Shown here one piece after another: positions 1 to 44,886 of a stretch of DNA of 44,886 bases. Source of the stretch: Candidatus Altarchaeales archaeon WOR_SM1_SCG (GTDB lineage: Archaea > Altiarchaeota > Altiarchaeia > IMC4 > WOR-SM1-SCG). Within the stretch, counting starts at the first letter, position 1. Each line of letters opens with the position of its first letter. The notes below the pieces were generated by a model. That model was not told the origin of the DNA. It saw nothing but the letters and a program-made list of their open reading frames with translations, and made no database searches. The position numbers were made by a program, and so were the translations under genes. The stretch is taken from NCBI GenBank assembly GCA_001723845.1, contig MCBE01000267.1, forward strand, positions 1 through 44,886, in the 5' to 3' direction.

Positions 1-43
1 ATCATGTAGTCAACTTTATCTTTTACCCATGTGTTTTTGATAC
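1..43 (-). repeat. 43-bp fragment identical to the restriction-modification gene
   Basis: The reverse complement of the first 43 bases matches positions 6286-6328, inside the restriction-modification gene, base for base. Similarity stops at position 44 and may continue beyond the left window edge. The fragment supplies the last codons of the STAND gene in a frame different from the one used in the restriction-modification gene. A second copy or remnant of that gene probably lies just outside the window in inverted orientation. Confidence 0.9.
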
Positions 44-1500
44 AACTCAATAACCGCCGCCAGATCATCCACCGACTCAACCTTCGCAGGCGCAGGAATT
101 GCGTCAAAATAATCCCTGAGTTTTGAATGAACCCCCTCCTTATCCGTCAGCCGGTCATAACAGTACTTTCTCACAATAGGATGCAGGTCAAATTTATTAT
201 GCTTTTCGTCCCTGAATAATAAACCCCTGTCTGTAAGTTCAATTAAGACATCATTGAATTTTTCCTCGCTTTCAAAATCATTGAAAATTAACAGTGAATC
301 GTAATCCATCGGGTTTCTGAACGCGGAAATTTTGCTGATTAACGCCCTCTTTTTCCCGTCAAGGGAGTCGTAGGCAAGTTCAAGGATGTGATGCTCTTTT
401 GGGACTAATTCCGGCAGGGGATTATGTATAGTCCATGCTTTGATGTCGCCTGCGTATTTCATGTCTTTAACAATCATTCCGGAGAGAAGCCGCAGGCAGA
501 GGGGGTGGTAGCCGTGAGCGCAGCAGACCTCTTCAATTTCCGCTCTTGTACCTTTGACGCCCTGCTTTATGAAGAATTCAACGGCATCTTCTTTGTTCAT
601 CTTTTTTAATTCAATGTAATTAACTCCGTCCAACTCGTCAAGTCCCTCGGGACATATTCTTGTTGTGATTAATGTTTTTGTTTTCGGGATTCCGGCAAGC
701 ATTTCAAGGAATCTTTCAAAGTTCGGGTCAACGCATTTTTTGTAGTCCTCTTTCTCATCTTTTTTAACTTCATCACCCTGGTATGGAGAACCCATGCCTG
801 CATAAGCCCTTAAAATTCTTTCCACGCCGTCAAGAATAAGGAGGAATTTTTTTTCACTTAGAATACTCTGGAATTTGTCCATCTTGTCCCTTACTGATGC
901 TATATCTTTTGGATTGGTTTCTCCGCCGCTTGCGTATTCAACCGCGTGGTTCAGGAAACTTTCAAAACCTGCTTCTTTGTCATAGAAAGACCACCAGATA
1001 ACTCCTTCCGGTTTTGATTTTCTTTTAAGAATGTCCTCGTTGAGCCAGTACCACGCAAGAGCGGACTTACCCATGCCGCCGATTGCCGCATAGACAAAGA
1101 CGGGGTGGGAATCGCTGTCAAGCCAGTTAGTTAATTGTGTTCGCTCTTTTAATCTTCCTGTGAAGTTTTTCTGGAGAGGGTAGGGATGAGCGAAGTAGGG
1201 GGTTGGAGGAGTTGGAACAGTGGTTGGTTCTGGTTTTTTTGGAGTTTCAATCTTATGGGTTACTTCAATTTTTTCAGGGACATTGCGCTCTTTTTCTTCA
1301 GGTTTATCCGCTGCTAATTCTTTTTCTTCCTGTTTTTTACGAATGTAGTTAAAATAGACTGCAATAGCAACTGCGACAAATACCGGGATTGTAAATGGAT
1401 AAATAATTCCAATACTTGTTACAAGTAAAACAACAATTAATAATGCGACAGATGCCCAATACCATAAGCATTTCCGGTGTTTTGAAATAGGATTCCCCAT
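16..1500 (-). CDS. Membrane-anchored STAND-type NTPase, probably 3'-truncated
   Basis: A 494-residue protein. Two hydrophobic segments (about residues 12-34 and 35-51) are followed by a charged, then proline-rich linker (55-105) and an NB-ARC/STAND-like ATPase domain. Walker A is GGMGKSALA at 141-149, Walker B is LLILDGVE at about 220-227, and winged-helix-like sequence follows. STAND proteins are signal-transducing ATPases that usually carry C-terminal repeats as sensors; none is seen here. The final residues (about YQKHMGKR) are encoded by the 43-bp segment shared with the restriction-modification gene, so the original C-terminus was probably replaced. The ligand and effector are unknown. 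A role in defence or signalling is a family-level inference. The gene is 125 bp downstream of the SPFH gene on the same strand. Confidence 0.8.
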   Translation of the reverse strand: MGNPISKHRKCLWYWASVALLIVVLLVTSIGIIYPFTIPVFVAVAIAVYFNYIRKKQEEKELAADKPEEKERNVPEKIEVTHKIETPKKPEPTTVPTPPTPYFAHPYPLQKNFTGRLKERTQLTNWLDSDSHPVFVYAAIGGMGKSALAWYWLNEDILKRKSKPEGVIWWSFYDKEAGFESFLNHAVEYASGGETNPKDIASVRDKMDKFQSILSEKKFLLILDGVERILRAYAGMGSPYQGDEVKKDEKEDYKKCVDPNFERFLEMLAGIPKTKTLITTRICPEGLDELDGVNYIELKKMNKEDAVEFFIKQGVKGTRAEIEEVCCAHGYHPLCLRLLSGMIVKDMKYAGDIKAWTIHNPLPELVPKEHHILELAYDSLDGKKRALISKISAFRNPMDYDSLLIFNDFESEEKFNDVLIELTDRGLLFRDEKHNKFDLHPIVRKYCYDRLTDKEGVHSKLRDYFDAIPAPAKVESVDDLAAVIELYQKHMGKR

Positions 1501-1625
1501 TTTAAATTGAATTATTATTTTAATTTTTCAAAAATTTAAATCCACTAAACCATTAAATATTTCTCTAATTATATCCATAACTCCACTCTCCAACACAAAT
1601 TTCATTAAAATTTTGTAAAATCATA

Positions 1626-2528
1626 TCAGGTAGCATTGGCAACATCTGTTCTCACTTCATCAATATTTTTAAACATCGGCATTCCCATATCGCCTATTGG
1701 AACATACATCACGCTGTTGTGCTTGTCAAGGTTGTTTATCCAGTACCAGGTCAGGTAATGCGGGGTTAATGAATCCGCTATTATTTCGTTTGCATCCGCT
1801 ATTCCCTGTGCTTCAACTCTTTTCCTTTCCGCTTCCAGCGTTTCTTTCTCAAGTATGTACTCCATCCTGAGTGCATCCTGCTCTGCTCTTTTCTTTTCTT
1901 CAATCCCGTCTATTAAATGCTGCGGGAGTTCAACATTCCTGAAAAGAACACTTTCAACAACTATGTTTTTTTCTTTCATTCGTTCACTCAGTTTATCAAA
2001 AACCCTCTGCTCAAGAACCGCTCTTTTTTCAGTGTAAATATCTATTGCCTGGTATTCGGCAACAACTTCCCTTACGACTGATCTGAACTGCGTCATAACA
2101 ACAGTTTCCTCATAGGGGGGAGTAATTCCTTTATGTATCTCGTTTGCCTTATCCGGGACGATGTGGTACAAAATTGTTGCGTCCATGTTCACGCTCAAGC
2201 CCTCGTTGGATAGTGCATGCATCGGCTCTGTTTTTTGTATTGTTTTGACACTGTATTTTGTTATGGAAATCCACGGCGGCTTCAGGTGCCAGCCCTCTCC
2301 GAATTCCGAATCCTGGACACCCCCGAACCACGAGTATTTAACCCCGACATGTCCTGCGGGTATCGTCACAAGAAGGAATGCGACAGTAAACATAAGTATA
2401 AAAAATAATACAATAATTACCCCGATAACTTTCCATATTCCTGAAGGGATTTGCGGCGGGTGTCTTGCTCTTCCTGTTCTTCTCATGGTATCTCCTATAA
2501 CATCATCTATATCAATTGTACGGTCCAT
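1626..2528 (-). CDS. Band 7/SPFH (prohibitin-like) membrane protein
   Basis: A 300-residue protein with one N-terminal transmembrane helix (about 31-55), then an SPFH/PHB domain that begins near IPAGHVGVKY and runs to about residue 200. A charged, alanine/glutamate-rich coiled coil (about 205-250) follows, and a C-terminal part includes LTPHYLTWYWINNL. The order matches prohibitin/HflC-like scaffolds, which oligomerise at membranes and often regulate membrane proteases or organise microdomains. No protease partner is adjacent. It is divergently oriented from the small membrane protein starting at 2587, with only about 58 bp of AT-rich DNA between them, which must hold both promoters. Confidence 0.88.
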   Translation of the reverse strand: MDRTIDIDDVIGDTMRRTGRARHPPQIPSGIWKVIGVIIVLFFILMFTVAFLLVTIPAGHVGVKYSWFGGVQDSEFGEGWHLKPPWISITKYSVKTIQKTEPMHALSNEGLSVNMDATILYHIVPDKANEIHKGITPPYEETVVMTQFRSVVREVVAEYQAIDIYTEKRAVLEQRVFDKLSERMKEKNIVVESVLFRNVELPQHLIDGIEEKKRAEQDALRMEYILEKETLEAERKRVEAQGIADANEIIADSLTPHYLTWYWINNLDKHNSVMYVPIGDMGMPMFKNIDEVRTDVANAT

Positions 2529-2586
2529 TTTTGTTCTTATAATAATTATTTATATTTTAATTTTAATAAATATTAAATATACGAAA

Positions 2587-2988
2587 ATGGCGGAAATAAC
2601 AACAGTATGGGTTTTGCATTTTATTGTCCTGTCTCTTGTAGCAGCGGTATTTATCTGGATTGGCGTAAGGTTCTGCGGTGCGAAAGGAGGAGATTATTTC
2701 ACCGCGGTCTGGGTGGGTGCTGCAACAATACTTGCTATTGAACTTCTAAGGTATTTCTTCCCCCTGGGCGTAGGCATAGTCAACGGGAATATTGTAAGTG
2801 CAGTAATCGCGTTGTTAATCCTTACCCTGTTTATCTCCATGTCTTACGACATACCCCTGATAAATGCACTCGGCGCCGCTATAATTGCAACCGCTGCAAT
2901 TTTAATTGCAATTATCGTTCTTCCGACTCTTGGCATTGACCCCGGCATTGTAAGCGAGGCGGGCTACGGGCTCGGGACAAGCAAGTAA
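2587..2988 (+). CDS. Small multi-pass membrane protein, unknown function
   Basis: A 133-residue protein beginning MAEITTVWVL. Four hydrophobic helices are visible (about residues 5-25, 34-52, 55-80 and 86-112), with a glycine-rich C-terminus. The open frame extends upstream to 2161, but that part is antisense to the SPFH gene, so the ATG at 2587 was chosen as the first start after the divergent promoter region. I do not recognise the family. It ends 9 bases before the PPC-domain gene, suggesting co-transcription. Confidence 0.7.
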   Translation: MAEITTVWVLHFIVLSLVAAVFIWIGVRFCGAKGGDYFTAVWVGAATILAIELLRYFFPLGVGIVNGNIVSAVIALLILTLFISMSYDIPLINALGAAIIATAAILIAIIVLPTLGIDPGIVSEAGYGLGTSK

Positions 2989-2997
2989 GCAGGTAAA

Positions 2998-3432
2998 ATG
3001 AAATATACAAAAGGCAAAATTAAAAGAATATTCGTAGTTAAATTTGAGCATAATGACAATCTTTTATCTGAACTTACAAAACTTGCAAGAAAGGAAAAAA
3101 TAAAATCAGGAATTATTCATCTTCTCGGTGCGCTTGAGAAAGCAGAGTTTGTCGCAGGTCCAAAAAAAGTTGAAATCCCTCCTGAACCTATATGGAGAAA
3201 ATTTGACGACGGGAGGGAAATACTTGGCTTCGGAACGATTTTCTGGAAAGGAAATGAACCGAAAATTCACATTCACGCATGCATCGGAAGGGAAGATAAA
3301 GTTAATCTCGGCTGCATAAGAAGTGGTGCAGAGGTTTATCTTGTAATTGAAGCAATAATTATTGAAATTGACGCAACCGTCGCAAGAAAATACGATGAAA
3401 AAACAGGGCTTGATTTGATTGACATAAATTAA
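2998..3432 (+). CDS. PPC/DUF296 domain protein
   Basis: A 144-residue single-domain protein of the PPC (plants and prokaryotes conserved, DUF296) family. Supporting features are the N-terminal strand KGKIKRIFVVKFEHND, a GIIHLLGALEKAEF segment, the histidine pair in PKIHIHACIGR (His91, His93) that corresponds to the metal-binding site of prokaryotic members, and the C-terminal GAEVYLVIEAIIIEI strand. Prokaryotic stand-alone members are trimers of uncertain function; in plants the domain is fused to AT-hooks. There are 9 bases between it and the preceding membrane-protein gene. Confidence 0.88.
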   Translation: MKYTKGKIKRIFVVKFEHNDNLLSELTKLARKEKIKSGIIHLLGALEKAEFVAGPKKVEIPPEPIWRKFDDGREILGFGTIFWKGNEPKIHIHACIGREDKVNLGCIRSGAEVYLVIEAIIIEIDATVARKYDEKTGLDLIDIN

Positions 3433-3466
3433 AATTTAATTCTTTCAGTTGATTTTTGCTTAATTT

Positions 3467-3492
3467 ATTTAACTCAAAAAATAATTAATTAT
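3467..3492 (+). repeat. gatB upstream repeat, copy 1
   Basis: This 26-bp AT-rich segment is identical to 7185-7210. Here it directly precedes the first broken gatB start. Copy 2 lies 165 bp before the intact gatB. It probably carried the original gatB promoter, and its duplication helps mark the borders of the inserted DNA. Confidence 0.85.
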
Positions 3493-3495
3493 AAG

Positions 3496-3548
3496 ATGCC
3501 TGAACAAGCAAGTCAAATCAACACGAAAATCGGATTGGAAATTCATGC
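3496..3548 (+). pseudogene. gatB 5' fragment 1
   Basis: The sequence encodes [17 protein letters not shown], matching the start of GatB, and then breaks off into a GC-rich palindromic stretch. It keeps the original-looking upstream region (3467-3492). Too short to be functional. It is the first of three gatB starts in 4 kb. Confidence 0.85.
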
Positions 3549-3590
3549 TCCGGTCGGGTCACGCTCCCGACGACAGCGGAGCGTATTCCT
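3549..3590. repeat. GC-rich palindromic island 1
   Basis: A GC-rich insert in AT-rich surroundings. GTCGGG (3553-3558) can pair with CCCGAC (3566-3571). The segment 3566-3583 is the reverse complement of 44778-44795 with one mismatch in 18. The stem also occurs at 28165-28181. It sits exactly where gatB fragment 1 breaks off. Confidence 0.7.
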
Positions 3591-3700
3591 TTTCAGGAAT
3601 CACCTCACTTCGTTCGGAGATTTCATCGTATAACTCTGAAATACACTGAGAATTTAATTAAAATTACTTAAATCATGTTAAAAGTTAAATTATTGCCAAG

Positions 3701-3988
3701 ATGCCAGAACAAGCAAGTCAAATTAACACAAAAATCGGATTGGAAATCCATGTGCCGTTGAATACGAAAAGAAAACTGTTCTGCAACTGCCCGACAAATT
3801 ATTACGATGTCTCGGAGCCGAACATAAATACATGCGAGGTCTGCACGGGAATGCCCGGAGCAAAGCCGTTTCCGATAAATTCCGAAGCATTAAAGACGGC
3901 GGTTATGGTTGCGAAACTCCTGAATTGTAAAATTATTAATGAAAATAAATTCGTGAAAAGAAAACGACAATTCTTAAATCTCGATTAA
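3701..3988 (+). pseudogene. gatB 5' fragment 2
   Basis: An open frame of 95 codons. About the first 88 residues match the N-terminus of GatB, through NENKFVKRK, after which seven unrelated residues precede a stop. From about 3763 to the break at 3965 the DNA is essentially identical to the intact gene (one difference noticed). The first 60-70 bases differ from the intact copy at synonymous sites and by the extra residues ASQ. That mosaic is expected if incoming DNA carried its own gatB 5' end. The fragment lacks the catalytic core and cannot act as an amidotransferase. Confidence 0.88.
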
Positions 3989-4022
3989 AATTTTTAAACT
4001 TGTAAACTCAATAAATAAAAAC

Positions 4023-7000
4023 ATGGTAAAAATAAAACCCGTAGAGCGTTCATTTTATGCACCCATCATAAGGTTATTGGAAAATTTAGGTTTTACAGGA
4101 ATCTCAGAGGTAAAACCCATAGACACAGATAAGTATTTAGACATACTGTTTGAACATGAGGGCAAATCATATATTCTTGAAGTTAAGATAGCTGATAAAA
4201 AAGAAGACTTGCTCCCTGCTTTAGTAGGAGGTATAGTCCAAGTGTATGAGTATTCTTTAAAATATGAAACTAAAAATACGATAGTAATAGTTTATCCTTA
4301 TGATGTAAGAAAAGAAGGGACAATAGAAGAAGTAAATGAAATAGCGATTGATAGAACTTGTAAAGGTATATTTTTGACAAGGGAATGGGATGAACTTGTG
4401 GACCTTTCATTGAAAGAATCCATAACTCAGTTAAAAGGGAAAATAGACAATAAGTTACTATCTGCAAAAAATATTGAAACAGCATCCAAAGTATTACAAA
4501 GCAGCATAAAATCCCTATCCAAGTTGATTAACAAAGAGTACAAGGACGAGTTATCAATAAAAGAGTTAGCAAACTCTCTTACTGATGAACACGGACTTTT
4601 CCTATCATTAAGCAGAACAAAAAGCGAGAAATTACTTAGAAACCAAACAATTGACTTGATTTCGTATATTCTTGTAAACCAGATACTATTTTATTTTCTA
4701 TACTCAAAAAAGACAGGAAAGGTAGATGAAATAAGAAAAATCCAGACGATACGCGAACTCAATAATTATTTTGACCAAATAAAAGAAATCAATTTTGAAC
4801 CTATTTTTGATATTGATGTAATCTCCAAAATCCCTGTAACCAAGGATATTATAGAACAAGTAAATAACATAATTACGGTTTTGTATCCTTTAGGAATTGA
4901 GGAAATGAAACAGGATATTTATGGAAAACTCATAGGGAAATGTCTTCCAACGGAAACTCGCGAGGTATTAGCATCATATTATACAAAACCCACTTCTGCT
5001 AAATTATTAACAAACTTAACGATAAAAACATGGGATGAAAAAGTGTGGGACTTAGCTTGTGGCTCTGGAACATTACTTGTTGAAAGTTACAATAGAAAGT
5101 TGCAGGTTCACCCAAATAAAAGTATTCTAACATCAGAGGATAAAAAAGATATTCATCGAGATTTTTTAGAGGAACAATTAACCGGGACAGATATTATGTC
5201 CTTTGCCTGCCATTTAACAGGGTTAAACTTATCGGCTCAAAACTTGAGCACTGAGACCAAATTTATTAGAGTATCAAAAAGAAACTCATTGGAATTATTT
5301 AAGCTCCCTGCAGATGTTAAAGAAGCTTATGGAGATATTTCCAGTGTTATAGAACATATTAGTAGAAAGCAAAAGACAATACTTGATTTTAAAACTCCTG
5401 GCGATGAGATAACAAAAAAAGAATATCCTGCAAAAAAGTTCAAAATTGATAAAGTAGACACAATAGTTATAAATCCTCCATTTACAAGAATACAAGATGT
5501 TCCTGAAAAACTTAGAGGGGAATTTCTCAAACATCCTGTGTATAATATATGTGGGCGAAGAGTGGGATTATGGGGGCATTTCTTAGCATTATCTGATAAA
5601 AATTTAAAAAATGGGGGGCTGATTGGTGCAATAATCCCTATTAACTTTTTGAGAGGAGAAGACTCAAAAAAAATTAGGGAATATTATCTAAAAAACTATT
5701 CTTTTGAATATATAATCAAGCCACATAGGGGCACATCATTCAGTGAAGATTCTAACTTTACAGATATGATACTAATCGCTAGAAAAATACCTCCTGAATC
5801 CAATCATGAATTAAAGATAATATCACTTCGCAAACCAATTGATAGATATACAAGCACTGATGTTGAATCAATGGTGCGGGAACTTGAAACTGTTAGAGAA
5901 AAGGAAAAAGAAACTAAGGATTTCAGTATAATTAAAGTAGAGCAGAGCGAACTTTTAAAGAATAAGGAAAATTTAATGTCTTTTGTATTCGCCAAGAGTC
6001 TTACAAATAAAAAAAGGATATCTGAAGTCTTAGAAAAGTTAAAACTAATGGATAAAACAAAAAAAATAGAAAAAGACATTATATCAGAAGGTTTTCACGC
6101 ATCCCCCATGGGCGTTTCGCAAATTTTGTTTATTAATAACCCATTATCTGAAAGTAGATTAAGAAGGGCACACTTAATATTAGATGATGATAAGAATACA
6201 ATTTTTAAGTTTAAGATTAAAAACAAAAAGGAAGTATACTCTATAAACAAAAAGCAGTTAAAAAAATCTATTAGAACAATAACCAGTATCAAAAACACAT
6301 GGGTAAAAGATAAAGTTGACTACATGATACAATCAATACCTAAAGATTTTCAAAAGATAATTAATACGTCCAACTATAAGGGGTATTTGTTTACCTGGGA
6401 TGATGTCCCCGGAGACGATAGCGAGCGACTCCTAAAACATTTAGTGGATGACATAGAAATAGATTGGGTAAAAGATACTGAAATTAAGAAAAGCGATAAT
6501 AATAAAACGATAAACGTTATAAAGGGGGAAAACTCGCTCATATTCAAACTTAACAATGAAGAAAACAAAGTAAAATTAGAAACCAGTGGTGGAAAAGTTT
6601 ATAAATACATTTCAAAAAAGGAAAATGGTAAACTAAACATATACCATAAAGGGAAGGATATTCACTGGGAAAGAATCAACAAAGAAGTAAGCAAAAAAGA
6701 GTCGCATATCCTGATACCTAAGAGATTCAGGTTTAATTCTGATGAGACATCTGTCACTGCATTGCATTGTGACGAAAAAATAATTGCCCCTCACTCCTTT
6801 GAAGTTCTACCATCGGTTAGCAAAGAGGAATCTATTATATTATCATTATACATGAATAGCGTGTTATATTGGATACAACTTCTTAAGGTAAAGGAAGAAA
6901 CTACAGGGTCATGGATAGACATATCACAATCAGATTTGACACTCGTAGATTTACTTGACATTAAAAAGTTAAAAGACGATGAGAAACAAAAATTGATAAA

Positions 7001-7178
7001 ACTTTTAGATGAATTAAAAGATGTGGAGTTTGACCCTATATGTAAACAAATCCGGGATAAAAAAGATTACCGAATTAAAATTGATAAAGCGATACTTAAA
7101 GTTCTTGGGTTTCATGAAAAAGAGTCAAACAATATCATCAATGAGTTGTATTCCATCATATTAGACGAAATATGTTAA
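4023..7178 (+). CDS. Single-chain restriction-modification enzyme (PD-(D/E)XK nuclease plus N6-adenine methyltransferase)
   Basis: A 1051-residue protein. The N-terminal 130 residues look like a PD-(D/E)XK nuclease: Asp40 in KYLDILFE, then Glu53-x-Lys55 in ILEVKI. A helical linker follows, then an N6-adenine methyltransferase with motif I DLACGSGTLL at about 343-352 and motif IV NPPF at 484-487. The C-terminal third probably holds the target-recognition domain, interrupted at about 788-875 by the WDDVPG module. The order nuclease-methyltransferase-recognition in one chain fits type IIG enzymes, which cut and methylate with one polypeptide. No separate specificity or helicase gene is adjacent. 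It is A+T-rich relative to gatB and sits between duplicated gatB 5' ends, indicating recent insertion. The recognition sequence cannot be predicted, and the module may impair activity. Confidence 0.85.
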   Translation: MVKIKPVERSFYAPIIRLLENLGFTGISEVKPIDTDKYLDILFEHEGKSYILEVKIADKKEDLLPALVGGIVQVYEYSLKYETKNTIVIVYPYDVRKEGTIEEVNEIAIDRTCKGIFLTREWDELVDLSLKESITQLKGKIDNKLLSAKNIETASKVLQSSIKSLSKLINKEYKDELSIKELANSLTDEHGLFLSLSRTKSEKLLRNQTIDLISYILVNQILFYFLYSKKTGKVDEIRKIQTIRELNNYFDQIKEINFEPIFDIDVISKIPVTKDIIEQVNNIITVLYPLGIEEMKQDIYGKLIGKCLPTETREVLASYYTKPTSAKLLTNLTIKTWDEKVWDLACGSGTLLVESYNRKLQVHPNKSILTSEDKKDIHRDFLEEQLTGTDIMSFACHLTGLNLSAQNLSTETKFIRVSKRNSLELFKLPADVKEAYGDISSVIEHISRKQKTILDFKTPGDEITKKEYPAKKFKIDKVDTIVINPPFTRIQDVPEKLRGEFLKHPVYNICGRRVGLWGHFLALSDKNLKNGGLIGAIIPINFLRGEDSKKIREYYLKNYSFEYIIKPHRGTSFSEDSNFTDMILIARKIPPESNHELKIISLRKPIDRYTSTDVESMVRELETVREKEKETKDFSIIKVEQSELLKNKENLMSFVFAKSLTNKKRISEVLEKLKLMDKTKKIEKDIISEGFHASPMGVSQILFINNPLSESRLRRAHLILDDDKNTIFKFKIKNKKEVYSINKKQLKKSIRTITSIKNTWVKDKVDYMIQSIPKDFQKIINTSNYKGYLFTWDDVPGDDSERLLKHLVDDIEIDWVKDTEIKKSDNNKTINVIKGENSLIFKLNNEENKVKLETSGGKVYKYISKKENGKLNIYHKGKDIHWERINKEVSKKESHILIPKRFRFNSDETSVTALHCDEKIIAPHSFEVLPSVSKEESIILSLYMNSVLYWIQLLKVKEETTGSWIDISQSDLTLVDLLDIKKLKDDEKQKLIKLLDELKDVEFDPICKQIRDKKDYRIKIDKAILKVLGFHEKESNNIINELYSIILDEIC
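6384..6647 (+). mobile_element. WDDVPG module, copy in the restriction-modification gene
   Basis: About 88 codons encode YLFTWDDVPGDDSERLL, then a DWV...I.K.D.N.TI stretch, a lysine-rich middle and YISKKENGKLNIY. The same pattern occurs in the unrelated secreted protein at 15651-15911. Flanking codons encode NYKG on the left and HKGKD on the right, so removal would leave a plausible continuous NYKGKDIHWERI; the TAAGGGG and TAAAGGG flanks may be a short target duplication. Calling it mobile is inference from its distribution. Confidence 0.6.
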
Positions 7179-7374
7179 TGTAATATTTAACTCAAAAAAT
7201 AATTAATTATTAGGGTGTCATGAGAGTCAAAAAAATCACTTATCAAATTCAACTTGAGAGCGTCGTTTTTCTTTAAAAAACGGCACAATTTTGGATTTTG
7301 TGAAAAATCCATAATCGACATATATCGAGGTGGTTTTTTTAATTGTTAGGACACACTATTATATTCCTTTCAAA
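7179..7374. other. Junction region between the restriction-modification gene and intact gatB
   Basis: It holds copy 2 of the 26-bp gatB upstream repeat (7185-7210) and then about 160 bp not found upstream of the other gatB starts. Two short palindromes are visible: CGTTTTT/AAAAACG near 7264-7281, and GGATTTT/AAAATCC near 7293-7310 followed by AT-rich DNA, either of which might end the upstream transcript. No gene is recognised. An in-frame GTG at 7330 would extend GatB by 15 residues that resemble nothing in the other copies. Confidence 0.5.
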
Positions 7375-8748
7375 ATGCCTGAGCAAATCAATACGAAAAT
7401 CGGATTGGAAATCCATGTTCCCCTGAACACGAAAAGAAAACTGTTCTGCAACTGCCCGACAAATTATTACGATGTCTCGGAGCCGAACATAAATACATGC
7501 GAGGTCTGCACGGGAATGCCCGGAGCAAAGCCGTTTCCGATAAATTCCGAAGCATTAAAGACGGCGGTTATGGTTGCAAAACTCCTGAATTGTAAAATTA
7601 TTAATGAAAATAAATTCGTGAAAAGAAAACACTATAATTACCCTGACCTGCCGTCGGGCTACCAGAGAACATCGGAGCCGGTAGGCGAGGGCGGGAATCT
7701 TGAAGGCGTGGGAATCTGGGAACTTCACTTTGAAGAAGACCCGGGAAGGTATGATTTGCAGACGGGAAGGGTTGATTACAACCGCTCAGGCGTTCCTTTA
7801 ATTGAAATCGTAACAGCCCCGGACATGAAATCGCCCGAGGAGGTAAGAAATTTTTTAAAAATTTTAATTAACCTTTTGAAATATACCGAGAGGATTGTCG
7901 CAGTCGGCGGCGTGCTCAGGGCGGATGTGAACATTTCAATTGAAGGCGGGAACCGTGCGGAAATTAAAAATATAAATTCAATTAAAGGCGCCTACAAGGC
8001 AATAAATTACGAAATCATGCGCCAGAAAAATATCATGCGCCGCGGAGCTGAAGTAAGGCAGGAAACCCGCGGCTTTAATGAAAAGTCGATGATTACCTTT
8101 TCGCTGAGAACAAAAGAGACGCAGGCGGATTACCGTTACATTCCCGACCCCGATATACCGCCGCTTTATTTTGAAGAAGGTTATGTTGACGGAATTGAAC
8201 TGCCCGAAACGCCGCAGAGCAGGAAAGAGCGATTAATTAATGAATTTAAAATTCCCGGGAAATATGCAAAAACATTAATCCGCGACAAGGACATTGCCGA
8301 TTTATTTGAAGATGTTGCTGCAGGAAAAATTGACACCGAACTCGCTGCACAGTGGATTTCACAGGAGGTTAACAGGCAGCTTAATTACAGGACATCCGAA
8401 CTCATGGAAACAAAATTAAATTCTGCAATTATGGTTGAATTATTAACTTTGCTACAAAATACAGAAATTACTGAAAATGTCTGCAAGAAGTTATTAGAAA
8501 GGGTGATTGACTCGGGCGAAAGTCCTCTAAAAATCGTAAAGGATGAAAAACTTGGAAAGGTCTCCTGCGGGGATAAACTTGCCGAAGTTGTTGCCGAAGT
8601 TGTTGCCGAAAATGAAGATGCTGTTGATGATTACAAATCAGGCAATAAAACCGCAATCAATTTTTTGATGGGAAAGGTAATGCAGAAAATGAGGGGTGCG
8701 GCAGAAGCAAAGACCGTTATTTCCCTGCTAAAGGAAAAATTGGATTAG
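7375..8748 (+). CDS. gatB: Aspartyl/glutamyl-tRNA amidotransferase subunit B
   Basis: A 457-residue full-length GatB. With GatA and GatC it converts Glu-tRNA(Gln) or Asp-tRNA(Asn) to the amidated form, GatB providing the kinase/transamidation site. Family hallmarks are [22 protein letters not shown] and CEVCTGMPG (zinc-site cysteines), KHYNYPDLPSGYQ, FEEDPGR, DYNRSGVPLIEIVT, LRADVNIS and YRYIPDPDIPPL, plus a C-terminal GatB/YqeY helical domain with FLMGKVMQKMRGAA. The ATG at 7375 gives MPEQINTKIG, aligning with both upstream fragments; the earlier GTG at 7330 is rejected. gatA and gatC are not in the window. The 5' end was probably brought in with the upstream insertion, which restored the reading frame. 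Confidence 0.96.
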   Translation: MPEQINTKIGLEIHVPLNTKRKLFCNCPTNYYDVSEPNINTCEVCTGMPGAKPFPINSEALKTAVMVAKLLNCKIINENKFVKRKHYNYPDLPSGYQRTSEPVGEGGNLEGVGIWELHFEEDPGRYDLQTGRVDYNRSGVPLIEIVTAPDMKSPEEVRNFLKILINLLKYTERIVAVGGVLRADVNISIEGGNRAEIKNINSIKGAYKAINYEIMRQKNIMRRGAEVRQETRGFNEKSMITFSLRTKETQADYRYIPDPDIPPLYFEEGYVDGIELPETPQSRKERLINEFKIPGKYAKTLIRDKDIADLFEDVAAGKIDTELAAQWISQEVNRQLNYRTSELMETKLNSAIMVELLTLLQNTEITENVCKKLLERVIDSGESPLKIVKDEKLGKVSCGDKLAEVVAEVVAENEDAVDDYKSGNKTAINFLMGKVMQKMRGAAEAKTVISLLKEKLD

Positions 8749-8824
8749 TAAAATCAAAAAACCCGGAATTTTATTAAAAATATTTAAATTTAATTATTAA
8801 TTATTAATCGGAAAGTTATTTAAA

Positions 8825-9730
8825 ATGAACTTAAAAACATGGATTATGGCTTCAAGGGCACCGTTTTTTGTGGCGGTTATAATTCCCTCGCTGGTAGGCG
8901 GTGCAATCGCATACCATCACGGAAGTTTTGACCCCTTCCTATTGTTTATTGTAATTTTAGGTGTTGCCCTTGCAAACGGCGGCACGAATTTTATAAATGA
9001 TTATTTTGATTTCAAGAGCGGTGCTGATGCTACAAACAAAAACAGGACGCAGTTCAGCGGCGGAAGCCCATATCTCCCGGAGAATGTGTTAAATCCGAAA
9101 AAGGTGCTTTATGCAGGGCTGTTATGCTTTGCAGTTAGTTTATTGATAGTCGCGTATTTGACAGTAAAGGCAGGGTATCTCGTGCTTGTGCTTGCGGCAG
9201 TCGGCGGATTTATCGGTTACTTCTACACCGCACCCCCGTTTAAATTCGGGTACAGGGGAATTGGTGAAATTGTAACAGGTATCGGAATCGGATTAATCGT
9301 TCCCGGATGCTATTATGTTATGGCGGGAGCAATTACAATTGATGCGGTAATTGCAGCAATTCCCATTGGAATCCTTGCTGCAATGATTCTTTATGTAAAC
9401 GAAATCCCGGATTACAGTGCGGATAAGGGTGCTGGAAAAAGACATCTTATTGTCATGCTTGGAAAGGAAAAAGCCGTGAAATTCATGCCGTTGATATTTC
9501 TTCTAGTGTATCTGAGCATAATTTTCGGGGTTGTTTTTAAAATCATGCCCGTATGGACACTTATCGCACTTCTCACAATCCCGATTGCATTAAATGTCGT
9601 AAAAATCGCAAAAAACAATTACAACAACACAAAAGGATACATCCCTGCAATGGCAGGTACGATAAAAATATATGCCGCAACAGGAATTCTATTGTGTATA
9701 GGTTATTTGATTCCCGTGTTTTTGGGCTAA
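8825..9730 (+). CDS. UbiA-family prenyltransferase (MenA-like)
   Basis: A 301-residue integral membrane protein with about eight or nine hydrophobic helices. It carries both aspartate-rich motifs of the UbiA superfamily: NDYFDFKSGAD at 58-68 and NEIPDYSADK at 192-201, plus the loop YTAPPFKFGYRGIGE. These enzymes transfer a polyprenyl chain from its diphosphate to an acceptor, with Mg2+ held by the aspartates. The sequence is closest in feel to dihydroxynaphthoate prenyltransferases (MenA), but archaeal UbiA proteins also make lipids and other products, and no quinone genes are adjacent. The acceptor is therefore left open. Confidence 0.9.
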   Translation: MNLKTWIMASRAPFFVAVIIPSLVGGAIAYHHGSFDPFLLFIVILGVALANGGTNFINDYFDFKSGADATNKNRTQFSGGSPYLPENVLNPKKVLYAGLLCFAVSLLIVAYLTVKAGYLVLVLAAVGGFIGYFYTAPPFKFGYRGIGEIVTGIGIGLIVPGCYYVMAGAITIDAVIAAIPIGILAAMILYVNEIPDYSADKGAGKRHLIVMLGKEKAVKFMPLIFLLVYLSIIFGVVFKIMPVWTLIALLTIPIALNVVKIAKNNYNNTKGYIPAMAGTIKIYAATGILLCIGYLIPVFLG

Positions 9731-9919
9731 ATAAACCCTGCAATTATTGATTACTGCATTATCTTTTTGATACAGAAAAATCAGGTAAGTCATGTAAACG
9801 AGAGCAGCCAAAATATTTCCGTTTACAAAAATGAAACAACACATAAAATAAATGTTACGGAAAACAGAACAGGGAACGCAACGGTTGTAATACCGCTTGA
9901 AAAGCCGCCGTTTATTTAA
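9731..9919 (+). pseudogene. Remnant of a surface-protein reading frame
   Basis: Immediately after the ubiA-type gene, the same frame stays open to a TAA at 9917-9919 without a usable ATG. The second half reads like a secreted protein: NISVYKNETTHKINVT, then NRTGNATVVIPLEKPPFI, dense in N-x-S/T sites as in the giant protein nearby. I infer the 3' remnant of a lost cell-surface gene. It is probably not expressed as a protein. Confidence 0.4.
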
Positions 9920-9990
9920 CTGCGAGAAATTTCAATTTATTTTTTATAAATCCTTATATTTAATGGATAACAATATAAAACAAGGAAAAA

Positions 9991-10203
9991 ATGAACACCC
10001 AGGAATGGATAGTAAACCACTTTGAAGAACTTGTAAACAAGTACACAGGCAAGTACATCGCAGTAGTTAACAAAAATGTTGTAAGTACAGGAGGCGAGGC
10101 AGCGGATGTTGAAAAGGAAGCAGTTAGTAAATACCCTGGTGAAATGCCATCAATTATTTTTATACCAAGAAAGGAGGATTTAGCATGTCTTCTAATCCAA
10201 TAG
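9991..10203 (+). CDS. DUF5678-like small protein
   Basis: A 70-residue protein, MNTQEWIVNHFEELVNKYTG followed by KYIAVVNKNVVSTG and ending PSIIFIPRKEDLACLLIQ. This pattern (E/W-rich start, GKYIAVV, KYPGE..PS, PR.ED) is that of the archaeal and bacterial DUF5678 family, often the first gene of a pair with a small retropepsin-like protein. No function is established. The next start codon (10185) overlaps its 3' end. Confidence 0.7.
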   Translation: MNTQEWIVNHFEELVNKYTGKYIAVVNKNVVSTGGEAADVEKEAVSKYPGEMPSIIFIPRKEDLACLLIQ

Positions 10204-10250
10204 TATTCAGGTACAGTGAGTATAAGGACATAACAATTCCAATAGATTAA
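10185..10250 (+). pseudogene. Truncated partner gene of the DUF5678-like protein
   Basis: An ATG at 10185 is preceded by a strong ribosome binding site, AAGGAGGATT at 10171-10180, but the frame ends after 21 codons (MSSNPIVFRYSEYKDITIPI, then D). The sequence resembles the beginning of the retropepsin-like proteins that usually follow DUF5678 genes, so it looks like a partner cut short by deletion. It could instead be a genuine short peptide. Confidence 0.45.
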
Positions 10251-10274
10251 AATCAATTAAAAAATAAAAACCCA

Positions 10275-10736
10275 ATGAAATCAATGAAACCGAAAATTTT
10301 AGAGAGGCATGAAAAGTCAATAAATGAATTTGTTGAGATGCTTTTAGATAAGTTTAAGGATAGGATTGCGGCAATTGTCCTTTTTGGCTCGGTTGCAAAA
10401 GGCACGGCAAAGAGAACATCAGATATAGACCTGTTGATTATCGCACACGATGTACCAAAAAGAATGCTGGATAGAGAAGAAATGCTTGCAGATGAAATAA
10501 TGAAGATAATCAAAAAACATTATGTACGGATAATGCCTATATTATTAGAGCCGCAGGAGTTGTCCACAAGATATATAAATCCATTGTTTTACGGCATGCT
10601 GACCGGATACAGTGTCCTGTATGACCCTCAAAAATTATGGAGTAATTATCTTTTGAAAATAAAGCCGAGGATATTACAAAAAAAACCAATATATATTGAA
10701 AATGAAAAAAGATGGCAGATAGCAGAGATGATATAG
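10275..10736 (+). CDS. MNT-type nucleotidyltransferase (antitoxin)
   Basis: A 153-residue protein with a minimal nucleotidyltransferase fold. The motif is FGSVAKGTAKRTSDIDLLII, where Gly38-Ser39 and the Asp50-x-Asp52 pair are the nucleotide and metal-binding residues. The length is typical of MNT proteins with an extended C-terminal part. In MNT/HEPN modules the nucleotidyltransferase neutralises the HEPN toxin, in studied cases by adding AMP to it. The HEPN gene follows and overlaps by 25 bases, so the two are translationally coupled. Confidence 0.88.
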   Translation: MKSMKPKILERHEKSINEFVEMLLDKFKDRIAAIVLFGSVAKGTAKRTSDIDLLIIAHDVPKRMLDREEMLADEIMKIIKKHYVRIMPILLEPQELSTRYINPLFYGMLTGYSVLYDPQKLWSNYLLKIKPRILQKKPIYIENEKRWQIAEMI

Positions 10737-11173
10737 ATATAAACCTTATCAAAGCATTTGAACAGAGAAGCAGGGCAGACCTTCATAGTGCGAACTCGCT
10801 TTTGAAATCAGGCGACTATGCGGATGCTGCATATCACGCGCAGCAGTGTGCAGAAAAGATAGTAAAGTGCATACTTATTCTGAATAATCAATTTGAGAGA
10901 ACGCACCTAACATCAGGTATTTTTGAGGAGTGCATATCCCTGCTTGATGATAAAAATGAATGGAAAAATAAACTTAATGATGCTGTTGAAGAAGTAAGGC
11001 GGTTAGAAAAACACTGGATACTTCCAAGATACCCGGAACCATATAATGAGGATGTATGGAATCCGATAGAAGAATATACAAAAAAAGATGCCGAAGAAGC
11101 AATAGAAAAGGCAAAATTCGTGCTTGATACTTTAACGGGATTTATGAAAGAAGTTCACGGAATTGAATTTTAG
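10712..11173 (+). CDS. HEPN-domain protein (toxin of an MNT/HEPN pair)
   Basis: A 153-residue helical protein of the HEPN family. The N-terminal helix pair includes DYADAAYHAQQCAEKIVKC, the classic HEPN helix, and a later segment reads RRLEKHW, an R-x4-H motif that fits the catalytic motif of HEPN ribonucleases, followed by PRYPEPY. In MNT/HEPN modules the HEPN protein is usually the RNA-cleaving toxin. It overlaps the MNT gene by 25 bases. A long HEPN of this type could also act mainly as a complex-forming partner. Confidence 0.85.
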   Translation: MADSRDDIDINLIKAFEQRSRADLHSANSLLKSGDYADAAYHAQQCAEKIVKCILILNNQFERTHLTSGIFEECISLLDDKNEWKNKLNDAVEEVRRLEKHWILPRYPEPYNEDVWNPIEEYTKKDAEEAIEKAKFVLDTLTGFMKEVHGIEF

Positions 11174-11386
11174 TTGTTACATGATTAATAAATTAATAAA
11201 GAATATGTACGGGCAGCAGTAGATTAGAGCAATGTGGATTGATTTGTTAGTTCATGTCCTGCTTTCTATGCAACAGCAGATAATAAATTATAAATTTTAC
11301 CTACATGATTTATCGGGTTTTCAATCAAAACAATTAAATTTCTTTTAATCCATATCTTTAATATGGGGTTAAAATTTGCTGCTCTT
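11174..11386. other. AT-rich intergenic region
   Basis: No gene is recognised in this stretch. It separates the toxin-antitoxin pair from the secreted-protein locus and must contain the promoter for the small peptide gene at 11436. Confidence 0.5.
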
Positions 11387-11431
11387 GCAGAAAATAATTA
11401 TTTTATTATTTTCTGCGGCGGGTGAGGTGAT
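11387..11431 (+). promoter_or_regulatory. Perfect 12-bp hairpin plus strong Shine-Dalgarno site
   Basis: GCAGAAAATAAT (11387-11398) pairs perfectly with ATTATTTTCTGC (11405-11416) across a 6-base loop. Seven bases later GAGGTGATT (11423-11431) is complementary to the 16S tail ATCACCTCC. The hairpin would lie in the leader of the mRNA directly before the ribosome binding site of the small secreted peptide. It may control translation or protect the 5' end. Confidence 0.6.
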
Positions 11432-11435
11432 TAAC

Positions 11436-11645
11436 ATGAAATATAAAAATAAATTAACCGGGCTGGCAGTGGCTTTTTGTTTGATCTTGTTAGCGGGGAG
11501 CGTGTCCGCTGTAAAATTAAATTCTCATACCGATTATCAAAGCAGAGCATTGATTAAAGAAATTAATGACCCGCTATCATGCGGACTCTGTAAAAGTCAT
11601 TTCACATTCATTAATACAGGGCATTTACAAAGAGTGAATGCTTAA
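11436..11645 (+). CDS. Small secreted peptide sharing the giant protein's signal sequence
   Basis: A 69-residue protein starting at the ATG after the strong Shine-Dalgarno site; an upstream start at 11376 is rejected because its codons form the regulatory hairpin. The signal peptide MKYKNKLTGLAVAFCLILLA, continuing GSVSA, closely resembles that of the giant protein (MRHKQKLIGPAVVFCFICLI). The mature part is about 44 residues with a CGLC motif. It could be a functional small secreted protein, or the start of a former large surface protein cut short by a stop. Confidence 0.6.
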   Translation: MKYKNKLTGLAVAFCLILLAGSVSAVKLNSHTDYQSRALIKEINDPLSCGLCKSHFTFINTGHLQRVNA

Positions 11646-11702
11646 TTAAAGTCAAATGTTTCAAAAATTAAAAATAAAATTGAGTATAGTATAGAATAAA
11701 AC

Positions 11703-14700
11703 ATGAGGCATAAACAAAAGTTAATCGGACCAGCAGTGGTTTTTTGTTTCATTTGTTTAATTGGAAGTGTCTCTGTTTATGCAGAGATTAATGCAACAAT
11801 TACTGCGGCAATTATAGAATCTGGTAATTTTACGGCAGGTGATGGAGTAGATGCAGATGTGTGTATAGAGAATATAGGTAATGAGACACATACATTCTGT
11901 ATTGGCTATTCTGTCAGGGACGGTAATTATAGTGGTCCAGATGGTGGATGGTGGGATATATCTTGTGAAAATATATCTTTACATCCAAAAAGTGGAGGAG
12001 GTAGTTATTCTGGATGTAAAACTCTTACTTGGATAGTCAATTCGACTGCCCCATCTGGTTCTTATTATGCTCGTGTAGCAGTATGGGCCAACCCACCTTC
12101 GCCTGGAGACACATGGCTTGATTATAACGATACGCTCGATGCATTTAATGTTGTTCCTCCAACAGTTGATGCAACAATTACTTTGAATGATGTATATCCT
12201 GATAATTGTAAAGAAGGCGATAGTGTTTATGCCAATGTATTTGTAAATAATACAGGGGATTTAGATGTTTGCTTTGACATTGACTTTTATGTTTACCCTT
12301 CCGATGGTGGCTTCTGGAACGGGTCCTCTGAACTTCTTTGTCTTGATGTGGGCGAAACAGGTTATGAAACTCTTAACTGGACTGTTCCTTCAGAGGCACC
12401 AACTGGTTATTATGGCGCTTTTGTGTATGTATTAGATTTTGGAACGCCGCTTGATTCAGATACCGAATATGATGCATTTAATGTTGTTCCTCCAACAGTT
12501 GATGCAACAATTACTTTGAATGATGTATATCCTGATAATTGTAAAGAAGGCGATAGTGTTTATGCCAATGTATTTGTAAATAATACAGGGGATTTAGATG
12601 TTTGCTTTGACATTGACTTTTATGTTTACCCTTCCGATGGTGGCTTCTGGAACGGGTCCTCTGAACTTCTTTGTCTTGATGTGGGCGAAACAGGTTATGA
12701 AACTCTTAACTGGACTGTTCCTTCAGAGGCACCAACTGGTTATTATGGCGCTTTTGTGTATGTATTAGATTTTGGAACGCCGCTTGATTCAGATACCGAA
12801 TATGATGCATTTAATGTTGTTCCTCCAACAGTTGATGCAACAATTACTTTGAATGATGTATATCCTGATAATTGTAAAGAAGGCGATAGTGTTTATGCCA
12901 ATGTATTTGTAAATAATACAGGGGATTTAGATGTTTGCTTTGACATTGACTTTTATGTTTACCCTTCCGATGGTGGCTTCTGGAACGGGTCCTCTGAACT
13001 TCTTTGTCTTGATGTGGGCGAAACAGGTTATGAAACTCTTAACTGGACTGTTCCTTCAGGAGCACCAGCCGGTTATTATAATGCTTTCGTGTATGTATTA
13101 GATTTTGAAACGGGAACGCAGCTTGATTATGACCGTGAAGATGACGCATTTAATGTTTATGAGGAATCCAGGAATTATACCCTAACCGTTCAAGTTTATG
13201 ACAATGACACTAATCAAATAATTAGGAATGCCTTTGTTTATTTAGATGATAATCTTATAGGAACAACAGATTTAAATGGAGAGATTTCCATATTTCCCGT
13301 TATAGTGGGTATTCATACAATAAAGGCAACAAAAAGTGAGTACTATGACGGAATAATAACTGTAAATGTATCTTCAAACAAAACAGTTCCAGTTTATCTG
13401 GTTCCAATTGAGCAGGGCAACTACACCATAAGAATTCAAGTTTATGACAACGAGACAGGTTACATGATTAGTAATGCTGAAGTATATCTGGATAATATTT
13501 ATAAAGGAAAAACAGATTCAGACGGGGAGATTTTCATCTTTAATGTTACAGGGGGGAGCCATACAATAAAGGCAACAAAAAACGACTACCATAATGGAAC
13601 CAGAAATATTTATGTAGGTCCAAACACTGCTTTTACGATTCCACTTATGCCAAAAACAGAAAGTGTAGAAGGTTATGTTAGAAATTCAGTTACTGGAAAT
13701 CCTATTGTTAGTGCTGAAGTGAGTATCGGAAACCACACAGATTTTACTGATTACAACGGGTATTACTTATTGGAAAAATTACCTCTTGGAACACAAACAA
13801 TCACAGCATCAAAATCAGGATATGTTCCTTATTCAGGAAATGTAACGATCATAAAAAATACTCAGAGGACATTCAATATACTGTTAACTCCCTATAGTAC
13901 TGGTAGTGTAGGAGGTCACATCAACGATTCAGTTACTGGAGATCCTGTTATTGGTGCTGAAGTGAATATCGGAACTTACTCTGATTACACGAATTCTAAT
14001 GGATATTATCTGTTAGAGAATATTCCCATAGGGAAACATGAATTAACTGCATCAAAATCGGGATATATTTCTCATTCGGAAAATGTAACTATCACAGATA
14101 ATACTCTAACAACATTAGATATATCGTTACAACCTTCTGAACTTAACTTGCCTGATTACATAGTAAATAATGTTGAATTTGAGCCATACCCAACCTTATA
14201 TGAAAACATCACAATTAAAATCTCACTTGCTAATATTGGTGGTCTTGATACTCAAGACGGATGGAAGCAGATTACTGTTAAAGTTTATGATGGAACAATT
14301 GCCAATGAAATAGGGGAAAATACTATTCACTCAGATTTCAAAGGACACGACCTTGAAGTACAATGGTTTCCTTTATCTACCGGGCCCCGGGATATTATAG
14401 TAGAAGTTGATGCAACAAATACGATGCTGGAATCTAACGAAAAAAATAATGAATGGATTAAAAACGTGAATGTGAATAAAATTTATGTCCGGCTTGTTGA
14501 GCTTAGTAAAAATTATAGACCAGAGAACTATGCACTTATCGTTACTCCCAGTGTTCAAGAAGGTTACCTTCCTCTTGATGTTGATATGAAGATGTACAAT
14601 CAAAAGGCAACTTGGTATGAAATTCAAATTAACGACCCTGATGGCGAACAAACTGGATGTTTTGATTGTGGTTTTTCTGATCTTTCAGAGATTTTTTCTC

Positions 14701-17700
14701 ATAGAGGCATCCAACCAAAAGGAACTTTCTCTCGGAGTCGTATTAGTTATAATCCTCTTGAAGCATGGGTTGATAATCCCCTTGGATATTACCCTGTCAC
14801 TTTTGATTATACTTTAGATTATCAAGATACTTGCATGAGCATACAGGCTAGCAGAGGCACTACATACGCAAGAATATTTAACACCGTAGATGCATTTGTT
14901 TTAGCAGCCACAGGTGACCATATAGATTATAATATATTTGTTGAGGGCATACTTAAAAAGATGGATCTTTCAACTCGGCAAAAAGTGATATATAAAATTT
15001 CCCAAGGAGATGGAGTTGGAGTAATTGAGGAACTTGCTAAATGGTTTGAAGATATGGACAATTGTGCAGAGTATGCGCAATTCTTGATTTTTTATCGTAA
15101 TAAAGATGAGGTTGAACTAACTAAAATGAAAAAGGACGCAAAAAGATTTGCAAAGAGATTAGGTATAGTGGTAAGATTTTATACTATCACTCAAACCTTT
15201 GGGGATACATACCTTGCGACAGTGGATGATCAAGTTATAATATCCTTTGAAAAGATAGAAAACCCATCCACAAAAAGTACTTATAGTTCTACACAAGGTG
15301 CATTTACTGCTCAAAGCATTTCTACTGCTCAAAATGTTCAAGGAGAGAATAATGAAACGGAATTTAAATCGCCGATAATTAATTTGATATCACCAAAAAA
15401 TGCAGAGTTAACCAGTACGAATATTACTGTGTCAGGAAATATCACTAATAGAATATCCGATAAGCAGTTACTTGCATATCTTCTTGTTGACGGACAAGCA
15501 GTAAATCAACTAATTCTTGATGAATTGGGACGATTTAATCAATCTATCATAGTTAGTGAAGATTATGTGTTCAGCTGGGATGATGTCCCTGGAAATGAGA
15601 GCGGCAGACTTATAGATTTTCTGGAGAAGAATCAAAATCTGGAGTTAATATATGTGTTCAGCTGGGATGATGTTCCCGGAAATGACAGTGATAAACTTAT
15701 AGGTTTTCTGGAAAATGACCTGAATGTAAGCTGGGTAAAAAACCCCACAATAAACAAAGCTGATGATAACAGAACTATAAATGTATCGGACGGATTGAAT
15801 TTAATTACCCTTGAACTTAACGGTACTGAAAATAAGATAACAATAGAAATCAATGGTGCTGGGACTTATGAATATATTTCAAAAGAGGAAGACGGTACGC
15901 TGAACATGTACAATGCAACACTGGAAAAAACCGAGGATAACAAAACAATTACACTTGCAAACGGAGAAAACTTAATTATTCTTGAACTTAATGATACGGA
16001 ACATAAAGCAACCATGGAGGTTAATGGTGCAGAGGTTTACGAGTACATCTTAAAAGAAGAGAATAGTGGATTAAACTTATATAGTGAAGCGGTTCATATT
16101 ATAACTGTCAGAGCCAACAATACAAATATAACACTAAAACTCAATAATACAAATATCTCAATTGATAATACTGCTGAAGTATCTGTCGCGATTTTGGCAG
16201 GAACACATCCTAACCGGACATTTTTTTCATATACCGGGGCAAGTCCCTCCAGAGTATCTACAAATGGCGAAATTAAAATACATGCAAAAATCGTTGGCGG
16301 GTTCACGGGCTATGTTAATGCAACAGTTAATGATACAACAGTTCCATTGATATACAACTCAACGACAGGGTTTTTTGAGAATGTAATTTTTGCTCCAAGT
16401 GTCAATGGGACTTATAGGATTAATGTAGCAGCAATTAATTTGACATGGAATATAGTGGCACAAAATAATTTAAGTATAATAACTGTTGAGAACCCATCAC
16501 TCATAATTAATGAGGCATATTCAGATAAATTATCATATAAATTAAATGAAAGTGTAACGATATATAGTTTAGTACAGGATGAAAATGGAAATAGTATTTC
16601 TCCAGATAGTATTTACGCCACCATCAAAAATCCTGTTGGTCATGTAACTCAAATAGTTCTAAATCAAGAATATCCGGGGCACTATAGCGGATCCTTCATT
16701 AACACTACATTATTAGGAGAGTATGATGTAACAGTATATGCCAACAAATCAGGATACGCCAATGCAACATATTCATTTACATTTGATGTATTTAATTACC
16801 TCCCCGCAGCATCAATTACTTCACCGGAAAATGGAAAATCGTATGGAGAAAATTATCCAATAACCTTTGAGGGTTTCGGTGTAGATAAGGACAGTGCGAT
16901 CAATTCCTTTACCTGGACATCAAATATTGATGGAACATTAAGAATTAATTCCAATCCTGCTTGTTCAAAACAAACAGATACGCAATGTGATGATTCATTT
17001 AGTATCTCAAATTTATCTGTGGGTACACATATAATAACCCTCAAGATCATAAGTGATGATAATGGATTTGATATTGCACGAAAGACAATAAACATTATTC
17101 TGTGCTCCTGTTCAAATTGTAGTGACTGCACAGCAAAGTTAAGCGATCCTAATTGCAATGTTGTTGCCTTAACGGTGGACATAACAGATCATTCAGGAAC
17201 ATGTATTGATAATCCGATAAGTTTCAGCAATAAAATATTCAACTGTCAAGGATACATGATTGATGGAGATGAATCAGGAAACAGTTACGGTATATTCACA
17301 AATTCTCAAAATAACATTACAATACAAAACTGCAATATTACGAATTTTCAATATGCAATAAGAGTTGTAAAAACGCATAATTCTACATTTACAAATCTGA
17401 AGGTATCTACATTTGACAGAAGCCAAATTACAGCAGTAAGCTCATATGGCATATATTCAACCGGAAATAATAACGGGTTTTTTGAAATTCACGCGCACTC
17501 AATCAACGGAGATGATGATTCTGCGGGGTGTGGAGATAATGGAGGTGATGCCTATGGCATATATTCATCAGGGAGCAACTGCAATTTTTCAAATGTAACT
17601 TTAGATAATATTAATGGTGGCTATGGAGCATTAGAATCATCCTGTAGCCCAAAACAGGGTGATGGAGGTGATGCCTATGGCATATACTCAACAGGAAGTA

Positions 17701-20700
17701 ATAACACATTTACAGGTGTAAGAACAAACTTAATTAGAGGAGGTTATGGTCAAAATGCTGCATTCTCAGGCGTTGGCAGATGCGACGGTGGAGACGGAGG
17801 TGATGCCTACGGCATATATTCATCAGGAAGCAACAACACATTTACAGGGATAAACACAAGCAACACCGTAGGTTTTCATTGTGGATATGGAAGTTATAGT
17901 ACAGGAACTACAGGAGGCGATGGCGGAGACGGAGGTGATGCCTACGGCATATACTCAACAGGTGACAATAACACATTTATGAATACAAATGAATATTTAA
18001 CTATCGGGTACTCTGCATGTACTGGAGGTTACGGCGTTTCGGGTTATGGTGCAAGCGGCGCGGAAGGGAAAGGTTACGGTTTATATATTTCAGGCAAGGG
18101 AAATAAATTAATCTCAAATGCGATCTGTTCAAATGAACACTATGACATTTACAACACATACTCAAAATCGGGTAACAACAACACGTGCAACACAATAAAT
18201 AATTGGGGTGATGTTGGAATTGAAAGGGGCTGCACTTTCAGATGCGATGGTGCTGCATGTGATTTTGATAATGATTTCTATACAAAAACTGCTTGTAATG
18301 GAACGGATTGTGATGATAATAATTCAAATAAATTTCCCGGAAATCCAGAAATTTGTGACGGACTTGATAATGACTGTGATAAAAGTATAGATAATGGTTT
18401 AACCCCTTATCTAAACAACTCAAATCAGAAAGGAGTTTGTGCAGGTTCTAAAAAAACATGTAAAGGCGTATCTGGATGGCAAGATGATTACTCTGGAATA
18501 CCTTATTATGAAGAAACCGAATTAAGCTGCGATGGAAAGGACAATGACTGCGATGGAATTGCTGATGATAACCTAATTGCTCCAAACAACACAAACCAGG
18601 CGGGAGTTTGCAAAGGTTCCACAAAAACATGTAAAGGTGCATTGGGCTGGCAGGATGATTACTATAAAATAGGTTATTATGAAGAAACTGAATTAAGCTG
18701 CGATGGTATGGATAACGACTGCGATGGAAAGATTGATAATGACTTACCTACTCATTTGAACTCAAACCAGAAGGGTGTTTGTGCAGGTTCTAAAAAAACA
18801 TGCAGCGGTGCATCTGGATGGCAGGATAACTACTCTGGAATATCTGATTATCAAGAAACTGAGACACTTTGCGATAAAAAAGATAATGACTGCGACGGGG
18901 AAATAGACGAATACGAGGGATGCAGAGCAGACCTTACTATAGAGTCATTAATCTGCTCCAATGAAAGCGCAATGATCTGCGATGAGGTAAATATAACCTC
19001 TGTTGTAAAGAATCTTGGGTTTATTAATGCTTCGGGTCTGGATTATGTCAGGGTTTATCTTTTCGTTGATAATGTTTATGAGGACTCAAGAACAATAAAC
19101 TTAACAGGCAATGATGCTGGAGAGGTGAATTTCACATGGACTGCTGTTCGTGATGCTGGTGTGCATAATTTAAAGATTTTTGCCGACTATGATAATTTGA
19201 TAGAAGAGAAAAATGAAAGCAATAATTTTAAATCAAAGAATATAACCGTAATCATCAAACCGCCTGTTGCGTCCAATCCGTCGGTTGTTCCGGCAGTATC
19301 CACAGTAGATGTTAAAACTTTATTTAACTACTCCATAGAGGTCAGCGACAGCTACGATAACTGCGATGATATGATAAATGTACTGCTGGAAGTGCGCGAC
19401 CCGTCATCAGGCGAATGGAAATCATACAGCATTGTAAATATTTACGGCTCTGGAACTGCGTGGTGGCTGGTTAAGCCATTTGATGAAAATGATGAGAATA
19501 TGAATCCATCATACAGGTTCAAATACAGCGACAGTTTTGATCAGACAGGAACATGGGGCGAATACGATGGACCAACTATTCTTGATGAAGATACTCAGGG
19601 ACCAGTGTTTAATCTTATATGGAAAAGCGGTAATGTCTCATCAGACCGGTTTTATATTGCAAGTGTTGAAATTGAAGATCCTTCAGGCGTTTTATATAAT
19701 TCAACTTCACCTGTATGCTACTACAGTTACGGTCCAAATGTCAGCGATTCAAATTATGCAGGTTATGTGAGCATGTCCTTAACCGACACCGGACTGCCAT
19801 TGGGCTTTACAGGATATATTCCTCCGTCAGGGGATGAAAACGAGAACAAAACAATTTATTTCAGGATTTACGCCCACGACAATGACAACAGCCCTGCACG
19901 AGGAGATAGTGGCGTGATTGAAGGCGGCAAAATACTGGACGATGACACTGAACCGCCTGTAATCCATTTAAACTCGCATTATTACCCTGAACAGATGATA
20001 AGCGGGAAAAATATATCTGTCTTACACATCAAAATCAATGATAAATCAGGAATTTCAAACACAACATTAAAATATTCCTATAATAAAAATTCATGGAGTA
20101 CCGGAACACAGTCATATTCGGGAAAGGACTGGACTTTCACAATCCTGCCGCAGAGCGAAGACCATGAAGGAGAGACGCTATATTTTTATGTAGAAGCATG
20201 TGATGATGATAATTCAAAGGAATGCTCAAGGAATGATAATGATGGAAATTATTATAATATTTCAATTTTAGATGAAGATATATATCCCCCGTTCATACAT
20301 GCGGTAAAGGTTGAAGAGACAGTTTATGATAACGGTGTGATCTCACCGGGTGAAAATATTACAATTTCCTGGGGTGCAAATGATATGAACAATATCAGTG
20401 AAACCAGCTGCAATGTTACTACAAATGGGTGCAGTAGTGTCGGTTCCGTGCAAAATTCTAACGGCGGCTACTATGTTATTGTTGAAAACTGTGCGGCATC
20501 AAATGCGAGCAACTTTACGGAATATGATTTCACAATAACTGCCGAAGACAATGATAATTCAAAAAATTCAAGTACAAAAACAGGAACTTTCAGGGTTTAT
20601 TCAAACAGAACCGAGATGACAACTAAATTTTCAGATAATTCAACGAGTAAGATTATAGTGTTTGAGGGGGCAGGGTCAAAGGTGGTTAATGTTACAATTC

Positions 20701-23700
20701 CAACGCAGGGTGAAGTTATAGATGCGAGTTTTGATCTTTATTCACTGTTTGATGAAGCGGTTGTGGTTTTGAATCTTAAGTCAAATCCTTATGTGGGTGG
20801 GAATTGGACTGTTGATTTTGTGACAACAGGTTCTGGGGCGGATGCGTTGAAGGTTACTGCGATTGATGGGACTGAGTTTGGAGTTGATATTGATTTTTTG
20901 GGGTTGTACTGCGGGGATGAAGAAGTTGATTTTAATGTTACGGGCAATGAGTATTTTTCTAATAACTGGGACTGCCTGGAAGAAGGGCATATTGTGAATG
21001 AAGTTTTGACAGAAGGGGAGCATCATTTGAGGGTAGAGTTTGGAGATGAGGTTGGTTTTGCAGATAATTATGCTGGTTGTACCTGTAATACATGTGATGA
21101 TTGTGAGGTAAAGTTAAATGATTCTGGTTGCACTGAGGTTAGATTAACTACGGATATAAACGATTACGGTGGAATTTGTATCAACAATCCTGCAAATTTT
21201 AACAATAAGATATTTGACTGTCAAGGACATACAATTGATGGAGATGGTTCCGGGGGGGATTATGGAATTTATTTAGATGAGAATTATGGGAATACGATCA
21301 AAAATTGTGTGATACAACAGTTCCAATATGGAATTAAATCTACTGGACCTACCAATACTTTTTTAGATATAACTGCTTCGGATAACCGGGGCAATAATGG
21401 TTACCATGGATCTGGAGATGATAGTTATGGAATTTACTCTTCAGGTGATCATGTTATATTCTCAAACGTGATTGCTTCGTCTAATTATGGGGGTAGTGGT
21501 CATCACGATGGTGACGACGGCTACCCGGGTGGTTATAGCTATGGGATTTATTCATCTGGCGACTATGTTACATTCTCAAGCGTGACTACTTCGGTTAACC
21601 GTGGGGGGGATAGCAATGGTGGCTACAGCGGTGTTTTTGCTGGCTATGGCTATGGAATTTACTCTTCAGGTGATCATGTTATATTCTCGAACGTGATTGC
21701 TTCTTCTAATCGTGGTGGTGATGGTAGTGGTAGTAGAAGTAGCTATGGGGGTACAGGATATGGGGTTTACGTTTCGGGTAATGACATTACCTTTTCAGAT
21801 GTGACTGCATCTTATAATCATGGCGGCAGTGGTACGGGTTCTGGAGATTACGAAAGTCGGGGAGGAGTAGGGTATGGGATTTACGTTTCAGGTAATGACA
21901 TTACCTTTTCAGATGTGACTGCATCTTATAATCATGGTAACGAGGGGTGGGGCGGTGGTCCCGGTGGATCAGGGTATGGAATATATGCTCCAAATAATAA
22001 TATTGAATTTTCACATGTAACTGCTTCGTCTAATTATGGAGCACATGGCGCTTATGGCGCTTTTAGTAACCCGGGTCATGGAGGTAGTGGTTATGGGATT
22101 TATGCCCCAGGTAGTGGAGTCACATTCTCATACATAAATGCTTCTTATAATTATGGAGGCGATCGAGGAAGTGGTAAACGCTGTGCACCTGGTGGTCAAG
22201 GTTATGGAATTTATACATTAAGCAATAATATTGAATTCGTATATGTGAATGCTTCGCATAATTATGCAGGCAGTGGAGCTAATGGGAACGCTCACAGCAA
22301 TGTAGGATCTGGAATTAACGCTCCAGGAGACAACAATATTTTCTTGCATGTGAATGCTTCGCATAATGGAGGAGGTGCAGGAGTATATTGCCAAGACTGT
22401 AACGAACATGGTAGTCCAGGACATGGGATTTATGCCCCCGGTAACAATATTGAATTATCAGACATAGTAACTTCATATAATTATGGAGGGGGAGCTGGAA
22501 CTGCTCGCAATGGTGGTCCAGGTTATGGGATTTACTTATCAGGTGATGGAAGTACTTTCTCAGATATAACTGCCTCGTATAACAGGGGAGGAGGAGGGGG
22601 TAGTAGTTATAGTGGTCCGGGTTATGGGATTTATTTAGATTCTTCATCAAATAATACTCTAAATTATATAACTACTTCTTCTAATCGTGGTGGTAACGGA
22701 GGTTATTGGAAGGGTGGAAAGAGTGGCGGTACAGGTTATGGAATTTATTTAGATTCTTCATCAAATAATAATCTAAATTATATAACTGCATCTTCTAATC
22801 GTGGTGGTAACGGAGGAGTTACTTATAGCAGTGACTATAATGGAGGTGATGGAGGTACTGGTTATGGTGTTTATTTATTCTCATCATCAAATAATAATCT
22901 AAATTATATAACCACTTCTTCTAATCATGGTGGAAATAAAGGTTGCTTTCATACCAACCCCAGTTATAAATGTGGTGTTGATGGTTCTGGTTACGGAATT
23001 TACTCACATAGTTCAACTTCAACTATAGATTCAAGTATTGTTTGCAATAATACAAATTTAGACCTTAGTTCTTCTGACTGGTTATCAAGTTCTGGAGATA
23101 ATAATTATTGTGATAAACCGGATGGGTGGAATGATGATGGAGCGACCGGATGCACTTTCAATTGTCCGTGTCCGTGCTCAAGTTGTGATGATTGTGAGAC
23201 GCAGTTAAGTAACGCTTCTTGTGATGTGGTTATGTTAACAGCAGATATATCAAATTATGCTGGGATTTGTATAAACAATCCTGTAAATTTCAGCAATAAG
23301 ATATTCGACTGTCAGGGGCATATGATTGATGGTGTTGGTAATATATTTTCTTGGCCACCTGAATATGGGATTCATCTGAATGGGAAATCGGGGAATACGC
23401 TTAGGAATTGTATAGTTAATGAATTTGGCTGGGCAGGAATTAGGTTAGAATCTTCTTCAGGCAACACCGTAACCAGCAACACATTAAATTCAAACGGTGT
23501 TGGAATTTGGGTAGACTACTCCTCAAACAATAATATAATAAGCAATACTGCAAATTCAAATTTGTATGGGATTTATTTCTACAGTGCTTCAAACAACAAT
23601 GTTAATGAGAACCAATTATGCAGTAATTCAAATACGGATATAGATATTAGAAGTGGTTCAGGTAACACGGGTGATAACAATAAATGTGATAAAACTTCTG

Positions 23701-26700
23701 GATGGAATGACGGTGGGACCACAGGATGCACTTACTGCTGTTCAGATGCTGGCTGCCCTGCAGACACTGCATGCGCAGACCATTATTGCAGTGGAGGCAC
23801 TTGTGCTGTGACTTATAGTGATAAGAACACTCTATGTGATAGTACTTATAGGTGTAGCTCAGGTTATGGATATAATAAGTATGGTACAGGTGGAGATTAT
23901 AGGTGTAGAGGATATTGTGATGATGTTTCTGGTAATTGTATAAATGCAGATGACTGTACTCTTTGTCCTACAGGTGCAACGGATTCCGATGGTTCATTAA
24001 CAGCGTACACAACCGCAGGAACTGTAACTGATTATACTGGTTGCTCAGGCGGGGAGTGTACATCAACGAATTACAATGATTATTGTTTCAGTGGGACTTG
24101 GTTAAAAGAACACGGCATTTCTGGATTATCTTATACCACCGGCGATAAACAATGCCAGGATTATGAAAATGATAATTGTATTGGTGGAAAATATTATCGC
24201 CAGGAATGGGGATGTTCCGAGTCGCCGGGTTATTGTAATGATGGAGCGGTTGCAGATACACACATAGGAACTGATACCGATGGAGATGGACACGATAATG
24301 AATGTGAGAGTTGTGATTATGAACACAGTAGAACATCACCAGCAACAGAAAGCGGTTCAGCTAATTGCAACAATGGAATAGATGATGATTGTGATGGAAC
24401 ATCTCTCACTGAATTTGAGGCGGATTATGATACAATGGACAGAGGTCCAGCAGGTCATGTACCAAGTCACGGGGATGACGGATGTCCTGTTGGCATAGAT
24501 TCAATAAGTGTTTCAGATTCCAATCCGTGTCCCGGAGAAACTATTGAAGTCAAATGTAAATCCGGTGTGGGGGTTGTAAACAGTATAAATGCCTATATAG
24601 ATTCTACACTTTGCACTTTTATTGGCTGGTCCGGTGACGATGCGAGATTTAGTTGTCCTGTTGGAAGTGTAGGGTCTAAAACTGTAAAATGTACTGTGGA
24701 CGCCACAAAATCATATCAATCCGAGAATGATAAAACTACAACAATCACCGTCGGGGGACCTCCTTGTTGTTCTGGATATGGAACATCCAATGTATGTGAA
24801 GTTGATTCAGCATGTGACTGGTGCAATGAATGTTCTGGAACAAAATACAGCGGCGGAACAAACAGATGCGTAACAACAGGAAATTGTAATTATTATTGTT
24901 GGAAAAATAAATGTGGCGCGGCATGTGATGGCACACAGGGTGGATGTGATGATACAACAAGGTGTAATGGCAAGATATATCAAACAAGAACCGCTGCTTG
25001 CACTGGTTCATGTAATTGTTCTTATGGCAGCTGGATTGATGGAACATGCAGTGAATCAGTAAGCAATTGCGGAGCAGAATGCGATTCAGATGATGATTGT
25101 GGGAATATGGATTGTGATTATTTAGATGGTTGTTATGGTAACATATACCGGGATTATCAGGGTGTAACCAATACATGCCAATCTGGTTGTACCTGCACTT
25201 CTGGAATTTGTGATTCTTATAGTGAAGAAATTGATTATGACACTGACGGATATTCAGCGAGTTGTGGAGATTGCAACGATAGTGATAGAGACATGTTTCC
25301 CGGGAATAATGAAACCTGTGATGGAAAAGATAATGACTGTAATGGAAAAACCGACTGTATAAATGAAGTTGGAGATCTTATATGCAATGCCAATTGGATG
25401 TGTTCTTTGGGTTCTGGAGATAACAAATATAGCACGGGGGGAGATTACCTGTGCCAGGGATATTGTGATGGTTCGGGAAGTTGTGATTATGCGGTAAATT
25501 GTAATTACTGCAAGGATGGCTGCGTATTTGATTCATGCGTGGATGTTTCATTCGGAGATGAAATAAATGTCGGAAACTACAAAAGGAAACTTGTTACCAT
25601 TTCAAAGTCCGAGAATGATGCATGGTCACGTGCCGTATATACAAACGTACCTGCTGGAATTTTGTGGTGGTGGGTTCAGGAAGGAAATGACAGCGGTTAC
25701 GGAAATCCAAATAAACACTGTATGGGAGATAGTAAATTAAGTGATTTTGGAAGTTCATTGATATCATGGACAGCAGATGCTCTGGAAGGGGAAAAGCTAT
25801 CTTATGAGACAATCTGCTATGCAAATACAATACCTCTATCACTTGATGTTGGCTCCGATGGAGATGATGAATGGAAGAATTCCAGTTTTAAAAATGAAAC
25901 TATAAATGATGCAACTGTCCCAGATATTGTAAATGAAATGAATGATTATAAAAATAAATTTTGTTCTTCGGGTTCATGTAATATTCCGTTAAATTTTACT
26001 TCATCTCAAAAAGGTAAATTATTGATTTCAAACCTGAGAATTTATTATAATATTTTCAGGGAGGAATCTTCAGTTGCGATAAGTTCATCCGGAGTTGATA
26101 TTGCAGAGGTGATGGAAGAAGGAGGAAACCTGACTCTTTCCGCAAGCGTTGCATGGAATGATATAGTCTCCGGGTCTGAAAATAAATCAATAAATTATAC
26201 ATGGATGCTTGACGGTAATGTGACAAACCAATCAACAATAAATTCCTCACAGCGAGGGATTGACGGTAATGTGGTGCTGCAATACAACTTTACACCAAAC
26301 TACACTCAAGGGTGTACAAGAATATTTGATTTAATAATAGAAGCAGGAAATTTCAGCACTTCAAGAAGATGGTTTATTACAGTGTATGATGTTAACAGGG
26401 ATCCGGGTATTGATCACGAATTTCAGATAGAAACAAATGAAGACACCCCGGTAAATATTCCTTTAAATAAATCAGACCCTGACGGGGATACGAATCTGAC
26501 CTGGGACATCAGCGGTGTGGATATGAGTTTATTTAATGCAGAAATTGGCAGTGATGTGCTTACAATCACGCCGGTTAAAGATAGATACGGCGAAAGTAAC
26601 CTCACGCTTACATTAACCGACAGCGGCGGTGCGCAGGATTCAAAAACACTTAATGTAAATATCACCCCGGTTAATGACCTGCCGGTTATCACTCCGGAAG

Positions 26701-28019
26701 TGCCGGGGATTATAACAGAGGAAGATACTCCTTTAACAATTGACCTCACTTCTTATGGAATGGATGTAGAGGATTATGGGTCTGGTCTGGTTTGGAGTGT
26801 AAGCGGAGTAAATGAGAATTTGTTTACAGCATCAATAAACACGGGAACTGATGAATTGATCGTAATGCCCGAACATAACAAATTCGGAGAAGATACTGTA
26901 ACTTTAACGCTGACAGATAGTGACGGAGGTAAAACCACACAGGAAATTAATGTTAAAATTACTCCCGTTAACGACCCTCCGATTAATGAAATTGCAGATA
27001 TATCATTTGATGAAGATAATGTTTCTGCAAAATATCTGGATTTAGAGGTCAGTGACATTGAAACAAGTAGCAATGACTTAAAAATTAGTGTAAATCCTGT
27101 TAAGAATCTTGATGCTGTGTTGGCTGCTGTGGATATAGATAACAATACTCATTTATTAACTATTACGCCTGTAGAAAATGCTTACGGCAGTGATACAATG
27201 ATTATTGATGTTACGGATGCTGACAATAAAACAACATCCAGACTTGTGAAAGTCACAATAAATCCTGTAAATGACATGCCTTCAATTGATTCGGCATCTC
27301 CTGAAAATAATGTAACAATTACTGAAGGGGAATCTCAAACATTTGAAATTACTAAATCAGATCCTGACGGAACAGTACCAAAAGTGAAATGGTATCTGGA
27401 TTCATCCCGGGTAAGTACAGGAGACAGTTATGTTTATTTCTCGGATTACGGCTCTGCCGGAACCTATAATGTGACGGTTCTCGTATCTGATGAAACCATG
27501 GCTAATTCGCATGAATGGACTTTAAATGTAAACTATAACCCTGACTACGACAATGACGGAGTTTCCAATGAAAACGACACATGTCCCGGTACGCATACCG
27601 GAAAAACCGTTGATTTAACAGGCTGCTCATGTTCACAGAAAAACTGTGCCGAAGACCAGTTCTGTGATGCTTTAGCTCAATGCCAGAACTTAAATTGTTC
27701 CGAGGGTGATTATCCTTTCAACCACACATGTGAAGCTAACATGACTTACTGCCCTATCCACACGAATTGTTTGAGTAACGAAACATGCAATACTACAAAC
27801 AATAAATGCCAGACATTGAATTGTCCAACAAATCATGAGCCGTTCAATCACCACTGCTACCACAACTGCGACCGGAATTATGATAAAATTCATGTTCATA
27901 ATTGGGATGACTTAATGACATCCTACAAATGCTTTTTAGGAATCAAAAATTGTAATAATTATTATCAAAATTGGAATTTAATTAAACAGGAATATGAATG
28001 CTTTGTTAATGCTCAATAA
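11703..28019 (+). CDS. Giant secreted mosaic surface protein (5438 aa)
   Basis: One uninterrupted frame. A signal peptide (residues 1-27) is followed by CARDB-like units (about 30-480, including three 111-residue repeats), two PEGA-like domains (485-645), two carboxypeptidase-regulatory-like repeats (650-810), a CARDB unit (815-925) and an unrecognised domain (about 930-1220). Then come the WDDVPG modules (1288-1462), Ig-like parts, beta-helix array 1 (1801-2178), MopE-like repeats (2186-2407), CARDB/Ig-like parts (2410-3120), beta-helix arrays 2 and 3 (3126-4013), cysteine-rich repeats (4014-4607), cadherin-like repeats (about 4900-5190), a thrombospondin-3-like stretch (DYDNDGVSNENDTCPGT) and a cysteine-rich tail. 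N-x-S/T sites are abundant. No transmembrane helix or PGF-CTERM-like anchor is seen at the C-terminus, so attachment may be non-covalent. An adhesin or cell-surface structural role is inferred. No Shine-Dalgarno precedes the ATG, suggesting a leaderless or weak start. Confidence 0.92.
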   Translation: MRHKQKLIGPAVVFCFICLIGSVSVYAEINATITAAIIESGNFTAGDGVDADVCIENIGNETHTFCIGYSVRDGNYSGPDGGWWDISCENISLHPKSGGGSYSGCKTLTWIVNSTAPSGSYYARVAVWANPPSPGDTWLDYNDTLDAFNVVPPTVDATITLNDVYPDNCKEGDSVYANVFVNNTGDLDVCFDIDFYVYPSDGGFWNGSSELLCLDVGETGYETLNWTVPSEAPTGYYGAFVYVLDFGTPLDSDTEYDAFNVVPPTVDATITLNDVYPDNCKEGDSVYANVFVNNTGDLDVCFDIDFYVYPSDGGFWNGSSELLCLDVGETGYETLNWTVPSEAPTGYYGAFVYVLDFGTPLDSDTEYDAFNVVPPTVDATITLNDVYPDNCKEGDSVYANVFVNNTGDLDVCFDIDFYVYPSDGGFWNGSSELLCLDVGETGYETLNWTVPSGAPAGYYNAFVYVLDFETGTQLDYDREDDAFNVYEESRNYTLTVQVYDNDTNQIIRNAFVYLDDNLIGTTDLNGEISIFPVIVGIHTIKATKSEYYDGIITVNVSSNKTVPVYLVPIEQGNYTIRIQVYDNETGYMISNAEVYLDNIYKGKTDSDGEIFIFNVTGGSHTIKATKNDYHNGTRNIYVGPNTAFTIPLMPKTESVEGYVRNSVTGNPIVSAEVSIGNHTDFTDYNGYYLLEKLPLGTQTITASKSGYVPYSGNVTIIKNTQRTFNILLTPYSTGSVGGHINDSVTGDPVIGAEVNIGTYSDYTNSNGYYLLENIPIGKHELTASKSGYISHSENVTITDNTLTTLDISLQPSELNLPDYIVNNVEFEPYPTLYENITIKISLANIGGLDTQDGWKQITVKVYDGTIANEIGENTIHSDFKGHDLEVQWFPLSTGPRDIIVEVDATNTMLESNEKNNEWIKNVNVNKIYVRLVELSKNYRPENYALIVTPSVQEGYLPLDVDMKMYNQKATWYEIQINDPDGEQTGCFDCGFSDLSEIFSHRGIQPKGTFSRSRISYNPLEAWVDNPLGYYPVTFDYTLDYQDTCMSIQASRGTTYARIFNTVDAFVLAATGDHIDYNIFVEGILKKMDLSTRQKVIYKISQGDGVGVIEELAKWFEDMDNCAEYAQFLIFYRNKDEVELTKMKKDAKRFAKRLGIVVRFYTITQTFGDTYLATVDDQVIISFEKIENPSTKSTYSSTQGAFTAQSISTAQNVQGENNETEFKSPIINLISPKNAELTSTNITVSGNITNRISDKQLLAYLLVDGQAVNQLILDELGRFNQSIIVSEDYVFSWDDVPGNESGRLIDFLEKNQNLELIYVFSWDDVPGNDSDKLIGFLENDLNVSWVKNPTINKADDNRTINVSDGLNLITLELNGTENKITIEINGAGTYEYISKEEDGTLNMYNATLEKTEDNKTITLANGENLIILELNDTEHKATMEVNGAEVYEYILKEENSGLNLYSEAVHIITVRANNTNITLKLNNTNISIDNTAEVSVAILAGTHPNRTFFSYTGASPSRVSTNGEIKIHAKIVGGFTGYVNATVNDTTVPLIYNSTTGFFENVIFAPSVNGTYRINVAAINLTWNIVAQNNLSIITVENPSLIINEAYSDKLSYKLNESVTIYSLVQDENGNSISPDSIYATIKNPVGHVTQIVLNQEYPGHYSGSFINTTLLGEYDVTVYANKSGYANATYSFTFDVFNYLPAASITSPENGKSYGENYPITFEGFGVDKDSAINSFTWTSNIDGTLRINSNPACSKQTDTQCDDSFSISNLSVGTHIITLKIISDDNGFDIARKTINIILCSCSNCSDCTAKLSDPNCNVVALTVDITDHSGTCIDNPISFSNKIFNCQGYMIDGDESGNSYGIFTNSQNNITIQNCNITNFQYAIRVVKTHNSTFTNLKVSTFDRSQITAVSSYGIYSTGNNNGFFEIHAHSINGDDDSAGCGDNGGDAYGIYSSGSNCNFSNVTLDNINGGYGALESSCSPKQGDGGDAYGIYSTGSNNTFTGVRTNLIRGGYGQNAAFSGVGRCDGGDGGDAYGIYSSGSNNTFTGINTSNTVGFHCGYGSYSTGTTGGDGGDGGDAYGIYSTGDNNTFMNTNEYLTIGYSACTGGYGVSGYGASGAEGKGYGLYISGKGNKLISNAICSNEHYDIYNTYSKSGNNNTCNTINNWGDVGIERGCTFRCDGAACDFDNDFYTKTACNGTDCDDNNSNKFPGNPEICDGLDNDCDKSIDNGLTPYLNNSNQKGVCAGSKKTCKGVSGWQDDYSGIPYYEETELSCDGKDNDCDGIADDNLIAPNNTNQAGVCKGSTKTCKGALGWQDDYYKIGYYEETELSCDGMDNDCDGKIDNDLPTHLNSNQKGVCAGSKKTCSGASGWQDNYSGISDYQETETLCDKKDNDCDGEIDEYEGCRADLTIESLICSNESAMICDEVNITSVVKNLGFINASGLDYVRVYLFVDNVYEDSRTINLTGNDAGEVNFTWTAVRDAGVHNLKIFADYDNLIEEKNESNNFKSKNITVIIKPPVASNPSVVPAVSTVDVKTLFNYSIEVSDSYDNCDDMINVLLEVRDPSSGEWKSYSIVNIYGSGTAWWLVKPFDENDENMNPSYRFKYSDSFDQTGTWGEYDGPTILDEDTQGPVFNLIWKSGNVSSDRFYIASVEIEDPSGVLYNSTSPVCYYSYGPNVSDSNYAGYVSMSLTDTGLPLGFTGYIPPSGDENENKTIYFRIYAHDNDNSPARGDSGVIEGGKILDDDTEPPVIHLNSHYYPEQMISGKNISVLHIKINDKSGISNTTLKYSYNKNSWSTGTQSYSGKDWTFTILPQSEDHEGETLYFYVEACDDDNSKECSRNDNDGNYYNISILDEDIYPPFIHAVKVEETVYDNGVISPGENITISWGANDMNNISETSCNVTTNGCSSVGSVQNSNGGYYVIVENCAASNASNFTEYDFTITAEDNDNSKNSSTKTGTFRVYSNRTEMTTKFSDNSTSKIIVFEGAGSKVVNVTIPTQGEVIDASFDLYSLFDEAVVVLNLKSNPYVGGNWTVDFVTTGSGADALKVTAIDGTEFGVDIDFLGLYCGDEEVDFNVTGNEYFSNNWDCLEEGHIVNEVLTEGEHHLRVEFGDEVGFADNYAGCTCNTCDDCEVKLNDSGCTEVRLTTDINDYGGICINNPANFNNKIFDCQGHTIDGDGSGGDYGIYLDENYGNTIKNCVIQQFQYGIKSTGPTNTFLDITASDNRGNNGYHGSGDDSYGIYSSGDHVIFSNVIASSNYGGSGHHDGDDGYPGGYSYGIYSSGDYVTFSSVTTSVNRGGDSNGGYSGVFAGYGYGIYSSGDHVIFSNVIASSNRGGDGSGSRSSYGGTGYGVYVSGNDITFSDVTASYNHGGSGTGSGDYESRGGVGYGIYVSGNDITFSDVTASYNHGNEGWGGGPGGSGYGIYAPNNNIEFSHVTASSNYGAHGAYGAFSNPGHGGSGYGIYAPGSGVTFSYINASYNYGGDRGSGKRCAPGGQGYGIYTLSNNIEFVYVNASHNYAGSGANGNAHSNVGSGINAPGDNNIFLHVNASHNGGGAGVYCQDCNEHGSPGHGIYAPGNNIELSDIVTSYNYGGGAGTARNGGPGYGIYLSGDGSTFSDITASYNRGGGGGSSYSGPGYGIYLDSSSNNTLNYITTSSNRGGNGGYWKGGKSGGTGYGIYLDSSSNNNLNYITASSNRGGNGGVTYSSDYNGGDGGTGYGVYLFSSSNNNLNYITTSSNHGGNKGCFHTNPSYKCGVDGSGYGIYSHSSTSTIDSSIVCNNTNLDLSSSDWLSSSGDNNYCDKPDGWNDDGATGCTFNCPCPCSSCDDCETQLSNASCDVVMLTADISNYAGICINNPVNFSNKIFDCQGHMIDGVGNIFSWPPEYGIHLNGKSGNTLRNCIVNEFGWAGIRLESSSGNTVTSNTLNSNGVGIWVDYSSNNNIISNTANSNLYGIYFYSASNNNVNENQLCSNSNTDIDIRSGSGNTGDNNKCDKTSGWNDGGTTGCTYCCSDAGCPADTACADHYCSGGTCAVTYSDKNTLCDSTYRCSSGYGYNKYGTGGDYRCRGYCDDVSGNCINADDCTLCPTGATDSDGSLTAYTTAGTVTDYTGCSGGECTSTNYNDYCFSGTWLKEHGISGLSYTTGDKQCQDYENDNCIGGKYYRQEWGCSESPGYCNDGAVADTHIGTDTDGDGHDNECESCDYEHSRTSPATESGSANCNNGIDDDCDGTSLTEFEADYDTMDRGPAGHVPSHGDDGCPVGIDSISVSDSNPCPGETIEVKCKSGVGVVNSINAYIDSTLCTFIGWSGDDARFSCPVGSVGSKTVKCTVDATKSYQSENDKTTTITVGGPPCCSGYGTSNVCEVDSACDWCNECSGTKYSGGTNRCVTTGNCNYYCWKNKCGAACDGTQGGCDDTTRCNGKIYQTRTAACTGSCNCSYGSWIDGTCSESVSNCGAECDSDDDCGNMDCDYLDGCYGNIYRDYQGVTNTCQSGCTCTSGICDSYSEEIDYDTDGYSASCGDCNDSDRDMFPGNNETCDGKDNDCNGKTDCINEVGDLICNANWMCSLGSGDNKYSTGGDYLCQGYCDGSGSCDYAVNCNYCKDGCVFDSCVDVSFGDEINVGNYKRKLVTISKSENDAWSRAVYTNVPAGILWWWVQEGNDSGYGNPNKHCMGDSKLSDFGSSLISWTADALEGEKLSYETICYANTIPLSLDVGSDGDDEWKNSSFKNETINDATVPDIVNEMNDYKNKFCSSGSCNIPLNFTSSQKGKLLISNLRIYYNIFREESSVAISSSGVDIAEVMEEGGNLTLSASVAWNDIVSGSENKSINYTWMLDGNVTNQSTINSSQRGIDGNVVLQYNFTPNYTQGCTRIFDLIIEAGNFSTSRRWFITVYDVNRDPGIDHEFQIETNEDTPVNIPLNKSDPDGDTNLTWDISGVDMSLFNAEIGSDVLTITPVKDRYGESNLTLTLTDSGGAQDSKTLNVNITPVNDLPVITPEVPGIITEEDTPLTIDLTSYGMDVEDYGSGLVWSVSGVNENLFTASINTGTDELIVMPEHNKFGEDTVTLTLTDSDGGKTTQEINVKITPVNDPPINEIADISFDEDNVSAKYLDLEVSDIETSSNDLKISVNPVKNLDAVLAAVDIDNNTHLLTITPVENAYGSDTMIIDVTDADNKTTSRLVKVTINPVNDMPSIDSASPENNVTITEGESQTFEITKSDPDGTVPKVKWYLDSSRVSTGDSYVYFSDYGSAGTYNVTVLVSDETMANSHEWTLNVNYNPDYDNDGVSNENDTCPGTHTGKTVDLTGCSCSQKNCAEDQFCDALAQCQNLNCSEGDYPFNHTCEANMTYCPIHTNCLSNETCNTTNNKCQTLNCPTNHEPFNHHCYHNCDRNYDKIHVHNWDDLMTSYKCFLGIKNCNNYYQNWNLIKQEYECFVNAQ
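12138..13136 (+). repeat. Three tandem 333-bp CARDB-coding repeats
   Basis: Units start at 12138, 12471 and 12804. Units 1 and 2 appear identical base for base. Unit 3 is identical until about 13058 and then diverges (SGAPAGYYNAF instead of SEAPTGYYGAF). Each encodes 111 residues (residues 146-478). Identity at synonymous positions points to recent duplication or gene conversion, and copy number may vary between strains or be collapsed in assembly. Confidence 0.95.
15564..16088 (+). mobile_element. Nested WDDVPG modules in the giant protein
   Basis: An N-terminal half module (15564-15650, YVFSWDDVPGNESGRLIDFL) is followed by a complete module (15651-15911, YVFSWDDVPGNDSDKLIGFL through EEDGTLNMY), then a C-terminal half (about 15921-16088, EKTEDNKTITLANGENLI through YEYILKEENSGLNLY). 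The two halves together make one module, so the complete copy seems to have inserted into an older one. The complete copy matches the one in the restriction-modification gene. Confidence 0.65.
17103..18235 (+). other. Beta-helix array 1 of the giant protein
   Basis: It begins with a cysteine header (CSCSNCSDC, then FSNKIFNCQGYMIDG), followed by repeats of the type GGDAYGIYSSGSNNTFTGV separated by glycine-rich loops. This is the pattern of parallel right-handed beta-helix domains (pectate-lyase/NosD-like), common in surface carbohydrate-binding or adhesive proteins. No catalytic residues can be assigned. Confidence 0.7.
18258..18922 (+). other. MopE-like metal-binding repeats
   Basis: Four copies of a motif such as CDGKDNDCDGIADD are separated by about 55 residues containing GVCAGSKKTCKG..GWQDDY. 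This is the pattern of the MopE-type putative metal-binding motif, seen in secreted proteins and named from a methanotroph copper protein. Aspartates may bind Ca2+ instead; metal identity cannot be told from sequence. Another motif copy lies near 25315 (CDGKDNDCNGKTDC). Confidence 0.75.
21078..23160 (+). other. Beta-helix array 2 of the giant protein
   Basis: The header CTCNTCDDC...FNNKIFDCQGHTIDG is followed by about fifteen repeats such as GYGIYVSGNDITFSDVTASY with intervening NHGGSG-type glycine-rich loops. Local DNA repeats (for example around 21770 and 21885) show duplication within the array. A long right-handed beta-helix is the likely fold. Confidence 0.72.
23169..23740 (+). other. 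Beta-helix array 3 of the giant protein (NosD-like)
   Basis: The same cysteine header recurs (CPCSSCDDCETQLSN, then FSNKIFDCQGHMIDG), followed by shorter NosD/PbH1-like repeats such as SSGNTVTSNTLNSNGVGIWV. It ends at NKCDKTSGWNDGG, an ending shared with array 2 (NYCDKPDGWNDDG), so header and ending delimit a reusable cassette. Confidence 0.7.
26401..27270 (+). other. Cadherin-like tandem repeats of the giant protein
   Basis: Three repeats of about 90 residues, each with an NEDTPVNIPL- or EEDTPLTIDL-like start and an NVNITPVNDLPVI-like end. This is the signature of the Big/cadherin-like (tandem-95-type) repeats of bacterial and archaeal adhesins, which are stiffened by Ca2+ at the linker aspartates. 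Confidence 0.75.
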
Positions 28020-28032
28020 AATTTAATGATGT

Positions 28033-28090
28033 CCAGATGATGAAAGCGAAGTAGGCTGAACAGTGATGACAAGGGTAGCTGCTGATGGAT
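28033..28090 (+). ncRNA. C/D box sRNA, copy 1 (double guide, targets 23S peptidyl-transferase centre)
   Basis: Canonical archaeal layout: C box ATGATGA (28037-28043), 12-nt guide, D' box CTGA (28056-28059), 3-nt gap, C' box GTGATGA (28063-28069), 12-nt guide, D box CTGA (28082-28085), and a short terminal stem TCCA/TGGA. The D' guide pairs with 23S 43933-43942 (10 bp); the fifth base from the box selects C43936, equivalent to E. coli C2498. The D guide pairs with 43873-43881 (9 bp) and selects U43876, equivalent to E. coli U2438. In such RNPs (L7Ae, Nop5, fibrillarin) the RNA directs 2'-O-methylation. It lies just after the giant gene. Confidence 0.88.
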
Positions 28091-28268
28091 ATTATAAAAT
28101 CTAAATTCTCGGTGGGGTGGAGCGTAGCGTAACCCCGTCATTTCCGAGTCATACGCGGAAAGCCCCCGACGGCGAGTCGGGTGGATTTGTCGTCGGCAAA
28201 CTCCGACGATGACTCGCGAAGTAGGCTGAACAGTGATGACAAGGGTAGCTGCTGATGGATATTATAAA
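28046..28268 (+). repeat. 53-bp direct repeats flanking a GC-rich island
   Basis: 28046-28098 equals 28216-28268 exactly. Between them lie 117 bp of GC-rich DNA with several palindromes: TTTCCG/CGGAAA, CCCGAC (28165-28170)/GTCGGG (28176-28181), and TCGTCGG/CCGACGA near 28190-28209, including the GTCGTCGG core seen at the gatB and 23S-tail duplications. Confidence 0.9.
28203..28260 (+). ncRNA. C/D box sRNA, copy 2
   Basis: A duplicate of the upstream sRNA: D' box CTGA 28226-28229, C' box GTGATGA 28233-28239, D box CTGA 28252-28255, with identical guides near the boxes. The C box is altered to ACGATGA (28206-28212), one base off consensus, with one extra base in the first guide; the terminal stem survives with a G-U pair. 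It may still be functional. Confidence 0.65.
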
Positions 28269-28337
28269 TTCCCGCCATTATTTCTTTATTTTTATTGTCT
28301 TTTTTAATTATTAATACCTGTACTATGATTATTTAAT

Positions 28338-28369
28338 TAATATAATTATTTCAACTAATATAATTATTT
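28338..28369 (+). promoter_or_regulatory. Promoter region of porD with a 14-bp direct repeat
   Basis: TAATATAATTATTT occurs at 28338-28351 and 28356-28369, 18 bp apart, 33 bp before the porD start. The A/T-only sequence could serve as TATA elements, or the pair could be an operator for a dimeric regulator. No ribosome binding site is evident before porD. Confidence 0.4.
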
Positions 28370-28401
28370 ATCATATTTAAACATTAAGATATTAAATTAA
28401 G

Positions 28402-28662
28402 ATGGAATACACAGTCGGAGCGGTAATCACAACACCCGGGAATTCAAGAATCACAAAAACAGGCGCATGGCGGACATTCAAGCCGATTGTTGACCCTGAA
28501 AAATGTATAAAGTGCGGCATCTGCACAAAAGTATGTCCCGAGGGCTGCATGGTCCTGGGAGAAAAATCATCTGAAATTGATTACGATTACTGCAAGGGCT
28601 GCGGAATCTGTGCCAATGAATGTCCGAAAAAAGCCATTGAAATGATAATTGAGGTGAAATAA
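28402..28662 (+). CDS. porD: Pyruvate:ferredoxin oxidoreductase delta subunit (2x[4Fe-4S])
   Basis: An 86-residue ferredoxin-like subunit. Two CxxCxxCxxxC clusters (Cys35, 38, 41, 45 and Cys64, 67, 70, 74) bind two [4Fe-4S] centres that pass electrons from the thiamine-diphosphate site to ferredoxin. The N-terminal part TKTGAWRTFKPIVDPEKC is typical of PorD. It is followed after one base by porA. In the usual four-subunit archaeal enzyme a gamma subunit gene precedes porD; here the upstream DNA is the duplicated sRNA region and the giant gene, so gamma must be elsewhere or absent. Confidence 0.93.
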   Translation: MEYTVGAVITTPGNSRITKTGAWRTFKPIVDPEKCIKCGICTKVCPEGCMVLGEKSSEIDYDYCKGCGICANECPKKAIEMIIEVK

Positions 28663-28663
28663 A

Positions 28664-29794
28664 ATGAAAACTATTATAGAAGGTTCAAGGGCTGCCGCAG
28701 AAGCAGTGAGATTAGCAAGAGTGGATGTTGTTGCCGCTTATCCCATTACGCCGCAGACACATATAGTTGAAGATATCGCAGAAATGTGTGCAAACGGCGA
28801 GATTGAGGCGGAATACATTAAAGTTGAATCGGAGCACTCTGCGATGTCTGCCTGTGTCGGTGCATCAGCAGCCGGTGTGAGAACTTACACAGCGACATCA
28901 TCCCAGGGACTCGCACTGATGCATGAAATTCTATATGTTGCATCCGGAATGCGCCTTCCGATTGTTATGACAAACGCAAACCGTGCTGTTTCCGCACCCA
29001 TAAGTATATGGAATGACCAGCAGGATTCAATGGGTCAAAGAGACACGGGATGGCTTCATTTATTTGCAGAGACATGCCAGGAAGTCCTGGATTTAACGAT
29101 TGCGGCATATAAAATTGCCGAAAACCATGATATACTCCTGCCGGTTATGGTCTGCATGGACGGCTTTACACTGACGCATACCGTGGAGCCGGTGGATGTG
29201 CCTGGAGAGGAGGAAGTTGACTCATTCCTTCCCGGATATAAGCCGTTATACAAACTTGACTCAAAAAACCCGATGAGTTTCGGTCCTATTGCATTTCCCG
29301 ATTCATACATGGAATTTCGTAAAATGCAGTGGGATGCGATGAACAAATCAAGGGATGTTATAAAACAGGTTTCCAGAGAATTTAAAGAAAAATTCGGGCG
29401 AAGTGCAGGCAACGGATTAATTGAGGAATACAACATGGAAAATGCGAAATACGCTCTTGTTGCCCTTGGCTCTGTTGCAGGAACAATAAAAGATGTAATT
29501 GACGGAACGGATGTCGGTCTTGTGAGAATTGTTTCATACCGCCCCTTCCCGACGGAAGAATTAAGAAATGCCTTAAAGGATGTTTCTGCTGTAGGAGTTA
29601 TTGAAAAAGATGTTTCCCTTGGTCTTGGCGGTGCGGTCTGGATTGAACTTAAAGCATTGATTGACAACCCGTGTTACTGCTTTGTTGCAGGGCTCGGCGG
29701 AAGAGACATACGGCTCAGGGATATCCAGAAAATTATTGATGATTTAAAATCAGGGAATGTAGAGGATGTGAACTGGGTTAATTTGAATGTTTGA
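28664..29794 (+). CDS. porA: Pyruvate:ferredoxin oxidoreductase alpha subunit
   Basis: A 376-residue alpha subunit of the 2-oxoacid:ferredoxin oxidoreductase family. Evidence is the N-terminal pyrimidine-binding domain with GSRAAAEAVRLARVDVVAAY, PITPQTHIVE, ESEHSAMSACVGASAAGVRT and TATSSQGLALMHE, and the PorA-type segment NANRAVSAPISIWNDQQDSM. The domain II region contains RIVSYRPFPTEEL. With beta it interconverts pyruvate plus CoA and acetyl-CoA plus CO2 using ferredoxin. The pyruvate assignment rests on the PorA-like sequence; other 2-oxoacids cannot be fully excluded. The stop overlaps the pspC-type start by 8 bases. Confidence 0.95.
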   Translation: MKTIIEGSRAAAEAVRLARVDVVAAYPITPQTHIVEDIAEMCANGEIEAEYIKVESEHSAMSACVGASAAGVRTYTATSSQGLALMHEILYVASGMRLPIVMTNANRAVSAPISIWNDQQDSMGQRDTGWLHLFAETCQEVLDLTIAAYKIAENHDILLPVMVCMDGFTLTHTVEPVDVPGEEEVDSFLPGYKPLYKLDSKNPMSFGPIAFPDSYMEFRKMQWDAMNKSRDVIKQVSREFKEKFGRSAGNGLIEEYNMENAKYALVALGSVAGTIKDVIDGTDVGLVRIVSYRPFPTEELRNALKDVSAVGVIEKDVSLGLGGAVWIELKALIDNPCYCFVAGLGGRDIRLRDIQKIIDDLKSGNVEDVNWVNLNV

Positions 29795-30026
29795 AAAATT
29801 AAAATCAAAAATGTCTGACACACCAACAGAAATCAAGCGACTTTACCGCTCAAAAAAAGACAGGATGCTTGGCGGCGTCTGCGGAGGAATGGCAGAATAC
29901 TTCAATACAGACCCGGTACTTATCAGGATACTGTGGGTGATATTTTCATTGATAACTGCTGTTTTGACAGGGATACTGGCTTATGCAATATGCTGGATAA
30001 TAATTCCTGAAAACCCGGATCAATAA
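29787..30026 (+). CDS. PspC-domain membrane protein
   Basis: A 79-residue protein with a PspC domain: RLYRSKKDRMLGGVCGGMAE then YFNTDPVLIRILWVIFSL, followed by one or two hydrophobic helices and IIPENP. PspC domains occur in envelope-stress proteins. The start codon lies within the end of porA (8-base overlap), so translation is coupled to porA. Its place between the alpha and beta genes of an oxidoreductase is unusual and suggests insertion into the operon. Confidence 0.88.
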   Translation: MFEKLKSKMSDTPTEIKRLYRSKKDRMLGGVCGGMAEYFNTDPVLIRILWVIFSLITAVLTGILAYAICWIIIPENPDQ

Positions 30027-30055
30027 GATAACTTCTGTGACAATTATAAAAATTA

Positions 30056-30150
30056 TAAAATAAAAAATTAATAAATTAATAAATTAATAAATTAATAAAT
30101 TAATAAAATTATAAAATTATAAAATTAATTATAAAAATATTAACAACGAA
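30056..30150 (+). repeat. AT-only simple repeat between pspC and porB
   Basis: About five copies of an 8-base unit (AATTAATA), from about 30066 to 30107, lie within a stretch made almost entirely of A and T. It probably arose by slippage, may vary in copy number, and may supply a separate promoter for porB. Confidence 0.8.
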
Positions 30151-30152
30151 AA

Positions 30153-31001
30153 ATGGATTCCCATCAATTATCACCCGGGCACAGAACATGCAGCGGGTGC
30201 GGAGCAGCAACGGCAATAAGAACTGTTTTAAAAGCAGCAGGACCTAATGTGATTGTCTGCGAGAACACCGGCTGCCTGGAAGTTACGACAAGCCCATACC
30301 CTGAAACATCATGGAATGTTCCATGGATTCATGTTGCATTTGAAAACGCTGCTGCTGTTGCAAGCGGGGTTGAAGCGGCGCTGAAGACACAGGGAAAGGA
30401 CACAAAGGTTATTGCTCTTGGCGGCGACGGGAGTACATTTGACATCGGCTTCGGGTCAATATCGGGGATGCTTGAGCGCTTTCATGATATTTTGTATGTT
30501 TGTTACGATAACGAGGCATACATGAACACCGGCATTCAAAGGTCCGCATCAACGCCTTACGGTGCCGCGACCACAACATCTCCCGCCGGGAGTTTGAGTA
30601 TCGGTGAAGACCGCCCGAAAAAGGATATGCCTTTAATTGTTGCCGCTCACCACATACCTTATGTTGCAACCGCATCCATAGGTTACCTTAATGACCTTGA
30701 AAAAAAGGTAAAAAAAGCACTCGCGATAAAGGGTCCGAAATACATACAGATTCACCAGCCGTGCTGTCCCGGCTGGGGATATAAAGACCACCTGACAATT
30801 GAAATTGCAAAACTTGCCGTAAAGTGCGGGATGTGGATGCTCTATGAAATCGTTGACGGGGAATTTAAATTAAATTTAAAGCCGAAGCGGGTTCCCGTAA
30901 CTGATTATTTAAAAATGCAGAAAAGATTCAAGCACCTTAAAGACGAGAATATTGAAGAAATTCAAAGGACGGTTGATGAACGATGGAAGGGCTTTGAATG
31001 A
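30153..31001 (+). CDS. porB: Pyruvate:ferredoxin oxidoreductase beta subunit
   Basis: A 282-residue thiamine-diphosphate-binding subunit. [10 protein letters not shown] (Cys13, Cys16) with later cysteines forms the proximal [4Fe-4S] cluster, and [10 protein letters not shown] (91-100) with Asn120 forms the Mg-diphosphate motif. [16 protein letters not shown] and QPCCPGWGY are typical of PorB. It catalyses decarboxylation of the oxoacid together with PorA. It is separated from porA by pspC and the AT repeat, so it may have its own promoter. Confidence 0.95.
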
Positions 31002-31057
31002 TTTTAAATATTTCAATTAAATTTTAATAAAATCTAATTTCATAAACCAATATAACA

Positions 31058-31264
31058 ATGAGACCATTAGATATATTAAGCGGGCTTTCCAACCAGAAGA
31101 TTCTGGTAAAACTCAAAAACGGCATGGAAGTGCGAGGTGAGTTAAAGGCATTTGATATGCATATAAATTTAGTATTGTATGATGCGGAAATTGACGAAGG
31201 TGATGTGACCCGCAAGTTTAAAAAAATGTTTTTGAGAGGGGATATGGTGATATTCATCTCATAA
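31058..31264 (+). CDS. Sm-like archaeal RNA-binding protein (SmAP/LSm)
   Basis: A 68-residue Sm-fold protein. Sm1 motif: LVKLKNGMEVRGELKAFDMH then INLVLYDA; Sm2 motif: MFLRGDMVIFIS, with the RGD triplet that contacts uridines. Archaeal LSm proteins form heptameric rings that bind U-rich RNA and take part in RNA metabolism. The next gene, rpl37e, starts 36 bases downstream; the lsm-rpl37e pair is a conserved archaeal arrangement. Confidence 0.95.
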   Translation: MRPLDILSGLSNQKILVKLKNGMEVRGELKAFDMHINLVLYDAEIDEGDVTRKFKKMFLRGDMVIFIS

Positions 31265-31300
31265 ATATTTAATGATAACCAAGCAATAATTTAAATCAAG

Positions 31301-31447
31301 ATGTCTAAAGGAACGCCAAGTTTTGGAAAACACAACAAGAAACACACGCATATTCGCTGCGGAAGATGCGGCAAGCAGTCATTTAACAGGAAACAAAAGG
31401 TCTGTGTAGCATGCGGATTCGGAAGAACCGGTAAAATGAATTGTTAA
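31301..31447 (+). CDS. rpl37e: Ribosomal protein L37e
   Basis: A 48-residue protein, [20 protein letters not shown] and onwards, with a zinc ribbon of two CxxC pairs (CGRCG and CVACG) and a basic tail FGRTGKMNC. The length is slightly below the usual 55-60 residues. It is a large-subunit protein of archaea and eukaryotes. Preceded by lsm and followed by tRNA-Val. Confidence 0.93.
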
Positions 31448-31475
31448 ATTTAAATTAAATTTTAATTTATTTTTC

Positions 31476-31549
31476 GGGCTCGTAGTCTAGCTGGTTATGA
31501 CGTCGCCTTGACGTGGCGGAGATCCCCAGTTCGAATCTGGGCGGGCCCA
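31476..31549 (+). tRNA. tRNA-Val (GAC)
   Basis: Cloverleaf: acceptor GGGCTCG with CGGGCCC and discriminator A; anticodon stem TCGCC/GGCGG around the loop TTGACGT, giving anticodon GAC; T arm CCCAG-TTCGAAT-CTGGG. No intron and no encoded CCA. Confidence 0.95.
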
Positions 31550-31577
31550 AATTACTTTCTGCCGGATTTTATCCCCT

Positions 31578-32303
31578 CTAAAGTTTATCGCAGCATCTCC
31601 CGTCTTTCAGGTAAGCAATCCTGTCTGCATATTTCCCGACATTTTTATCGTGCGTTACCATAACAATTGTCTTGCCTTCATCTTCATGCAGCCGGGTAAG
31701 CATTCCCATAACCTCTTCCCCTGTTTTTGAGTCAAGATTTCCCGTGGGTTCGTCGGCAAGTATCACCTCAGGGTCGTTTGAAAGCGATCTTGCAATTGCT
31801 ACTCTCTGCTGCTGCCCGCCGGAAAGTTCAGTCGGCTTATGGTGCATCCTGTCTTTAAGCCCTACCAGGGTTAAATACTTTTTTGCCATCTTCTCCCTTT
31901 CTGCTCTCGCGACTCCCTGGAAGGTCATCGGAAGCATTACATTTTCAAGAGCGGTCAGGTTTTGCATCAGGTTAAATGACTGGAATATAAACCCGATTTT
32001 TTTACCGCGGATTTGTGCAAGGTCGCTCTCCTTCATCTTTGAAATATCCTTGCTGTCAAGAAAAATATGCCCTCTTGTCGGCACATCAAGACAGCCCACC
32101 ATGTTCATGGCGGTGCTTTTCCCGCTTCCCGAAGGACCCATGATCGCGACAAATTCCCCCGGGAATATTTCAAGCGTCATACCGCGAAGTGCAGGAACCT
32201 CAACATCCCCCATCCTGTAAATCTTCCATACATCATCCAATTTAATTATCGGCTCTTTATTTTTCATTCCCTGCTTTGTGTTTTCGTTTATGCCGGTTTT
32301 CAT
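31578..32303 (-). CDS. ABC transporter ATP-binding protein (MacB/LolD family)
   Basis: A 241-residue ATPase: Walker A GPSGSGKST (56-64), Q-loop in KKIGFIFQSFNLM, signature LSGGQQQRVAIARSL, Walker B VILADEPTGNLDS and H-loop VTHD. The signature and the pattern LDGVWKIY-like start to NLDSKTG place it in the MacB/LolD/FtsE-like group, which works with FtsX-like permeases in export or envelope remodelling. No permease gene is adjacent. An ATG at residue 13 is an alternative start. Its 5' end faces the BatA-like gene 46 bp away on the same strand. Confidence 0.93.
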   Translation of the reverse strand: MKTGINENTKQGMKNKEPIIKLDDVWKIYRMGDVEVPALRGMTLEIFPGEFVAIMGPSGSGKSTAMNMVGCLDVPTRGHIFLDSKDISKMKESDLAQIRGKKIGFIFQSFNLMQNLTALENVMLPMTFQGVARAEREKMAKKYLTLVGLKDRMHHKPTELSGGQQQRVAIARSLSNDPEVILADEPTGNLDSKTGEEVMGMLTRLHEDEGKTIVMVTHDKNVGKYADRIAYLKDGRCCDKL

Positions 32304-32349
32304 ATTTAAATAGTAATTAAATTTTTATTTTAATAAACCCGTGAAGCAT

Positions 32350-34059
32350 TCAAACCTGCCCCCTTGCTTTAAGATAATACATCTCAAAAAATACAAAAAT
32401 TATTCCTAAAATTAAAAGTCCCTTGAAAATATGATTTTTATTTTCCGCCTTCACTTTTTCAAAAACCTGTGCGGTTTCATAATAAGATACATTCCCCGGC
32501 ATTATGTCCGACTCCCGCTCGTTGCACAAGCACACGACTTTTTCATCATGACCCGTTGATTTAATTAGATTATGCCAGAACGCAATGTATGAAATGTCTG
32601 TAGGGATTTCATTTATATTTGTCCATTCCGAATTAAAGCCGATATAAAACATTCCATTGTTTCTCGCCGCTAAAACGCTTTCGTCTTCCGAGAGAGCGAG
32701 AATTGTTGAATTTTTATTCCTTGCTGCATAATATTTTTTAATTCTCAGGAAATATTCATCGTAATTTATGTTCTTAAATTCCCCGGCATCAGATATTATT
32801 CCCGTGTCCTTTACCGTTAATTTCGCCTTTGCCCCGTCCATTTCAATCTCCACGGGAAGAATTTCCGTTAAATCATCATATTCCCATTTATAAAATGTTT
32901 CGGGTGCGATAAATATGAAATTCCCCCCCGCATTTACATAATCCGAAATTTTATTTTTATCATGAATCTTGTCTGAAATCACAATATCAAAGCCGTGAAA
33001 ATCGGAAATTTCGCCGCCTTCTTTTTGAACGACTAAGTTTAAATCAGGGATTGCGTCAAGAATATTTTTTAATTCGGAGTCACCGGAAATAAAGAGAACT
33101 TTTTTAAACTGCGGCTGTGGAATATATGCGGTATTGTCTGTTTTCAGCAAATCACTGCCCGAAACTTCAGGATTAATTTTAATTTTAATTTCTTTATCCC
33201 TGCAAACGACCTCTCCTGTAAATTCTTCTCTTGTGTCTGCTTTCATAAATTTATTTTCAATTTTTTCCCCGTCAATAGTGATTTGCACAACATCGTCTTC
33301 TTGATTGTAATTTGCCAGTTCAAGATTAATATAGCATTTATTTTCACCTATCCTGTAGGAATCAACATTGATAATTCCCGTGTTTTTCCCGCTGACACCG
33401 ATTTTTTTGAGAACGACAATTATTTTGTCCGATTCAAGTTTGCTTTTACTAATCAAGACATTTTCCAGGACATCTTTTCCCGCGAAATCAGAAAGCACAT
33501 ACACAACGATTTTATCATCTTTTTTTGAAACATCAATTATATCTCTTGCAGAAAGCATGGAATACGCAATGTTGCCCGAGCTTTCCCCCGGCTTTAAATC
33601 GCTTAAAATTTTTATTGCATCATCGGCTGTTCCCTCCTTTAACCTGGCATCCCATGTATCGCCCGATGTAATGATTGTTATCTTATCGGCATTTTTTATT
33701 ATTCCTTTTGCTTCATTAATTGCAGCGGAAAACCTGTTTGGCTCCACATCTTCTGCGAGCATGCTTGCGGATGAATCAATAATTAAAATAATATTTTCGG
33801 AAAGAATTTCCGATTCTGTTGTGTAGAACGGCTCCGCAGCCGCAAAAACCATAAGTGAAATAATTAAAATTTGAATGAGAAGCACAGGGTCTTTTATCAG
33901 CCGTTTAAGAAGCGACCTGAACCACTCCCGCTTCTCAATATCCGTAAGGAACATGAGCGTAGGGATTTTATACTCCCTCGGCTTTGGCTTTAATAAATAC
34001 AAAATTATGAGTACCGGTATTAGTACCAGACCGATTAATGATATTGGACTTTCAAACAT
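32350..34059 (-). CDS. BatA-like von Willebrand factor A membrane protein
   Basis: A 569-residue protein. The N-terminal hydrophobic region matches the BatA/aerotolerance regulator N-terminal domain (MFESPISLIGLVLIPVLIIL, second helix about 58-75). A vWA domain follows with the MIDAS motif DSSAS (95-99), then mixed beta domains, including one that resembles a class I glutamine-amidotransferase-like fold, and a C-terminal transmembrane helix (about 545-562). Homologues occur with MoxR-type ATPases, but none is in this window. Extracytoplasmic orientation of the vWA domain is inferred. Confidence 0.85.
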   Translation of the reverse strand: MFESPISLIGLVLIPVLIILYLLKPKPREYKIPTLMFLTDIEKREWFRSLLKRLIKDPVLLIQILIISLMVFAAAEPFYTTESEILSENIILIIDSSASMLAEDVEPNRFSAAINEAKGIIKNADKITIITSGDTWDARLKEGTADDAIKILSDLKPGESSGNIAYSMLSARDIIDVSKKDDKIVVYVLSDFAGKDVLENVLISKSKLESDKIIVVLKKIGVSGKNTGIINVDSYRIGENKCYINLELANYNQEDDVVQITIDGEKIENKFMKADTREEFTGEVVCRDKEIKIKINPEVSGSDLLKTDNTAYIPQPQFKKVLFISGDSELKNILDAIPDLNLVVQKEGGEISDFHGFDIVISDKIHDKNKISDYVNAGGNFIFIAPETFYKWEYDDLTEILPVEIEMDGAKAKLTVKDTGIISDAGEFKNINYDEYFLRIKKYYAARNKNSTILALSEDESVLAARNNGMFYIGFNSEWTNINEIPTDISYIAFWHNLIKSTGHDEKVVCLCNERESDIMPGNVSYYETAQVFEKVKAENKNHIFKGLLILGIIFVFFEMYYLKARGQV

Positions 34060-34098
34060 TTTTATTTTTTAAGAATTAGATTAAAAATTTATTTTTTA

Positions 34099-34266
34099 TT
34101 ATTTACTACGGCATTTCCCGTCAGATCCGCACACTCCAGTGCTCTTCATAAGACCCCCGTGTCCGGGGATGACTTCCATCATCACAAGAAAACCAAAAAC
34201 AGCCAATCCCGCTGCTAAAAGCAGGATACGGGAAATTAACTTACCTGGGATGCGCATTTTTTTCAT
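34099..34266 (-). CDS. 55-residue membrane-anchored peptide
   Basis: The frame MKKMRIPGKLISRILLLAAG continues through a hydrophobic helix (about residues 10-30) to a short tail with CGSDGKC. It fills the gap between lemA and the BatA-like gene, is on the same strand, and ends 40 bases before the BatA-like start. Not recognised; the two-cysteine tail could bind metal or form a disulfide. Confidence 0.55.
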   Translation of the reverse strand: MKKMRIPGKLISRILLLAAGLAVFGFLVMMEVIPGHGGLMKSTGVCGSDGKCRSK

Positions 34267-34281
34267 TAATATTGATAATCG

Positions 34282-34866
34282 CTAAAATTCCACCACAGGT
34301 ACCTTTTCAGCCCCTTCTTCCGCTTCAAAGTATTCTTTGTCTGTTCTTCCCATCATGCCTGCTATAAATGAATTCGGGATTTTCTTTATGTATATGTTGT
34401 GTTCCTTAACAGCCGTATTGTATCTCATTCTTTCAACTGCTATCCTGTTTTCCGTACCTTCAAGCTGCGCCTGTAATTCAAGGAAATTCTGGTTTGCTTT
34501 CAGGTCGGGGTAATTTTCAACAACAAGCAGTAACCTGCTTATGGCACTGTCCAGTTCATTTGCCGCCTGTATTTCCGCTTCCCGATCACCTGACTTTACG
34601 GCTTCACCCCACTGGCTTCTCATCCGCGTCACTTCTTCAAAAATCTCTTTTTCATGAGCAGCGTATCCCTTGACAGTACTTACAAGATTCGGGATTAAAT
34701 CCGCCCGCCTCTGGTACTGGTTCTCAACCTGCGCCCACTTCTCTTCAACTGTATTTTCAAGCGTTATTATGTTGTTGTATATGCCGATAAACCATAATCC
34801 CGCAAAAAGTGCTATAAATGCAATAGTTCCGATTCCGGCAATAAGGATTGTTGTTTTCCTATCCAT
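34282..34866 (-). CDS. LemA family protein
   Basis: A 194-residue protein with an N-terminal transmembrane helix (about 8-28) and a helical LemA domain: NIITLENTVEEKWAQVENQY, then QRRADLIPNLVSTVKGYA and YPDLKANQNFLELQAQLEGT, a core LemA signature, and ENRIAVERMRYN. LemA proteins are membrane-bound helical bundles of unclear function, often beside TPM-domain proteins, as here two genes upstream. Confidence 0.95.
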   Translation of the reverse strand: MDRKTTILIAGIGTIAFIALFAGLWFIGIYNNIITLENTVEEKWAQVENQYQRRADLIPNLVSTVKGYAAHEKEIFEEVTRMRSQWGEAVKSGDREAEIQAANELDSAISRLLLVVENYPDLKANQNFLELQAQLEGTENRIAVERMRYNTAVKEHNIYIKKIPNSFIAGMMGRTDKEYFEAEEGAEKVPVVEF

Positions 34867-34916
34867 TTTATGTGTAATTATAGTAATTATATTTAGATTA
34901 TAAATTAAAATTTCAT

Positions 34917-35567
34917 TTAAATTATTTTATCAACATCCCCGATCAATTTTTCAAGCATCTCTATAAGTTCCCTGATTATGCCTTCAAATTCCTCTTCCTT
35001 AAATGAACCCTCGCTAATCCTGTTTAAAATTCCAATATCCACCCCGTAATCGGCACTCAAAATCTGTTCCGTTGACCCAGGGATTTTTTCATTTTTAAGG
35101 AATAAAAGCCCGGAGCATATCGGTCTCATTGTCGGGACAGCCCTCGTAATCAATTCTTTTATTTCCTCGTTCGAGCTTGCGGTCAGGTACGCCTGGCGCA
35201 GTGTTATTAACTTCGTCCTGAGTTCAAATTCTAACTCACGAGCAACATCCTTCTTTTTAAAAATCATGTTTTTTAGAATGTCTTCGCCGTACAAAACTTC
35301 ATAATCAATTTTCATATTTATAAATTCCATGGGGAACACATCACAGGAATTTAAAATCCCGCTTCTCTTCAGGAACAACGGTAATTTAGAACTGGTTCTC
35401 TTCTGCACAAAACCCAAAATTCTTTTGACTGCCGAAAAATCCAGTTTTTCTGTAATAATAACATATTCCTCGTAATCGTATTTAATTACTGAAACAAGGT
35501 TTTTGCCTAATTCGTTTTTTATTTCTTTAATAAATTTTTTTTCCATGTCTTTGTTTGCCATTTTCAT
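34917..35567 (-). CDS. Nucleotidyltransferase-like protein of the LemA/TPM cluster
   Basis: A 216-residue soluble protein. The segments SCDVFPMEFINMKIDYEVLY and then GEDILKNM, followed by ARELEFELRTKLITLRQAYL, match a family annotated as nucleotidyltransferase-domain-like and often found next to TPM and LemA genes. The GS...DxD active-site motif is not evident, so it is probably catalytically inactive or degenerate. An in-frame ATG two codons later is an alternative start. Confidence 0.6.
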   Translation of the reverse strand: MKMANKDMEKKFIKEIKNELGKNLVSVIKYDYEEYVIITEKLDFSAVKRILGFVQKRTSSKLPLFLKRSGILNSCDVFPMEFINMKIDYEVLYGEDILKNMIFKKKDVARELEFELRTKLITLRQAYLTASSNEEIKELITRAVPTMRPICSGLLFLKNEKIPGSTEQILSADYGVDIGILNRISEGSFKEEEFEGIIRELIEMLEKLIGDVDKII

Positions 35568-35614
35568 TATTGAATTATAATTTTATATTCATTAAATTTT
35601 TTTATAATCACCAT

Positions 35615-36382
35615 TCACCAGCTTCCTCCGAAGCCGCCGCCGCCCGACATCCCCCCTCCGAAGCCGCCGAAGCCGCCCCCTCCGAAGTCTCCTCCTCCGC
35701 CCCATCCGCCGAAGCCGCCGAATCCTCCATAGTATGTGCCGGTTTCAGATTTTTTGCGTCGGTATTTTTTATCTTTTCTTCCTGAAAACCCGTCAATTAA
35801 AACATAGATAAATATTGCTGCAAAAATCATCAGGAATAAAATACCCCACAGTAATGTGGTATTCATGCTGTCATCTCCAAGTTCTGAAATCACTTCAGGA
35901 TGTCCTTTAATAAGAGCGTCTATTGCAGCCACCGCATCATAAATACCTTCCCCGAATTCCCCTTTTTTAAAATGCGGCTCCATTATTTTCACCCCTATAT
36001 CCCCCTTATGTGCGTCCAGTATTACATGCTCCAGCCCGTAGCCGACTTCAACCCGGTACACCCTCTCCTCCTTTGCAAGCAGTATAAGCAGCCCGTTATC
36101 CCTGTCTTTCTTTCCAATACCCCACTTTTCAAACAGTTCAACTGCATACTGCTCTTTTGTAAGCCCTTCAAGAGAATTTACGGTAACAACCGCTACCTCA
36201 ACGCTCGTATCCTTTTCAATATCCTCGCAGAGTTTTTCAATTTTTTCTTCATAAAAGGGGTCTATCATGTTTGCGGTATCTGTGACAAAGCCCTCGTGTT
36301 CGGGATACTGGACTGCAAATGCTCCGGGTGCAATTGCAATTGCAAAAAGTATAAAAAAAATTACTATCGTGGGGTATTTCAT
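35615..36382 (-). CDS. TPM-domain membrane protein (YgcG-like)
   Basis: A 255-residue protein: signal peptide (1-23), TPM domain (about 25-150; GFVTDTANMIDPFYEEKIEK, TSVEVAVVTVNS, KDRDNGLLILLAKEERVYRV, VGYGLE), a transmembrane helix (about 175-195), a basic stretch, and a glycine-rich tail of GGFGG and GGGGFGG blocks ending GGSW. The architecture is that of YgcG/DUF477 proteins, which bind divalent metal; some plant TPM proteins have phosphatase activity. It lies 47 bp upstream of the nucleotidyltransferase-like gene on the same strand. Confidence 0.9.
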   Translation of the reverse strand: MKYPTIVIFFILFAIAIAPGAFAVQYPEHEGFVTDTANMIDPFYEEKIEKLCEDIEKDTSVEVAVVTVNSLEGLTKEQYAVELFEKWGIGKKDRDNGLLILLAKEERVYRVEVGYGLEHVILDAHKGDIGVKIMEPHFKKGEFGEGIYDAVAAIDALIKGHPEVISELGDDSMNTTLLWGILFLMIFAAIFIYVLIDGFSGRKDKKYRRKKSETGTYYGGFGGFGGWGGGGDFGGGGFGGFGGGMSGGGGFGGSW

Positions 36383-36433
36383 GGTGCTTTTGAATAGTAT
36401 GTTAAGAATAAGATATAATATAAAATATATTAA

Positions 36434-36859
36434 TCAACCCCTTGAAAGCAAATAAATCGCAATTACGGAAAGCGCAACTCCCGCGGATGAAGTAAAAGTT
36501 AATTTCTCCTTTAATATTAAAACAGCAAGGATGACAACAATAACCATATTGAGATTCACCAGGGGAATAACGGTGCTTGCATAACCTTTGACAAGCGCGT
36601 AATACATGAACAGGATAGCGATAAAGAATAACAAACCGATTAAAAGTATTATCCCGTAATCCTTTGCCGCCATATTCTCAAAACCCATATCCGGCTTTTT
36701 AATTGAAATGTAAATCAAAAGTGCTAAAAGTGCCACCGCCATTTCTCCGAGGTAGAGGGTCATCGGTTGAATGTCGCGGAGTGCGTACTTTACAAGAAAG
36801 CCGCCGATGCCGAATGCAAGCATTGCCCCGGCTGCAAGCAAAAGTGTTTCGTTTTCCAT
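36434..36859 (-). CDS. EamA/DMT-family transporter, single-domain
   Basis: A 141-residue protein with about five hydrophobic helices forming one EamA domain (MLAFGIGGFLVKYAL at the start, and the conserved tail VVILAVLILKEKLTFTSSAG). Typical members have two such domains; a single domain probably works as a dimer, as in SMR-type carriers. Substrate unknown. It is 51 bp before the TPM gene. Confidence 0.85.
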   Translation of the reverse strand: MENETLLLAAGAMLAFGIGGFLVKYALRDIQPMTLYLGEMAVALLALLIYISIKKPDMGFENMAAKDYGIILLIGLLFFIAILFMYYALVKGYASTVIPLVNLNMVIVVILAVLILKEKLTFTSSAGVALSVIAIYLLSRG

Positions 36860-37006
36860 TTTATGGGTGTTGCCGTTGAAATTATTTTTAATATTAACAA
36901 ATTAGAAAACAGGAAATATATCAAAATAAAGAGATTCTAATTTAATTATAATTCTTTAGAGAATGCAAAGAAGAGTTAATAATTAATATAATTACCGTTT
37001 AGCATA

Positions 37007-38026
37007 ATGATCCCGGAAAGAGAACTCAAAAAAAGGATAAAAAAGATTCGCGAACTTGCAAATACCGACGCAGTGTTAATTTCAAAACCGAAAAATTTAT
37101 TGTATATTACAGGCATTGAGTCCTGCCGCCTGTTATTGACGCAGGACTCATGTGTTATGTTTACCAATGAACTTGATTACAAAAAGATTAATCTTCCGGG
37201 GATTTTTGATGTTGAACTTTATGAAAAAAATAAAATAAAAAATTATATTAACAAATTAAAGCCGGGAAAACTCGGGATTGAGAATATTGACATCAGGTCT
37301 TATGAAAAATTAAAGGAAAATATTAAGCAGGAGATAATTGTTTCCGATGTTGTTGAAACAGCGAGAATGGTAAAGTCGGGTTATGAAATTGAAATGCTGA
37401 AAAAATCAGCGGCAATTGCAAAGAAAGGGATGGAAAAAGCGTATGAAGTTGTAACGCCTGGAATTTCTGAAATTGCGGCAGCAGCTGAAATTGAATATGA
37501 AATTCGCAAAAATGGCTCCGAAACGCCGCCGTTTGAATGCGGGATGCTTCTTGCATCAGGGGAAAACGCAAGCAAAATTCACGGGTTTCCGGCACGAAAA
37601 AAGATAAAAGAAGGAGAACTCGTAGTAGTTGACCTCGGTGCAAGATACGGGAATTATTATTCTGACATGACACGAACAATTCCGGCAGGGAAATTAAAAC
37701 AAAATTCAGAACAGGCAAAGGTTTATGAATTTATAAAAAATTTGCAGCAGGAATTAATTGAATGGATTGAAATTGGAATGAACGCCTCGGATGTTCATAA
37801 ATTCGCAGAGGAAAAAATTAAAAAATTTGGATATAAATTTTATCACGGCATAGGTCACGGCATCGGGCTAAATATTCACGAGATGCCTCATTTTAGAGAT
37901 GCAAAAACAAAACTTTGCAAACATACTGTTTTTACAATTGAGCCGGGAATTTATACAAATAAATTCGGGGTGCGATTTGAGGATATGGTGCTTCTGACCG
38001 GGAAGGGCAGTAAAATACTGACCTGA
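37007..38026 (+). CDS. M24 family aminopeptidase (Xaa-Pro dipeptidase-like)
   Basis: A 339-residue protein: a creatinase-type N-terminal domain (1-120) and a pita-bread catalytic domain. The five expected metal ligands are present: Asp209 (VVVDLG), Asp220 (YYSDMTRT), His284 (GIGHGIGLNIHE), Glu312 (TIEPGIY) and Glu325 (RFEDM). Probably removes N-terminal residues before proline or cleaves Xaa-Pro dipeptides in the cytoplasm. Its stop is 7 bases from the end of dapA on the opposite strand (convergent genes). Confidence 0.93.
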   Translation: MIPERELKKRIKKIRELANTDAVLISKPKNLLYITGIESCRLLLTQDSCVMFTNELDYKKINLPGIFDVELYEKNKIKNYINKLKPGKLGIENIDIRSYEKLKENIKQEIIVSDVVETARMVKSGYEIEMLKKSAAIAKKGMEKAYEVVTPGISEIAAAAEIEYEIRKNGSETPPFECGMLLASGENASKIHGFPARKKIKEGELVVVDLGARYGNYYSDMTRTIPAGKLKQNSEQAKVYEFIKNLQQELIEWIEIGMNASDVHKFAEEKIKKFGYKFYHGIGHGIGLNIHEMPHFRDAKTKLCKHTVFTIEPGIYTNKFGVRFEDMVLLTGKGSKILT

Positions 38027-38033
38027 AATTTTT

Positions 38034-38918
38034 TCAAAGCAGACCGAAGTCCTTCAAAGCCCTGCGAATTTTTTCCTTATTTTCTTCACCAGGGAAAACC
38101 ATCGGCAGCCGAAGTTCGCCGGCAGGCATTTTAAGTTCATTCATTGCAAATTTCACGGGCGCAGGGTTTGTTTCAATAAACATCGCACCAATCAGCGGTA
38201 AAAGTTTATAGTGAATTTTTCTTGCCTCGCTGAAATTTTCTTCATCGCACAATCTCACAAGTTCGGCAGTCTCTTTCGGAACTATATTTGCAACAACCGA
38301 AACAACACCGACCCCGCCCAGAGCCATCATCGGAAGCGTCATTGAATCGTCTCCCGAAAGTAATACGAAATTTTCGTTTTTCGTGAGCATTAAAATTTTT
38401 GAAACCTGGTCAATGCTTCCCGATGCCTCCTTGACGCCAATAATATTATTAATTTTTGAAAGCCGGAGGATTGTTTCAGGCGTAATGTTTACCGCGGTTC
38501 TTCCCTGGATATTGTATAAAATTAACGGTATATTAACTGCTTCTGCAATTGCTTTAAAATGCCGGTAAAGTCCTTCCTGTGTCGGCTTGTTGTAGTACGG
38601 CGAAACCTGTAACGAGGCATCAGCACCGCAGTCCTCCGCGTGTTTTGTGTATTCAATGGCTTCATCGGTTGAATTTGAGCCGGTGCCTGCTATCACCGGG
38701 ACTCTTCCGTTTGCCTGGTCAACTGCAATTTCAGTTATTCTTTTATGCTCTTCCGGAGTAACGGTTGGTGATTCACCCGTCGTTCCGACCGTAAGTACTG
38801 CCGATGAATTATTTTCAATCTGGAATTCAACATTTTGCCTGAGTCCTTCCTCATCAATCCCGCTTTTTTTAAACGGGGTTATTAATGCAGGGATTGACCC
38901 CTTAATTTTTAAATTCAT
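38034..38918 (-). CDS. dapA: 4-hydroxy-tetrahydrodipicolinate synthase
   Basis: A 294-residue TIM-barrel lyase. It condenses pyruvate and aspartate semialdehyde in lysine biosynthesis. Key residues: the Schiff-base lysine Lys163 (GVKEASG), Tyr135 (LYNIQGRT), Thr46-Thr47 in GTTGES, Tyr109 (VSPYYNKPTQEG) and Arg140. Gln138 replaces the proline common in the LYNVPGRT motif. Other DapA-family aldolases are possible, but the full active site favours DapA. Confidence 0.93.
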   Translation of the reverse strand: MNLKIKGSIPALITPFKKSGIDEEGLRQNVEFQIENNSSAVLTVGTTGESPTVTPEEHKRITEIAVDQANGRVPVIAGTGSNSTDEAIEYTKHAEDCGADASLQVSPYYNKPTQEGLYRHFKAIAEAVNIPLILYNIQGRTAVNITPETILRLSKINNIIGVKEASGSIDQVSKILMLTKNENFVLLSGDDSMTLPMMALGGVGVVSVVANIVPKETAELVRLCDEENFSEARKIHYKLLPLIGAMFIETNPAPVKFAMNELKMPAGELRLPMVFPGEENKEKIRRALKDFGLL

Positions 38919-39334
38919 TTTTTATTTTTAAAAGAATTAGATTTAAATTAATAAGTTGATCGGGTATTTTTCCCATGAACACAACTTTTTAATCACGCGG
39001 GTTTGACTACATGAATATCTGAAAAATTTACAGGGTTCAGATGTCCGGTTTGTCCATTCATTATGATAAGATAATTTAAGAACCCAAAACGATGAGTTCT
39101 AATTTGATTTTATGCTTGATTTTTTTGTTTTCAACCCACTATTTTGACAGTTTATGATGAAATTCCTCTGTTTTGAAGTACAACGCCTGCTTTTTCAACC
39201 CGACAAGTTGTATGGGTGGCGTTTATTCCTTTTTTTGTTTTAGCCCTTTATAGATGATAGATGTAAAAACTGCGGTGCAGGGAATTTGCGGCGGATTAAT
39301 AAGGAATTCTGAATTTTAATTTAAATTTGTGTCT
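38919..39334. other. Gene-free AT-rich region before the rRNA promoters
   Basis: No coding region or RNA gene is recognised here. It includes the dapA promoter on the minus strand and unassigned T-rich DNA around 39110-39250. Confidence 0.5.
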
Positions 39335-39413
39335 ATTTTTTAACTTAAAATACTAATAATATAATACCTAAAAAGTAATTAGTAAAGATTTTTTAACTTA
39401 AAATACTAATAAT
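39335..39413 (+). promoter_or_regulatory. Tandem rRNA promoter-like repeats
   Basis: An exact 26-bp repeat occurs at 39335-39360 and 39388-39413 (53 bp apart). Its core TTTTTTAACTTAAAATAC is followed by AT-rich sequence that could hold BRE/TATA elements. Two strong promoters in series upstream of 16S are common in archaea. Start sites are not known. Confidence 0.55.
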
Positions 39414-39459
39414 AATATAGATGAGGTTCATATACTCTATATGATCTGATTAGCAGATG

Positions 39460-39486
39460 AAATTATTGGAGACCAAACTTGGTGTA
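39460..39486 (+). other. 5' half of the 16S processing stem
   Basis: AAATTATTG (39460-39468) and CTTGGTGTA (39478-39486) pair with CAATAATTT (41037-41045) and TACACCAAG (41020-41028) downstream of 16S. This brings the two ends of 16S together for processing, with bulged bases between the helices as expected for archaeal pre-rRNA. Confidence 0.7.
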
Positions 39487-39520
39487 AACAATATTCCATT
39501 AATATTTGCGATAAAACAAA

Positions 39521-41015
<1,495 letters not shown>

Positions 41016-41174
41016 AATCTACACCAAGGGTTAAATCAATAATTTTATCTTAATCTTAATCTCGTCGGGAAATTAACCCGGCACCCTGCATTTCCTGGTT
41101 ATACGAGGATTTACGAATTATACGAATACTTAAAACGACAGTGAAAAGAAGTGAAGGGGAATACTGCAATTTTA

Positions 41175-41248
41175 GGGCCCGTAGATCAGGCTGGTAGATC
41201 GTCCGCTTTGCATGCGGGAGGCCTCGGGTTCAAATCCCGACGGGTCCA
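41175..41248 (+). tRNA. tRNA-Ala (TGC)
   Basis: Lies in the 16S-23S spacer, as in many archaea. Acceptor GGGCCCG/CGGGTCC includes the G3-U70 pair that identifies alanine tRNAs; discriminator A. Anticodon stem TCCGC/GCGGG with loop TTTGCAT, anticodon TGC. No CCA and no intron. Confidence 0.96.
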
Positions 41249-41394
41249 TGTAAAATTTTAATTTAATTTCAAAAATATAAAAAATTATAAAAATTTAATT
41301 TAATAATAATTTTCATAATTCAATATTTTATGCAGTCCGCAATGCAGTTGCGGATGAAGGGTTGATTATGTTAACTCAAAAACATGAATTGAAA

Positions 41395-41424
41395 CCATAC
41401 ATAAATGACTCGCCATAAAGAGTG

Positions 41425-41425
<1 letters not shown>
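41395..41425 (+). other. 5' half of the 23S processing stem
   Basis: CCATACATAAATGACT (41395-41410) is the reverse complement of 44348-44363, and AAAGAGTG (about 41417-41424) pairs with CACTCTTT (about 44325-44332). The two arms enclose the 23S gene and mark the pre-rRNA processing site. Confidence 0.8.
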
Positions 41426-44320
<2,895 letters not shown>

Positions 44321-44366
44321 TTAACACTCTTTCACGCTCTTAGCGATAAGTCATTTATGTATGGTA

Positions 44367-44424
44367 CAACCTTTTAAGAAAAGGTTGATCAAAACATAGC
44401 GGGCGTAAAGCCCGCTTATTAATT
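44367..44424 (+). terminator. rRNA operon terminator region
   Basis: Two hairpins in series: CAACCTTTT/AAAAGGTTG (44367-44387) and GCGGGC/GCCCGC (44399-44415), the second followed by a T-rich stretch. A likely end of the rRNA transcript. Confidence 0.55.
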
Positions 44425-44475
44425 TTAATAAAATTTGCATTTAACAGAAATACTTAGACAAAAAATATCAGCAAA

Positions 44476-44718
44476 ATGAGTGAGGAATCAAACAAACAGG
44501 ATAATAAAAGGTGGTGTCCTACTTGTAAATTAGTCATAGATATTACATCCGAAAATTATGCAGTAATTGACATTAAAACTCGTGAGATAATTTGTAGGGA
44601 TTGCGGCACAGTATTAGGTAAACTACCGCCACCACCTTCTAAAATCAACTGGGGGTACTGGCACACTGGAGGGGAACGCAAATCTGAAGAGAGAGAATTA
44701 AAAAGAGAATTATTCTAA
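44476..44718 (+). CDS. Stand-alone TFIIB-type zinc ribbon protein
   Basis: An 80-residue protein. WCPTCKLVIDIT and REIICRDCGTVLGK form a zinc ribbon (CxxC...CxxC) very like the N-terminal ribbon of transcription factor B, including the EI(I/V)CxxCGxVL ending. The cyclin-fold core of TFB is missing; instead there is a proline-rich stretch and a charged tail. It could compete with or modulate TFB, or be an unrelated zinc ribbon. It lies between two copies of the 23S tail, apparently as an insertion behind the rRNA operon. Confidence 0.7.
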   Translation: MSEESNKQDNKRWCPTCKLVIDITSENYAVIDIKTREIICRDCGTVLGKLPPPPSKINWGYWHTGGERKSEERELKRELF

Positions 44719-44738
44719 ATATTTCGCAGTGTGGCATA

Positions 44739-44770
44739 ATGGGACATCTGATTTTCTTCTTATGTCCCAT
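44739..44770 (+). terminator. Hairpin after the zinc ribbon gene
   Basis: ATGGGACAT (44739-44747) pairs perfectly with ATGTCCCAT (44762-44770) across a T-rich loop, 21 bp after the stop codon. Probably a terminator or an mRNA 3' end structure. Confidence 0.5.
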
Positions 44771-44777
44771 AATTCCT

Positions 44778-44795
44778 CGCTCCGCAGTCGTCGGG
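44778..44795. repeat. GC-rich island 3
   Basis: It matches the reverse complement of 3566-3583 in 17 of 18 bases and includes the GTCGTCGG core also found at 28189-28196. It sits about 20 bp before the duplicated 23S tail. Confidence 0.65.
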
Positions 44796-44814
44796 GGTGA
44801 TGCTCGACAGGTAT

Positions 44815-44886
44815 TTAAGCCCACTCATACTAACAGTCATATCTAACATTAACACTCTTTCACGCTCTTAGCGATAAGTCATTTAT
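44815..44886 (+). repeat. 23S-tail repeat, copy 2
   Basis: An exact duplicate of 44287-44358, running to the end of the window, not preceded by the rest of 23S. The five bases before it (AGGTAT-like) also match with a one-base indel, so the true border is slightly further left. Confidence 0.95.

Follow-up and report, generated by a model that had tools for sequence, protein, structure and literature searches.

The window, which is the whole stretch of DNA analysed here (44,886 nucleotides of Candidatus Altarchaeales archaeon WOR_SM1_SCG, GCA_001723845.1 MCBE01000267.1:1-44886), carries the same protein module in a restriction-modification enzyme and in a giant secreted protein. The initial annotation had placed this module in frame in both proteins, and their alignment bears this out, with 49% identity over 87 residues, no gaps and E = 1e-32 in a single comparison. 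The borders given there were roughly right but have to be shifted slightly: the element begins one base before the first Tyr codon, at 6383, and ends at 6644, and the last residue that had been counted, H, is part of the right-hand target-site duplication. The features are as follows.

4023-7178, plus strand: first host, a restriction-modification enzyme with an N6-methylase domain (PF02384 N6_Mtase), 1051 residues including the insert
6375-6382, unstranded: left target-site duplication of copy 1, TATAAGGG, one substitution relative to the empty site TATAAAGG
6383-6644, plus strand: coding element of copy 1, 262 bp, encoding the 87-residue module YLFTWDDVPG...KLNIY
6384-6396, plus strand: 5' terminal inverted repeat of copy 1, TATTTGTTTACCT, one mismatch to the consensus TATTTGTTTAGCT
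6631-6643, minus strand: 3' terminal inverted repeat of copy 1, TATATGTTTAGTT on the minus strand, one mismatch
6645-6652, unstranded: right target-site duplication of copy 1, CATAAAGG, one substitution relative to the empty site TATAAAGG
11703-28019, plus strand: second host, a secreted multi-repeat protein of 5438 residues
15555-15562, unstranded: left target-site duplication of the outer copy (copy 2), AGTGAAGA
15563-15650, plus strand: N-terminal third of the outer copy, module residues 1-29 (profile match 1-28 at 15564-15647)
15651-15911, plus strand: inner copy (copy 3), a complete 87-residue module within the outer copy (profile match 1-87, E 6e-33)
15912-16082, plus strand: C-terminal part of the outer copy, module residues 31-87 (profile match 31-87, E 2e-13)
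16083-16090, unstranded: right target-site duplication of the outer copy, AGTGAAGC, 7/8 relative to the left one

Excision of the inner copy restores a complete outer module of 86 residues flanked by AGTGAAGA and AGTGAAGC; the window therefore holds three copies, one nested in another. As DNA, the start motif occurs three times in the window without a mismatch, the chance expectation being 0.15 for up to two mismatches. Among nested copies, duplications are seen around the outer copy of the window (7/8) and in RadC (L059, 8/8); the flanks of the inner copy (15642-15649 and 15912-15919) agree at 3/8 positions or fewer, and its duplication is not recognisable any more. Nesting near module residue 30 occurs both at 15563-16082 of the window and at G027:C60:54838-55497, in unrelated hosts; at the latter locus the N-terminal third of the module is also found in tandem, with a 90-bp period. 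Elsewhere in the window, three near-identical repeats of about 108 residues (PPTVDATITLNDVYPDNCKEGDSVYANVF...) lie near the N-terminus of the giant secreted protein (12200-13100), and adjoining nucleotidyltransferase-like and HEPN-like ORFs (10275-11173), recognised by eye, probably form an MNT/HEPN toxin-antitoxin pair.

The element can be written as G-TATTTGTTTAGCT...AGCTAAACATATA-C, 262 bp that include neither a start nor a stop codon. Its ends are inverted repeats of 13-14 bp (GTATTTGTTTAGCT...AGCTAAACATATAC), and the terminal inverted repeat TATWTGTTTAGCT is kept at both ends at synonymous sites. Thus, the Leu at codon 2 is encoded by TTG in 69% of cases versus 8% within modules (p 2e-46), the Ser at codon 4 by AGC in 87% versus 18% in the module interior, and the 3' Ile by ATA in 92% versus 35%. 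Conservation at synonymous positions means that the ends are selected as DNA and not just as protein. When the 8-bp flanks of 103 distinct full copies were compared, 442 positions matched, versus 272±12 with the partners shuffled (maximum of 321 in 10,000 shuffles). A match of at least 6/8 was found in 34 of these copies, against 3.0 expected, and the excess was confined to a width of 8 bp. A 9-bp duplication was considered and rejected, because the base preceding the first Tyr codon is already part of the element. The element and one duplication together amount to 270 nt, or 90 codons, and insertion therefore never shifted the reading frame of the host.

Genes lacking the insert reveal the state of the targets before insertion. 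The closest orthologue of the restriction-modification enzyme, in genome G027, is 83% identical and lacks exactly 90 codons; in place of the element it has the empty site TATAAAGG, from which both TATAAGGG and CATAAAGG of the window differ by one change. Five more homologues were found, and none of the six carries the module, so that it is not a constant part of this enzyme family. A second empty site lies in the CTP synthase gene of G027, which reads GAACATATT / AAACAAATC where the filled gene of a congener has AAACAAA on both sides of the insert. The two proteins are 98% identical over residues 1-128, and the insertion is, by this comparison of sequences, fresh. In the filled protein the Pfam PyrG model covers residues 5-131 and resumes at residue 223, after the insert; other PyrG matches in the phylum consist of the flanking parts only. 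The proposal of the initial annotation that the module is an in-frame mobile insert is thus upheld by the terminal inverted repeats, by the 8-bp target-site duplications and by presence or absence of the module between congeners.

The hosts have no function or location in common. Conserved families interrupted by the module are PyrG, RadC, ATP-dependent DNA ligase, LonB, IS1634 transposase and Eco57I methylase; the DNA ligase contains five copies and LonB two. RadC is a host in three Altarchaeum genomes, in one of which a second copy is nested in the first, so that the module is itself a host. Further hosts are several Eco57I-type methylases, a FecCD permease, an ion channel, an HD protein, pentapeptide proteins, tail and baseplate proteins, and a ribose-phosphate pyrophosphokinase, the last identified by reading its sequence. 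The matches lie within many unrelated families and have precise borders marked by the duplications, the pattern that the initial annotation had proposed to look for; they extend to unrelated intracellular enzymes and are not limited to related surface proteins, the distribution named beforehand as that of an ordinary domain. Six identical IS1634-family transposase genes at contig ends of the window's genome (L003-L008) each carry the module, and the transposase therefore apparently stayed active despite the insert.

Occurrence in enzymes as essential as CTP synthase and DNA ligase would be understandable if a splicing element, a mini-intein or intron-like, were removed from the product and left the hosts intact. 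We regard this as scarcely credible. The 103 copies have no intein splice residues, since they start with Tyr or Phe and end with Tyr (Y/F-LFSW... / ...LNIY), there is no Pfam intein match, and a precise splicer should not leave target-site duplications behind in the product. The RNA fold is not strong (z -1.7 and -0.7 versus shuffles), and selection acts on both the reading frame and the sequence of the protein.

In the window's genome (2.55 Mb, 74% complete) the module is matched 24-25 times. Within the phylum, the Altiarchaeota, 8 of 29 genomes are positive; five of them have at least 10 copies, namely the window's genome and four from a single other genus (g20), and the other three carry a single copy, located in a giant ORF in each case. 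For the order to which Methanoperedens LC1 belongs (Methanosarcinales-order), about 345 matches were counted in 77 of 186 genomes, with a maximum of 28 per genome. Named loci belong to Altiarchaeota, ANME-1, Methanophagales, ANME-2, Methanoperedens and Methanosarcina, which gives substance to an earlier impression that similar sequences recur in uncultured archaea; single loci are labelled Aquificota and Anaerolineales. The other 32 archaeal genomes first sampled lack the module. The module matched no IMG/VR or phage record, on which ground a virus was rejected as the carrier. A divergent full copy is present in a baseplate assembly protein on plasmid pn3 of Nostoc sp. UHCC 0926 (L217, about 2500-2800). 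All listed matches to the module, designated type A, are free of stop codons except one in the phylum search. The closest copies in different hosts have 85-88% DNA identity, which suggests recent jumps. One copy in the window's Altiarchaeota genome is 82% identical to a copy of ANME-1 GoMg1 versus 81% to its own best paralogue, and one copy from Altarchaeum (L095) clusters with those of Methanosarcinales; from these identities and this grouping we infer probable horizontal transfer between phyla.

The ends are not restricted to this module. Non-coding elements of 98-323 bp in Altarchaeum genomes have the same ends, often perfect 8-bp duplications, and stops in all frames, and the window's genome has one such element of 193 bp. 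A second coding module, type B (YLFSL..EYKKYL...LNIY, about 68 residues), likewise has the same inverted-repeat ends and is found within genes in the window's genome, in Altarchaeum and in 16 Methanosarcinales-order genomes (loci L113 (G000:C241), L013/L114, L020, L040/L054 and L166-L186). Types A and B can be aligned only over their last 22 or so residues, and the duplication signal of type B is weaker (p = 0.007, 18 copies). The methyltransferase at L013 carries modules of both types.

A mobiliser would be expected to be an insertion sequence bounded by GTRTWTGTTTAGCT and flanked by duplications of 8 bp; no transposase gene bearing the element's ends was found in the searched genomes. L080 (G028:C3:3900-6500), the only locus where an IS lies between two ends of this kind, was rejected as the autonomous parent: its IS630, at 582-1766, has its own 20-bp inverted repeats and flanking TA, and it jumped into a non-coding relative of the element and is not its driver. 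IS66, an idea that came from the 8-bp duplications, is no more than a lead; IS66 transposases in the searched genomes lack such ends. In the window's genome an IS-like, multi-copy contig end has the ends TGTTTGTTTAGCT, and no transposase was recovered there. Three contigs (C53, C251 and C279; L108, L109 and L110) start with an identical 125-bp repeat that ends in AGCTAAACAAACAC and contains an open frame ...GAGNYAKLASLIATWKLNDKNIKDELRSVIVSNLCLSS. This repeat may represent the tail end of the autonomous transposase that was not found; to the eye it is IS66-like, and the encoded 38 residues match no Pfam family.

The module belongs to no Pfam family, has no meaningful NCBIfam match and no sequence match in the PDB. 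AlphaFold2 (33 sequences) predicts, with a pLDDT of 94.5 and a pTM of 0.83, a compact alpha/beta fold composed of a short N-terminal bridge, two helices and six strands, the last of them C-terminal. A Foldseek search of the PDB gave no match below 1e-3, the best being frataxins (TM 0.42). In a model of the module in RadC, which has few usable homologues and low confidence outside the module, the terminal segments are strands 69-74 and 153-159; strands at both termini fit a pairing of the ends. Between orthologous hosts, the module shows a dN/dS of 0.17-0.41 in LonB and 0.14 in RadC, compared with 0.11-0.16 for host sequence. Judged by these ratios, purifying selection acts on modules that have become fixed in orthologous hosts, slightly less strongly than on the host itself, and values well below 1 indicate that the module is probably translated and that its sequence matters. 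A defined transposable element with terminal inverted repeats and target-site duplications, its nested insertion in the window and selection on the module after insertion are additions to what the initial annotation contained.

The confident prediction of a compact fold, the purifying selection and the multiple copies per protein (five in the DNA ligase) are also what an ordinary functional domain would display if it were shuffled by recombination and lent its hosts a common property such as binding or regulation. Such a domain is a very improbable explanation. Its hosts share neither function nor location, its borders are precise and bear 8-bp duplications, its ends are conserved at synonymous sites, orthologues of the same genus lack it, and non-coding elements with the same ends exist. 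As a means of spread, shuffling is contradicted by the empty sites with their 8-bp duplications.

Early co-option, in which inserts would have been kept for a benefit beyond tolerance, for example by stabilising or regulating proteins, is a somewhat more serious alternative, although we consider it unlikely. It would agree with the low dN/dS after insertion and with the scarcity of intergenic-looking copies (about 4/103: L014, L095, L128 and L129); same-ended non-coding elements, having stops in all frames, cannot sit in frame within genes. Against it are the lack of a pattern among the hosts and presence or absence even between congeners. Moreover, a domain that needs only not to misfold would also yield dN/dS < 1, and an insert that is lost imprecisely ruins a gene, which is not so for one lost from between genes. 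Some copies may have been co-opted, which would account for selection on fixed modules.

Very probably, then, the module is encoded by a non-autonomous transposable element (MITE) that is coding from end to end and tolerated in its hosts as selfish DNA. Terminal inverted repeats, target-site duplications of fixed length, short size, multiple copies and the lack of a transposase of its own are all features of MITEs. This reading rests directly on the ends, the duplications, the empty sites, the nesting, the unrelated hosts, the near absence of stops and the purifying selection after insertion. In the proposed sequence of events, a transposase acting in trans would recognise the inverted-repeat ends, and staggered insertion would duplicate 8 bp, as seen at the empty sites. 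In one of six combinations of orientation and phase the host would gain about 90 residues, which are predicted to fold by themselves into a compact alpha/beta domain. In the models the first and last residues, encoded by the inverted repeats, are placed in terminal strands, an arrangement by which a host loop may accept the insert and host activity may survive. The insert would remain in the mature protein and the hosts would remain active. A benefit to the host would be unnecessary, the element persisting inside genes as a tolerated domain. On balance we also favour, with less assurance, a wider view: selfish DNA that survives by way of the protein it adds would have been selected for a stable, self-folding domain with paired ends and mobilised in trans among unrelated essential genes, archaeal phyla and occasionally bacteria, in at least two unrelated-looking families (A and B) with the same ends.

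Mobile elements that insert coding sequence in frame are chiefly known in Rickettsia, and the peptide added there is short; the Rickettsia palindromic elements (RPEs) of that genus are palindromic. The archaeal insert is predicted to form a compact domain and numbers hundreds of copies, with CTP synthase, DNA ligase, LonB and RadC among its hosts and with clean empty sites. Whether transposons can spread inside working proteins, and whether selection shapes them to fold, have thereby become testable questions. In practical terms, the inserts introduce errors into the gene models, domain annotation and phylogenies of uncultured archaea; they are also natural examples of enzyme sites that accept an insertion of 87 residues. 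No prior description of the motif or element was found in open-access papers.

Among known systems, the nearest in behaviour are the RPEs (Ogata et al. 2000/2002), which PMC10969869 summarises as Rickettsia elements of about 150 bp, in several families, inserted in frame in many unrelated genes, with a conserved encoded peptide and orthologues lacking the RPE. The element resembles them as a small in-frame insert in many unrelated genes, with a conserved peptide and insert-free orthologues. Unlike RPEs, it is archaeal, 262 bp long, has inverted repeats only as 13-14-bp ends, makes 8-bp duplications and encodes a predicted domain of 87 residues. The whole element folds no better than z -1.66 / -0.74 versus shuffles and hence lacks the strong hairpin of RPEs; no Pfam or NCBIfam match joins the module to RPEs. 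Prokaryotic MITEs are short, multi-copy sequences with terminal inverted repeats and target-site duplications and without a transposase, some of which contain ORFs, e.g. ERIC and BOX (PMC10969869). The element shares these traits, including the lack of a transposase, but typical MITEs are non-coding or have incidental ORFs, whereas here there is one open frame whose protein sequence is conserved across archaeal phyla. Horizontally spread coding repeats of 25 residues are similar as coding DNA repeats that move between microbes; they are tandem and reside mainly in ORFs without assigned function and in membrane proteins, in contrast to the present element, which enters conserved enzymes as a single insertion of 87 residues and duplicates its target. 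Mini-inteins, too, are in-frame inserts in conserved enzymes that the hosts tolerate, but the element lacks splice-junction residues, its target duplications persist and there is no sequence match. We read the element, by analogy, as one that works like RPEs and is formally a MITE apart from the autonomous partner, but is built differently.

Follow-up and report, generated by a model that had tools for sequence, protein, structure and literature searches.

Archaeal dual-guide C/D box sRNAs typically have two neighbouring targets per RNA (PMC7994747), so a pair of nearby targets is not special on its own. The guides of such RNAs with nearby targets are known to evolve fast (PMC7994747; PMC4644070), and C/D sRNA genes usually lie just downstream of an open reading frame (ORF) (PMC7994747). 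The described RNAs closest to the locus studied here are the Pyrococcus snoPyro_CD and Rfam sR dual guides. In bacteria, RlmM (Cm2498) and RlmB (Gm2251) modify the same bases of the large-subunit (LSU) rRNA as the guide RNAs considered below, but they are stand-alone protein enzymes and are not RNA-guided, so the parallel is functional only. Methylation of G2251 has been predicted in three species (PMC4644070). Cm2498 is given only for E. coli RlmM (PMC11542601), which bears out the enzyme and site named in a preliminary description of the locus. In mostly open-access main texts, we found no report of an RNA guide for C2498, and we claim no priority; nor did we see, in the accessible literature, C2498 and U2438 as the paired targets of an archaeal dual guide.

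We analysed a stretch of 44,886 nucleotides of Candidatus Altarchaeales archaeon WOR_SM1_SCG (contig MCBE01000267.1), which we call the window. The preliminary description had placed two tandem C/D sRNAs there. For the first, copy 1, the boxes and guides lie where they had been reported (Table 1). Both spacers of copy 1 are 12 nt long, and its boxes and external stem have the geometry of a k-turn with a 3-nt bulge. The sequence features expected of an archaeal C/D sRNA were found in copy 1: C/D boxes able to form a k-turn with the stem, C'/D' boxes, spacers of about 12 nt and complementarity to rRNA in which the fifth guide base before the box faces the target. Its 5' end is 7 nt past the stop codon of an ORF of 5438 aa. 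Copy 1 is like the Pyrococcus and Rfam dual guides in the order of its boxes, the length of its spacers and its k-turn features; as in those RNAs, the two rRNA targets are close together and the gene lies just downstream of an ORF. However, it scores below the gathering score of every Rfam family (the best, snoPyro_CD, gives 26.2 bits versus 45). Our covariance model, of which copy 1 is itself a training member, gives it 81.8 bits at 28030-28091. Genes for fibrillarin and Nop5 were found in the WOR_SM1_SCG genome, and an L7Ae gene was not found in this assembly, which is 74% complete. Copy 1 is well supported as a real guide RNA of the C/D box class, of an ordinary kind. The ORF directly upstream (window 11703-28019) has repeated surface-protein-like segments.

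Table 1. Features of the sRNA locus, its predicted rRNA targets and a tandem relative (window positions unless a locus is named)
Feature	Position	Strand	Basis or remark
Copy 1, complete C/D box sRNA with external stem	28027..28094	+	9 stem pairs including 2 G-U; covariance model
External stem, copy 1	28027-28035 / 28086-28094	+	9 bp, two G-U
C box AUGAUGA, copy 1	28037..28043	+	sequence and k-turn criteria
D' guide AAGCGAAGUAGG, copy 1	28044..28055	+	10 Watson-Crick pairs, 28045-28054
D' box CUGA, copy 1	28056..28059	+	sequence
C' box GUGAUGA, copy 1	28063..28069	+	sequence
D guide CAAGGGUAGCUG, copy 1	28070..28081	+	9 Watson-Crick pairs, 28072-28080; core invariant in aligned homologues
D box CUGA, copy 1	28082..28085	+	sequence
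GC-rich dispersed repeat with hairpins, between the copies	28102..28215	+	partial matches elsewhere in the same genome
Copy 2, identical sRNA body; proper C box and external stem lacking	28216..28271	+	probably non-functional
P-loop G2251, LSU rRNA	43687	+	site of the D' guide of homologues in most relatives, though not of copy 1
D guide target, LSU rRNA	43873..43881	+	predicted 2'-O-methyl U43876 = E. coli U2438
D' guide target, LSU rRNA	43933..43942	+	predicted 2'-O-methyl C43936 = E. coli C2498
U2453, U2499, C2503 substitutions, peptidyl-transferase ring	43891, 43937, 43941		
Two intact tandem C/D sRNAs of G004, differing in D' guides	L177 1501-1669		

The LSU sites were numbered by alignment to rrlB of E. 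coli K-12 MG1655. This alignment confirmed that C43936 corresponds to C2498 and U43876 to U2438, as had been proposed. C43936 is paired by G28051, the fifth base before the D' box, and U43876 by A28077, the fifth base before the D box. For each guide, its site in Table 1 was the best one in the SSU and LSU rRNA of WOR_SM1_SCG. The pairing that had been claimed for both RNAs holds for copy 1 (10 and 9 Watson-Crick pairs), while copy 2 lacks the tenth D' pair. Among 2000 shuffled guides, the 10-pair run of the D' guide was reached by 3 and the 9-pair run of the D guide by 78. The two targets are 60 nt apart and flank LSU helix 89. Throughout the order, the rRNA has U2453, U2499 and C2503, versus A, C and A in E. 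coli. The C2498 guide fits the order's own U2499 and C2503, and the duplex has an energy of -18.4 kcal/mol, compared with -9.5 kcal/mol on canonical archaeal rRNA. A pattern search of 394 archaeal genomes with exact boxes, at the D' position only, gave no D' guides for canonical archaeal C2498. There is good support for the predicted C/D sRNA with dual guides for C2498 and U2438.

Using BLAST and a covariance model, we searched for homologues in relatives. It turned out that they occur in 20 of the 24 genomes of the order, WOR_SM1_SCG included, and in 4 of 5 other genomes of the class; the homologue in other archaea for which the preliminary description had suggested looking does exist. The D guide core GGGUAGCU is invariant across all aligned homologues, and U2438 is a fit for the D guide in every case. 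The D' guides fall mainly into two types. In type 1 (AGCGAAGUAG), the guide fits C2498; this type is present in WOR_SM1_SCG (family f1) and, within family f5, in G006, G008, G016 and copy A of G004. Its pairing is longer in G008 (14) and G016 (13). Type 2 (ACCGACCCAG and related guides) matches G2251 of the P-loop and is found in the outgroups and most families. The type 2 pairing has no break in f7, the sister order, or in the distant genomes G036, G076 and G096. In f7, the D' guide ACCGUCCCAG forms 10 pairs with the P-loop sequence CUGGGGCGGU, and the D guide is the same; the D' guide of G036, ACCGCCCCAG, forms 12 Watson-Crick pairs. In f2 and f4, there is one internal A-G mismatch in the P-loop pairing, which makes methylation of G2251 less sure in these families. 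The f5 rRNA has GUGGGGCGC as its P-loop stem (helix 80), and in this family the type 2 guides are altered in step with it (GCGACCCAC in copy B of G004, GCGCUCCAU in G014). For G004 and G014, the guides were compared with LSU sequences from other f5 genomes. The tandem pair in G004 has one copy of each D' type with an identical D guide. The D' guide of G010 is without a clear target. We set aside extra AGCGAAGTAG matches in G009 and G014, which are without C/D boxes, and weak model matches in f12 genomes (e.g., L195 and L196), which resemble other C/D RNAs.

The run length of the D guide alone is reached by about 4% of shuffled guides, as might be expected of chance complementarity in an unrelated sequence. 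But the boxes, stem and guides are conserved over several families, and the guides change along with their targets. Since both guides and targets are conserved in other families, chance is untenable, and we regard its probability as negligible. The D guide could also act mainly at position 1076 (E. coli numbering) in the GTPase-associated centre and not at U2438, as in many relatives CAGCUAUCCU at 1076 offers 10 pairs with one G-U, versus 8 at U2438. However, the base at 1076 is C in WOR_SM1_SCG, G003, G076, G096 and f7, and A in G036, and neither can pair with the guide A at the site to be methylated. The D guide is nevertheless kept in genomes with C or A at 1076, where it pairs best at or near U2438, and the first base of the guide in G004 and G014 agrees with the flank of U2438. 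We consider a main site at 1076 unlikely, and this target was set aside. The RNA may assist rRNA folding, an idea raised in the preliminary description. It is as improbable as a main site at 1076, in our opinion, that the main role of the RNA is that of a folding chaperone bracketing helix 89, with methylation being secondary. Such a role has been proposed for double guides (PMC7994747), and the two targets do flank this helix at a short distance. Yet both guides keep the fifth-base register that methylation requires, and the D guide stays in relatives whose D' partner site is 189 nt from U2438, not 60.

The presence of two copies in WOR_SM1_SCG might mean that both function and raise the dosage of the RNA. 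Copy 2 is identical to copy 1 over 54 nt, keeps the D', C' and D boxes, both guides and the GAUGA core, and scores 51.4 bits with the covariance model; G004 has two intact tandem copies. However, the C box of copy 2 is ACGATGA, versus AUGAUGA in copy 1 (a U-to-C change), its C-D' spacer is 13 nt, and it has no external stem in the standard 3-nt-bulge geometry. By the k-turn criteria that copy 1 passes, copy 2 falls short in both stem and C box. Its C-box region is part of a hairpin of 10 bp (-12.8 kcal/mol) in the inserted repeat, a competing structure that covers the C box, and the bases preceding its D' guide derive from this repeat as well. We find a dosage effect rather doubtful. Because the repeat hairpin has replaced the C box and the stem, copy 2 is probably a broken fragment. 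The locus would probably encode one RNA and not two, copy 2 being a recent broken duplicate, and the earlier view of two working tandem copies is not supported. The repeat between the copies is palindromic. The sequence 3' of copy 2 (AAATTCCCG) resembles the start of the repeat, a likeness hinting at how the duplication originated.

The guide for G2251 and U2438 in f2, f4, f7, G036, G076 and G096 has the same D guide target and layout as copy 1, but its D' guide fits P-loop G2251, whereas that of copy 1 fits C2498. Copy 1 has the D guide for U2438 that characterizes this family and lacks the D' guide for G2251. Judged by its sequence, copy 1 is a retargeted homologue of this family. The pair of type 2 guide and U2438 guide is probably ancestral, since it is present in the outgroups. 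Type 1 looks like a re-aimed D' guide, and we infer that the switch ran from G2251 to C2498 by this route. Copy 1 would descend from an older archaeal RNA that guided to both G2251 and U2438; the D guide of this ancestor would have been retained and its D' guide re-aimed to C2498, perhaps via a tandem duplicate such as that kept in G004. In the LSU tree, f1 grouped with f4, which has type 2, and apart from f5. This indicates that either the ancestor had both copies, with differential loss later, or the switch occurred twice independently; each scenario fits the G004 tandem. We lean towards a history in which the old G2251 guide was duplicated and re-aimed to C2498. One RNA family would then provide RNA-guided counterparts of RlmB and RlmM in different species, in a lineage with uncommon catalytic-centre rRNA substitutions beside the new target.

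We consider it highly probable that copy 1 works as an archaeal dual-guide C/D sRNA for C2498 and U2438 that descended from a G2251/U2438 guide by re-aiming of its D' guide. Through its k-turns, copy 1 would bring in L7Ae, Nop5 and fibrillarin. C2498 would be 2'-O-methylated under the D' guide and U2438 under the D guide; the two bases flank LSU helix 89 beside the peptidyl-transferase ring. We infer that copy 1 is transcribed, assembled into an RNP and active in methylation. The family offers a clear comparative case of guide switching, where one guide is constant and the other moves between two catalytic-centre bases, and a tandem relative retains both D' forms. RNA-guided 2'-O-methylation is predicted at C2498, for which the reviewed literature gives only a bacterial protein enzyme, and this makes a convergence of RNA- and protein-based methylation at this base directly testable.

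The rRNA of relatives varies further in this region. The sister order f7 has C2503 and C2504 at the peptidyl-transferase ring, and C2503 is also present in G036, G076 and G096. In several relatives (G013, G017, G009, G015 and G012), the LSU rRNA has insertions at the position of window 43916, at the tip of helix 89. They range from 42 nt to more than 100 nt, lie between the two guide targets and are introns or helix extensions.
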